Source: Escarpia spicata
Taxonomy: Eukaryota; Annelida; Polychaeta; Sabellida; Siboglinidae
Length of the DNA stretch: 64,000 bases
Direction: 5' to 3'
Assembly: GCA_963995525.1 (NCBI GenBank)
Contig: CAXEFP010000902.1
Span: 310,001 to 374,000, forward strand
Every line of letters begins with the position of its first letter. The first letter of the stretch is position 1. A program made the translations under genes and the position numbers. Below, piece by piece: positions 1 to 64,000 of this stretch. The notes under the pieces are model-generated. The model was given only the letters and a program-made list of their open reading frames with translations, ran no database searches and was not told the DNA's origin.

Positions 1-285
1 GATGTTAAATGCATACATTTTGTTCGAACACTTTGACATGGGACATGTTTGTCTCGTGAGTACTGAATGTACTGCTGCTTTAGACAAGATAAAACATCAA
101 ATGGGGATGAGTTTTCACACCTATAACTTACGTAATATGTTCTTGTAACTTACGTGACGGAGATAAAACAGTAACATGCATTCCCGTTTGTGGTTAATAT
201 AGTTATGTGTGTAGCTTGATATCAGTCTAGCCTTCGTGAAGATTTGTAACATGCAAAACATATATTTGGTGTAAGACCACATTAA

Positions 286-611
286 GGATCCGTCCGCCGA
301 AAAAAGTGCACTACAAATACCGTTTTGCTGTGATATGCATTAATTGTGTTCGAACACTTTGATATGGGACATGTTTGTCTCGTGAGTACTGAATGTACTG
401 CTGCTTTAGACCAAATAAAACATCAAATAGGGATGAGTTTTCACAACTATAACTTACGAAATATGTTCTTGTAACTTACATGACGGAGATAAAACGGTAA
501 CATACATTCCCATTTGTGATTAATCTAGTTATGTGTGTAGCTTGATATCAGTCTAGCCTTCGTTAAGATTTGTAACATGCAAAACATATATTTGGTGTAA
601 GACCACATTAA
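286..611 (+). repeat. Representative satellite monomer
   Basis: One 326-bp unit counted from its BamHI site to the next. Offsets from the first base are GTGCAC at 21-26, CCGTTTTGCTG at 35-45 and TTCGAA at 64-69. Later in the unit come a doubled TAACTTACGT motif about 22 bases apart and a TTACGTAA-type palindrome (TTACGAAA in this copy). Because 325 and 326 are not multiples of three, no reading frame can continue in phase through successive copies. Confidence 0.9.
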
Positions 612-3600
612 GGATCCGTCCGCTGAAAAAAGTGCACTACAAATACCGTTTTGCTGTGATATGCTTAAATTTTGTTCGAATACTTTGACATGGGACATGT
701 TTGTCTCGTGAGTACTGAATGTTCTGCTGCTTTAGACAAAATAAAACATCAAATGGGGATGAGTTTTCACAACTATAACTTACGTAATATGTTCTTGTAA
801 CTTACATGACGGAGATAAAACGGTAACATACATTACCATTTGTGATTAATCTAGTTATGTGTGTAGCTTGATATCAGTCTAGCCTTTGTGAAGATTTGTA
901 ACATGCAAAACATCTATTTGGGGTTAGACCACATTAGGATCCGTCCGCCGAAAAAAGTGCACAACATATACCGTTTTGCTGTGATTTGCATAAATTTTGT
1001 TCGAACACTTTGATATGGGACATGTTTGTCTCGTGAGTACTGAATGTACTGCTGCTTTAGACAATATAAAACATGAAATGTGGATGAGTTTTCACACCTA
1101 CAACTTACGTAATATGTTCTTGTAACTTACGTGACGGAGATAAAAAGGTAACATGCATTCCCATTTGTGGTTAATCTAGTTATGTGTGTAGCTTGATATC
1201 AGTCTAGCCTTCGTGAAGATATGTAACATGCAAAACATATATTTGGGGTAAGACCACATTAAGGATCCGTCCGCCGAAAAAAGTGCACTACAAATACCGT
1301 TTTGCAGTGATATGCATACATTTTGTTCGAACACTTTGATATGGGACATGTTTGTCTCGTGAGTACTGAACGTACTGCTCCTTTAGACAAGATAAAACAT
1401 CAAATGGGGATAAGTTTTCACACCTACAACTTACGTAATATGTTCTTGTAACTTACGTGACGGAGATAAAACGGTAATATGCATTCCCATTTGTGGTTAA
1501 TCTAGTTATGTGTGTAGCTTGATATCACTCTAGCCTTCGTGAAGTTTTGTAACGTGCAAAACATCTATTTGGGGTAAGACCACATTAAGGATCCGTCCGC
1601 CGAAAAAAGTGCACTACAAATACCGTTTTGCTGTGATATGCATACATTTTGTTCGAACACTTTGATATGGGACATGTTTGTCTCGTGAGTACTGAATGTA
1701 CTGCTTCGTTAGACCAAATAAAACATCAAATAGGGATGAGTTTTCACAACTATAACTTACGAAATATGTTCTTGTAACTTACATGACGGAGATAAAACGG
1801 TAACATACATTCCCATTTGTGATTAATCTAGTTATGTGTGTAGCTTGATATCAGTCTAGCCTTCGTGAAGATTTGTAACATGCAAAACATATATTTGGTG
1901 TAAGACCACATTAAGGATCCGTCCGCTGAAAAAAGTGCACTACAAATACCGTTTTGCTGTGATATGCTTAAATTGTGTTCGAATACTTTGACATGGGACA
2001 TGTTTGTCTCGTGAGTACTGAATGTTCTGCTGCTTTAGACAAAATAAAACATCAAATGGGGATGAGTTTTCACAACTATAACTTACGTAATATGTTCTTG
2101 TAACTTACATGACGGAGATAAAACGGTAACATACATTCCCATTTGTGATTAATCTAGTTATGTGTGTAGCTTGATATCAGTCTAGCCTTTGTGAAGATTT
2201 GTAACATGCAAAACATCTATTTGGGGTTAGACCACATTAGGATCCGTCCGCCGAAAAAAGTGCACAACATATACCGTTTTGCTGTGATTTGCATAAATTT
2301 TGTTCGAACACTTTGATATGGGACATGTTTGTCTCGTGAGTACTGAATGTACTGCTGCTTTAGACAATATAAAACATGAAATGTGGATGAGTTTTCACAC
2401 CTACAACTTACGTAATATGTTCTTGTAACTTACGTGACGGAGATAAAAAGGTAACATGCATTCCCATTTGTGGTTAATCTAGTTATGTGTGTAGCTTGAT
2501 ATCAGTCTAGCCTTCGTGAAGATATGTAACATGCAAAACATATATTTGGGGTAAGACCACATTAAGGATCCGTCCGCCGAAAAAAGTGCACTACAAATAC
2601 CGTTTTGCAGTGATATGCATACATTTTGTTCGAACACTTTGATATGGGACATGTTTGTCTCGTGAGTACTGAACGTACTGCTCCTTTAGACAAGATAAAA
2701 CATCAAATGGGGATAAGTTTTCACACCTACAACTTACGTAATATGTTCTTGTAACTTACGTGACGGAGATAAAACGGTAATATGCATTCCCATTTGTGGT
2801 TAATCTAGTTATGTGTGTAGCTTGATATCACTCTAGCCTTCGTGAAGTTTTGTAACGTGCAAAACATCTATTTGGGGTAAGACCACATTAAGGATCCGTC
2901 CGCCGAAAAAAGTGCACTACAAATACCGTTTTGCTGTGATATGCATACATTTTGTTCGAACACTTTGATATGGGACATGTTTGTCTCGTGAGTACTGAAT
3001 GTACTGCTTCGTTAGACCAAATAAAACATCAAATAGGGATGAGTTTTCACAACTATAACTTACGAAATATGTTCTTGTAACTTACATGACGGAGATAAAA
3101 CGGTAACATACATTCCCATTTGTGATTAATCTAGTTATGTGTGTAGCTTGATATCAGTCTAGCCTTCGTGAAGATTTGTAACATGCAAAACATATATTTG
3201 GTGTAAGACCACATTAAGGATCCGTCCGCTGAAAAAAGTTCACTACAAATACCGTTTTGCTGTGATATGCATAAATTTTGTTCGAACACTTTGATATGGG
3301 ACATGTTTGTCTCGTGAGTACTGAATGTACTGCTGCTTTTGACAATATAAAACATCAAATGTGGATGAGTTTTCACATCTACAACTTACGTAATATGTTC
3401 TTGTAACTTACGTGACGGAGATAAAACGGTAACATGCATTCCTTTTTGTGGTTAATCTAGTTATGTGTGTAGCTTGATATCAATCTAGCCTTCGTGAAGA
3501 TATGTAACATGCAAAACATATATTTGGTGAAAGACCTCATTAAGGATCCGTCCGCTGAAAAAAGTGCACTACAAATACCGTTTTGCTGTGATATGCTTAA

Positions 3601-4240
3601 ATTGTGTTCGAATACTTTGACATGGGACATGTTTGTCTCGTGAGTACTGAATGTTCTGCTGCTTTAGACAAAATAAAACATCAAATGGGGATGAGTTTTC
3701 ACAACTATAACTTACGTAATATGTTCTTGTAACTTACATGACGGAGATAAAACGGTAACATACATTCCCATTTGTGATTAATCTAGTTATGTGTGTAGCT
3801 TGATATCAGTCTAGCCTTTGTGAAGATTTGTAACATGCAAAACATCTATTTGGGGTTAGACCACATTAGGATCCGTCCGCCGAAAAAAGTGCACAACATA
3901 TACCGTTTTGCTGTGATTTGCATAAATTTTGTTCGAACACTTTGATATGGGACATGTTTGTCTCGTGAGTACTGAATGTACTGCTGCTTTAGACAATATA
4001 AAACATGAAATGTGGATGAGTTTTCACACCTACAACTTACGTAATATGTTCTTGTAACTTACGTGACGGAGATAAAAAGGTAACATGCATTCCCATTTGT
4101 GGTTAATCTAGTTATGTGTGTAGCTTGATATCAGTCTAGCCTTCGTGAAGATATGTAACATGCAAAACATATATTTGGGGTAAGACCACATTAAGGATCC
4201 GTCCGCCGAAAAAAGTGCACTACAAATACCGTTTTGCAGT
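361..4240 (+). repeat. Higher-order repeat, 4 monomers (about 1303 bp), 3 copies
   Basis: The diagnostic string CCAAATAAAACATC starts at 411, 1714 and 3017, exactly 1303 bases apart each time. The monomers between recur in the same order. A second marker, ATGCTTAAATT, lies near 664, 1968 and 3594, so the last interval is 1626 bases, or five monomers. The third copy has therefore gained one monomer (about 3250-3580). Boundaries are approximate because they were judged by eye. Confidence 0.8.
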
Positions 4241-6614
4241 GATATGCATAAATGTTGTTCGAACACTTTGATATGGGACATGTTTGTCTCGTGAGTACTG
4301 AACGTACTGCTCCTTTAGACAAGATAAAACATCAAATGGGGATAACTTTTCACACCTATAACTTACGTAATATGTTCTTGTAACTTACGTGACGGAGATA
4401 AAACGGTAACATGCATTCCCATTTGTGGTTAATCTAGTTATGTGTGTAGCTTGATATCAGTCTAGCCTTCTTGAAGATGTGTAACATGCAAAACATATAT
4501 TTGGGGTAAGACTACATTAAGGATCCGTCCGCCAAAAAAAGTGCACTACAAATACCGTTTTGCAGTGAAATGCATAAATGTTGTTCGAACACTTTGACAT
4601 GGGACATGTTTGTCTCGTGAGTACTGAACGTACTGCTCCTTTAGACAAGATAAACCATCAAATGGGGATGAGTTTTCACACCTATAACTTACGTAATATG
4701 TTCTTGTAACTTACGTGACGGAGATAAAACGGTAACATGCATTCCCATTTGTGGTTAATCTAGTTATGTGTGTAACTTGATATCAGGCTAGCCTTCGTGA
4801 AGATTTGTAACATGCAGAACATCTATTTGGGGTAAGACCACATTAAGGATCCGTCAGCCGAAAAAAGTGCACTACAAATACCGTTTTCTGTGATATGAAT
4901 AAATGTTGTTCGAACACTTTGACATGGGACATGTTTGTCTCGTGATTATTCAATGTACTGCTGCTATAGACAACATAAAACATCAAATGGGGATGAATTT
5001 TCACAACTGTAACTTACGTAATATTTTCTTGTAACTTACGTGACGGATATAAAACGGTAACATGCATTCCCATTTGTGGTTAATCTAGTTATGTGTGTAG
5101 CTTGATATCAGTCTAACCTTCGTGAAGATTTGTTACATGCAAAACATCTATTTGGGGTAAGACCACATTAAGGATCCGTCCGCTGAAAAAAGTGCACTAC
5201 AAATACAGTTTTGCTGTGATATGCTTAAATTGTGTTCGAACACTTTGACATGGGACATGTTTGTCTCGTGAGTACTGAATGTTCTGCTGCTTTAGACAAA
5301 ATAAAACATCAAATGGGGATGAGTTTTCACAACTATAACTTACGTAATATGTTCTTGTAACTTACATGACGGAGATAAAACGGTAACATACATTCCCATT
5401 TGTGATTAATCTAGTTATGTGTGTAGCTTGATATCAGTCTAGCCTTCGTGAAGATTTGTAACATGCAAAACATATATTTGGGATAAGACCACATTAGGAT
5501 CCGTCCGCCGAAAAAAGTGCACTACAAATACCGTTTTGCTGTGATATGCATAAATTTTGTTCGAACACTTTGATATGGGACATGTTTGTCTCGTGAGTAC
5601 TGAACGTACTGCTGCTTTTGACAATATAAAACATCAAATGTGGAATAGTTTTCACATCTACAACTTACGTAATATGTTCTTGAAACTTACGTGACGGAGA
5701 TAAAACGGTAACATGCATTCCCATTTGTGGTTAATCTAGTTATGTGTGTAGCTTGATATCAAACTAGCCTTCGTGAAGATATGTAACATGCAAAACATAT
5801 ATTTGGGGTAAGACCACATTAAGGATCCGTCCGCCGAAAAAAGTGCACTACAAATACCGTTTTGCAGTGATATGCATAAATGTTGTTCGAACACTTTGAT
5901 ATGGGACATGTTTGTCTCGTGAGTACTGAACGTACTGCTCCTTTAGACAAGATAAAACATCAAATGGGGATAACTTTTCACACCTATAACTTACGTAATA
6001 TGTTCTTGTAACTTACGTGACGGAGATAAAACGGTAACATGCATTCCCATTTGTGGTTAATCTAGTTATGTGTGTAGCTTGATATCAGTCTAGCGTTCGT
6101 GAAGATTTGTAACATGCAGAACATCTATTTGGGGTAAAACCACATTCAGGATCCGTCTGCCGAAAAAGTGTACTTAAAATACCGTTTTCTGTGATATGCA
6201 TAAATTTTGTTCGAACACTTTGATATGGGACATGTTTGTCTCGTGAGTACTGAATGTACTGCTGCTTTTGACAATATAAAACATCAAATGTGGATGAGTT
6301 TTCACACCTACAACTTACGTAATATGTTCTTGTAACTTACGTGACGGAGATAAAACGGTAACATGCATTCCCATTTGTGGTTAATCTAGTTATGTGTGTA
6401 GCTTGATATCAATCTAGCCTTCGTGAAGATATGTAACATGCAAAACATATATTTGGGGTAAGACCACATTAAGGATCCGTCAGCCGAAAAAAGTGCACTA
6501 CAAATACCGTTTTCTGTGATATGAATAAATGTTGTTCGAACACTTTGACATGGGACATGTTTGTCTCGTGATTATTCAATGTACTGCTGCTATAGACAAC
6601 ATAAAACATCAAAT

Positions 6615-9216
6615 GGGGATGAATTTTCACAACTGTAACTTACGTAATATTTTCTTGTAACTTACGTGACGGATATAAAACGGTAACATGCATTCCCATT
6701 TGTGGTTAATCTAGTTATGTGTGTAGCTTGATATCAGTCTAACCTTCGTGAAGATTTGTTACATGCAAAACATCTATTTGGGGTAAGACCACATTAAGGA
6801 TCCGTCCGCTGAAAAAAGTGCACTACAAATACCGTTTTGCTGTGATATGCTTAAATTGTGTTCGAACACTTTGACATGGGACATGTTTGTCTCGTGAGTA
6901 CTGAATGTTCTGCTGCTTTAGACAAAATAAAACATCAAATGGGGATGAGTTTTCACAACTATAACTTACGTAATATGTTCTTGTAACTTACATGACGGAG
7001 ATAAAACGGTAACATACATTCCCATTTGTGATTAATCTAGTTATGTGTGTAGTTTGATATCAGTCTAGCCTTCGTGAAGATTTGTAACATGCAAAACATA
7101 TATTTGGGATAAGACCACATTAGGATCCGTCCGCCGAAAAAAGTGCACTACAAATACCGTTTTGCTGTGATATGCATAAATTTTGTTCGAACACTTTGAT
7201 ATGGGACATGTTTGTCTCGAGAGTACTGAATGTACTGCTGCTTTACACAATATAAAACATCAAATGTGGATGAGTTTTCACACCTACAACTTACGTAATA
7301 TGTTCTTGTAACTTACATGACGGAGATAAAACGGTAACATACATTCCCATTTGTGATTAATCTAGTTATGTGTGTAGCTTGATATCAGTCTAGCCTTCGT
7401 GAAGATTTGTAACATGCAAAACATATATTTGGGGTAAGACCACATTAAGGATCCGTCCGCCGAAAAAAGTGCACTACAAATACCGTTTTGCAGTGATATG
7501 CATAAATGTTGTTCCAACACTTTGATATGGGACATGTTTGTCTCGTGAGTACTGAACGTACTGCTCCTTTAGACAAGATAAAACATCAAATGGGGATAAC
7601 TTTTCACACCTATAACTTACGTAATATGTTCTTGTAACTTACGTGACGGAGATAAAACGGTAACATGCATTCCCATTTGTGGTTAATCTAGTTATGTGTG
7701 TAGCTTGATATCAGTCTAGCGTTCGTGAAGATTTGTAACATGCAGAACATCTATTTGGGGTAAAACCACATTCAGGATCCGTCTGCCGAAAAAGTATACT
7801 TAAAATACCGTTTTCTGTGATATGCATAAATTTTGTTCGAACACTTTGATATGGGACATGTTTGTCTCGTGAGTACTGAATGTACTGCTGCTTTTGACAA
7901 TATAAAACATCAAATGGGGATGAATTTTCACAACTGTAACTTACGTAATATTTTCTTGTAACTTACGTGACGGATATAAAACGGTAACATGCATTCCCAT
8001 TTGTGGTTAATCTAGTTATGTGTGTAGCTTGATATCAGTCTAACCTTCGTGAAGATTTGTTACATGCAAAACATCTATTTGGGGTAAGACCACATTAAGG
8101 ATCCGTCCGCTGAAAAAAGTGCACTACAAATACAGTTTTGCTGTGATATGCTTAAATTGGGTTCGAACACTTTGACATGGGACATGTTTGTCTCGTGAGT
8201 ACTGAATGTTCTGCTGCTTTAGACAAAATAAAACATCAAATGGGGATGAGTTTTCACAACTATAACTTACGTAATATGTTCTTGTAACTTACATGACGGA
8301 GATAAAACGGTAACATACATTCCCATTTGTGATTAATCTAGTTATGTGTGTAGTTTGATATCAGTCTAGCCTTCGTGAAGATTTGTAACATGCAAAACAT
8401 ATATTTGGGATAAGACCACATTAGGATCCGTCCGCCGAAAAAAGTGCACTACAAATACCGTTTTGCTGTGATATGCATAAATTTTGTTCGAACACTTTGA
8501 TATGGGACATGTTTGTCTCGAGAGTACTGAATGTACTGCTGCTTTACACAATATAAAACATCAAATGTGGATGAGTTTTCACACCTACAACTTACGTAAT
8601 ATGTTCTTGTAACTTACATGACGGAGATAAAACGGTAACATACATTCCCATTTGTGATTAATCTAGTTATGTGTGTAGCTTGATATCAGTCTAGCCTTCG
8701 TGAAGATTTGTAACATGCAAAACATATATTTGGGGTAAGACCACATTAAGGATCCGTCCGCCGAAAAAAGTGCACTACAAATACCGTTTTGCAGTGATAT
8801 GCATAAATGTTGTTCCAACACTTTGATATGGGACATGTTTGTCTCGTGAGTACTGAACGTACTGCTCCTTTAGACAAGATAAAACATCAAATGGGGATAA
8901 CTTTTCACACCTATAACTTACGTAATATGTTCTTGTAACTTACGTGACGGAGATAAAACGGTAACATGCATTCCCATTTGTGGTTAATCTAGTTATGTGT
9001 GTAGCTTGATATCAGTCTAGCGTTCGTGAAGATTTGTAACATGCAGAACATCTATTTGGGGTAAAACCACATTCAGGATCCGTCTGCCGAAAAAGTATAC
9101 TTAAAATACCGTTTTCTGTGATATGCATAAATTTTGTTCGAACACTTTGATATGGGACATGTTTGTCTCGTGAGTACTGAATGTACTGCTGCTTTTGACA
9201 ATATAAAACATCAAAT
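6615..9216 (+). repeat. Tandem duplication, 2 x about 1301 bp (4 monomers)
   Basis: The sequence from about 6615 to 7915 recurs nearly unchanged from about 7916 to 9216. The monomer at the joint (about 7860-7930) is a hybrid: its first part matches the type with CTTTTGACAATATAAAAC and its next part matches the type with GGGGATGAATTTTCACAACTG. In the neighbouring array these are separate monomers. This is what unequal exchange inside a monomer would leave. Confidence 0.75.
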
Positions 9217-12200
9217 GTGGATGAGTTTTCACACCTACAACTTACGTAATATGTTCTTGTAACTTACGTGACGGAGATAAAACGGTAACATGCATTCCCA
9301 TTTGTGGTTAATCTAGTTATGTGTGTAGCTTGATATCAATCTAGCCTTCGTGAAGATATGTAACATGCAAAACATATATTTGGGGTAAGACCACATTAAG
9401 GATCCGTCCGCCGAAAAAGTGCACTACAAATACCGTTTTGCAGTGATATGCATAAATTTTGTTCGAACACTTTGATATGGGACATGTTTGTCTCGTGAGT
9501 ACTGAACGTACTGCTCCTTTAGACAAGATAAAACATCAAATGGGGATAAGTTTTCACACCTATAACTTACGTAATATGTTCTTGTAACTTACGTGACGGA
9601 GATAAAACGGTAACATGCATTCCCATTTGTGGTTAATCTAGTTATGTGTGTAGCTTGATATCAGTCTAGCGTTCGTGAAGATTTGTAACATGCAGAACAT
9701 CTATTTGGGGTAAAACCACATTCAGGATCCGTCTGCCGAAAAAGTGTACTTAAAATACCGTTTTCTGTGATATGCATAAATTTTGTTCGAACACTTTGAT
9801 ATGGGACATGTTTGTCTCGTGAGTACTGAATGTACTGCTGCTTTACACAATATAAAACATCAAATGTGGATGAGTTTTCACACCTACAACTTACGTAATA
9901 TGTTCTTGTAACTTACTTGACGGAGATAAAAAGGTAACATGCATTCCCATTTGTGGTTAATCTAATTATGTGTGTAGCTTGATAACAGTTTAGCCTTCGT
10001 GAAGATTTGTAACATGCAAAACATATATTTGGGGTAAGACTACATTAAGGATCCTTCCGCCAAAAAAAGTGCACTACAAATACCGTTTTGCAGTGAAATG
10101 CATAAATGTTGTTCGAACACTTTGACATGGGACATGTTTGTCTCGTGAGTACTGAACGTACTGCTCCTTTAGACAAGATAAACCATCAAATGGGGATGAG
10201 TTTTCACACCTATAACTTACGTAATATGTTCTTGTGACTTACGTGACGGAGATAAAACGGTAACATGCATTCCCATTTGTGGTTAATCTAGTTATGTGTG
10301 TAACTTGATATCAGGCTAGCCTTCGTGAAGATTTTTAACATGCAGAACATCTATTTGGGGTAAGACCACATTAAGGATCCGTCAGCCGAAAAAAGTGCAC
10401 TACAAATACCGTTTTCTGTGATATGAATAAATGTTGTTCGAACACTTTGACATGGGACATGTTTGTCTCGTGATTATTCAATGTACTGCTGCAATAGACA
10501 ACATAAAACATCAAATGGGGATGAATTTTCACAACTGTAACTTACGTAATATTTTCTTGTAACTTATGTGACGGATATAAAACGGTAACATGCATTCCCA
10601 TTTGTGGTTAATCTAGTTATGTGTGTAGCTTGATATCAGTCTAACCTTCGTGAAGATTTGTTACATGCAAAACATCTATTTGGGGTAAGACCACATTAAG
10701 GATCCGTCCGCTGAAAAAAGTGCACTACAAATACAGTTTTGCTGTGATATGCTTAAATTGTGTTCGAACACTTTGACATGGGGCATGTTTGTCTCGTGAG
10801 TACTGAATGTTCTGCTGCTTTAGACAAAATAAAACATCAAATGGGGATGAGTTTTCACAACTATAACTTACGTAATATGTTCTTGTAACTTACATGACGG
10901 AGATAAAACGGTAACAAACATTCCCATTTGTGATTAATCTAGTTATGTGTGTAGCTTGATATCAGTCTAGCCTTCGTGAAGATTTGTAACATGCAAAACA
11001 TATATTTGGGATAAGACCACATTAGGATCCGTCCGCCGAAAAAAGTGCACTACAAATACCGTTTTGCTGTGATATGCATAAATTTTGTTCGAACACTTTG
11101 ATATGGGACATGTTTGTCTCGTGAGTACTGAATGTACTGCTGCTTTTGACAATATAAAACATCAAATGTGGATGAGTTTTCACCTCTACAACTTACGTAA
11201 TATGTTCTTGTAACTTACGTGACGGAGATAAAACGGTAACATGCATTCCCATTTGTGGTTAATCTAGTTATGTGTGTAGCTTGATATCAAACTAGCCTTC
11301 GTGAAGATATGTAACATGCAAAACATATATTTGGGGTAAGACCACATTAAGGATCCGTCCGCTGAAAAAAGTGCACTACAAATACCGTTTTGCTGTGATA
11401 TGCATAAATTTTGTTCGAACACTTTGATATGGGACATGTTTGTCTCGTGAGTACTGAATGTACTGCTGCTTTTGACAATATAAAACATCAAATGTGGATG
11501 AGTTTTCACACCTACAACTTACGTAATATGTTCTTGTAACTTACGTGACGGACATAAAACGGTAACATGCATTCCCATTTGTGGTTAATCTAGTTATGTG
11601 TGTAGCTTGATATCAATCTAGCCTTCGTGAAGATATGTAACATGCAAAACATATATTTGGGGTAAGACCACATTAAGGATCCGTCCGCCGAAAAAAGTGC
11701 ACTACAAATACCGTTTTGCAGTGATATGCATAAATTTTGTTCGAACACTTTGATATTGGACATGTTTGTCTCGTGAGTACTGAACGTACTGCTCCTTTAG
11801 ACAAGATAAAACATCAAATGGGGATAAGTTTTCACACCTATAACTTACGTAATATGTTCTTGTAACTTACGTGACGGAGATAAAACGGTAACATGCATTC
11901 CCATTTGTGGTTAATCTAGTTATGTGTGTAGCTTGATATCAGTCTAGCGTTCGTGAAGATTTGTAACATGCAGAACATCTATTTGGGGTAAAACCACATT
12001 CAGGATCCGTCTGCCGAAAAAGTGTACTTAAAATACCGTTTTCTGTGATATGCATAAATTTTGTTCGAACACTTTGATATGGGACATGTTTGTCTCGTGA
12101 GTACTGAATGTACTGCTGCTTTACACAATATAAAACATAAAATGTGGATGAGTTTTCACACCTACAACTTACGTAATATGTTCTTGTAACTTACGTGACG

Positions 12201-15200
12201 GATATAAAACGGTAACATGCATTCCCATTTGTGGTTAATCTAGTTATGTGTGTAGCTTGATATCAGTCTAGCCTTCATGAAGATTTGTAACATGCAAAAT
12301 ATCTATTTGGGGTAAGACCACATTAAGGATCCGTCCGCCGAAAAAAGTGCACTACAAATACCGTTTTGCAGTGATATGCATAAATTTTGTTCGAAATTTT
12401 GATATGGGACATGTTTGTCTCGTGAGTACTAAACGTACTGCTCCTTTAGACAAGATAAAACATCAAATGGGGATGAGTTTTCACACATATAACTTACGTA
12501 ATATGTTCTTGTAACTTACGTGACGGAGATAAAACGGTAACATGCATTCCCATTTGTGGTTAATCTAGTTATGTGTGTAGCTTGATATCAGTCTAGCGTT
12601 CGTGAAGATTTGTAACATGCAGAACATCTATTTGGGGTAAAACCACATTCAGGATCCGTCTGCCGAAAAAGTGTTCTTAAAATACCGTTTTCTGTGATAT
12701 GCATAAATTTTGTTCGAACACTTTGATATGGGACATGTTTGTCTCGTGAGTACTGAATGTACTGCTGCTTTACACAATATAAAACATCAAATGTGGATGA
12801 GTTTTCACACCTACAACTTACGTAATATGTTCTTGTAACTTACATGACGGAGATAAAACGGTAACATACATTCCCATTTGTGATTAATCTAGTTATGTGT
12901 GTAGCTTGATATCAGTCTAGCCTTCGTGAAGATTTGTAACATGCAAAACATATATTTGGGGTAAGACCACATTAAGGATCCGTCCGCCGAAAAAAGTGCA
13001 CTACAAATACCGTTTTGCAGTGATATGCATAAATGTTGTTCCAACACTTTGATATGGGACATGTTTGTCTCGTGAGTACTGAACGTACTGCTCCTTTAGA
13101 CAAGATAAAACATCAAATGGGGATAAGTTTTCACACCTATAACTTACGTAATATGTTCTTGTAACTTACGTGACGGAGATAAAACGGTAACATGCATTCC
13201 CATTTGTGGTTAATCTAGTTATGTGTGTAGCTTGATATCAGTCTAGCGTTTGTGAAGATTTGTAACATGCAGAACATCTATTTGGGGTAAAACCACATTC
13301 AGGATCCGTCTGCCGAAAAAGTGTACTTAAAATACCGTTTTCTGTGATATGCATAAATTGTGTTCGAACACTTTGATATGGGACATGTTTGTCTCGTGAG
13401 TACTGAATGTACTGCTGCTTTACACAATATAAAACATCAAATGTGGATGAGTTTTCACACCTACAACTTACGTAATATGTTCTTGTAACTTACGTGACGG
13501 AGATAAAAAGGTAACATGCATTCCCATTTGTGGTTAATCTAATTATGTGTGTAGCTTGATAACAGTTTAGCCTTCGTGAAGATTTGTAACATGCAAAACA
13601 TATATTTGGGGTAAGACTACATTAAGGATCCGTCCGCCAAAAAAAGTGCACTACAAATACCGTTTTGCAGTGAAATGCATAAATGTTGTTCGAACACTTT
13701 GACATGGGACATGTTTGTCTCGTGAGTACTGAACGTACTGCTCCTTTAGACAAGATAAACCATCAAATGGGGATGAGTTTTCACACCTATAACTTACGTA
13801 ATATGTTCTTGTAACTTACGTGACGGAGATAAAACGGTAACATGCATTCCCATTTGTGGTTAATCTAGTTATGTGTGTAACTTGATATCAGGCTAGCCTT
13901 CGTGAAGATTTGTAACATGCAGAACATCTATTTGGGGTAAGACCACATTAAGGATCCGTCAGCCGAAAAAAGTGCACTACAAATACCGTTTTCTGTGATA
14001 TGAATAAATGTTGTTCGAACACTTTGACATGGGACATGTTTGTCTCGTGATTATTCAATGTACTGCTGCTATAGACAACATAAAACATCAAATGGGGATG
14101 AATTTTCACAACTGTAACTTACGTAATATTTTCTTGTAACTTACGTCACGGATATAAAACGGTAACATGCATTCCCATTTGTGGTTAATCTAGTTATGTG
14201 TGTAGCTTGATATCAGTCTAACCTTCGTGAAGATTTGTTACATGCAAAACATCTATTTGGGGTAAGACCACATTAAGGATCCGTCCGCTGAAAAAAGTGC
14301 ACTACAAATACAGTTTTGCTGTGATATGCTTAAATTGGGTTCGAACACTTTGACATGGGACATGTTTGTCTCGTGAGTACTGAATGTTCTGCTGCTTTAG
14401 ACAAAATAAAACATCAAATGGGGATGAGTTTTCACAACTATAACTTACGTAATATGTTCTTGTAACTTACATGACGGAGATAAAACGGTAACATACATTC
14501 CCATTTGTGATTAATCTAGTTATGTGTGTAGCTTGATATCAGTCTAGCCTTCGTGAAGATTTGTAACATGCAAAACATATATTTGGGATAAGACCACATT
14601 AGGATCCGTCCGCCGAAAAAAGTGCACTACAAATACCGTTTTGCTGTGATATGCATAAATTTTGTTCGAACACTTTGATATGGGACATGTTTGTCTCGTG
14701 AGTACTGAATGTACTGCTGCTTTTGACAATATAAAACATCAAATGTGGATGAGTTTTCACCTCTACAACTTACGTAATATGTTCTTGTAACTTACGTGAT
14801 GGAGATAAAACGGTAACATGCATTCCCATTTGTGGTTAATCTAGTTATGTGTGTAGCTTGATATCAAACTAGCCTTCGTGAAGATATGTAACATGCAAAA
14901 CATATATTTGGGGTAAGACCACATTAAGGATCCGTCCGCCGATAAAAGTGCACTACAAATACCGTTTTGCAGTGATATGCATAAATGTTGTTCGAACACT
15001 TTGATATGGGACATGTTTGTCTCGTGAGAACTGAACGTACTGCTCCTTTAGACAAGATAAAACATCAAATGGGGATAACTTTTCACACCTATAACTTACG
15101 TAATATGTTCTTGTAACTTACGTGACGGAGATAAAACGGTAACATGCATTCCCATTTGTGGTTAATCTAGTTATGTGTGTAGCTTGATATCAGTCTAGCG

Positions 15201-18200
15201 TTCGTGAAGATTTGTAACATGCAGAACATCTATTTGGGGTAAAACCACATTCAGGATCCGTCTGCCGAAAAAGTGTACTTAAAATACCGTTTTCTGTGAT
15301 ATGCATAAATTTTGTTCGAACACTTTGATATGGGACATGTTTGTCTCGTGAGTACTGAATGTACTGCTGCTTTTGACAATATAAAACATCAAATGTGGAT
15401 GAGTTTTCACACCTACAACTTACGTAATATGTTCTTGTAACTTACGTGACGTAGATAAAACGGTAACATGCATTCCCATTTGTGGTTAATCTAGTTATGT
15501 GTGTAGCTTGATATCAATCTAGCCTTCGTGAAGATATGTAACATGCAAAACATATATTTGGGGTAAGACCACATTAAGGATCCGTCCGCCGAAAAAAGTG
15601 CACTACAAATACCGTTTTGCAGTGATATGCATAAATTTTGTTCGAACACTTTGATATGGGACATGTTTGTCTCGTGAGTACTGAACGTACTGCTCCTTTA
15701 GACAAGATAAAACATCAAATGGGGATAAGTTTTCACACCTATAACTTACGTAATATGTTCTTGTAACTTACGTGACGGAGATAAAACGGTAACATGCATT
15801 CCCATTTGTGGTTAATCTAGTTATGTGTGTAGCTTGATATCAGTCTAGCGTTCGTGAAGATTTGTAACATGCAGAACATCTATTTGGGGTAAAACCACAT
15901 TCAGGATCCGTCTGCCGAAAAAGTGTACTTAAAATACCGTTTTCTGTGATATGCATAAATTTTGTTCGAACACTTTGATATGGGACATGTTTGTCTCGTG
16001 AGTACTGAATGTACTGCTGCTTTACACAATATAAAACATCAAATGTGGATGAGTTTTCACACCTACAACTTACGTAATATGTTCTTGTAACTTACTTGAC
16101 GGAGATAAAAAGGTAACATGCATTCCCATTTGTGGTTAATCTAATTATGTGTGTAGCTTGATAACAGTTTAGCCTTCGTGAAGATTTGTAACATGCAAAA
16201 CATATATTTGGGGTAAGACTACATTAAGGATCCTTCCGCCAAAAAAAGTGCACTACAAATACCGTTTTGCAGTGAAATGCATAAATGTTGTTCGAACACT
16301 TTGACATGGGACATGTTTGTCTCGTGAGTACTGAACGTACTGCTCCTTTAGACAAGATAAACCATCAAATGGGGATGAGTTTTCACACCTATAACTTACG
16401 TAATATGTTCTTGTGACTTACGTGACGGAGATAAAACGGTAACATGCATTCCCATTTGTGGTTAATCTAGTTATGTGTGTAACTTGATATCAGGCTAGCC
16501 TTCGTGAAGATTTTTAACATGCAGAACATCTATTTGGGGTAAGACCACATTAAGGATCCGTCAGCCGAAAAAAGTGCACTACAAATACCGTTTTCTGTGA
16601 TATGAATAAATGTTGTTCGAACACTTTGACATGGGACATGTTTGTCTCGTGATTATTCAATGTACTGCAGCTATAGACAACATAAAACATCAAATGGGGA
16701 TGAATTTTCACAACTGTAACTTACGTAATATTTTCTTGTAACTTATGTGACGGATATAAAACGGTAACATGCATTCCCATTTGTGGTTAATCTAGTTATG
16801 TGTGTAGCTTGATATCAGTCTAACCTTCGTGAAGATTTGTTACATGCAAAACATCTATTTGGGGTAAGACCACATTAAGGATCCGTCCGCTGAAAAAAGT
16901 GCACTACAAATACAGTTTTGCTGTGATATGCTTAAATTGTGTTCGAACACTTTGACATGGGGCATGTTTGTCTCGTGAGTACTGAATGTTCTGCTGCTTT
17001 AGACAAAATAAAACATCAAATGGGGATGAGTTTTCACAACTATAACTTACGTAATATGTTCTTGTAACTTACATGACGGAGATAAAACGGTAACATACAT
17101 TCCCATTTGTGATTAATCTAGTTATGTGTGTAGCTTGATATCAGTCTAGCCTTCGTGAAGATTTGTAACATGCAAAACATATATTTGGGATAAGACCACA
17201 TTAGGATCCGTCCGCCGAAAAAAGTGCACTACAAATACCGTTTTGCTGTGATATGCATAAATTTTGTTCGAACACTTTGATATGGGACATGTTTGTCTCG
17301 TGAGTACTGAATGTACTGCTGCTTTTGACAATATAAAACATCAAATGTGGATGAGTTTTCACCTCTACAACTTACGTAATATGTTCTTGTAACTTACGTG
17401 ACGGAGATAAAACGGTAACATGCATTCCCATTTGTGGTTAATCTAGTTATGTGTGTAGCTTGATATCAAACTAGCCTTCGTGAAGATATGTAACATGCAA
17501 AACATATATTTGGGGTAAGACCACATTAAGGATCCGTCCGCTGAAAAAAGTGCACTACAAATACCGTTTTGCTGTGATATGCATAAATTTTGTTCGAACA
17601 CTTTGATATGGGACATGTTTGTCTCGTGAGTACTGAATGTACTGCTGCTTTTGACAATATAAAACATCAAATGTGGATGAGTTTTCACACCTACAACTTA
17701 CGTAATATGTTCTTGTAACTTACGTGACGGAGATAAAACGGTAACATGCATTCCCATTTGTGGTTAATCTAGTTATGTGTGTAGCTTGATATCAATCTAG
17801 CCTTCGTGAAGATATGTAACATGCAAAACATATATTTGGGGTAAGACCACATTAAGGATCCGTCCGCCGAAAAAAGTGCACTACAAATACCGTTTTGCAG
17901 TGATATGCATAAATTTTGTTCGAACACTTTGATATTGGACATGTTTGTCTCGTGAGTACTGAACGTACTGCTCCTTTAGACAAGATAAAACATCAAATGG
18001 GGATAAGTTTTCACACCTATAACTTACGTAATATGTTCTTGTAACTTACGTGACGGAGATAAAACGGTAACATGCATTCCCATTTGTGGTTAATCTAGTT
18101 ATGTGTGTAGCTTGATATCAGTCTAGCGTTCGTGAAGATTTGTAACATGCAGAACATCTATTTGGGGTAAAACCACATTCAGGATCCGTCTGCCGAAAAA

Positions 18201-21200
18201 GTGTACTTAAAATACCGTTTTCTGTGATATGCATAAATTTTGTTCGAACACTTTGATATGGGACATGTTTGTCTCGTGAGTACTGAATGTACTGCTGCTT
18301 TACACAATATAAAACATCAAATGTGGATGAGTTTTCACACCTACAACTTACGTAATATGTTCTTGTAACTTACGTGACGGATATAAAACGGTAACATGCA
18401 TTCCCATTTGTGGTTAATCTAGTTATGTGTGTAGCTTGATATCAGTCTAGCCTTCATGAAGATTTGTAACATGCAAAATATCTATTTGGGGTAAGACCAC
18501 ATTAAGGATCCGTCCGCCGAAAAAAGTGCACTACAAATACCGTTTTGCAGTGATATGCATAAATTTTGTTCGAAATTTTGATATGGGACATGTTTGTCTC
18601 GTGAGTACTAAACGTAATGCTCCTTTAGACAAGATAAAACATCAAATGGGGATGAGTTTTCACACATATAACTTACGTAATATGTTCTTGTAACTTACGT
18701 GACGGAGATAAAACGGTAACATGCATTCCCATTTGTGGTTAATCTAGTTATGTGTGTAGCTTGATATCAGTCTAGCGTTCGTGAAGATTTGTAACATGCA
18801 GAACATCTATTTGGGGTAAAACCACATTCAGGATCCGTCTGCCGAAAAAGTGTTCTTAAAATACCGTTTTCTGTGATATGCATAAATTTTGTTCGAACAC
18901 TTTGATATGGGACATGTTTGTCTCGTGAGTACTGAATGTACTGCTGCTTTACACAATATAAAACATCAAATGTGGATGAGTTTTCACACCTACAACTTAC
19001 GTAATATGTTCTTGTAACTTACATGACGGAGATAAAACGGTAACATACATTCCCATTTGTGATTAATCTAGTTATGTGTGTAGCTTGATATCAGTCTAGC
19101 CTTCGTGAAGATTTGTAACATGCAAAACATATATTTGGGGTAAGACCACATTAAGGATCCGTCCGCCGAAAAAAGTGCACTACAAATACCGTTTTGCAGT
19201 GATATGCATAAATGTTGTTCCAACACTTTGATATGGGACATGTTTGTCTCGTGAGTACTGAACGTACTGCTCCTTTAGACAAGATAAAACATCAAATGGG
19301 GATAAGTTTTCACACCTATAAGTTACGTAATATGTTCTTGTAACTTACGTGACGGAGATAAAACGGTAACATGCATTCCCATTTGTGGTTAATCTAGTTA
19401 TGTGTGTAGCTTGATATCAGTCTAGCGTTTGTGAAGATTTGTAACATGCAGAACATCTATTTGGGGTAAAACCACATTCAGGATCCGTCTGCCGAAAAAG
19501 TGTACTTAAAATACCGTTTTCTGTGATATGCATAAATTTTGTTCGAACACTTTGATATGGGACATGTTTGTCTCGTGAGTACTGAATGTACTGCTGCTTT
19601 ACACAATATAAAACGTCAAATGTGGATGAGTTTTCACACCTACAACTTACGTAATATGTTCTTGTAACTTACGTGACGGAGATAAAAAGGTAACATGCAT
19701 TCCCATTTGTGGTTAATCTAATTATGTGTGTAGCTTGATAACAGTTTAGCCTTCGTGAAGATTTGTAACATGCAAAACATATATTTGGGGTAAGACTACA
19801 TTAAGGATCCGTCCGCCAAAAAAAGTGCACTACAAATACCGTTTTGCAGTGAAATGCATAAATGTTGTTCGAACACTTTGACATGGGACATGTTTGTCTC
19901 GTGAGTACTGAACGTACTGCTCCTTTAGACAAGATAAACCATCAAATGGGGATGAGTTTTCACACCTATAACTTACGTAATATGTTCTTGTAACTTACGT
20001 GACGGAGATAAAACGGTAACATGCATTCCCATTTGTGGTTAATCTAGTTATGTGTGTAACTTGATATCAGGCTAGCCTTCGTGAAGATTTGTAACATGCA
20101 GAACATCTATTTGGGGTAAGACCACATTAAGGATCCGTCAGCCGAAAAAAGTGCACTACAAATACCGTTTTCTGTGATATGAATAAATGTTGTTCGAACA
20201 CTTTGACATGGGACATGTTTGTCTCGTGATTATTCAATGTACTGCTGCTATAGACAACATAAAACATCAAATGGGGATGAATTTTCACAACTGTAACTTA
20301 CGTAATATTTTCTTGTAACTTACGTGACGGATATAAAACGGTAACATGCATTCCCATTTGTGGTTAATCTAGTTATGTGTGTAGCTTGATATCAGTCTAA
20401 CCTTCGTGAAGATTTGTTACATGCAAAACATCTATTTGGGGTAAGACCACATTAAGGATCCGTCCGCTGAAAAAAGTGCACTACAAATACAGTTTTGCTG
20501 TGATATGCTTAAATTGGGTTCGAACACTTTGACATGGGACATGTTTGTCTCGCGAGTACTGAATGTTCTGCTGCTTTAGACAAAATAAAACATCAAATGG
20601 GGATGAGTTTTCACAACTATAACTTACGTAATATGTTCTTGTAACTTACATGACGGAGATAAAACGGTAACATACATTCCCATTTGTGATTAATCTAGTT
20701 ATGTGTGTAGCTTGATATCAGTCTAGCCTTCGTGAAGATTTGTAACATGCAAAACATATATTTGGGATAAGACCACATTAGGATCCGTCCGCCGAAAAAA
20801 GTGCACTACAAATACCGTTTTGCTGTGATATGCATAAATTTTGTTCGAACACTTTGATATGGGACATGTTTGTCTCGTGAGTACTGAATGTACTGCTGCT
20901 TTTGACAATATAAAACATCAAATGTGGATGAGTTTTCACCTCTACAACTTACGTAATATGTTCTTGTAACTTACGTGAAGGAGATAAAACGGTAACATGC
21001 ATTCCCATTTGTGGTTAATCTAGTTATGTGTGTAGCTTGATATCAAACTAGCCTTCGTGAAGATATGTAACATGCAAAACATATATTTGGGGTAAGACCA
21101 CATTAAGGATCCGTCCGCCGAAAAAAGTGCACTACAAATACCGTTTTGCAGTGATATGCATAAATGTTGTTCGAACACTTTGATATGGGACATGTTTGTC

Positions 21201-21500
21201 TCGTGAGTACTGAACGTACTGCTCCTTTAGACAAGATAAAACATCAAATGGGGATAACTTTTCACACCTATAACTTACGTAATATGTTCTTGTAACTTAC
21301 GTGACGGAGATAAAACGGTAACATGCATTCCCATTTGTGGTTAATCTAGTTATGTGTGTAGCTTGATATCAGTCTAGCGTTCGTGAAGATTTGTAACATC
21401 CAGAACATCTATTTGGGGTAAAACCACATTCAGGATCCGTCTGCCGAAAAAGTGTACTTAAAATACCGTTTTCTGTGATATGCATAAATTTTGTTCGAAC
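9100..21500 (+). repeat. Large segmental duplication, 2 x 6179 bp (19 monomers)
   Basis: Two successive blocks of about 19 monomers match at a constant offset of 6179 bases. Paired points include 10967/17146, 11264/17443 and 14544/20723. Even private variants are shared, such as the weakened BamHI context GGATCCTTCCGCC near 10050 and 16230, and TTGATATTGGACATG near 11752 and 17930. A few single-base differences separate the copies. Correspondence fades before about 9.1 kb and after about 21.5 kb. Confidence 0.8.
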
Positions 21501-24500
21501 ACTTTGATATGGGACATGTTTGTCTCGTGAGTACTGAATGTACTGCTGCTTTACACAATATAAAACATCAAATGTGGATGAGTTTTCACACCTACAACTT
21601 ACGTAATATGTTCTTGTAACTTACGTGACGGAGATAAAACGGTAACATGCATTCCCATTTGTGGTTAATCTAGTTATGTGTGTAACTTGATATCAGGCTA
21701 GCCTTCGTGAAGATTTGTAACATGCAGAACATCTATTTGGGGTAAGACCACATTAAGGATCCGTCCGCCGAAAAAAGTGCACTACAAATACCGTTTTCTG
21801 TTATATGCATAAATGTTGTTCGAACACTTTGACATGGGACATGTTTGTCTCGTGATTATTCAATGTACTGCTGCTATAGACAACATAAAACATCAAATGG
21901 GGATGAATTTTCACAACTGTAACTTACGTAATATTTTCTTGTAACTTACGTGACGGATATAAAACGGTAACACGCATTCCCATTTGTGGTTAATCTAGTT
22001 ATGTGTGTAGCTTGATATCAGTCTAGCCTTCATGAAGATTTGTAACATGCAAAATATCTATTTGGGGTAAGACCACATTAAGGATCCGTCCGCCGAAAAA
22101 AGTGCACTACAAATACCGTTTTGCAGTGATATGCATAAATTTTATTCGAAATTTTGATATGGGACATGTTTGTCTCGTGAGTACTGAACGTACTGCTCCT
22201 TTAGACAAGATAAAACATCAAATGGGGATGAGTTTTCACACATATAACTTACGTAATATGTTCTTGTAACTTACGTGACGGAGATAAAACGGTAACATGC
22301 ATTCCCATTTGTGGTTAATCTAGTTATGTGTGTAACTTGATATCAGGCTAGCCTTCGTGAAGATTTGTAACATGCAGAACATCTATTTGGGGTAAGACCA
22401 CATTAAGGATCCGTCAGCCGAAAAAAGTGCACTACAAATACCGTTTTCTGTGATATGAATAAATGTTGTTCGAACACTTTGACATGGGACATGTTTGTCT
22501 CGTGATTATTCAATGTACTGCTGCTATAGACAACATAAAACATCAAATGGGGATGAATTTTCACAACTGTAACTTACGTAATATTTTCTTGTAACTTACG
22601 TGACGGATATAAAACGGTAACATGCATTCCCATTTGTGGTTAATCTAGTTATGTGTGTAGCTTGATATCAGTCTAACCTTCGTGAAGATTTGTTACATGC
22701 AAAACATCTATTTGGGGTAAGACCACATTAAGGATCCGTCCGCTGAAAAAAGTGCACTACAAATACAGTTTTGCTGTGATATGCTTAAATTGGGTTCGAA
22801 CACTTTGACATGGGACATGTTTGTCTCGTGAGTACTGAATGTTCTGCTGCTTTAGACAAAATAAAACATCAAATGGGGATGAGTTTTCACAACTATAACT
22901 TACGTAATATGTTCTTGTAACTTACATGACGGAGATAAAACGGTAACATACATTCCCATTTGTGATTAATCTAGTTATGTGTGTAGCTTGATATCAGTCT
23001 AGCCTTCGTGAAGATTTGTAACATGCAAAACATATATTTGGGATAAGACCACATTAGGATCCGTCCGCCGAAAAAAGTGCACTACAAATACCGTTTTGCT
23101 GTGATATGCATAAATTTTGTTCGAACACTTTGATATGGGACATGTTTGTCTCGTGAGTACTGAATGTACTGCTGCTTTTGACAATATAAAACATCAAATG
23201 TGGATGAGTTTTCACCTCTACAACTTACGTAATATGTTCTTGTAACTTACGTGAAGGAGATAAAACGGTAACATGCATTCCCATTTGTGGTTAATCTAGT
23301 TATGTGTGTAGCTTGATATCAAACTAGCCTTCGTGAAGATATGTAACATGCAAAACATATATTTGGGGTAAGACCACATTAAGGATCCGTCCGCCGAAAA
23401 AAGTGCACTACAAATACCGTTTTGCAGTGATATGCATAAATGTTGTTCGAACACTTTGATATGGGACATGTTTGTCTCGTGAGTACTGAACGTACTGCTC
23501 CTTTAGACAAGATAAAACATCAAATGGGGATAACTTTTCACACCTATAACTTACGTAATATGTTCTTGTAACTTACGTGACGGAGATAAAACGGTAACAT
23601 GCATTCCCATTTGTGGTTAATCTAGTTATGTGTGTAGCTTGATATCAGTCTAGCGTTCGTGAAGATTTGTAACATCCAGAACATCTATTTGGGGTAAAAC
23701 CACATTCAGGATCCGTCTGCCGAAAAAGTGTACTTAAAATACCGTTTTCTGTGATATGCATAAATTTTGTTCGAACACTTTGATATGGGACATGTTTGTC
23801 TCGTGAGTACTGAATGTACTGCTGCTTTACACAATATAAAACATCAAATGTGGATGAGTTTTCACACCTACAACTTACGTAATATGTTCTTGTAACTTAC
23901 GTGACGGAGATAAAACGGTAACATGCATTCCCATTTGTGGTTAATCTAGTTATGTGTGTAACTTGATATCAGGCTAGCCTTCGTGAAGATTTGTAACATG
24001 CAGAACATCTATTTGGGATAAGACCACATTAAGGATCCGTCCGCCGAAAAAAGTGCACTACAAATACCGTTTTCTGTTATATGCATAAATGTTGTTCGAA
24101 CACTTTGACATGGGACATGTTTGTCTCGTGATTATTCAATGTACTGCTGCTATAGACAACATAAAACATCAAATGGGGATGAATTTTCACAACTGTAACT
24201 TACGTAATATTTTCTTGTAACTTACGTGACGGATATAAAACGGTAACACGCATTCCCATTTGTGGTTAATCTAGTTATGTGTGTAGCTTGATATCAGTCT
24301 AGCCTTCATGAAGATTTGTAACATGCAAAATATCTATTTGGGGTAAGACCACATTAAGGATCCGTCCGCCGAAAAAAGTGCACTACAAATACCGTTTTGC
24401 AGTGATATGCATAAATTTTATTCGAAATTTTGATATGGGACATGTTTGTCTCGTGAGTACTGAACGTACTGCTCCTTTAGACAAGATAAAACATCAAATG

Positions 24501-27500
24501 GGGATGAGTTTTCACACATATAACTTACGTAATATGTTCTTGTAACTTACGTGACGGAGATAAAACGGTAACATGCATTCCCATTTGTGGTTAATCTAGT
24601 TATGTGTGTAACTTGATATCAGGCTAGCCTTCGTGAAGATTTGTAACATGCAGAACATCTATTTGGGGTAAGACCACATTAAGGATCCGTCAGCCGAAAA
24701 AAGTGCACTACAAATACCGTTTTCTGTGATATGAATAAATGTTGTTCGAACACTTTGACATGGGACATGTTTGTCTCGTGATTATTCAATGTACTGCTGC
24801 TATAGACAACATAAAACATCAAATGGGGATGAATTTTCACAACTGTAACTTACGTAATATTTTCTTGTAACTTACGTGACGGATATAAAACGGTAACATG
24901 CATTCCCATTTGTGGTTAATCTAGTTATGTGTGTAGCTTGATATCAGTCTAACCTTCGTGAAGATTTGTTACATGCAAAACATCTATTTGGGGTAAGACC
25001 ACATTAAGGATCCGTCCGCTGAAAAAAGTGCACTACAAATACAGTTTTGCTGTGATATGCTTAAATTGGGTTCGAACACTTTGACATGGGACATGTTTGT
25101 CTCGTGAGTACTGAATGTTCTGCTGCTTTAGACAAAATAAAACATCAAATGGGGATGAGTTTTCACAACTATAACTTACGTAATATGTTCTTGTAACTTA
25201 CATGACGGAGATAAAACGGTAACATACATTCCCATTTGTGATTAATCTAGTTATGTGTGTAGCTTGATATCAGTCTAGCCTTCGTGAAGATTTGTAACAT
25301 GCAAAACATATATTTGGGATAAGACCACATTAGGATCCGTCCGCCGAAAAAAGTGCACTACAAATACCGTTTTGCTGTGATATGCATAAATTTTGTTCGA
25401 ACACTTTGATATGGGACATGTTTGTCTCGTGAGTACTGAATGTACTGCTGCTTTTGACAATATAAAACATCAAATGTGGATGAGTTTTCACCTCTACAAC
25501 TTACGTAATATGTTCTTGTAACTTACGTGAAGGAGATAAAACGGTAACATGCATTCCCATTTGTGGTTAATCTAGTTATGTGTGTAGCTTGATATCAAAC
25601 TAGCCTTCGTGAAGATATGTAACATGCAAAACATATATTTGGGGTAAGACCACATTAAGGATCCGTCCGCCGAAAAAAGTGCACTACAAATACCGTTTTG
25701 CAGTGATATGCATAAATGTTGTTCGAACACTTTGATATGGGACATGTTTGTCTCGTGAGTACTGAACGTACTGCTCCTTTAGACAAGATAAAACATCAAA
25801 TGGGGATAACTTTTCACACCTATAACTTACGTAATATGTTCTTGTAACTTACGTGACGGAGATAAAACGGTAACATGCATTCCCATTTGTGGTTAATCTA
25901 GTTATGTGTGTAGCTTGATATCAGTCTAGCGTTCGTGAAGATTTGTAACATCCAGAACATCTATTTGGGGTAAAACCACATTCAGGATCCGTCTGCCGAA
26001 AAAGTGTACTTAAAATACCGTTTTCTGTGATATGCATAAATTTTGTTCGAACACTTTGATATGGGACATGTTTGTCTCGTGAGTACTGAATGTACTGCTG
26101 CTTTACACAATATAAAACATCAAATGTGGATGAGTTTTCACACCTACAACTTACGTAATATGTTCTTGTAACTTACGTGACGGAGATAAAACGGTAACAT
26201 GCATTCCCATTTGTGGTTAATCTAGTTATGTGTGTAACTTGATATCAGGCTAGCCTTCGTGAAGATTTGTAACATGCAGAACATCTATTTGGGATAAGAC
26301 CACATTAAGGATCCGTCCGCCGAAAAAAGTGCACTACAAATACCGTTTTCTGTTATATGCATAAATGTTGTTCGAACACTTTGACATGGGACATGTTTGT
26401 CTCGTGATTATTCAATGTACTGCTGCTATAGACAACATAAAACATCAAATGGGGATGAATTTTCACAACTGTAACTTACGTAATATTTTCTTGTAACTTA
26501 CGTGACGGATATAAAACGGTAACACGCATTCCCATTTGTGGTTAATCTAGTTATGTGTGTAGCTTGATATCAGTCTAGCCTTCATGAAGATTTGTAACAT
26601 GCAAAATATCTATTTGGGGTAAGACCACATTAAGGATCCGTCCGCCGAAAAAAGTGCACTACAAATACCGTTTTGCAGTGATATGCATAAATTTTATTCG
26701 AAATTTTGATATGGGACATGTTTGTCTCGTGAGTACTGAACGTACTGCTCCTTTAGACAAGATAAAACATCAAATGGGGATGAGTTTTCACACATATAAC
26801 TTACGTAATATGTTCTTGTAACTTACGTGACGGAGATAAAACGGTAACATGCATTCCCATTTGTGGTTAATCTAGTTATGTGTGTAACTTGATATCAGGC
26901 TAGCCTTCGTGAAGATTTGTAACATGCAGAACATCTATTTGGGGTAAGACCACATTAAGGATCCGTCAGCCGAAAAAAGTGCACTACAAATACCGTTTTC
27001 TGTGATATGAATAAATGTTGTTCGAACACTTTGACATGGGACATGTTTGTCTCGTGATTATTCAATGTACTGCTGCTATAGACAACATAAAACATCAAAT
27101 GGGGATGAATTTTCACAACTGTAACTTACGTAATATTTTCTTGTAACTTACGTGACGGATATAAAACGGTAACATGCATTCCCATTTGTGGTTAATCTAG
27201 TTATGTGTGTAGCTTGATATCAGTCTAACCTTCGTGAAGATTTGTTACATGCAAAACATCTATTTGGGGTAAGACCACATTAAGGATCCGTCCGCTGAAA
27301 AAAGTGCACTACAAATACAGTTTTGCTGTGATATGCTTAAATTGGGTTCGAACACTTTGACATGGGACATGTTTGTCTCGTGAGTACTGAATGTTCTGCT
27401 GCTTTAGACAAAATAAAACATCAAATGGGGATGAGTTTTCACAACTATAACTTACGTAATATGTTCTTGTAACTTACATGACGGAGATAAAACGGTAACA

Positions 27501-29100
27501 TACATTCCCATTTGTGATTAATCTAGTTATGTGTGTAGCTTGATATCAGTCTAGCCTTCGTGAAGATTTGTAACATGCAAAACATATATTTGGGATAAGA
27601 CCACATTAGGATCCGTCCGCCGAAAAAAGTGCACTACAAATACCGTTTTGCTGTGATATGCATAAATTTTGTTCGAACACTTTGATATGGGACATGTTTG
27701 TCTCGTGAGTACTGAATGTACTGCTGCTTTTGACAATATAAAACATCAAATGTGGATGAGTTTTCACCTCTACAACTTACGTAATATGTTCTTGTAACTT
27801 ACGTGAAGGAGATAAAACGGTAACATGCATTCCCATTTGTGGTTAATCTAGTTATGTGTGTAGCTTGATATCAAACTAGCCTTCGTGAAGATATGTAACA
27901 TGCAAAACATATATTTGGGGTAAGACCACATTAAGGATCCGTCCGCCGAAAAAAGTGCACTACAAATACCGTTTTGCAGTGATATGCATAAATGTTGTTC
28001 GAACACTTTGATATGGGACATGTTTGTCTCGTGAGTACTGAACGTACTGCTCCTTTAGACAAGATAAAACATCAAATGGGGATAACTTTTCACACCTATA
28101 ACTTACGTAATATGTTCTTGTAACTTACGTGACGGAGATAAAACGGTAACATGCATTCCCATTTGTGGTTAATCTAGTTATGTGTGTAGCTTGATATCAG
28201 TCTAGCGTTCGTGAAGATTTGTAACATCCAGAACATCTATTTGGGGTAAAACCACATTCAGGATCCGTCTGCCGAAAAAGTGTACTTAAAATACCGTTTT
28301 CTGTGATATGCATAAATTTTGTTCGAACACTTTGATATGGGACATGTTTGTCTCGTGAGTACTGAATGTACTGCTGCTTTACACAATATAAAACATCAAA
28401 TGTGGATGAGTTTTCACACCTACAACTTACGTAATATGTTCTTGTAACTTACGTGACGGAGATAAAACGGTAACATGCATTCCCATTTGTGGTTAATCTA
28501 GTTATGTGTGTAACTTGATATCAGGCTAGCCTTCGTGAAGATTTGTAACATGCAGAACATCTATTTGGGGTAAGACCACATTAAGGATCCGTCCGCCGAA
28601 AAAAGTGCACTACAAATACCGTTTTCTGTTATATGCATAAATGTTGTTCGAACACTTTGACATGGGACATGTTTGTCTCGTGATTATTCAATGTACTGCT
28701 GCTATAGACAACATAAAACATCAAATGGGGATGAATTTTCACAACTGTAACTTACGTAATATTTTCTTGTAACTTACGTGACGGATATAAAACGGTAACA
28801 CGCATTCCCATTTGTGGTTAATCTAGTTATGTGTGTAGCTTGATATCAGTCTAGCCTTCATGAAGATTTGTAACATGCAAAATATCTATTTGGGGTAAGA
28901 CCACATTAAGGATCCGTCCGCCGAAAAAAGTGCACTACAAATACCGTTTTGCAGTGATATGCATAAATTTTATTCGAAATTTTGATATGGGACATGTTTG
29001 TCTCGTGAGTACTGAACGTACTGCTCCTTTAGACAAGATAAAACATCAAATGGGGATGAGTTTTCACACATATAACTTACGTAATATGTTCTTGTAACTT
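19950..29100 (+). repeat. Higher-order repeat, 7 monomers (2276 bp), about 4 copies
   Basis: Equivalent positions recur at 20723, 22999, 25275 and 27551, exactly 2276 bases apart. Markers unique to one position of the unit recur in step: GTAACATCCAGAAC (TGC changed to TCC), GGTAACACGCATTCCC, and TTTTATTCGAAATTTTGAT. Copies differ at very few bases, for example GGGATAAG versus GGGGTAAG near 24015 and 26290, which points to very recent amplification. The unit overlaps the end of the 6179-bp duplication, so amplification of this segment probably came after it. Confidence 0.85.
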
Positions 29101-30050
29101 ACGTGACGGAGATAAAACGGTAACATGCATTCCCATTTGTGGTTAATCTAGTTATGTGTGTAGCTTGATATCAGTCTAGCGTTCGTGAAGATTTGTAACA
29201 TGCAGAACATCTATTTGGGGTAAAACCACATTCAGGATCCGTCTGCCGAAAAAGTGTACTTAAAATACCGTTTTCTGTGATATGCATAAATTTTGTTCGA
29301 ACACTTTGATATGGGACATGTTTGTCTCGTGAGTACTGAATGTACTGCTGCTTTACACAATATAAAACATCAAATGTGGATGAGTTTTCACACCTACAAC
29401 TTACGTAATATGTTCTTGTAACTTACGTGACGGAGATAAAAAGGTAACATGCATTCCCATTTGTGGTTAATCTAATTATGTGTGTAGCTTGATAACAGTT
29501 TAGCCTTCGTGAAGATTTGTAACATGCAAAACATATATTTGGGGTAAGACTACATTAAGGATCCGTCCGCCAAAAAAAGTGCACTACAAATACCGTTTTG
29601 CAGTGAAATGCATAAATGTTGTTCGAACACTTTGACATGGGACATGTTTGTCTCGTGAGTACTGAACGTACTGCTCCTTTAGACAAGATAAACCATCAAA
29701 TGGGGATGAGTTTTCACACCTATAACTTACGTAATATGTTCTTGTAACTTACGTGACGGAGATAAAACGGTAACATGCATTCCCATTTGTGGTTAATCTA
29801 GTTATGTGTGTAACTTGATAGCAGGCTAGCCTTCGTGAAGATTTGTAACATGCAGAACATCTATTTGGGGTAAGACCACATTAAGGATCCGTCAGCCGAA
29901 AAAAGTGCACTACAAATACCGTTTTCTGTGATATGAATAAATGTTGTTCGAACACTTTGACATGGGACATGTTTGTCTCGTGATTATTCAATGTACTGCT
30001 GCTATAGACAACATAAAACTTCAAATGGGGATGAATTTTCACAACTGTAA

Positions 30051-30055
30051 CTTAC
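30051..30055. other. Satellite orientation switch with CTTAC overlap
   Basis: Forward monomers run to ACTGTAACTTAC. The next bases, CCCAAATATATG, belong to a monomer read on the opposite strand. CTTAC fits both sides (TAACTTACGTAAT on the left, GTCTTACCCCAAAT on the right), so it is a 5-base microhomology at the joint. The two monomers are broken at different phases. The arms therefore can pair only beyond an unpaired loop of roughly 140 bases (about 30056-30194). Confidence 0.9.
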
Positions 30056-33000
30056 CCCAAATATATGTTTTGCATGTTACAAATCTTCACGAAGGCTAGA
30101 CTGATATCAAGCTACACACATAACTAGATTAATCACAAATGGGAATGTATGTTACCGTTTTATCTCCGTCATGTAAGTTTCAAGAACATATTACGTAAGT
30201 TGTAGGTGTGAAAACTCATCCACATTTGATGTTTTATATTGTGTAAAGCAGCAGTACATTCAGTACTCACGAGACAAACATGTCCCATATCAAAGTGTTC
30301 GAACAAAATTTATGCATATCACAGAAAACGGTATTTTAAGTACACTTTTTCGGCAGACGGATCCTGAATGTGGTTTTACCCCAAATAGATGTTCTGCATG
30401 TTACAAATCTTCACGAACGCTAGACTGATATCAAGCTACCCACATAACTAGATTAACCACAAATGGGAATGCATGTTACCGTTTTATCTCCGTCACGTAA
30501 GTTACAAGAAAATATTACGTAAGTTATAGGTGTGAAAAGTTATCCCCATTTGATATTTTATCTTGTCTAAAGGAGCAGTACGTTTAGTACTCACGAGACA
30601 AACATGTCCCATATCAAAATTTCGAACAAAATTTATGCATATCACTGCAAAACGGTATTTGTAGTGCACTTTTTTCGGCGGACGGATCCTTAATGTGGTC
30701 TTACCCCAAATAGATATTTTGCATGTTACAAATCTTCATGAAGGCTAGACTGATATCAAGCTACACACATAACTAGATTAACCACAAATGGGAATGCATG
30801 TTACCGTTTTATATCCGTCACGTAAGTTACAAGAAAATATTACGTAAGTTACAGTTGTGAAAATTCATCCCCATTTGATGTTTTATGTTGTCTATAGCAG
30901 CAGTACATTGAATAATCACGAGACAAACATGTCCCATGTCAAAGTGTTCGAACAACATTTATGCATATAACAGAAAACGGTATTTGTAGTGCACTTTTTT
31001 CGGCGGACGGATCCTTAATGTGGTCTTACCCCAAATAGATGTTCTGCATGTTACAAATCTTCACGAAGGCTAGCCTGATATCAAGTTACACACATAACTA
31101 GATTAACCACAAATGGGAATGCATGTTACCGTTTTATCTCCGTCACTTAAGTTACAAGAACATATTACGTAAGTTGTAGGTGTGAAAACTCATCCACATT
31201 TGATGTTTTATATTGTGTAAAGCAGCAGTACATTCAGTACTCACGAGACAAATATGTCCCATATCAAAGTGTTCGAACAAAATTTATGCATATCACAGAA
31301 AACGGTATTTTAAGTACACTTTTTCGGCAGACGGATCCTGAATGTGGTTTTACCCCAAATAGATGTTCTGCATGTTACAAATCTTCACGAACGCTAGACT
31401 GATATCAAGCTACACACATAACTAGATTAACCACACATGGGAATGCATGTTACCGTTTTATCTCCGTCACGTAAGTTACAAGAACATATTACGTAAGTTA
31501 TAGGTGTGAAAACTTATCCCCATTTGATGTTTTATCTTGTCTAAAGGAGCAGTACGTTCAGTACTCACGAGACAAACATGTCCCATATCAAAGTGTTCGA
31601 ACAAAATTTATGCATATCACTGCAAAACGGTATTTGTAGTGCACTTTTTTCGGCGGACGGATCCTTAATGTGGTCTTACCCCAAATATATGTTTTGCATG
31701 TTACATATCTTCACGAAGGCTAGATTGATATCAAGCTACACACATAACTAGATTAACCACAAATGGGAATGCATGTTACCGTTTTATCTCCGTCACGTAA
31801 GTTACAAGAACATATTACGTAAGTTATATGTGTGAAAACTCATCCCCATTTGATGTTTTATCTTGTCTAAAGGAGCAGTACGTTTAGTACTCACGAGACA
31901 AACATGTCCCATATCAAAATTTCGAACAAAATTTATGCATATCACTGCAAAACGGTATTTGTAGTGCACTTTTTTCGGCGGACGGATCCTTAATGTGGTC
32001 TTACCCCAAATATATGTTTTGCATGTTACAAATCTTCACGAAGGCTAGACTGATATCAAGCTACACACATAACTAGATTAACCACAAATGGGAATGCATG
32101 TTACCGTTTTATATCCGTCACGTAAGTTACAAGAAAATATTACGTAAGTTACAGTTGTGAAAATTCATCCCCATTTGATGTTTTATGTTGTCTATAGCAG
32201 CAGTACATTGAATAATCACGAGACAAACATGTCCCATGTCAAAGTGTTCGAACAACATTTATGCATATAACAGAAAACGGTATTTGTAGTGCACTTTTTT
32301 CAGCGGACGGATCATTAATGTGGTCTTACCCCAAATAGATATTTTGCATGTTACAAATCTTCATGAAGGCTAGACTGATATCAAGCTACACACATAACTA
32401 GATTAACCACAAATGGGAATGCATGTTACCGTTTTATCTCCGTCATGTAAGTTACAAGAACATATTACGTAAGTTATAGTTGTGAAAACTCATCCCCATT
32501 TGATGTTTTATTTTGTCTAAAGCAGCAGAACATTCAGTACTCACGAGACAAACATGTCCCATGTCAAAGTGTTCGAACACAATTTAAGCATATCACAGCA
32601 AAACTGTATTTGTAGTGCACTTTTTTCAGCGGACGGATCCTTAATGTGGTCTTACCCCAAATAGATGTTTTGCATGTAACAAATCTTCACGAAGGTTAGA
32701 CTGATATCAAGCTACACACATAACTAGATTAACCACAAATGGGAATGCATGTTACCGTTTTATATCCGTCACGTAAGTTACAAGAAAATATTACGTAAGT
32801 TACAGTTGTGAAAATTCATCCCCATCTGATGTTTTATGTTGTCTATAGCAGCAGTACATTGAATAATCACGAGACAAACATGTCCCATGTCAAAGTGTTC
32901 GAACAACATTTATTCATATCACAGAAAACGGTATTTGTAGTGCACTTTTTTCGGCTGACGGATCCTTAATGTGGTCTTACCCCAAATAGATGTTCTGCAT

Positions 33001-34599
33001 GTTACAAATCTTCACGAAGGCTAGCCTGATATCAAGTTACACACATAACTAGATTAACCACAAATGGGAATGCATGTTACCGTTTTATCTCCGTCATGTA
33101 AGTTACAAGAACATATTACGTAAGTTATAGTTGTGAAAACTCATCCCCATTTGATGTTTTATTTTGTCTAAAGCAGCAGAACATTCAGTACTCACGAGAC
33201 AAACATGTCCCATGTCAAAGTGTTCGAACACAATTTAAGCATATCACAGCAAAACTGTATTTGTAGTGCACTTTTTTCAGCGGACGGATCCTTAATGTGG
33301 TCTTACCCCAAATAGATGTTTTGCATGTAACAAATCTTCACGAAGGTTAGACTGATATCAAGCTACACACATAACTAGATTAACCACAAATGGGAATGCA
33401 TGTTACCGTTTTATATCCGTCACGTAAGTTACAAGAAAATATTACGTAAGTTACAGTTGTGAAAATTCATCCCCATTTGATGTTTTATGTTGTCTATAGC
33501 AGCAGTACATTGAATAATCACGAGACAAACATGTCCCATGTCAAAGTGTTCGAACAACATTTATTCATATCACAGAAAACGGTATTTGTAGTGCACTTTT
33601 TTCGGCTGACGGATCCTTAATGTGGTCTTACCCCAAATAGATGTTCTGCATGTTACAAATCTTCACGAAGGCTAGCCTGATATCAAGTTACACACATAAC
33701 TAGATTAACCACAAATGGGAATGCATGTTACCGTTTTATCTCCGTCACGTAAGTTACAAGAACATATTACGTAAGTTATAGGTGTGAAAACTCATCCCCA
33801 TTTGATGGTTTATCTTGTCTAAAGGAGCAGTACGTTCAGTACTCACGAGACAAACATGTCCCATGTCAAAGTGTTCGAACAACATTTATGCATTTCACTG
33901 CAAAACGGTATTTGTAGTGCACTTTTTTTGGCGGACGGATCCTTAATGTAGTCTTACCCCAAATATATGTTTTACATGTTACAAATCTTCACGAAGGCTA
34001 AACTGTTATCAAGCTACACACATAATTAGATTAACCACAAATGGGAATGCATGTTACCTTTTTATCTCCGTCACGTAAGTTACAAGAACATATTACGTAA
34101 GTTGTAGGTGTGAAAACTCATCCACATTTGATGTTTTATATTGTGTAAAGCAGCAGTACATTCAGTACTCACGAGACAAACATGTCCCATATCAAAGTGT
34201 TCGAACAAAATTTATGCATATCACAGAAAACGGTATTTTAAGTACACTTTTTCGGCAGACGGATCCTGAATGTGGTTTTACCCCAAATAGATGTTCTGCA
34301 TGTTACAAATCTTCACGAACGCTAGACTGATATCAAGCTACACACATAACTAGATTAACCACAAATGGGAATGCATGTTACCGTTTTATCTCCGTCACGT
34401 AAGTTACAAGAACATATTACGTAAGTTATAGGTGTGAAAACTTATCCCCATTTGATGTTTTATCTTGTCTAAAGGAGCAGTACGTTCAGTACTCACGAGA
34501 CAAACATGTCCCATATCAAAGTGTTCGAACAAAATTTATGCATATCACTGCAAAACGGTATTTGTAGTGCACTTTTTTCGGCGGACGGATCCTTAATGT

Positions 34600-37500
34600 G
34601 GTCTTACCCCAAATATATGTTTTGCATGTTACATATCTTCACGAAGGCTAGATTGATATCAAGCTACACACATAACTAGATTAACCACAAATGGGAATGC
34701 ATGTTACCGTTTTATCTCCGTCACGTAAGTTTCAAGAACATATTACGTAAGTTGTAGATGTGAAAACTATTCCACATTTGATGTTTTATATTGTCAAAAG
34801 CAGCAGTACGTTCAGTACTCACGAGACAAACATGTCCCATATCAAAGTGTTCGAACAAAATTTATGCATATCACAGCAAAACGGTATTTGTAGTGCACTT
34901 TTTTCGGCGGACGGATCCTAATGTGGTCTTATCCCAAATATATGTTTTGCATGTTACAAATCTTCACGAAGGCTAGACTGATATCAAGCTACACACATAA
35001 CTAGATTAATCACAAATGGGAATGTATGTTACCGTTTTATCTCCGTCATGTAAGTTACAAGAACATATTACGTAAGTTATAGTTGTGAAAATTCATCCCC
35101 ATTTGATGTTTTATTTTGTCTAAAGCAGCAGAACATTCAGTACTCACGAGACAAACATGTCCCATGTCAAAGTGTTCGAACACAATTTAAGCATATCACA
35201 GCAAAACTGTATTTGTAGTGCACTTTTTTCAGCGGACGGATCCTTAATGTGGTCTTACCCCAAATAGATGTTTTTCATGTAACAAATCTTCACGAAGGTT
35301 AGACTGATATCAAGCTACACACATAACTAGATTAACCACAAATGGGAATGCATGTTACCGTTTTATATCCGTCACGTAAGTTACAAGAAAATATTACGTA
35401 AGTTACAGTTGTGAAAATTCATCCCCATTTGATGTTTTATGTTGTCTATAGCAGCAGTACATTGAATAATCACGAGACAAACATGTCCCATGTCAAAGTG
35501 TTCGAACAACACTTATTCATATCACAGAAAACGGTATTTGTAGTGCACTTTTTTCGGCTGACGGATCCTTAATGTGGTCTTACCCCAAATAGATGTAGTG
35601 CATGTCACAAATCTTCACGAAGGCTAGCCTGATATCAAGTTACACACATAACTAGATTAACCACTAATGGGAATGCATGTTACCGTTTTATCTCCGTCAC
35701 GTAAGTTGCAAGAACATATTACGTAAGTTATAGGTGTGAAAACTCATCCCCATTTGATGGTTTATCTTGTCTAAAGGAGCAGTACGTTCAGTACTCACGA
35801 GACAAACATGTCCCATGTCAAAGTGTTCGAACAACATTTATGCATTTCACTGCAAAACGGTATTTGTAGTGCACTTTTTTTGGCGGACGGATCCTTAATG
35901 TAGTCTTACCCCAAATATATGTTTTGCATGTTACAAATCTTCAAGAAGGCTAGACTGATATCAAGCTACACACATAACTAGATTAACCACAAATGGGAAT
36001 GCATGTTACCGTTTTATCTCCGTCACGTAAGTTACAAGAACATATTACGTAAGTTATAGGTGTGAAAAGTTATCCCCATTTGATGTTTTATCTTGTCTAA
36101 AGGAGCAGTACGTTCAGTACTCACGAGACAAACATGTCCCATATCAAAGTGTTCGAACAACATTTATGCATATCACTGCAAAACGGTATTTGTAGTGCAC
36201 TTTTTTCGGCGGACGGATCCTTAATGTGGTCTTACCCCAAATATATGTTTTGCATGTTACATATCTTCACGAAGGCTAGTTTGATATCAAGCTACACACA
36301 TAACTAGATTAACCACAAATGGGAATGCATGTTACCGTTTTATCTCCGTCACGTAAGTTTCAAGAACATATTACGTAAGTTGTAGATGTGAAAACTCATC
36401 CACATTTGATGTTTTATATTGTCAAAAGCAGCAGTACATTCAGTACTCACGAGACAAACATGTCCCATATCAAAGTGTTCGAACAAAATTTATGCATATC
36501 ACAGCAAAACGGTATTTGTAGTGCACTTTTTTCGGCGGACTGATCCTAATGTGGTCTTATCCCAAATATATGTTTTGCATGTTACAAATCTTCACGAAGG
36601 CTAGACTGATATCAAGCTACACACATAACTAGATTAATCACAAATGGGAATGTATGTTACCGTTTTATCTCCGTCATGTAAGTTACAAGAACATATTACG
36701 TAAGTTATAGTTGTGAAAACTCATCCCCATTTGATGTTTTATTTTGTCTAAAGCAGCAGAACATTCAGTACTCACGAGACAAACATGTCCCATGTCAAAG
36801 TGTTCGAACACAATTTAAGCATATCACAGCAAAACTGTATTTGTAGTGCACTTTTTTCAGCGGACGGATCCTTAATGTGGTCTTACCCCAAATAGATGTT
36901 TTGCATGTAACAAATCTTCACGAAGGTTAGACTGATATCAAGCTACACACATAACTAGATTAACCACAAATGGGAATGCATGTTACCGTTTTATATCCGT
37001 CACGTAAGTTACAAGAAAATATTACGTAAGTTACAGTTGTGAAAATTCATCCCCATTTGATGTTTTATGTTGTCTATAGCAGCAGTACATTGAATAATCA
37101 CGAGACAAACATGTCCCATGTCAAAGTGTTCGAACAACATTTATTCATATCACAGAAAACGGTATTTGTAGTGCACTTTTTTCGGCTGACGGATCCTTAA
37201 TGTGGTCTTACCCCAAATAGATGTTCTGCATGTTACAAATCTTCACGAAGGCTAGCCTGATATCAAGTTACACACATAACTAGATTAACCACAAATGGGA
37301 ATGCATGTTACCGTTTTATCTCCGTCACGTAAGTTACAAGAACATATTACGTAAGTTATAGGTGTGAAAACTCATCCCCATTTGATGGTTTATCTTGTCT
37401 AAAGGAGCAGTACGTTCAGTACTCACGAGACAAACATGTCCCATGTCAAAGTGTTCGAACAACATTTATGCATTTCACTGCAAAACGGTATTTGTAGTGC

Positions 37501-40500
37501 ACTTTTTTTGGCGGACGGATCCTTAATGTAGTCTTACCCCAAATATATGTTTTGCATGTTACAAATCTTCAAGAAGGCTAAACTGTTATCAAGCTACACA
37601 CATAATTAGATTAACCACAAATGGGAATGCATGTTACCTTTTTATCTCCGTCACGTAAGTTACAAGAACATATTACGTAAGTTGTAGGTGTGAAAACTCA
37701 TCCACATTTGATGTTTTATATTGTCAAAAGCAGCAGTACATTCAGTACTCACGAGACAAACATGTCCCATATCAAAGTGTTCGAACAAAATTTATGCATA
37801 TCACAAAAAACGGTATTTTAAGTACACTTTTTCGGCAGACGGATCCTGAATGTGGTTTTACCCCAAATAGATGTTCTGCATGTTACAAATCTTCACGAAC
37901 GCTAGACTGATATCAAGCTACACACAAAACTAGATTAACCACAAATGGGAATGCATGTTACCGTTTTATCTCCGTCACGTAAGTTACAAGAACATATTAC
38001 GTAAGTTATAGGTGTGAAAAGTTATCCCCATTTGATGTTTTATCTTGTCTAAAGGAGCAGTACGTTCAGTACTCACGAGACAAACATGTCCCATATCAAA
38101 GTGTTCGAACAACATTTATGCATATCACTGCAAAACGGTATTTGTAGTGCACTTTTTTCGGCGGACGGATCCTTAATGTGGTCTTACCCCAAATATATGT
38201 TTTGCATGTTACATATCTTCACGAAGGCTAGTTTGATATCAAGCTACACACATAACTAGATTAACCACAAATGGGAATGCATGTTACCGTTTTATCTCCG
38301 TCACGTAAGTTTCAAGAACATATTACGTAAGTTGTAGATGTGAAAACTCATCCACATTTGATGTTTTATATTGTCAAAAGCAGCAGTACATTCAGTACTC
38401 ACGAGACAAACATGTCCCATATCAAAGTGTTCGAACAAAATTTATGCATATCACAGCAAAACGGTATTTGTAGTGCACTTTTTTCGGCGGACGGATCCTA
38501 ATGTGGTCTTATCCCAAATATATGTTTTGCATGTTACAAATCTTCACGAAGGCTAGACTGATATCAAGCTACACACATAACTAGATTAATCACAAATGGG
38601 AATGTATGTTACCGTTTTATCTCCGTCATGTAAGTTACAAGAACATATTACGTAAGTTATAGTTGTGAAAACTCATCCCCATTTGATGTTTTATTTTGTC
38701 TAAAGCAGCAGAACATTCAGTACTCACGAGACAAACATGTCCCATGTCAAAGTGTTCGAACACAATTTAAGCATATCACAGCAAAACTGTATTTGTAGTG
38801 CACTTTTTTCAGCGGACGGATCCTTAATGTGGTCTTACCCCAAATAGATGTTTTGCATGTAACAAATCTTCACGAAGGTTAGACTGATATCAAGCTACAC
38901 ACATAACTAGATTAACCACAAATGGGAATGCATGTTAACGTTTTATATCCGTCACGTAAGTTACAAGAAAATATTACGTAAGTTACAGTTGTGAAAATTC
39001 ATCCCCATTTGATGTTTTATGTTGTCTATAGCAGCAGTACATTGAATAATCACGAGACAAACATGTCCCATGTCAAAGTGTTCGAACAACATTTATTCAT
39101 ATCACAGAAAACGGTATTTGTAGTGCACTTTTTTCGGCTGACGGATCCTTAATGTGGTCTTACCCCAAATAGATGTTCTGCATGTTACAAATCTTCACGA
39201 AGGCTAGCCTGATATCAAGTTACACACATAACTAGATTAACCACAAATGGGAATGCATGTTACCGTTTTATCTCCGTCACGTAAGTTACAAGAACATATT
39301 ACGTAAGTTATAGGTGTGAAAACTCATCCCCATTTGATGGTTTATCTTGTCTAAAGGAGCAGTACGTTCAGTACTCACGAGACAAACATGTCCCATGTCA
39401 AAGTGTTCGAACAACATTTATGCATTTCACTGCAAAACGGTATTTGTAGTGCACTTTTTTTGGCGGACGGATCCTTAATGTAGTCTTACCCCAAATATAT
39501 GTTTTGCATGTTACAAATCTTCACGAAGGCTAAACTGTTATCAAGCTACACACATAATTAGATTAACCACAAATGGGAATGCATGTTACCTTTTTATCTC
39601 CGTCACGTAAGTTACAAGAACATATTACGTAAGTTGTAGGTGTGAAAACTCATCCACATTTGATGTTTTATATTGTGTAAAGCAGCAGTACATTCAGTAC
39701 TCACGAGACAAACATGTCCCATATCAGTGTTCGAACAAAATTTATGCATATCACAGAAAACGGTATTTTAAGTACACTTTTTCGGCAGACGGATCCTGAA
39801 TGTGGTTTTACCCCAAATAGATGTTCTGCATGTTACAAATCTTCACGAACGCTAGACTGATATCAAGCTACACACATAACTAGATTAACCACAAATGGGA
39901 ATGCATGTTACCGTTTTATCTCCGTCACGTAAGTTACAAGAACATATTACGTAAGTTATAGGTGTGAAAACTTATCCCCATTTGATGTTTTATCTTGTCT
40001 AAAGGAGCAGTACGTTCAGTACTCACGAGACAAACATGTCCCATATCAAAGTGTTGGAACAACATTTATGCATATCACTGCAAAACGGTATTTGTAGTGC
40101 ACTTTTTTCGGCGGACGGATCCTTAATGTGGTCTTACCCCAAATATATGTTTTGCATGTTACAAATCTTCACGAAGGCTAGACTGATATCAAGCTACACA
40201 CATAACTAGATTAATCACAAATGGGAATGTATGTTACCGTTTTATCTCCGTCATGTAAGTTACAAGAACATATTACGTAAGTTGTAGGTGTGAAAACTCA
40301 TCCACATTTGATGTTTTATATTGTGTAAAGCAGCAGTACATTCAGTACTCACGAGACAAACATGTCCCATATCAAAGTGTTCGAACAAAATTTATGCATA
40401 TCACAGCAAAACGGTATTTGTAGTGCACTTTTTTCGGCGGACGGATCCTAATGTGGTCTTATCCCAAATATATGTTTTGCATGTTACAAATATTCACGAA
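34600..40500 (-). repeat. Higher-order repeat in block B (6 monomers, about 1951 bp)
   Basis: Equivalent points lie at 34791, 36419, 38371 and 40321, giving steps of 1628, 1952 and 1950 bases (5, 6 and 6 monomers). The middle two units carry the same ordered types, including the AAACTGTTATCAAG and TTTTTTTGGCGGACGG variants. The first interval lacks one monomer. Boundaries are approximate. Confidence 0.7.
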
Positions 40501-41999
40501 GGCTAGACTGATATCAAGCTACACACATAACTAGATTAATCACAAATGGGAATGTATGTTACCGTTTTATCTCCGTCATGTAAGTTACAAGAACATATTA
40601 CGTAAGTTATAGTTGTGAAAACTCATCCCCATTTGATGTTTTATTTTGTCTAAAGCAGCAGAACATTCAGTACTCACGAGATAAACATGTCCCATGTCAA
40701 AGTGTTCGAACACAATTTAAGCATATCACAGCAAAACTGTATTTGTAGTGCACTTTTTTCAGCGGACGGATCCTTAATGTGGTCTTACCCCAAATAGATG
40801 TTTTGCATGTAACAAATCTTCACGAAGGTTAGACTGATATCAAGCTACACACATAACTAGATTAACCACAAATGGGAATGCATGTTACCGTTTTATATCC
40901 GTCACGTAAGTTACAAGAAAATATTACGTAAGTTACAGTTGTGAAAATTCATCCCCATTTGATGTTTTATGTTGCCTATAGCAGCAGTACATTGAATAAT
41001 CACGAGACAAACATGTCCCATGTCAAAGTGTTCGAACAACATTTATTCATATCACAGAAAACGGTATTTGTAGTGCACTTTTTTCGGCTGACGGATCCTT
41101 AATGTGGTCTTACCCCAAATAGATGTTCTGCATGTTACAAATCTTCACGAAGGCTAGCCTGATATCAAGTTACACACATAACTAGATTAACCACAAATGG
41201 GAATGCATGTTACCGTTTTATCTCCGTCACGTAAGTTACAAGAACATATTACGTAAGTTATAGGTGTGAAAACTCATCCACATTTGATGTTTTATATTGT
41301 GTAAAGCAGCAGTACATTCAGTACTCACGAGACAAACATGTCCCATATCAAAGTGTTCGAACAAAATTTATGCATATCACAGAAAACGGTATTTTAAGTA
41401 CACTTTTTCGGCAGACGGATCCTGAATGTGGTTTTACCCCAAATAGATGTTCTGCATGTTACAAATCTTCACAAACGCTAGACTGATATCAAGCTACACA
41501 CATAACTAGATTAACCACAAATGGGAATGCATGTTACCGTTTTATCTCCGTCACGTAAGTTACAAGAACATATTACGTAAGTTATAGGTGTGAAAACTTA
41601 TCCCCATTTGATGTTTTATCTTTTCTAAAGGAGCAGTACGTTCAGTACTCACGAGACAAACATGTCCCATATCAAAGTGTTGGAACAACATTTATGCATA
41701 TCACTGCAAAACGGTATTTGTAGTGCACTTTTTTCGGCGGACGGATCCTTAATGTGGTCTTACCCCAAATATGTGTTTTGCATGTTACAAATCTTCACGA
41801 AGGCTAGACTGATATCAAGCTACACACATAACTAGATTAATCACAAATGGGAATGTATGTTACCGTTTTATCTCCGTCATGTAAGTTACAAGAACATATT
41901 ACGTAAGTTGTAGGTGTGAAAACTCATCCACATTTGATGTTTGATATTGTGTAAAGCAGCAGTACATTCAGTACTCACGAGACAAACATGTCCCATATC

Positions 42000-44600
42000 A
42001 AAGTGTTCGAACAAAATGTATGCATATCACAGAAAACGGTATTTTAAGTACACTTTTTCGGCAGACGGATCCTGAATGTGGTTTTACCCCAAATAGATGT
42101 TCTGCATGTTACAAATCTTCACGAACGCTAGACTGATATCAAGCTACACACATAACTAGATTAACCACAAATGGGAATGCATGTTACCGTTTTATCTCCG
42201 TCACGTAAGTTACAAGAACATATTACGTAAGTTATATGTGTGAAAACTCATCCCCATTTGATGTTTTATCTTGTCTAAAGGAGCAGTACGTTTAGTACTC
42301 ATGAGACAAACATGTCCCATATCAAAATTTCGAACAAAATTTATGGATATCACTGCAAAACGGTATTTGTAGTGCACTTTTTTCTGCGGACGGATCCTTA
42401 ATGTGGTCTTACCCCAAATAGATATTTTGCATGTTACAAATCTTCATGAAGGCTAGACTGATATCAAGCTACACACATAACTAGATTAACCACAAATGGG
42501 AATGCATGTTACCGTTTTATATCCGTCACGTAAGTTACAAGAACATATTACGTAAGTTGTAGGTGTGAAAACTCATCCACATTTGATGTTTTATATTGTG
42601 TAAAGCAGCAGTACATTCAGTACTCACGAGACAAACATGTCCCATATCAAAGTGTTCGAACAAAATTTATGCATATCACAGAAAACGGTATTTTAAGTAC
42701 ACTTTTTCGGCAGACGGATCCTGAATGTGGTTTTACCCCAAATAGATGTTCTGCATGTTACAAATCTTCACGAACGCTAGACTGATATCAAGCTACACAC
42801 ATAACTAGATTAACCACAAATGGGAATGCATGTTACCGTTTTATCTCCGTCACGTAAGTTACAAGAACATATTACGTAAGTTATAGGTGTGAAAACTTAT
42901 CCCCATTTGATGTTTTATCTTGTCTAAAGGAGCAGTACGTTCAGTACTCACGAGACAAACATGTCCCATATCAAAGTGTTCGAACAAAATGTATGCATAT
43001 CACTGCAAAACGGTATTTGTAGTGCACTTTTTTCGGCGGACGGATCCTTAATGTGGTCTTACCCCAAATATATGTTTTGCATGTTACATATCTTCACGAA
43101 GGCTAGATTGATATCAAGCTACACACATAACTAGATTAACCACAAATGGGAATGCATGTTACCGTTTTATCTCCGTCACGTAAGTTACAAGAACATATTA
43201 CGTAAGTTGTAGGTGTGAAAACTCATCCACATTTGATGTTTTATATTGTGTAAAGCAGCAGTACATTCAGTACTCACGAGACAAACATGTCCCATATCAA
43301 AGTGTTCGAACAAAATGTATGCATATCACAGAAAACGGTATTTTAAGTACACTTTTTCGGCAGACGGATCCTGAATGTGGTTTTACCCCAAATAGATGTT
43401 CTGCATGTTACAAATCTTCACGAACGCTAGAGTGATATCAAGCTACACACATAACTAGATTAACCACAAATGGGAATGCATGTTACCGTTTTATCTCCGT
43501 CACGTAAGTTACAAGAACATATTACGTAAGTTATATGTGTGAAAACTCATCCCCATTTGATGTTTTATCTTGTCTAAAGGAGCAGTACGTTTAGTACTCA
43601 TGAGACAAACATGTCCCATATCAAAATTTCGAACAAAATTTATGCATATCACTGCAAAACGGTATTTGTAGTGCACTTTTTTCTGCGGACGGATCCTTAA
43701 TGTGGTCTTACCCCAAATAGATATTTTGCATGTTACAAATCTTCATGAAGGCTAGACTGATATCAAGCTACACACATAACTAGATTAACCACAAATGGGA
43801 ATGCATGTTACCGTTTTATATCCGTCACGTAAGTTACAAGAACATATTACGTAAGTTGTAGGTGTGAAAACTCATCCACATTTGATGTTTTATATTGTGT
43901 AAAGCAGCAGTACATTCAGTACTCACGAGACAAACATGTCCCATATCAAAGTGTTCGAACAAAATTTATGCATATCACAGAAAACGGTATTTTAAGTACA
44001 CTTTTTCGGCAGACGGATGCTGAATGTGGTTTTACCCCAAATAGATGTTCTGCATGTTACAAATCTTCACGAACGCTAGACTGATATCAAGCTACACACA
44101 TAACTAGATTAACCACAAATGGGAATGCATGTTACCGTTTTATCTCCGTCACGTAAGTTACAAGAACATATTTCGTAAGTTATAGGTGTGAAAACTTATC
44201 CCCATTTGATGTTTTATCTTGTCTAAAGGAGCAGTACGTTCAGTACTCACGAGACAAACATGTCCCATATCAAAGTGTTCGAACAAAATTTATGCATATC
44301 ACTGCAAAACGGTATTTGTAGTGCACTTTTTTCGGCGGACGGATCCTTAATGTGGTCTTACCCCAAATATATGTTTTGCATGTTACATATCTTCACGAAG
44401 GCTAGACTGATATCAAGCTACACACATAACTAGATTAACCACAAATGGGAATGCATGTTACCTTTTGATCTCCGTCACGTAAGTTACAAGAACATATTAC
44501 GTAAGTTGTAGGTGTGAAAACTCATCCACATTTGATGTTTTATATTGTCTAAAGCAGCAGTACATTCAGTACTCACGAGACAAACATGTCCCATATCAAA
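42000..44600 (-). repeat. Tandem duplication in block B, 2 x about 1300 bp (4 monomers)
   Basis: GTTATATGTGTGAAAACTC at 42231 recurs at 43530. ACAAAATGTATGCATATCACAG near 42011 recurs near 43311. The ATGAGACAAACATG plus AAATTTCGAAC pair recurs at the same step of about 1300 bases. A few point changes separate the copies. Confidence 0.7.
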
Positions 44601-45959
44601 GTGTTCGAACAAAATTTATGCATATCACTGCAAAACGGTATTTGTAGTTCACTTTTTTCGGCGGACGGATCCTTAATGTGGTCTTACCCCAAATATATGT
44701 TTTGCATGTTACATATCTTCACGAAGGCTAGATTGATATCAAGCTACACACATAACTAGATTAACCACAAATGGGAATGCATGTTACCGTTTTATCTCCG
44801 TCACGTAAGTTACAAGAACATATTACGTAAGTTGTAGGTGTGAAAACTCATCCACATTTGATGTTTTATATTGTCAAAAGCAGCAGTACATTCAGTACTG
44901 ACGAGACAAACATGTCCCATATCAAAGTGTTCGAACAAAATTTATGCATATCACAGCAAAACGGTATTTGTAGTGCACTTTTTTCAGCGGACGGATCCTT
45001 AATGTGGTCTTACCCCAAATAGATGTTTTGCATGTAACAAATCTTCACGAAGGTTAGACTGATAACAAGCTACACACATAACTAGATTAACCACAAATGG
45101 GAATGCATGTTACCGTTTTATCTCCGTCACGTAAGTTACAAGAACATATTACGTAAGTTATCGTTGTGAAAACTCATCCCTATTTGATGTTTTATTTTGT
45201 CTAAAGCAGCAGTACATTCAGTACTCACGAGACAAACATGTCCCATATCAAAGTGTTCGAACACAATTAATGCATATCACAGCAAAACGGTATTTGTAGT
45301 GCACTTTTTTCGGCGGACGGATCCTTAATGTGGTCTTACACCAAATATATGTTTTGCATGTTACAAATCTTCACGAAGGCTAGACTGATATCAAGCTACA
45401 CACATAACTATATTAACCACAAACGGGAATGCATGTTACTGTTTTATCTCCGTCACGTAAGTTACAAGAACATATTACGTAAGTTATATGTGTGAAAACT
45501 CATCCCCATTTGATGTTTTATCTTGTCTAAAGCAGCAGTACATTCAGTACTCACGAGACAAACATGTCCCATGTCAAAGTGTTCGAACAAAATTTATGCA
45601 TATCACAACAAAACGGTATTTGTAGTGCACTTTTTTCAGCGGACGGATCCTTAATGTGGTCTTACCCCAAATATATGTTTTGCATGTTACAAATCTTCAC
45701 GAAGGCTAGACTGATATCAAGCTACACTCATCAGTAGATTAATCTCAAATGTGAATGCATGTTACCGTTTTATCTCCGTCACGTAAGTTACAAAAACATA
45801 TTACGTAAGTTATAGGTGTGAAAACTCATCCCCATTTGATGTTTTATCTTGTCTAAAGCAGCAGTGCATTCAGTACTCACGAGACAAACATGTCCCATAT
45901 CAAAGTGTTCGAACAAAATTTATGCATATCACAGCAAAACGGTATTTGTAGTGCACTTT

Positions 45960-46012
45960 TTTCTAGCGGACGGATCCTTAATGTGATATCAAGCTAGATT
46001 AACCACAAATGG
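45960..46012 (-). repeat. Internally deleted satellite monomer
   Basis: After GGATCCTTAATGTG the sequence jumps directly to ATATCAAGCTAGATTAACC. This omits about 58 bases (the GTCTTACCCC to AGACTG segment) and a further roughly 12 bases (CACACATAACTA). The monomer is therefore about 70 bases short. It lies in a part of block B (about 45-47 kb) without clear higher-order order, as expected for an older, unhomogenised edge. Confidence 0.8.
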
Positions 46013-47220
46013 GAATGCATGTTACCGTTTTATCTCCGTCAAGTAAGTTACAAGAACATATTACGTAAGTTATAGGTGTGAAAACTCATCCCCATTTGAT
46101 GTTTTATCTTGTCTAAAGCAGCAATACATTCAGTACTCACAAGACAACCATGTCCCATATCAAAGTGTTCGAACAAAATGTATGCATATCACAGCAAAAC
46201 GGTATTTGTAGTGCACTTTTTTCGGCGGACGGATCCTTAATGTGGTCTTACCCCAAATATATGTTTTGCATGTTACAAATCTTCACAAAGGCTAGACTGA
46301 TATCAAGCTACACACATAACTAGATTAACCACAAATGGGAATGCATGTTACCGTTTTATCTCCGTCACGTAAGTTACAAGAACATATTACGTAAGTTGTA
46401 GGTGTGAAAACTCATCCACATTTGATGTTTTATATTGTCTAAAGCAGCAGTACATTCAGTACTCACGAGACAAACATGTCCCATATCAAAGTGTTCGAAC
46501 AAAATTGATGCATATCACAGAAAACGGTATTTTAAGTGCACTTTTTCGGCAGACGGATCCTGAAAGTGGTCTTACCCCAAATAGATATTCTGCATGGTAC
46601 AAATCTTCAAGAAGGCTAGATTGATATCAAGCTACACACATAACTATATTAACCACAAACGGGAATGCATGTTACCGTTTTATCTCCGTCACGTAAGTTA
46701 CAAGAACATATTACGTAAGTTATAGGTGTGAAAACTCATCCCCATTTGATGTTTTATCTTGTCTAAAGCAGCAGTACATTCAGTACTCACGAGACAAACA
46801 TGTCCCATATCAAAGTGTTCGAACAAAATTTATGCATATCACAGAAAACGGTATTTTAAGTGCACTTTTTCGGCAGACGGATCCTGAATGTGGTCTTACC
46901 CCAAATAGATGTTCTGCATGTTACTAATCTTCACGAAGGCTAGACTGATATCAAGCTACACACATAACTAGATTAACCACAAAGGGGAATGCATGTTACC
47001 GTTTTATCTCCGTCACGTAAGTTACAAGAACATATTACGTAAGTTATATGTGTGAAAACTCATCCCCATTTGATGTTTTATCTTGTCTAAAGCAGCAGTA
47101 TATTCAGTACTCACGAGACAAACATGTCCCATATCAAAGTGTTCGAACAAAATGTTTGCATATCACAGCAAAAAGGTATTTGTAGTGCACTTTTTTTGGC
47201 GGACGGATCCTTAATGTGGT

Positions 47221-47275
47221 CTTACCCCAAATATATGTTTTGCTTGTAACATGCAGAACATCTATTTGGGGTAAG
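47221..47275. repeat. Near-palindromic satellite junction (9-base spacer)
   Basis: The reverse-orientation array ends at 47243 and the forward array begins at 47244. The 23 bases at 47221-47243 pair with 47253-47275 with two mismatches, around the spacer TTGTAACAT. Pairing continues outward because the flanking monomers are mirror images, so the perfect-phase inverted repeat is far longer than these 23 bases. A cruciform or hairpin could form here. Confidence 0.9.
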
Positions 47276-48630
47276 ACCACATTAAGGATCCGTCCGCTGA
47301 AAAAAGTGCACTACAAATACCGTTTTGCTGTGATATGCATAAATTGTGTTCGAACACTTTGCTATGGGACATGTTTGTCTCGTGAGTACTGAATGTACTG
47401 CTGCTTTAGACAAGATAAAACATCAAATGGGGATGAGTTTTCACACTTATAACTTACGTAATATGTTCTTGTAACTTACGTGACGGAGATAAAACGGTAA
47501 CATGCATTCCCATTTGTGGTTAATCTAGTTATGTGTGTAGCTTGATATCAGTCTAGCCTTCGTGAAGTTTTGTAACCTGCAAAACATCTATTTGGGGTAA
47601 GACCACATTCAGGATCCGTCTGCCGAAAAAGTGCACTTAAAATACCGTTTTCTGTGATATGCAAAAATATTGTTCGAACACTTTGATATGGGACATGTTT
47701 GTCTCGTGAGTACTGAATGTACTGCTGCTTTAGACAAGATAAAACATCAAATGGGGATGAGTTTTCACACTTATAACTTACGTAATATGTTCTTGTAACT
47801 TACGTGACGGAGATAAAACCGTAACATGCATTCCCATTTGTGGTTAATCTAGTTATGTGTGTAGCTTGATATCAGTCTAGCCTTCGTGAAGATTTGTAAC
47901 ATGCAAAACATCTATTTGGGGTAAGACCACATTAAGGATCCGTCCGCCGAAAAAAGTGCACTACAAATACCGTTTTGCAGTGATATGCATAAATTTTGTT
48001 CGAACACTTTGACATGGGACATGTTTGTCTCGTGAGTACTGAACGTACTGCTCCTTTAGACAAGATAAAACATCAAATGGGGATGAGTTTTAACACCTAT
48101 AACTTACGTAATATGTTCTTGTAACTTACGTGACGGAGATAAAACGGTAACATGCATTCCCATTTGTGGTTAATCTAGTTATGTGTGTAGCTTGATATCA
48201 GTCTAGCCTTCGTGAAGTTTTGTAACATGCAGAACATCTATTTGGGGTAAGACCACATTCAGGATCCGTCTGCCGAAAAAGTGTACTTAAAATACCGTTT
48301 TCTGTGATATGCATACATTTTGTTGGAACACTTTGATATGGGACATGTTTGTCTCGTGAGTACTGAATGTACTGCTGCTTTAGACAATATAAAACATCAA
48401 ATGTGGATGAGTTTTCACACCTACAACTTACGTAATATGTTCTTGTAACTTACGTGACGGAGATAAAACGGTAACTTGCATTCCCATTTACGGTTAATCT
48501 AGTTATGTGTGTAGCTTGAAAACAGTCTAGCCTTCGTGAAGATTTGTAACATGCAACACATATATTTGGGGTAAGACCACATTAAGGATCCGTCCGACAA
48601 AAAAAGTGCACTACAAATACCGTTTTGCTG
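47244..48630 (+). repeat. Satellite array, block A2 (forward)
   Basis: About 4.3 monomers in the forward orientation between the palindromic junction and the inserted element. Individual units carry private changes, such as AAAACCGTAACATG near 47816 and GTCCGACAAAAAAAG near 48592. The block stops after CCGTTTTGCTG, part-way through a monomer. Confidence 0.93.
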
Positions 48631-48761
48631 AAACCGTGAATATGCATAACAGAGCTGAAGCTATTACGACACAGCGGTGACAACTATGGTGATTCCAGGT
48701 ACTATATGGTGACAAATATTTACATCAATCCAGTTTTGAGGAGCAACACATGTTAATAAAA
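48631..48761 (+). repeat. Left 131-bp inverted repeat of the insert
   Basis: Runs from AAACCGTGAATATGCATAAC to TTAATAAAA. Its reverse complement matches 49484-49614 over the whole length with scattered mismatches, clustered near the inner end (48735-48750). It includes GCTGAAGCTATTACGACAC and TGGTGACAAATATTTACATC. Confidence 0.88.
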
Positions 48762-48767
48762 GGTTTG

Positions 48768-49100
48768 CTATCCACGTCCTGCAGAGAAAGTGTAGTAGTC
48801 ATGAACATTATCCACGAACTGTAGAGACAGTGTAGTATTCATCAACACTATCCACGACATATAAAGACAGTTTAGTAGTTATGAACACTATCCACGACCT
48901 GTGGAGACATTGTAGTACTCACGAACACTATCCACGAGTTGTGGATGCAATGCAGTAGTAACGGAAAGTTTCAATGACCTGTGGAGACAGTGTAGTAGTT
49001 ATGAATACTACCCACGATCTGTGGAGACAGTGTAGTAATGAGGAACACTCTCCATGACCTGTGAAGACAGAGTAGTGGTCATGAACACTATCCACGAACA
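48768..49100 (+). repeat. 40-bp minisatellite (about 8 copies)
   Basis: TATCCACG starts at 48769, 48809, 48849, 48889 and 48929, a strict 40-base period. More diverged copies continue to about 49100. The unit reads roughly TATCCACGACCTGTGGAGAC followed by AGTGTAGTAGTTATGAACAC. About two copies in the opposite orientation follow at about 49112-49191 (GGTCGTGGACAGTG and ACACTGTCTC), so the array also folds back on itself. An open frame on the minus strand here is only the translated repeat. Confidence 0.85.
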
Positions 49101-49191
49101 ATATATATCTGAAGGTCGTGGACAGTGTTATTGACCTAAATACTGTCTCCAAACTTCGTGCATAATGTTCATGACTACAACACTGTCTCTA

Positions 49192-49360
49192 CACCATATA
49201 GTACCTGTAAGCACCATATTTGTCACCGCTGTGTCGTAACAGCTTCAGCTCTGTTATGCATACTCACGGTTTCAGCATATCCACGTTTTCATATTAGGGG
49301 AACATTATCGTAAACGGAAGGATAATGCATATACAGATATGAAATTTTACGTATATTAGG
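49192..49360 (+). repeat. Internal copy of the insert's right end (direct repeat)
   Basis: CACCATATAGTACCTGTAAG through ACGTATATTAGG at 49192-49360 matches 49534-49702 at a constant offset of 342 bases with a few substitutions. The insert therefore carries its terminal segment twice in direct orientation plus once inverted. This suggests a nested copy or an internal duplication. Confidence 0.85.
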
Positions 49361-49483
49361 AGAGTGGTATCACCCTGTTGGTGTCTTAATATAACTTACT
49401 AATAACTAATTCCCTGGACACAGTGAAAAGGCATACTCACGGTTCACTTCAAACTACCCTAAATCGGTTAGGTATCTCAAACA

Positions 49484-49614
49484 TTTTATTAACATGTCTT
49501 GTTACTAAAAACTGGATTGATGTAAATATTTGTCACCATATAGTACCTATAATCACCATAGTTGTCACCGCTGTGTCGTAACAGCTTCAGCTCTGTTATG
49601 CATACTAACGGTTT
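49484..49614 (-). repeat. Right 131-bp inverted repeat of the insert
   Basis: Begins TTTTATTAACATGTC and ends GCATACTAACGGTTT. It is the reverse complement of 48631-48761. A further 88 bases (49615-49702) continue the direct repeat but have no left partner, consistent with loss of the outermost left end. Confidence 0.88.
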
Positions 49615-49706
49615 CGGCATATCCACGGTTTCATATTAGGGGAACATTATCGTAAACGGAAGGATAATGCATATACAGATATGAAAGTTTACGTATATTA
49701 GGATAT

Positions 49707-52700
49707 TAGCTTGATATCAGTCTAGCCTTCGTGAAGATTTGTAACATGCAAAACATCTATTTGGGATAAGACCACATTACGATCCGTCCGCCCAAAAAAG
49801 TGCACTACAAATACCGTTATGCTGTAATATGCATAAATTTTGTTCAAACACTTTGATATGGGACATGGTTGTCTCGTGAGTACTGAATGTACTGCTGCTT
49901 TAGACAAGATAAAACATCAAATGGGGATGAGTTTTCACACCTATAACTTACGTAATATGTTCTTGTAACTTACGTGACGGAGATAAAACGGTAACATGCA
50001 TTCCCATTTGTGGATAATCTAGTTATGTGTGTAGCTTGATATCAGTCTAGCCTTCGTGAAGATTTGTAACATGCAGAACATCTATTTGGGGTAAGACCAC
50101 ATTCATGCCGAAAAAGTGCACTTAAAATACCGTTTTCTGTGATATGCATACATTTTGTTCGAACACTTTGATATGGGACATGTTTGTCTCATGAGTACTG
50201 AATGTACTGCTGCTTTAGACAATATAAAACATCAAATGTGGATGAGTTTTCACACCTACAACTTACGTAATATGTTCTTGTAACTTACGTGATGGAGATA
50301 AAACGGTAACATGCATTCCCATTTGTGGTTAATCTAGTTATGTGTGTAGCTTGATATCAGTCTAGCCTTCGTGAAGATTTGTAACATGCAAAACATCTAT
50401 TTGGGGTAAGACCACATTAAGGATCCGTCCGCCGAAAAAAGTGCACTACAAATACCGTTTTGCTGTGATATGCATAAATTTTGTTCGAACACTTTGATAT
50501 GGGACATGTTTGTCTCGTGAGTACTGAATGTACTGCTGCTTTAGACAAGATAAAACATCAAATGGGGATGAGTTTTCACACCTATAACTTACGTAATATG
50601 TTCTTGTAACTTACGTGACGGAGATAAAACGTTAACATGCATTCCCATTTGTGGTTAATCTAGTTATGTGTGTAGCTTGATATCAGTCTAGCCTTCGTGA
50701 AGATTTGTAACATGCAAAACATCTATTTGGGGTAAGACCACATTAAGGATCCGTCCGCTGAAAAAAGTTAACAACAAATACCGTTTTGCTGTCAAATGCA
50801 TAACTTTTGTTCGAACACTTTGATATGGGACATGTTTTTCTCGTGAGTACTGAATGCACTGCTGCTTTAGACAAGATAAAACATCAAATGGGGATGAGTT
50901 TTCACACCTATAACTTACGTAATATGTTTTTGTAACATACGTGACGGAGATAAAACGGTAACATGCATTCCCATTTGTGATTAATCTACTTATGAGTGTA
51001 GCTTGATATCAGTCTAGCCTTCGTGAAGATTTGTAACATGCAAAACATCTATTTGGGGTAAGACCACATTAAGGTTCCGTCGGCCGAAAAAAGTGCAATA
51101 CAAATACCGTTTTCTGTGATATGCATAAATTTTGTTCGAACACTTTGATATGGGACATGTTTGTCTCGTGAGTACTGAATGTACTGCTGCTATAGACAAG
51201 ATAAAACATGAAATGGGGATGAGTTTTCACACCTATAACTTACGTAATATGTTTTTGTAACTTACGTGACGGAGATAAAACGGTAACATGCATTCCCATT
51301 TGTGATTAATCTACTTATGAGTGTAGCTTGATATCAGTCTAGCCTTCGTGAAGATTTGTAACATGCAAAACATCTATTTGGGGTAAGACCACATTACGAT
51401 CCGTCCGCCCAAAAAAGTGCACTACAAATACCGTTTTGCTGTAATATGCATACATTTTGTTCGAACACTTTGATATGGGATATGGTTGTCTCGTGAGTAC
51501 TGAATGTACTGCTGGTTTAGACAAGATAAAACATCAAATGGGGATGAATTTTCACTCCTATAACTTACGTAATATGTTCTTGTAACTTACGTGACGGAGA
51601 TAAAACGGTAACATGCATTCCCATTTGTGGTTAATCTAGTTATGTGTGTAGCTTGATATCAGCCTAGCCTTCGTGAAGATTTGTAACATGCAGAACATCT
51701 ATTTGGGGTAAGACCACATTCAGGATCCGTCTGCCGAAAAAGAGCACTTAAAATACCGTTTTCTGTGATATGCATAAATTTTGTTCGAACACTTTGCTAC
51801 GGGACATGTTTGTCTCATGAGTACTGAATGTACTGCTGCTTTAGACAATATAAAACATCAAATGTGGATGAGTTTTCACACCTACAACTTACGTAATATA
51901 TTCTTGTAACTTACGTGATGGAGATAAAACAGTAACATGCATTCCCATTTGTGGTTAATCTAGTTATGTGTGTAGCTTGATATCAGTCTAGCCTTCGTGA
52001 ATATTTGTAACATGCAAAACATCTATTTGGGGTAAGACCACATTAAGGATCCGTCTGCCGAAAAAAGTGCACTACAAATACCGTTTTGCTGTGATATGCA
52101 TAAATTGTTTTCGAACACTTTGATATGGGACATGTTTGTCTCGTTAGTACTGAATGTACTGCTGCTTTAGACAATATAAAACATCAAATGGGGATGAGTT
52201 TTCACACCTATAACTTACGTAATATGTTTTCTTGTAACTTACGTGACGGAGATAAAACGTTAACATGCATTCCCATTTGTGGTTAATCTAGTTATGTGTG
52301 TAGCTTGATATCAGTCTAGCCTTCTTGAAGATTTGTAACATGCAAAACATCTATTTGGGGTAAGACCACATTAAGGATCCGTCCGCCGAAAAAAGTGCAC
52401 TACAAATACCGTTTTGCTGTGATATGCATAAATTTTGTTCGAACACTTTGATATGGGACATGTTTGTCTCGTGAGTACTGAATATACTGCTGCTTTAGAC
52501 AAGATAAAACATCAAATGGGGATGAGTTTTCACACCTATAACTTACGTAATATGTTCTTGTAACTTACGTGACGGAGATAAAACGTTAACATGCATTCCC
52601 ATTTGTGGTTAATCTAGTTATGTGTGTAGCTTGATATCAGTCTAGCCTTCGTGAAGATTTGTAACATGCAAAACATCTATTTGGGGTAAGACCACATTAA

Positions 52701-55700
52701 GGATCCGTCCGCTGAAAAAAGTGAACAACAAATACCGTTTTGCTGTGATATGCATACATTTTGTTCGAACACTTTGATATGGGACATGTTTGTCTCGTGA
52801 GTACTGAATGTACTGCTGCTTTAGACAAGATAAAACATCAAATGGGGATCAGTTTTCACACCTATAACTTACGTAATATGTTTTTGTAACTTACGTGACG
52901 GAGATAAAACGTTAACACGCATTCCCATTTGTGGTTAATCTAGTTATGTGTGTAGCTTGATATCATACTAGCCTTCGTGAAGATTTGTAACATGCAGAAC
53001 ATCTATTTGGGGTAAGACCACCTTCAGGATCCGTCTGCCGAAAAAGTGCACTTAAAATACCGTTTTCTGTGATATGCATAAATTTTGTTCGAACACTTTG
53101 ATATGGGACATGTTTGTCTCGTGAGTACTGAATGCACTGCTGCTTTAGACAAGATAAAACATCAAATGGGGATGAGTTTTCACACCTATAACTTACGTAA
53201 TATGTTCTTGTAACTTATGTGACGGAGATAAATCGGTAACATGCATTCCCATTTGTGGTTAATCTAGTTATGTGTGGAGCTTGATATCAGTCTAGCCTTT
53301 GTGAAGATTTGTAACATGCAAAACATCTATTTGGGGTAAGACCACATTAAGGATCCGTCCGCCGAAAAAAGTGAACTACAAATACCGTTTTGCTGTGATA
53401 TGCATACATTTTGTTCGAACACTTTGATATGGGACATGTTTGTCTCGCGAGTACTGAATGTACTGCTGCTTTAGACAAGATAAAACATCAAATGGGGATG
53501 AGTTTTCATACCTATAACTTACGTAATATGTTCTTGTAACTTATGTGACGGAGATAAATCGGTAACATGCATTCCCATTTGTGGTTAATCTAGTTATGTG
53601 TGTAGCTTGATATCAGTCTAGCCTTTGTGAAGATTTGTAACATGCAAAACATATATTTGGGGTAAGACCACATTACGATCAGTCCGCCCAAAAAAGTGCA
53701 CTACAAATACCGTTTTGCTGTAATATGCATAACTTTTGTTCGAACACTTTGATATGGGACATGGTTGTCTCGTGAGTACTGAATGTACTGCTGCTTTAGA
53801 CAAGATAAAACATCAAATGGGGATGAGTTTTCACACTTATAACTTACGTAATATGTTCTTGTAACTTACGTGACGGAGATAAAACGGTAACATGCATTCC
53901 CATTTGTGGTTAATCTAGTTATGTGTGTAGCTTGATATCAGTCTAGCCTTCGTGAATATTTGTAACATGCAAAACATCTATTTGGGGTAAGACCACATTA
54001 AGGATCCGTCCGCCGAAAAATGTGCACTGCAAATACCGTTTTGCTGTGATATGCATACATTTTTTTCGAACACTTTGATATGGGACATGTTTGTCTCGTG
54101 AGTACTGAATGTACTGCTGCTTTAGACAATATAAAACATCAAATGGGGATGAGTTTTCACACCTATAACTTACGTAATATGTTTTCTTGTAACTTACGTG
54201 ACGGAGATAAAACGTTAACATGCATTTCCATTTGTGGTTAATCTAGTTATGTGTGTAGCTTGATATCAGTCTAGCCTTCGTGAAGATTTGTAACATGCAA
54301 AACATCTATTTGGGTTAAGACCACATTAAGGATCCGTCCGTTAGAAAAAAGTGCACTACAAATACCGTTTTGCTGTGATGTGCATGAATTTTGTTCGAAC
54401 ACTTTGATATGGGACATGTTTGTCTCGTGAGTACTGAATGCACTGCTGCTTTAGACAAGATAAAACATCAAATGGGGATGAGTTTTCACACCTATAACTT
54501 ACGTAATATGTTCTTGTAACTTATGTGACGGAGATAAATCGGTAACATGCATTCCCATTTGTGGTTAATCTAGTTATGTGTGTAGCTTGATATCAGTCTA
54601 GCCTTTGTGAAGATTTGTAACATGCAAAACATCTATTTGGGGTAAGACCACATTAAGGATCCGTCCGCCGAAAAAAGTGCACTACAAATACCGTTTTGCT
54701 GTGATATGCATACATTTTGTTCGAACACTTTGATATGGGACATGTTTGTCTCGCGAGTACTGAATGTACTGCTGCTTTAGACAAGATAAAACATCAAATG
54801 GGGATGAGTTTTCACACCTATAACTTACGTAATATGTTCTTGTAAGTTATGTGACGGAGATAAATCGGTAACATGCATTCCCATTTGTGGTTAATCTAGT
54901 TATGTGTGTAGCTTGATATCAGTCTAGCCTTTGTGAAGATTTGTAACATGCAAAACATATATTTGGGGTAAGACCACATTACGATCAGTCCGCCCAAAAA
55001 AGTGCCCTACAAATACCGTTTTGCTGTAATATGCATAACTTTTGTTCGAACACTTTGATATGGGACATGGTTGTCTCGTGAGTACTGAATGTACTGCTGC
55101 TTTAGACAAGATAAAACATCAAATGGGGATGAGTTTTCACACTTATAACTTACGTAATATGTTCTTGTAACTTACGTGACGGAGATAAAACGGTAACATG
55201 CATTCCCATTTGTGGTTAATCTAGTTATGTGTGTAACTTGATATCAGTCTAGCCTTCGTGAATATTTGTAACATGCAAAACATATATTTGGGGTAAGACC
55301 ACATTAAGGATCCGTCCGCCGAAAAATGTGCACTGCAAATACCGTTTTGCTGTGATATGCATACATTTTTTTCGAACACTTTGATATGGGACATGTTTGT
55401 CTCGTGAGTACTGAATGTACTGCTGCTTTAGACAATATAAAACATCAAATGGGGATGAGTTTTCACACCTATAACTTACGTAATATGTTTTCTTGTAACT
55501 TACGTGACGGAGATAAAACGTTAACATGCATTTCCATTTGTGGTTAATCTAGTTATGTGTGTAGCTTGATATCAGTCTAGCCTTCGTGAAGATTTGTAAC
55601 ATGCAAAACATCTATTTGGGTTAAGACCACATTAAGGATCCGTCCGTTAGAAAAAAGTGCACTACAAATACCGTTTTGCTGTGATGTGCATGAATTTTGT

Positions 55701-58700
55701 TCGAACACTTTGATATGGGACATGTTTGTCTCGTGAGTACTGAATGCACTGCTGCTTTAGACAAGATAAAACATCAAATGGGGATGAGTTTTCACACCTA
55801 TAACTTACGTAATATGTTCTTGTAACTTATGTGACGGAGATAAATCGGTAACATGCATTCCCATTTGTGGTTAATCTAGTTATGTGTGTAGCTTGATATC
55901 AGTCTAGCCTTTGTGAAGATTTGTAACATGCAAAACATCTATTTGGGGTAAGACCACATTAAGGATCCGTCCGCCGAAAAAAGTGCACTACAAATACCGT
56001 TTTGCTGTGATATGCATACATTTTGTTCGAACACTTTGATATGGGACATGTTTGTCTCGCGAGTACTGAATGTACTGCTGCTTTAGACAAGATAAAACAT
56101 CAAATGGGGATGAGTTTTCACACCTATAACTTACGTAATATGTTCTTGTAAGTTATGTGACGGAGATAAATCGGTAACATGCATTCCCATTTGTGGTTAA
56201 TCTAGTTATGTGTGTAGCTTGATATCAGTCTAGCCTTTGTGAAGATTTGTAACATGCAAAACATATATTTGGGGTAAGACCACATTACGATCAGTCCGCC
56301 CAAAAAAGTGCCCTACAAATACCGTTTTGCTGTAATATGCATAACTTTTGTTCGAACACTTTGATATGGGACATGGTTGTCTCGTGAGTACTGAATGTAC
56401 TGCTGCTTTAGACAAGATAAAACATCAAATGGGGATGAGTTTTCACACTTATAACTTACGTAATATGTTCTTGTAACTTACGTGACGGAGATAAAACGGT
56501 AACATGCATTCCCATTTGTGGTTAATCTAGTTATGTGTGTAGCTTGATATCAGTCTAGCCTTCGTGAATATTTGTAACATGCAAAACATATATTTGGGGT
56601 AAGACCACATTAAGGATCCGTCCGCCGAAAAATGTGCACTGCAAATACCGTTTTGCTGTGATATGCATACATTTTTTTCGAACACTTTTATATGGGACAT
56701 GTTTGTCTCGTGAGTACTGAATGTACTGCTGCTTTAGACAATATAAAACATCAAATGGGGATGAGTTTTCACACCTATAACTTACGTAATATGTTTTCTT
56801 GTAACTTACGTGACGGAGATAAAACGTTAACATGCATTTCCATTTGTGGTTAATCTAGTTATGTGTGTAGCTTGATATCAGTCTAGCCTTCGTGAAGATT
56901 TGTAACATGCAAAACATCTATTTGGGTTAAGACCACATTAAGGATCCGTCCGTTAGAAAAAAGTGCACTACAAATACCGTTTTGCTGTGATGTGCATGAA
57001 TTTTGTTCGAACACTTTGATATGGGACATGTTTGTCTCGTGAGTACTGAATGCACTGCTGCTTTAGACAAGATAAAACATCAAATGGGGATGAGTTTTCA
57101 CACCTATAACTTACGTAATATGTTCTTGTAACTTATGTGACGGAGATAAATCGGTAACATGCATTCCCATTTGTGGTTAATCTAGTTATGTGTGTAGCTT
57201 GATATCAGTCTAGCCTTTGTGAAGATTTGTAACATGCAAAACATCTATTTGGGGTAAGACCACATTAAGGATCCGTCCGCCGAAAAAAGTGCACTACAAA
57301 TACCGTTTTGCTGTGATATGCATACATTTTGTTCGAACACTTTGATATGGGACATGTTTGTCTCGCGAGTACTGAATGTACTGCTGCTTTAGACAAGATA
57401 AAACATCAAATGGGGATGAGTTTTCACACCTATAACTTACGTAATATGTTCTTGTAACTTATGTGACGGAGATAAATCGGTAACATGCATTCCCATTTGT
57501 GGTTAATCTAGTTATGTGTGTAGCTTGATATCAGTCTAGCCTTTGTGAAGATTTGTAACATGCAAAACATATATTTGGGGTAAGACCACATTACGATCAG
57601 TCCGCCCAAAAAAGTGCACTACAAATACCGTTTTGCTGTAATATGCATAACTTTTGTTCGAACACTTTGATATGGGACATGGTTGTCTCGTGAGTACTGA
57701 ATGTACTGCTGCTTTAGACAAGATAAAACATCAAATGGGGATGAGTTTTCACACTTATAACTTACGTAATATGTTCTTGTAACTTACGTGACGGAGATAA
57801 AACGGTAACATGCATTCCCATTTGTGGTTAATCTAGTTATGTGTGTAGCTTGATATCAGTCTAGCCTTCGTGAATATTTGTAACATGCAAAACATATATT
57901 TGGGGTAAGACCACATTAAGGATCCGTCCGCCGAAAAATTTGCACTGCAAATACCGTTTTGCTGTGATATGCATACATTTTTTTCGAACACTTTGATATG
58001 GGACATGTTTGTCTCGTGAGTACTGAATGTACTGCTGCTTTAGACAATATAAAACATCAAATGGGGATGAGTTTTCACACCTATAACTTACGTAATATGT
58101 TTTCTTGTAACTTACGTGACGGAGATAAAACGTTAACATGCATTTCCATTTGTGGTTAATCTAGTTATGTGTGTAGCTTGATATCAGTCTAGCCTTCGTG
58201 AAGATTTGTAACATGCAAAACATCTATTTGGGTTAAGACCACATTAAGGATCCGTCCGCTAGAAAAAAGTGCACTACAAATACCGTTTTGCTGTGATGTG
58301 CATGAATTTTGTTCGAACACTTTGATATGGGACATGTTTGTCTCGTGAGTACTGAATGCACTGCTGCTTTAGACAAGATAAAACATCAAATGGGGATGAG
58401 TTTTCATACCTATAACTTACGTAATATGTTTTTGTAACTTACGTGACGGAGATAAAACGGTAACAGGCATTCCCATTTGAGATTAATCTACTGATGAGTG
58501 TAGCTTGATATCAGTCTAGCCTTCGTGAAGTTTTGTAACCTGCAAAACATCTATTTGGGGTAAGACCACATTAAGGATCCGTCCGCCGAAAAAAGTGCAC
58601 TACAAATACCGTTTTCTGTGATATGCATAAATTGTGTTCGAACACTTTGACATGGGACATGTTTGTCTCGTGAGTACTGAATGTACTGCTGCTTTACACA

Positions 58701-60241
58701 ATATAAAACATCAAATGTGGATGAGTTTTCACACCTACAACTTACGTAATATGTTCTTGTAACTTACGTGACGGAGATAAAACGGTAACATGCATTCCCA
58801 TTTGTGGTTAATCTAATTATGTGTGTAGCTTGATAACAGTTTAGCCTTCGTGAATATTTGTAACATGCAAAACATATATTTGGGGTAAGACTACATTAAG
58901 GATCCGTCCGCCAAAAAAAGTGCACTACAAATACCGTTTTGCAGTGAAATGCATAAATGTTGTTCGAACACTTTGACATGGGACATGTTTGTCTCGTGAG
59001 TACTGAACGTACTGCTCCTTTAGACAAGATAAACCATCAAATGGGGATGAGTTTTCACACCTATAACTTACGTAATATGTTCTTGTAACTTACGTGACGG
59101 AGATAAAACGGTAACATGCATTCCCATTTGTGGTTAATCTAGTTATGTGTGTAATTTGATATCAGGCTAGCCTTCGTGAAGATTTGTAACATGCAGAACA
59201 TCTATTTGGGGTAAGACCACATTAAGGATCCGTCAGCCGAAAAAAGTGCACTACAAATACCGTTTTCTGTTATATGAATAAATGTTGTTCGAACACTTTG
59301 ACATGGGACATGTTTGTCTCGTGATTATTCAATGTACTGCTGCTATAGACAACATAAAACATCAAATGGGGATGAATTTTCACAACTGTAACTTACGTAA
59401 TATTTTCTTGTAACTTACGTGACGGATATAAAACGGTAACATGCATTCCCATTTGTGGTTAATCTAGTTATGTGTGTAGCTTGATATCAGTCTAGCCTTC
59501 ATGAAGATTTGTAACATGCAAAATATCTATTTGGGGTAAGACCACATTAAGGATCCGTCCGCCGAAAAAAGTGCACTACAAATACCGTTTTGCAGTGATA
59601 TGCATAAATTTTGTTCGAACACTTTGATATGGGACATGTTTGTCTCGTGAGTACTGAACGTACTGCTCCTTTAGACAAGATAAAACATCAAATGGGGATG
59701 AGTTTTCACACCTATAACTTACGTAATATGTTCTTGTAACTTACGTGACGGAGATAAAACGGTAACATGCATTCCCATTTGTGATTAATCTAGTTATGTG
59801 TGTAGCTTGATATCAGTCTAGCCTTCGTGAAGATTTGTAACATGCAAAACATATATTTGGGGTAAGACCACATTAAGGATCCGTCCGCCGAAAAAAGTGC
59901 ACTACAAATACCGTTTTGCTGTGATATGCATACATTTTGTTCGAACACTTTGATATGGGACATGTTTGTCTCGTGAGTACTGAATGTACTGCTGCTATAG
60001 ACAAGATAAAACATGAAATGGGGATGAGTTTTCACACCTATAACTTACGTAATATGTTCTTGTAACTTATGTGACGGAGATAAAACGGTAACATGCATTC
60101 CCATTTGTGGTTAATCTAATTATGTGTGTAGCTTGATAACAGTCTAGCCTTCGTGAAGATTTGTAACATGCAAAACATATATTTGGGGTAAGACTACATT
60201 AAGGATCCGTCCGCCAAAAAAGTGCACTACAAATACCGTTT
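49707..60241 (+). repeat. Satellite array, block A3 (forward)
   Basis: About 32 monomers in forward orientation from TAGCTTGATATCAG to ACCGTTT. Between about 49.7 and 53 kb the monomers are mixed without clear longer periodicity. From about 53 to 58.4 kb a 4-monomer unit dominates. From 58.4 to 60.2 kb the types resemble those of the 13-15 kb region (for example GATAACAGTTTAGCC and GATTATTCAATGTACTG). One monomer (50101-50110) lacks the BamHI site through a short deletion of roughly ten bases. The block ends abruptly at retroelement DNA. Confidence 0.95.
53085..58405 (+). repeat. Higher-order repeat, 4 monomers (1306 bp), about 4 copies
   Basis: Equivalent points lie at 53618, 54924, 56230 and 57536, exactly 1306 bases apart. 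Private markers recur in step: CATTTTTTTCGAAC, GTCCGTTAGAAAAAAG (GTCCGCTAG in the last copy), ATGTTTTCTTGTAAC, and GATCAGTCCGCCCAAAAAAG. Copies are nearly identical. These markers are absent from the 4-mer at 361-4240, so the two units arose independently. Confidence 0.85.
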
Positions 60242-60999
60242 AATGTGGCTGCAAAAAGCCTAGGATGTTGGTTAACCTGTTGTCCATTGTTACCCTTGTC
60301 AGGGATGGTTGGAGAGGGACTAGGGCAATGACGTGAATCCGTCCTAACTGGCGTGCCAGTCATACGCTGTGTGGACCTTTGAGATGGCGGTGGTCCGGAA
60401 GGTGGGGTTATTGGTACTGTTGTAGGTCCGGAGGGGGGCTTTGTTGAATCTCCATGTCCTACTTTCCTGGGAAGGGGCGACGATTTATGCTTAATTGTGA
60501 GGCCATTAGAGCGAGAGACTAGTTTTACGCAATCGTCCCGATGGGATCTGTTGATCGAGGGTCGGTTGTGGCTACAGAGGTGGCCCGGCCGTCGTCCCAC
60601 AAAGTTCCGTTTTAGGGGTGCTCCTATCTTCTTCGTTGGCAGAGGTTGTACTTTGGGGGGTGTTGCTGCCACTGTCGAGTACAGTGGTTTCGCGATTGTC
60701 GCGCTAGTTGCTGAATTGTCACTGATCCTGGGTGGAGTTGGAGTGGAATTTGATTCCGGTGTCCTTGTAATAATATTCCTGGGTTTTGGTGTTGGGGGCA
60801 GTGGAGAAGGGGACATTGATAACTCCAGGAAGCGGTTTCTTGGATTGATTGGCGTGACAAGGGGGGTTGGCATGGTGTCATCTTTCCCCTGCGGACCTGC
60901 CGGGCTTGTGTTGTCGATGGGTACTGGAATGGGGCGATTAGGGGACGAGGTCCGGGGAGTGGGTATTCGTTTACGACGGGCTGGGGTCGGTTTTGGCAT
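60199..60999 (-). pseudogene. Proline-rich ORF fused by readthrough into satellite
   Basis: Minus-strand open frame of 266 codons. The N-terminal 250 or so residues are rich in Pro, Ser, Thr and basic residues (for example TPARRKRIPTPRTSSPNRP), with no folded domain that I recognise; it looks like a disordered, possibly nucleic-acid-binding tail. The last residues, after LFAATLN, are translated satellite, because retroelement DNA ends at 60242. The frame stays open upstream of its first ATG to the run of seven C at 61031-61037 (minus-strand sense). There it lies one base out of frame with the end of the NADAR-like ORF. I infer that it was the C-terminal tail of that protein, separated by a one-base indel (one C too many) and truncated by the satellite junction. 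Confidence 0.55.
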
Positions 61000-61015
61000 A
61001 GGGGGTGTTGGCGGC

Positions 61016-62128
61016 TCAGGAATTGAGGGCGGGGGGGCCTTGTGATTTGCTCTTTCTCCAAAGGTTAGTTGAAATTAGTTGAATGCCCCAGTAAGGGTGC
61101 ACGCAATGGTCTATGAAATTAGTTTTCCCTGAGTTGAGGATCCTGTTGGAAAACTCCGGTACATGATTTAACTTCCATATGAGAATCTCCCATAACTTAT
61201 TTTCGGCGTGGCGATACCACCCGCCCAAATCGGTTGGGAACTGGCGTGTTATCCTGTGGACTTCCTCTGCTGTTTTTGCAGCAAAGATTGCGTCCGCTAG
61301 GTGGTCTTGGTCAAGGTAGATCGCCTGGGCAAACGGTAGGGCGTGCGTCCCCGATGCGAAGGAGGCATTATCAAAGGAATTAGGTAGGCTAATTTCGCAC
61401 AGATAATCGTTGCTAGCCGGGTCCATGTTATTGGTGATGTTCCTTAGATACTGTTCACTGTTTGTGAATTGCGGGGTATCCCGATTTTGTCTGAAGATCG
61501 GTTTGGTTGATCCGGGGACCAAGGTTGGTCTAGTTAGGTTGTGGGTATACCGCGGGGCCGGATAGTATGATCCCTTATTTCCCCGGGTATTCTCATGTCT
61601 GGGTGCTGTATGGGAGGAGTTACCTTGAGGTATCCTATTATTTTCCTTTCTGAGATCGTTCGTGTGCCGACCGGAGCCCAAGTTTCTGATCATGTTTGAG
61701 AACTTCGTAACTGTACTGGTATTTAGTTTATTACCAAAGTTTCGCTTACCCCATTGTAGGGCAGTTTGTTTTGCAGAAAGGACATTTTCTTTTGATATGT
61801 ACGTTCCAGCAAGGGTGTCCGTGATTCGGTTAAGCGTGGTTTGGTAATGGTTTAGCATTATCTTCCCCATACCAGTAGCCCATGCTAGGTTTGCTTGTCT
61901 GATGTCTCTTCTGACAGAGTTGTCAGGTCTGGCTGGGCGGACAAACTTGTCCAGATGGCTAGTTTTCCTCTCAAATGCTTTTGATGGGTTCCCCCCGGCT
62001 TGTTCTTTAGCTACCCCGATATGGTGTAACAACTGCAGTACTTGGTAAAACATTTTAGCGAACGAACTACCACCACCAATCTTACCATCTCCCTCTTTAA
62101 CTACGCGTGGACGGTTTTTACCGAGCAT
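61016..62128 (-). CDS. Retroelement-associated ORF with NADAR-like (YbiA/DUF1768) domain
   Basis: 370 codons from ATG, with an in-frame TGA five codons upstream supporting this start. Residues 55-150 look helical and basic (LDKFVRPARPD, then NLAWATGMGKIM and ALQWGKRNFGNKL) and could be a nucleic-acid-binding or assembly region. Residues 155-220 are low-complexity and rich in Asn, Arg and Pro. Residues about 238-350 resemble NADAR: SGTHALPFAQAIYLDQDHL, then AIFAAKTAEEVHRITR, W304, and WKLNHVPEFSNRILNSG leading to HPYWG at 344-348. This is the order expected for NADAR proteins, which act on or bind ADP-ribose-type metabolites. The usual SxEH motif reads SGTH here, so the acidic residue appears replaced and activity is doubtful. 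A promoter and ribozyme candidate lie directly upstream on the same strand. Domain assignment is by eye. Confidence 0.7.
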   Translation of the reverse strand: MLGKNRPRVVKEGDGKIGGGSSFAKMFYQVLQLLHHIGVAKEQAGGNPSKAFERKTSHLDKFVRPARPDNSVRRDIRQANLAWATGMGKIMLNHYQTTLNRITDTLAGTYISKENVLSAKQTALQWGKRNFGNKLNTSTVTKFSNMIRNLGSGRHTNDLRKENNRIPQGNSSHTAPRHENTRGNKGSYYPAPRYTHNLTRPTLVPGSTKPIFRQNRDTPQFTNSEQYLRNITNNMDPASNDYLCEISLPNSFDNASFASGTHALPFAQAIYLDQDHLADAIFAAKTAEEVHRITRQFPTDLGGWYRHAENKLWEILIWKLNHVPEFSNRILNSGKTNFIDHCVHPYWGIQLISTNLWRKSKSQGPPALNS

Positions 62129-62240
62129 CTCTAAATCTAATCAGCTAAGAACTACTAAACATTAAGTAAAACGCACAAAATATTACAATCAAAAATTACT
62201 TTAAACGATATATGGTAAAAAAAACTCCTCACTCTTTAAG

Positions 62241-62279
62241 ATACCAACATGTTTCGACGAGATGTCTTCATCAGGGTAT
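62241..62279 (-). ncRNA. Candidate hammerhead ribozyme (PLE type, short stem III)
   Basis: On the minus strand the core CTGATGA (62268-62274) is followed by A, a 3-bp stem II (GAC/GTC, 62256-62258 with 62264-62266) with loop ATCTC, then GAAA (62252-62255). Next is ACATGT and a GTT cleavage triplet, with predicted scission between 62246 and 62245. Stem I pairs TACC-flanking bases: GGTAT (62241-62245) with ATACC (62275-62279), 5 bp. Stem III is only 2 bp over a 2-base loop, but its ACATGT is self-complementary, as in hammerheads thought to act as dimers. One extra A between CTGATGA and stem II departs from the strict consensus and could weaken it. Confidence 0.6.
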
Positions 62280-62316
62280 ATAAAAAAATATATCCTAACG
62301 TTGGGTAGAATTTCGT

Positions 62317-62328
62317 CCGTATATATAG
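62317..62328 (-). promoter_or_regulatory. TATA-like box for the NADAR ORF
   Basis: The minus strand reads CTATATATACGG here. It lies about 190 bases upstream of the ORF start and about 40 bases upstream of the ribozyme candidate. Initiation about 30 bases downstream (near 62293) would put the ribozyme at the very 5' end of the transcript, the arrangement expected for a PLE leader. Motif match only. Confidence 0.45.
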
Positions 62329-62368
62329 GGGTTGAAAAGGGGTTAGTTAGGTTTAGGTAGGTGATCTT

Positions 62369-62373
62369 ATTGG
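62369..62373 (-). promoter_or_regulatory. CCAAT-like box
   Basis: The minus strand reads GACCAATAAG about 45 bases upstream of the TATA-like box, a normal spacing for a CCAAT element of an RNA polymerase II promoter. A five-base motif alone is weak evidence. Confidence 0.35.
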
Positions 62374-62439
62374 TCAAAATTTGTTTTCGGCACGGTCATG
62401 TGATTCTAACGTCCACCCTTAAATAATACAATTACCCCG

Positions 62440-62559
62440 ATGGATAAATGGCTTCTGAGGGCTGGTCTGTCGGTACATGAAGCGTGGCGGAGCGGGTCGA
62501 TTGATAATGGGCTAATCCACGCTGGCTTCCCCGGCCCGGGGAACAAAGGGATCGGATGA
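62440..62559 (+). pseudogene. Possible frame-shifted upstream part of the PLE RT ORF
   Basis: An ATG-initiated frame of 39 codons (MDKWLLRAGL...) ends at TGA in GGATGA. Its last residues, GNKGIG, followed after the stop by IV in the same frame, resemble the DKGG-hydrophobic motif that normally precedes the RQL...Y segment in PLE reverse transcriptases. The downstream RT frame differs by one base and is preceded directly by TAG (62564-62566). I infer the RT N-terminus is damaged here by a stop and a one-base shift. The first 30 or so codons are not recognisable and may be unrelated DNA. Confidence 0.3.
62527..62543. repeat. Perfect 17-base GC-rich palindrome
   Basis: TTCCCCGG-C-CCGGGGAA is an exact inverted repeat around a single C. 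It stands out in AT-rich surroundings and lies in the interval where the two opposed element fragments must meet. Confidence 0.8.
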
Positions 62560-62566
62560 ATAGTAG

Positions 62567-64000
62567 GTGGCCGAATCTATTGTGTTCAAAATTAATGAGG
62601 TACATCGACAATTAAATAACACCACTCACTACACCCCCCTCTCACAACCGGTCTACCCGGAGGCCAGTAAGAAAATAGGGACGATACTCCACCAAATTAA
62701 AATATCTGGCTACATTACACATAAGCAATTAAATTACCTCATACCACCAAACGAACCTAGACAGAGACAATTATATATATTACCTAAAATTAACAAACCA
62801 CGCAACAAATGGCCCCAACCGGACATTATGCCCCCTGGTCGACCCATCATTTCCGATTGTGGTTCAGAATCATACAGGGTCGCTGAATATATAGACTCAT
62901 TCTTAGTCCCCCTATCAATAACACACGCATCTTTTGTTAAAAACACCACAGATTTCCTAGATAAAATAACCCAGATTATTTCCCCAGCAAATAGTATGTT
63001 ATTTACCATGGATGTAGAAAGTCTCTACACAAATATTGACAATACGACAGGCCTAGCAGCCGTAAAACTAGCTTTCGACAAATCGCCAGACTTAGACCGC
63101 CCAGATAAGGAAATCCTAGAGTTATTGGAATAATCACTTAAATATAACGATTTCCAATTTGATTCAGATTGCTATCTGCAGATTCATGGCACTGCTATGG
63201 GAAAATTTTTTGCCCCCAATTACGCAAACATTTTCATGGCAGATTGGGAAGAAAAAGCGTTAGCAAAATGCACTAAATTACCAGCTATATATCTTAGATA
63301 TCTAGATGATATATTCGGTATTTGGACACATGGAGAATTGGAATTTAATAAATTTCTAGACACATTAAACAGTCACCATCCTAGTATTAGATGGACTTCT
63401 GAAACAAGCTACGATTCGGTTAATTTTCTTGATACTACAATTTTCAAAGGGGACCGCTTTAATAAAACGGGGCGCCTAGACAGCAAAGTATTTTTCAAAC
63501 CAACGGATACCCATCAACTACTACATAAGGAATCATTCCATCCAAAACACACATTTTCAGGAATCCTAAAATCACAAATATTACGGTTTCATCGCATCTG
63601 CAACAATAAGGACGATTTTGAATTAGCCACTAAAATTCTATTCGACAGCCTAAGGGAAAGGAACTATAGCAACAGATTTTTACGATTTGTGAAAAACGAA
63701 ACACTCAGTAATATCAAAAACAACAACAGAAAGGAAGCGGCAGCACCTTGTCACGGAGCCCATTGCAATACATGCGCCCACTTCATAGACTTCTCACCTT
63801 CTGCGACACCTGCCGCTAATTACAACACGTGCGGCACGCAAAATGTGATATACCTAATCAGCTGCGATATATGCCCAGCCACATATATAGGAGAAACGGG
63901 CAATACTCTACGAACACGCGTGAACCAACATAGATCAGATATTTTACATAATAATGATACAGCAGTTTCTAAACATTTTAACCTCCCTAATCACTGTTGG
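62567..64000 (+). pseudogene. Penelope-like element reverse transcriptase with GIY-YIG endonuclease (5'-damaged, one stop, runs off window)
   Basis: Taking 62567 (GTG, not a credible start) as codon 1, the frame is open except for TAA at 63131-63133 (codon 189), then open to the window end at codon 478. Motifs in order: EVHRQLNNTTHY (11-22); YILPKINKPRNKW (70-82) and GRPIISDCGS (91-100), the PLE fingers; motif A TMDVESLYTNI with D149; motif B HGTAMGKFFAPNYANIFM (207-224); motif C YLRYLDDIF with D247 and D248; thumb-like KPTDTHQLLH (311-320) and SQILRFHRIC (336-345). A Cys cluster C395-X4-C400-X2-C403 precedes VIYLISC (427-433) and YIGETGNTLRTRVNQH (440-455), the GIY-YIG endonuclease. All RT catalytic aspartates remain. 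The stop sits between motifs A and B, where one substitution could create TAA. This is an EN+ PLE; the clade is not assigned. Confidence 0.92.
63749..64000 (+). other. Cys cluster and GIY-YIG nuclease domain (partial)
   Basis: Codons 395-478 of the PLE frame. Cys residues at 395, 400, 403, 422, 433 and 436 suggest metal binding around the nuclease start. VIY and YIG segments are spaced 11 residues apart, and conserved Arg residues (449, 451) and H455 follow. In PLEs this domain nicks target DNA for integration. The domain's expected downstream Glu lies beyond the window edge, so completeness cannot be judged. Confidence 0.85.

What the first reader, a model, noticed from the sequence alone, without database searches (positions are those of the whole stretch)
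61016..62128. NADAR-like domain encoded in a retroelement-type ORF
A 370-codon ORF adjoining a PLE, with retroelement-like promoter and ribozyme, ends in what looks like a NADAR fold (FAQAIYLDQDHLADAI ... VPEFSNRILNSG ... HPYWG). NADAR proteins are known for acting on or binding ADP-ribose and NAD-derived metabolites, so a mobile element carrying one could be countering host ADP-ribosylation or using it for localisation. The SGTH in place of the usual SxEH suggests a binding rather than catalytic role. I cannot say whether this pairing has been described.
Basis: partly seen in the sequence, partly recalled or inferred. Interest (0 to 1): 0.78.

Follow-up and report, generated by a model that had tools for sequence, protein, structure and literature searches.

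The report
Telomere-linked retroelement carrying a NADAR-like protein
The odd open frame is a broken copy of the first gene of a mobile genetic element (a Penelope-like retroelement), and intact copies elsewhere in the genome show that this gene joins a NADAR-like domain to an esterase-like part, sits beside the reverse transcriptase gene, and belongs to an element that may be able to attach to chromosome ends.

Summary
The NADAR-like frame is real, on the minus strand (61016-62128). This copy is damaged: about 20 residues at the domain's end are gone, and satellite DNA cuts it off at 60242. Head to head on the other strand lies a 5'-truncated reverse-transcriptase (RT) piece of the same element.

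Copies elsewhere in the host genome settle what it is. On contigs C158 and C995 an intact 6,568-bp Penelope-like element (PLE) has, on one strand: a minimal type I hammerhead ribozyme; ORF1 (825 aa: basic N-terminal part, NADAR-like domain, proline-rich stretch, SGNH-like part); and ORF2 (PLE RT plus GIY-YIG). ORF2 overlaps ORF1 at an in-phase T TTA AAC slippery site. A second family (RT 65% identical) has the same layout.

The NADAR part is under purifying selection (dN/dS 0.21, one pair of copies), but its SxEH glutamate is threonine in all eight proteins aligned, so I favour binding over catalysis.

A telomere-like tract follows ORF2. Two of 40 scored 3' ends, possibly one event, run from it into (CCCTAA)n arrays, as in rotifer Terminons, although this element keeps its endonuclease.

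NADAR in retroelements and esterase in PLE ORF1 are published. My searches listed no paper on NADAR in a PLE.

The parts
61016..62128 (-). ORF1 fragment of the PLE, 370 codons; frame broken near the end of the NADAR domain
   Evidence: 348/348 residues identical to P0003 up to HPYWG
61679..62128 (-). N-terminal part of ORF1, residues 1-150, basic (pI 10.7 in P0003); no Pfam match in this copy; dN/dS 0.22 between two other copies
61064..61408 (-). NADAR-like domain, residues 241-355 (SGTH in place of SxEH); its last ~20 residues are missing in this copy
   Evidence: Pfam PF08719 E 3.5e-6; comparison with P0003
60199..61074 (-). continuation of ORF1 in another frame: proline-rich stretch; its last codons (below about 60242) are satellite
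   Evidence: BLASTP to P0001 E 6e-15; 290/291 identical to P0003
62129..62592 (-). 5' leader / pseudo-LTR of the PLE upstream of ORF1; the homology to C158 covers window 60243-62592
   Evidence: 92.3% identity to C158 over a 2,401-column alignment
62241..62279 (-). minimal type I hammerhead ribozyme motif (stem I 5 bp, stem II 3 bp, stem III 1 bp plus the A-U pair)
   Evidence: the same 39 nt upstream of ORF1 in 7 of 8 element stretches scanned, one of the seven being this very site in L011
62320..62327 (-). TATATATA, candidate TATA box about 40 nt upstream of the ribozyme
   Evidence: read from sequence; also in C158 (sequence printed)
62593..62593 (.). head-to-head junction between the inverted pLTR-ORF1 piece and the 5'-truncated ORF2 piece
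   Evidence: blastn blocks meet here; the same junction in L012 and L049
62594..64000 (+). 5'-truncated ORF2 of the same PLE family: RT with YLDD motif, Cys-rich motif and GIY-YIG domain; in-frame stop at 63131-63133; runs past the window
   Evidence: 96.2% to C158 10634-12040; GIY-YIG 23.6 bits over cut-off 22.6
60242..60242 (.). junction where the 326-bp satellite cuts ORF1 off just before its SGNH-like part
   Evidence: TRF array 49707-60241; homology to C158 starts at 60243

Best explanation
The ORF is a damaged copy of ORF1 of a two-ORF Penelope-like element. The full element is a 6,568-bp unit found head to tail. Its RNA would start at a TATA box, carry a minimal type I hammerhead ribozyme, and encode ORF1 (basic N-terminal part, NADAR-like domain, proline-rich stretch, SGNH esterase-like part) and ORF2 (PLE RT plus GIY-YIG endonuclease). 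ORF2 has no early ATG and is most likely made by -1 ribosomal frameshifting at T TTA AAC, as an ORF1-ORF2 fusion (inferred). The RNA's 3' part holds a telomere-like C-rich tract that can pair with the G-rich telomeric overhang, so that reverse transcription can start at chromosome ends (inferred from two junctions that may be one event). The NADAR-like domain is kept by selection but lacks the SxEH glutamate; its most likely role is as a binding module of the ORF1 RNP protein, not as a hydrolase (inferred). The window holds a rearranged head-to-head piece of this element that was multiplied together with a 326-bp satellite (inferred from the copies). Sub-claims: ORF1 of a PLE 0.97; conserved non-catalytic NADAR module 0.65; -1 frameshift 0.75; telomere-primed 3' end 0.6.
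For: Own-genome search: 68 P0003 match rows (67 of 1,581 first-look candidates scored). C158 and C995: ORF1 and ORF2 open, frames overlapping by 64 nt on one strand; two C158 units 6,568 bp apart, 100% identical over the 7,111 bp aligned. C1 and C2: decayed copies with the same order and strand. Second family on C254: same ORF1 layout, 33% identity over 885 columns; ORF2 with GIY-YIG over cut-off and RVT_1 below it. Hammerhead identical upstream of ORF1 in 7 of 8 stretches scanned, one of them the window's own site; C1, the eighth, has lost its 5' part. dN/dS, C158 against C369: N-terminal part 0.22 (p 0.002), linker 0.31, NADAR 0.21 (p 0.0005), proline-rich stretch 0.99, whole shared ORF1 0.55. 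TTTAAAC in ORF1 phase in C158, C995 and C1, and at the matching place in both C254 copies (phase worked out from the printed coordinates). Telomere-like tract in 8 loci read; two 3' ends run from it into arrays of 2,082 bp and at least 2,442 bp. SGNH-like part: PF13472 E 5e-4 and 3.3e-5, both below cut-off; GDSN, PGA, GIN and DxxH seen by eye. SxEH Glu is Thr in all eight element proteins aligned.
Against: Among 68 ORF1 match rows, the nearest same-family RT within 6 kb is on the OPPOSITE strand in 55, on the same in 6, absent in 7 (59 of the 136 RT rows were used, the 77 more distant ones dropped). I read the 55 as one rearranged block copied with the satellite, because 38 share one spacing, but besides the window only L012 and L049 of them were read. 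The esterase match is below Pfam's cut-off; with the whole C995 ORF1 the known LINE ORF1 esterase does not appear among PDB matches, and whole P0004 gave none. C995's GIY-YIG is just below cut-off. C158 and C995 are 99.9% identical, so their two telomere junctions may be one event; 38 of 40 scored 3' ends do not stop at the tract; the tract pattern was not found in the C1 and C2 stretches. The RNA fold after the slippery site is unremarkable. dN/dS rests on one pair of copies; C158 against C995 had no synonymous change. No structure could be predicted and no PLE reference tree was made.
Confidence: 0.8

Rival explanations
1. The NADAR module is still an enzyme: it removes ADP-ribose or a related group from the element's nucleic acid or RNP and so counters host ADP-ribosylation.
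For: The domain is under purifying selection (dN/dS 0.21). Residues aligned to YbiA H49, R86, W89 and W133 are invariant. Asp replaces the second catalytic Glu in 3 of 6 element proteins. In the E. [quoted passage not shown]
Against: The SxEH Glu is Thr in all eight element proteins aligned. The Lys is absent in 5 of 6 and the second acid is Asn or Phe in 3 of 6. In the C7 enzyme Lys95 and Asp171 are needed for activity, and E88 changes abolished rescue.
Confidence: 0.15
2. The NADAR-like ORF belongs to another element, such as a Tx1-type LINE, and its place beside a PLE in the window is accidental.
For: NADAR domains are reported in Crassostrea Tx1 LINE ORF1 (PMC12477816). In the window the two pieces are on opposite strands, as in 55 of 68 match rows.
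Against: C158 (two units), C995, C1, C2 and C254 hold this ORF1 directly before a PLE ORF2 on the same strand.
Confidence: 0.02
3. The telomere-like tract and the arrays are coincidental: the element landed in subtelomeric DNA, and recombination between telomere-like tracts joined it to telomeric arrays.
For: Only 2 of 40 scored 3' ends meet an array, possibly from one event. The element keeps its own endonuclease. Satellite and arrays are mixed in this region.
Against: Both junctions start at the same base inside the tract, and the array orientation, (CCCTAA)n on the sense strand, is the one that telomere priming predicts. The second family has its own tract at the matching place, and a separate hammerhead-bearing 1,048-bp repeat also runs into (TAACCC)n.
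Confidence: 0.33
4. The ORF is a domesticated host gene that the element merely flanks.
For: Purifying selection.
Against: Multicopy, tandem with RT, shares ribozyme and leader with it, and overlaps ORF2 at a slippery site.
Confidence: 0.01

Closest known systems
Penelope-like elements with GIY-YIG endonuclease (Penelope/Poseidon type; PAc in PMC11167929, passages seen)
   Same: RT plus GIY-YIG, head-to-tail copies with pseudo-LTRs, hammerhead near the ORF start
   Different: the passages describe one PAc ORF; here there are two overlapping ORFs with a -1 slippery site, ORF1 carries NADAR-like and SGNH-like parts, and a telomere-like tract follows ORF2
Penelope-like elements whose ORF1 has an SGNH esterase (Schneider et al. 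2013, PMC3905857; section 12 read, other passages)
   Same: SGNH esterase in ORF1 of a PLE
   Different: what was seen names no NADAR domain; which Repbase elements they are was not seen
Terminons / Athena (PMC6431247, section 8 read; PMC5408684, passages)
   Same: PLE RT, GDSL esterase as accessory function, hammerhead, reverse-complement telomeric repeats at the 3' end, chains at telomeres
   Different: Terminons are described as endonuclease-deficient (some carry separate GIY-YIG-like ORFs), up to 40 kb, with the telomeric tract immediately downstream of the hammerhead; here GIY-YIG is in the RT ORF, the unit is 6.6 kb, and the hammerhead lies about 700 bp past the tract
Ectocarpus Gypsy Pol NADAR and oyster Tx1 LINE ORF1 NADAR (PMC12477816, passages)
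   Same: NADAR domain captured by a retroelement
   Different: LTR element and LINE, not PLE; whether their catalytic residues are kept was not seen
NADAR/YbiA enzymes (E. coli YbiA; solved chain 8bau, whose identity as the Phytophthora protein is recalled)
   Same: family by profile; W, R and G positions kept
   Different: SxEH Glu, usually the Lys and often the second acid are lost

Membership tests
NADAR domain (PF08719) | profile match over the curated cut-off | tested here: met
   met for the C995 intact copy (38.3 bits against 35.1) and P0001-P0005; not met for the damaged window copy (27.8) nor for C254 (31.6)
NADAR domain (PF08719) | catalytic Glu of SxEH and the following Lys | tested here: not met
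   Thr in all eight element proteins aligned; Lys in 1 of 6, P0002
NADAR domain (PF08719) | three-dimensional NADAR fold | not testable with these tools
Penelope-like element | PLE-type RT joined to a GIY-YIG endonuclease in one ORF | tested here: met
   window GIY-YIG 23.6 bits over cut-off 22.6; C254 ORF2 GIY-YIG 28.6 over cut-off, RVT_1 22.7 below its cut-off 29.6; C995 GIY-YIG 20.9, just below; that the RT is PLE-type rests on recalled motifs
Penelope-like element | head-to-tail copies with pseudo-LTRs | tested here: met
   C158 units 6,568 bp apart, 100% identical over 7,111 bp
Penelope-like element | minimal type I hammerhead | tested here: met
   described for PLEs in PMC7761336 (passages)
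Penelope-like element | RT placed within the PLE clade by phylogeny | not tested
   no reference RT set at hand
Terminon / Athena | telomere-complementary tract at the 3' end, joined to telomeric arrays | tested here: met
   tract in 8 loci read; joined to an array in 2 of 40 scored 3' ends, possibly one event
Terminon / Athena | no endonuclease domain in the RT ORF | tested here: not met
   GIY-YIG present
Terminon / Athena | hammerhead immediately upstream of the telomeric tract | tested here: not met
   tract at C158 6837, hammerhead core at 7534, downstream of it
SGNH/GDSL esterase | profile match and the S, G, N, D/H catalytic blocks | tested here: inconclusive
   PF13472 E 5e-4 and 3.3e-5, both below cut-off; blocks GDSN, PGA, GIN, DDIHW by eye; for a piece of P0004 a weak hit to 4c1b 'ORF1-encoded protein', E 0.19; no such hit with whole ORF1s
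-1 ribosomal frameshift site | X XXY YYZ heptamer in phase within an overlap, plus a stimulatory structure | tested here: inconclusive
   heptamer met in both families and in the C1 copy; structure unremarkable

The most novel reading that the evidence does not exclude
The NADAR-like module is a targeting device. NADARs recognise ADP-ribosylated guanine, and this element may prime on G-rich telomeric overhangs, so the non-catalytic module would read ADP-ribose marks on telomeric DNA or shelterin (made by PARPs or tankyrases; recalled) and bring the PLE RNP to chromosome ends. This would be a telomere-homing retroelement that keeps its endonuclease for internal sites and uses a captured ADP-ribose reader for ends.
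Probability: 0.1. Interest if true: 0.88.

Novelty: new variant of a known kind. Interest (0 to 1): 0.66.

Why it matters
It gives the NADAR domain, whose role in animals is described as unclear (PMC11125620, passages), a concrete and testable setting: a selected but apparently non-catalytic module in the ORF1 protein of a retroelement. It may also bridge two kinds of PLE that are usually kept apart: endonuclease-bearing elements and endonuclease-free, telomere-attaching Terminons. An endonuclease-bearing PLE with a telomere-like 3' tract joined to telomeric arrays, and a likely -1 frameshift between ORF1 and ORF2, would bear on how PLEs, relatives of telomerase, came to use chromosome ends.

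Tried and rejected
Tx1 LINE as the source of the ORF: rejected once intact copies were read. A bacterial origin suggested by the label 'Chromatiales bacterium' on P0001: set aside, because relatives are multicopy in this 1.06-Gb genome. Programmed frameshifting at the C7 run near 61035: rejected, because comparison with P0003 shows a short loss at the end of the NADAR domain instead. Rfam at gathering and relaxed thresholds did not report the hammerhead; a direct structural scan did. Scans of viral contigs and genome contigs gave no relatives. Short inverted repeats between the NADAR ORF and the RT side were judged chance. A phage search with P0003 gave one weak NADAR match, E 0.2. Chromosome ends could not be read, and the genome-wide count of telomere junctions was not made.

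Full report
WHAT IS IN THE WINDOW. About 60 kb of the window is a 326-bp satellite, with a 1.1-kb insert. The last 3.8 kb holds two pieces of one retroelement. On the minus strand, 60243-62592 is the leader, the hammerhead and part of ORF1, 92.3% identical to an intact copy on contig C158. On the plus strand, 62594-64000 is a 5'-truncated piece of ORF2, 96.2% identical to the same copy. The finding's 370-codon frame is the first part of ORF1. Its NADAR match is real but sub-threshold here (27.8 bits against 35.1). P0003, identical over 348 residues, has 20 further residues before the proline-rich tail; the window lacks them and carries the tail in another frame. ORF2 has an in-frame stop at 63131-63133. 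As read, the window copy is broken in both ORFs.

WHAT THE INTACT ELEMENT LOOKS LIKE. The window lies in an unnamed 1.06-Gb genome of 1,097 contigs. A search with P0003 gave 68 match rows, with 67 of 1,581 first-look candidates scored; some copies give two rows. On C158 two units lie head to tail 6,568 bp apart, 100% identical over the 7,111 bp aligned, with the start of a third; one unit was read on C995. Each unit reads, on one strand: TATATATA, minimal hammerhead, ORF1 (825 aa from its ATG), ORF2 (757-codon open frame), 3' region, telomere-like tract. C1 and C2 hold decayed copies in the same order and strand. A second family on C254 was found through a 65% identical RT. One copy there shows an 896-codon ORF1 frame; the copy before it shows a shortened ORF1 followed by a 744-codon ORF2 frame on the same strand. 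The ORF1 matches NADAR (E 2.4e-7) and Lipase_GDSL_2 (E 3.3e-5), both below cut-off; the ORF2 matches GIY-YIG over cut-off and RVT_1 below it. The two families' ORF1s are 33% identical over 885 columns.

STRAND COUNT, FOR AND AGAINST. I took 59 of the 136 RT rows (the same family and its close decayed copies; the 77 rows of other RT families were dropped; that search scored 135 of 1,956 candidates). Of the 68 ORF1 rows, the nearest such RT within 6 kb is on the same strand in 6, on the opposite strand in 55, and absent in 7. At face value this is against a shared element. But 38 of the 55 have exactly the same 1,009-bp spacing, and the 55 lie on six contigs (C166, C369, C396, C732, C881, C1020). 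The two of them read besides the window itself, in L012 and L049, repeat the window's head-to-head junction and its satellite cut. I read them as one rearranged block multiplied with the satellite. The three intact units read are same-strand.

RIBOZYME. A structural scan (CTGANGA core, stem II of at least 3 bp, GAA-A, stem III of at least 1 bp, UH, stem I of at least 5 bp) found one site in the window and none in 100 Markov windows of 64 kb. The same 39 nt precede ORF1 in 7 of 8 element stretches scanned, one of the seven being the window's own site; C1, the eighth, has lost its 5' part. PLEs are known for minimal type I hammerheads (PMC7761336, passages).

ORF1 DOMAINS AND SELECTION. The N-terminal 150 residues are basic (pI 10.7 in P0003) and have no significant Pfam match; RNA binding is inferred only. 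Between the C158 and C369 copies, dN/dS is 0.22 in the N-terminal part (p 0.002), 0.31 in the linker, 0.21 in the NADAR domain (p 0.0005), 0.99 in the proline-rich stretch (p 1) and 0.55 overall (Fisher tests on rounded counts). This is one pair of copies; C158 against C995 had no synonymous change and tells nothing. The SGNH-like part has the four motif blocks by eye and sub-threshold Pfam matches. A piece of P0004 has a weak best PDB match to 4c1b, 'ORF1-encoded protein' (E 0.19; that this is the ZfL2-1 esterase is recalled), but whole P0004 and whole C995 ORF1 do not match it. Schneider et al. report SGNH esterases in ORF1 of Penelope-like elements (PMC3905857, section 12 read).

NADAR CATALYTIC RESIDUES. 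In the alignment with E. coli YbiA the Glu of SxEH is Thr in all six element proteins shown; the window and P0003 agree, eight proteins in all. The Lys is kept only in P0002 (1 of 6). The second acid is Asp in three, Asn in two and Phe in C254. Residues aligned to YbiA H49, R86, W89, W133 and the glycines after it are kept. In the E. coli C7 NADAR the Lys and the second acid are needed for activity, while loss of the first Glu had a minor in-vitro effect but abolished rescue (PMC11543638, passages). I therefore favour a non-catalytic, selected binding module. The ligand is not known. The nematode SNA-3 protein shows that animal NADAR domains can serve RNA machinery (PMC9303266, passages).

ORF1-ORF2 JOIN. 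The ORF2 frame overlaps ORF1 by 64 nt in the -1 frame, and its first Met comes about 174 codons in. The overlap holds T TTA AAC in ORF1 phase, ending one codon before the ORF1 stop, in C158 and C995. It is kept in the decayed C1 copy, directly before a stop, and at the matching place in both C254 copies, where the phase follows from the printed coordinates. A -1 frameshift making an ORF1-ORF2 fusion is the simplest reading. The RNA fold downstream is not striking.

TELOMERE LINK. The units on C158 and C995 and the satellite-block copies read (L011, L012, L013, L048, L049) have AATCTTAAGGGCTAACCC followed by further telomere-like bases after ORF2; the pattern was not found in the C1 and C2 stretches. 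The C254 family has its own version between one ORF2 and the next ORF1. A 441-bp query over the 3' end gave 40 scored matches of 67 candidates. Thirty-eight match to the query's last base; of the tracts read, eight go on into the leader. Two stop three bases earlier, at query base 438. Both of these, on C995 and in the third C158 unit, run into pure (CCCTAA)n, 2,082 bp and at least 2,442 bp. The sense-strand orientation is what priming of RT on a TTAGGG overhang would leave. Because C158 and C995 are 99.9% identical, this may be one event; I lowered this sub-claim to 0.6 for that. A separate 1,048-bp hammerhead-bearing repeat also runs into (TAACCC)n on C254. Terminons are described as doing the same without an endonuclease (PMC6431247, section 8 read).

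WHAT IS KNOWN. NADAR in retroelements is in print for Ectocarpus Gypsy and oyster Tx1 LINEs (PMC12477816, passages). Searches for 'NADAR domain', NADAR with Penelope (20 of 29 papers listed), with retrotransposon and with transposable element, YbiA with retroelement, DUF1768 with transpos, Penelope-like with ADP-ribose, and Penelope with SGNH and ORF1 listed no paper that, from its listing, describes NADAR in a PLE; most listed papers were not opened. Key PLE papers were not held, so 'not described' holds only for the library searched.

VERDICT. What lies behind it is a PLE lineage with a NADAR-SGNH ORF1, a likely -1 frameshift and a possibly Terminon-like 3' end: a new variant of a known kind.

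Noticed in passing
L003-L010 (G000 loci): The best NADAR matches in the genome (150 scored of 1,673 candidates, all 150 over cut-off) include frames that keep SxEH; in the three loci read (L003-L005) they lie beside a P-loop ATPase-like frame and other frames, like a large virus-like DNA element (Maverick/Polinton type, recalled, untested).
   Followed up: partly
window 9-60241: 326-bp satellite with higher-order periods (2,276 and 6,179 bp in the left array, 1,306 bp in the right) and an orientation switch near 30,050.
   Followed up: partly
window 48626-49707: About 1.1-kb non-satellite insert with 142-nt inverted arms (92% complementary) and a 40-bp minisatellite inside.
   Followed up: no
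C158:3901-6325, L051 (C158 end), L052:1-3890: A 1,048-bp tandem repeat with another hammerhead-like core (CTGATGAGACTTTAATAGTCGAAACGCGTA) and its own telomere-like tract; on C254 it runs into (TAACCC)n and then satellite-like sequence.
   Followed up: partly
C158:1-3920 (L043): The contig starts with about 650 (CCCTAA) units, followed by the 1,048-bp repeat and then the PLE units, whose 5' ends face the array.
   Followed up: partly
contigs C166, C369, C396, C732, C881, C1020: A rearranged head-to-head PLE block appears to have been multiplied with the satellite into dozens of near-identical copies, many with the cut-off ORF1 still open.
   Followed up: partly
P0001: A protein of this eukaryotic element family is labelled 'Chromatiales bacterium' in the public data: probable contamination of a bacterial MAG.
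   Followed up: no
RT hits: Further PLE RT matches, 46-72% identical, lie across the chromosomes; only C254 was checked for a NADAR ORF1.
   Followed up: partly
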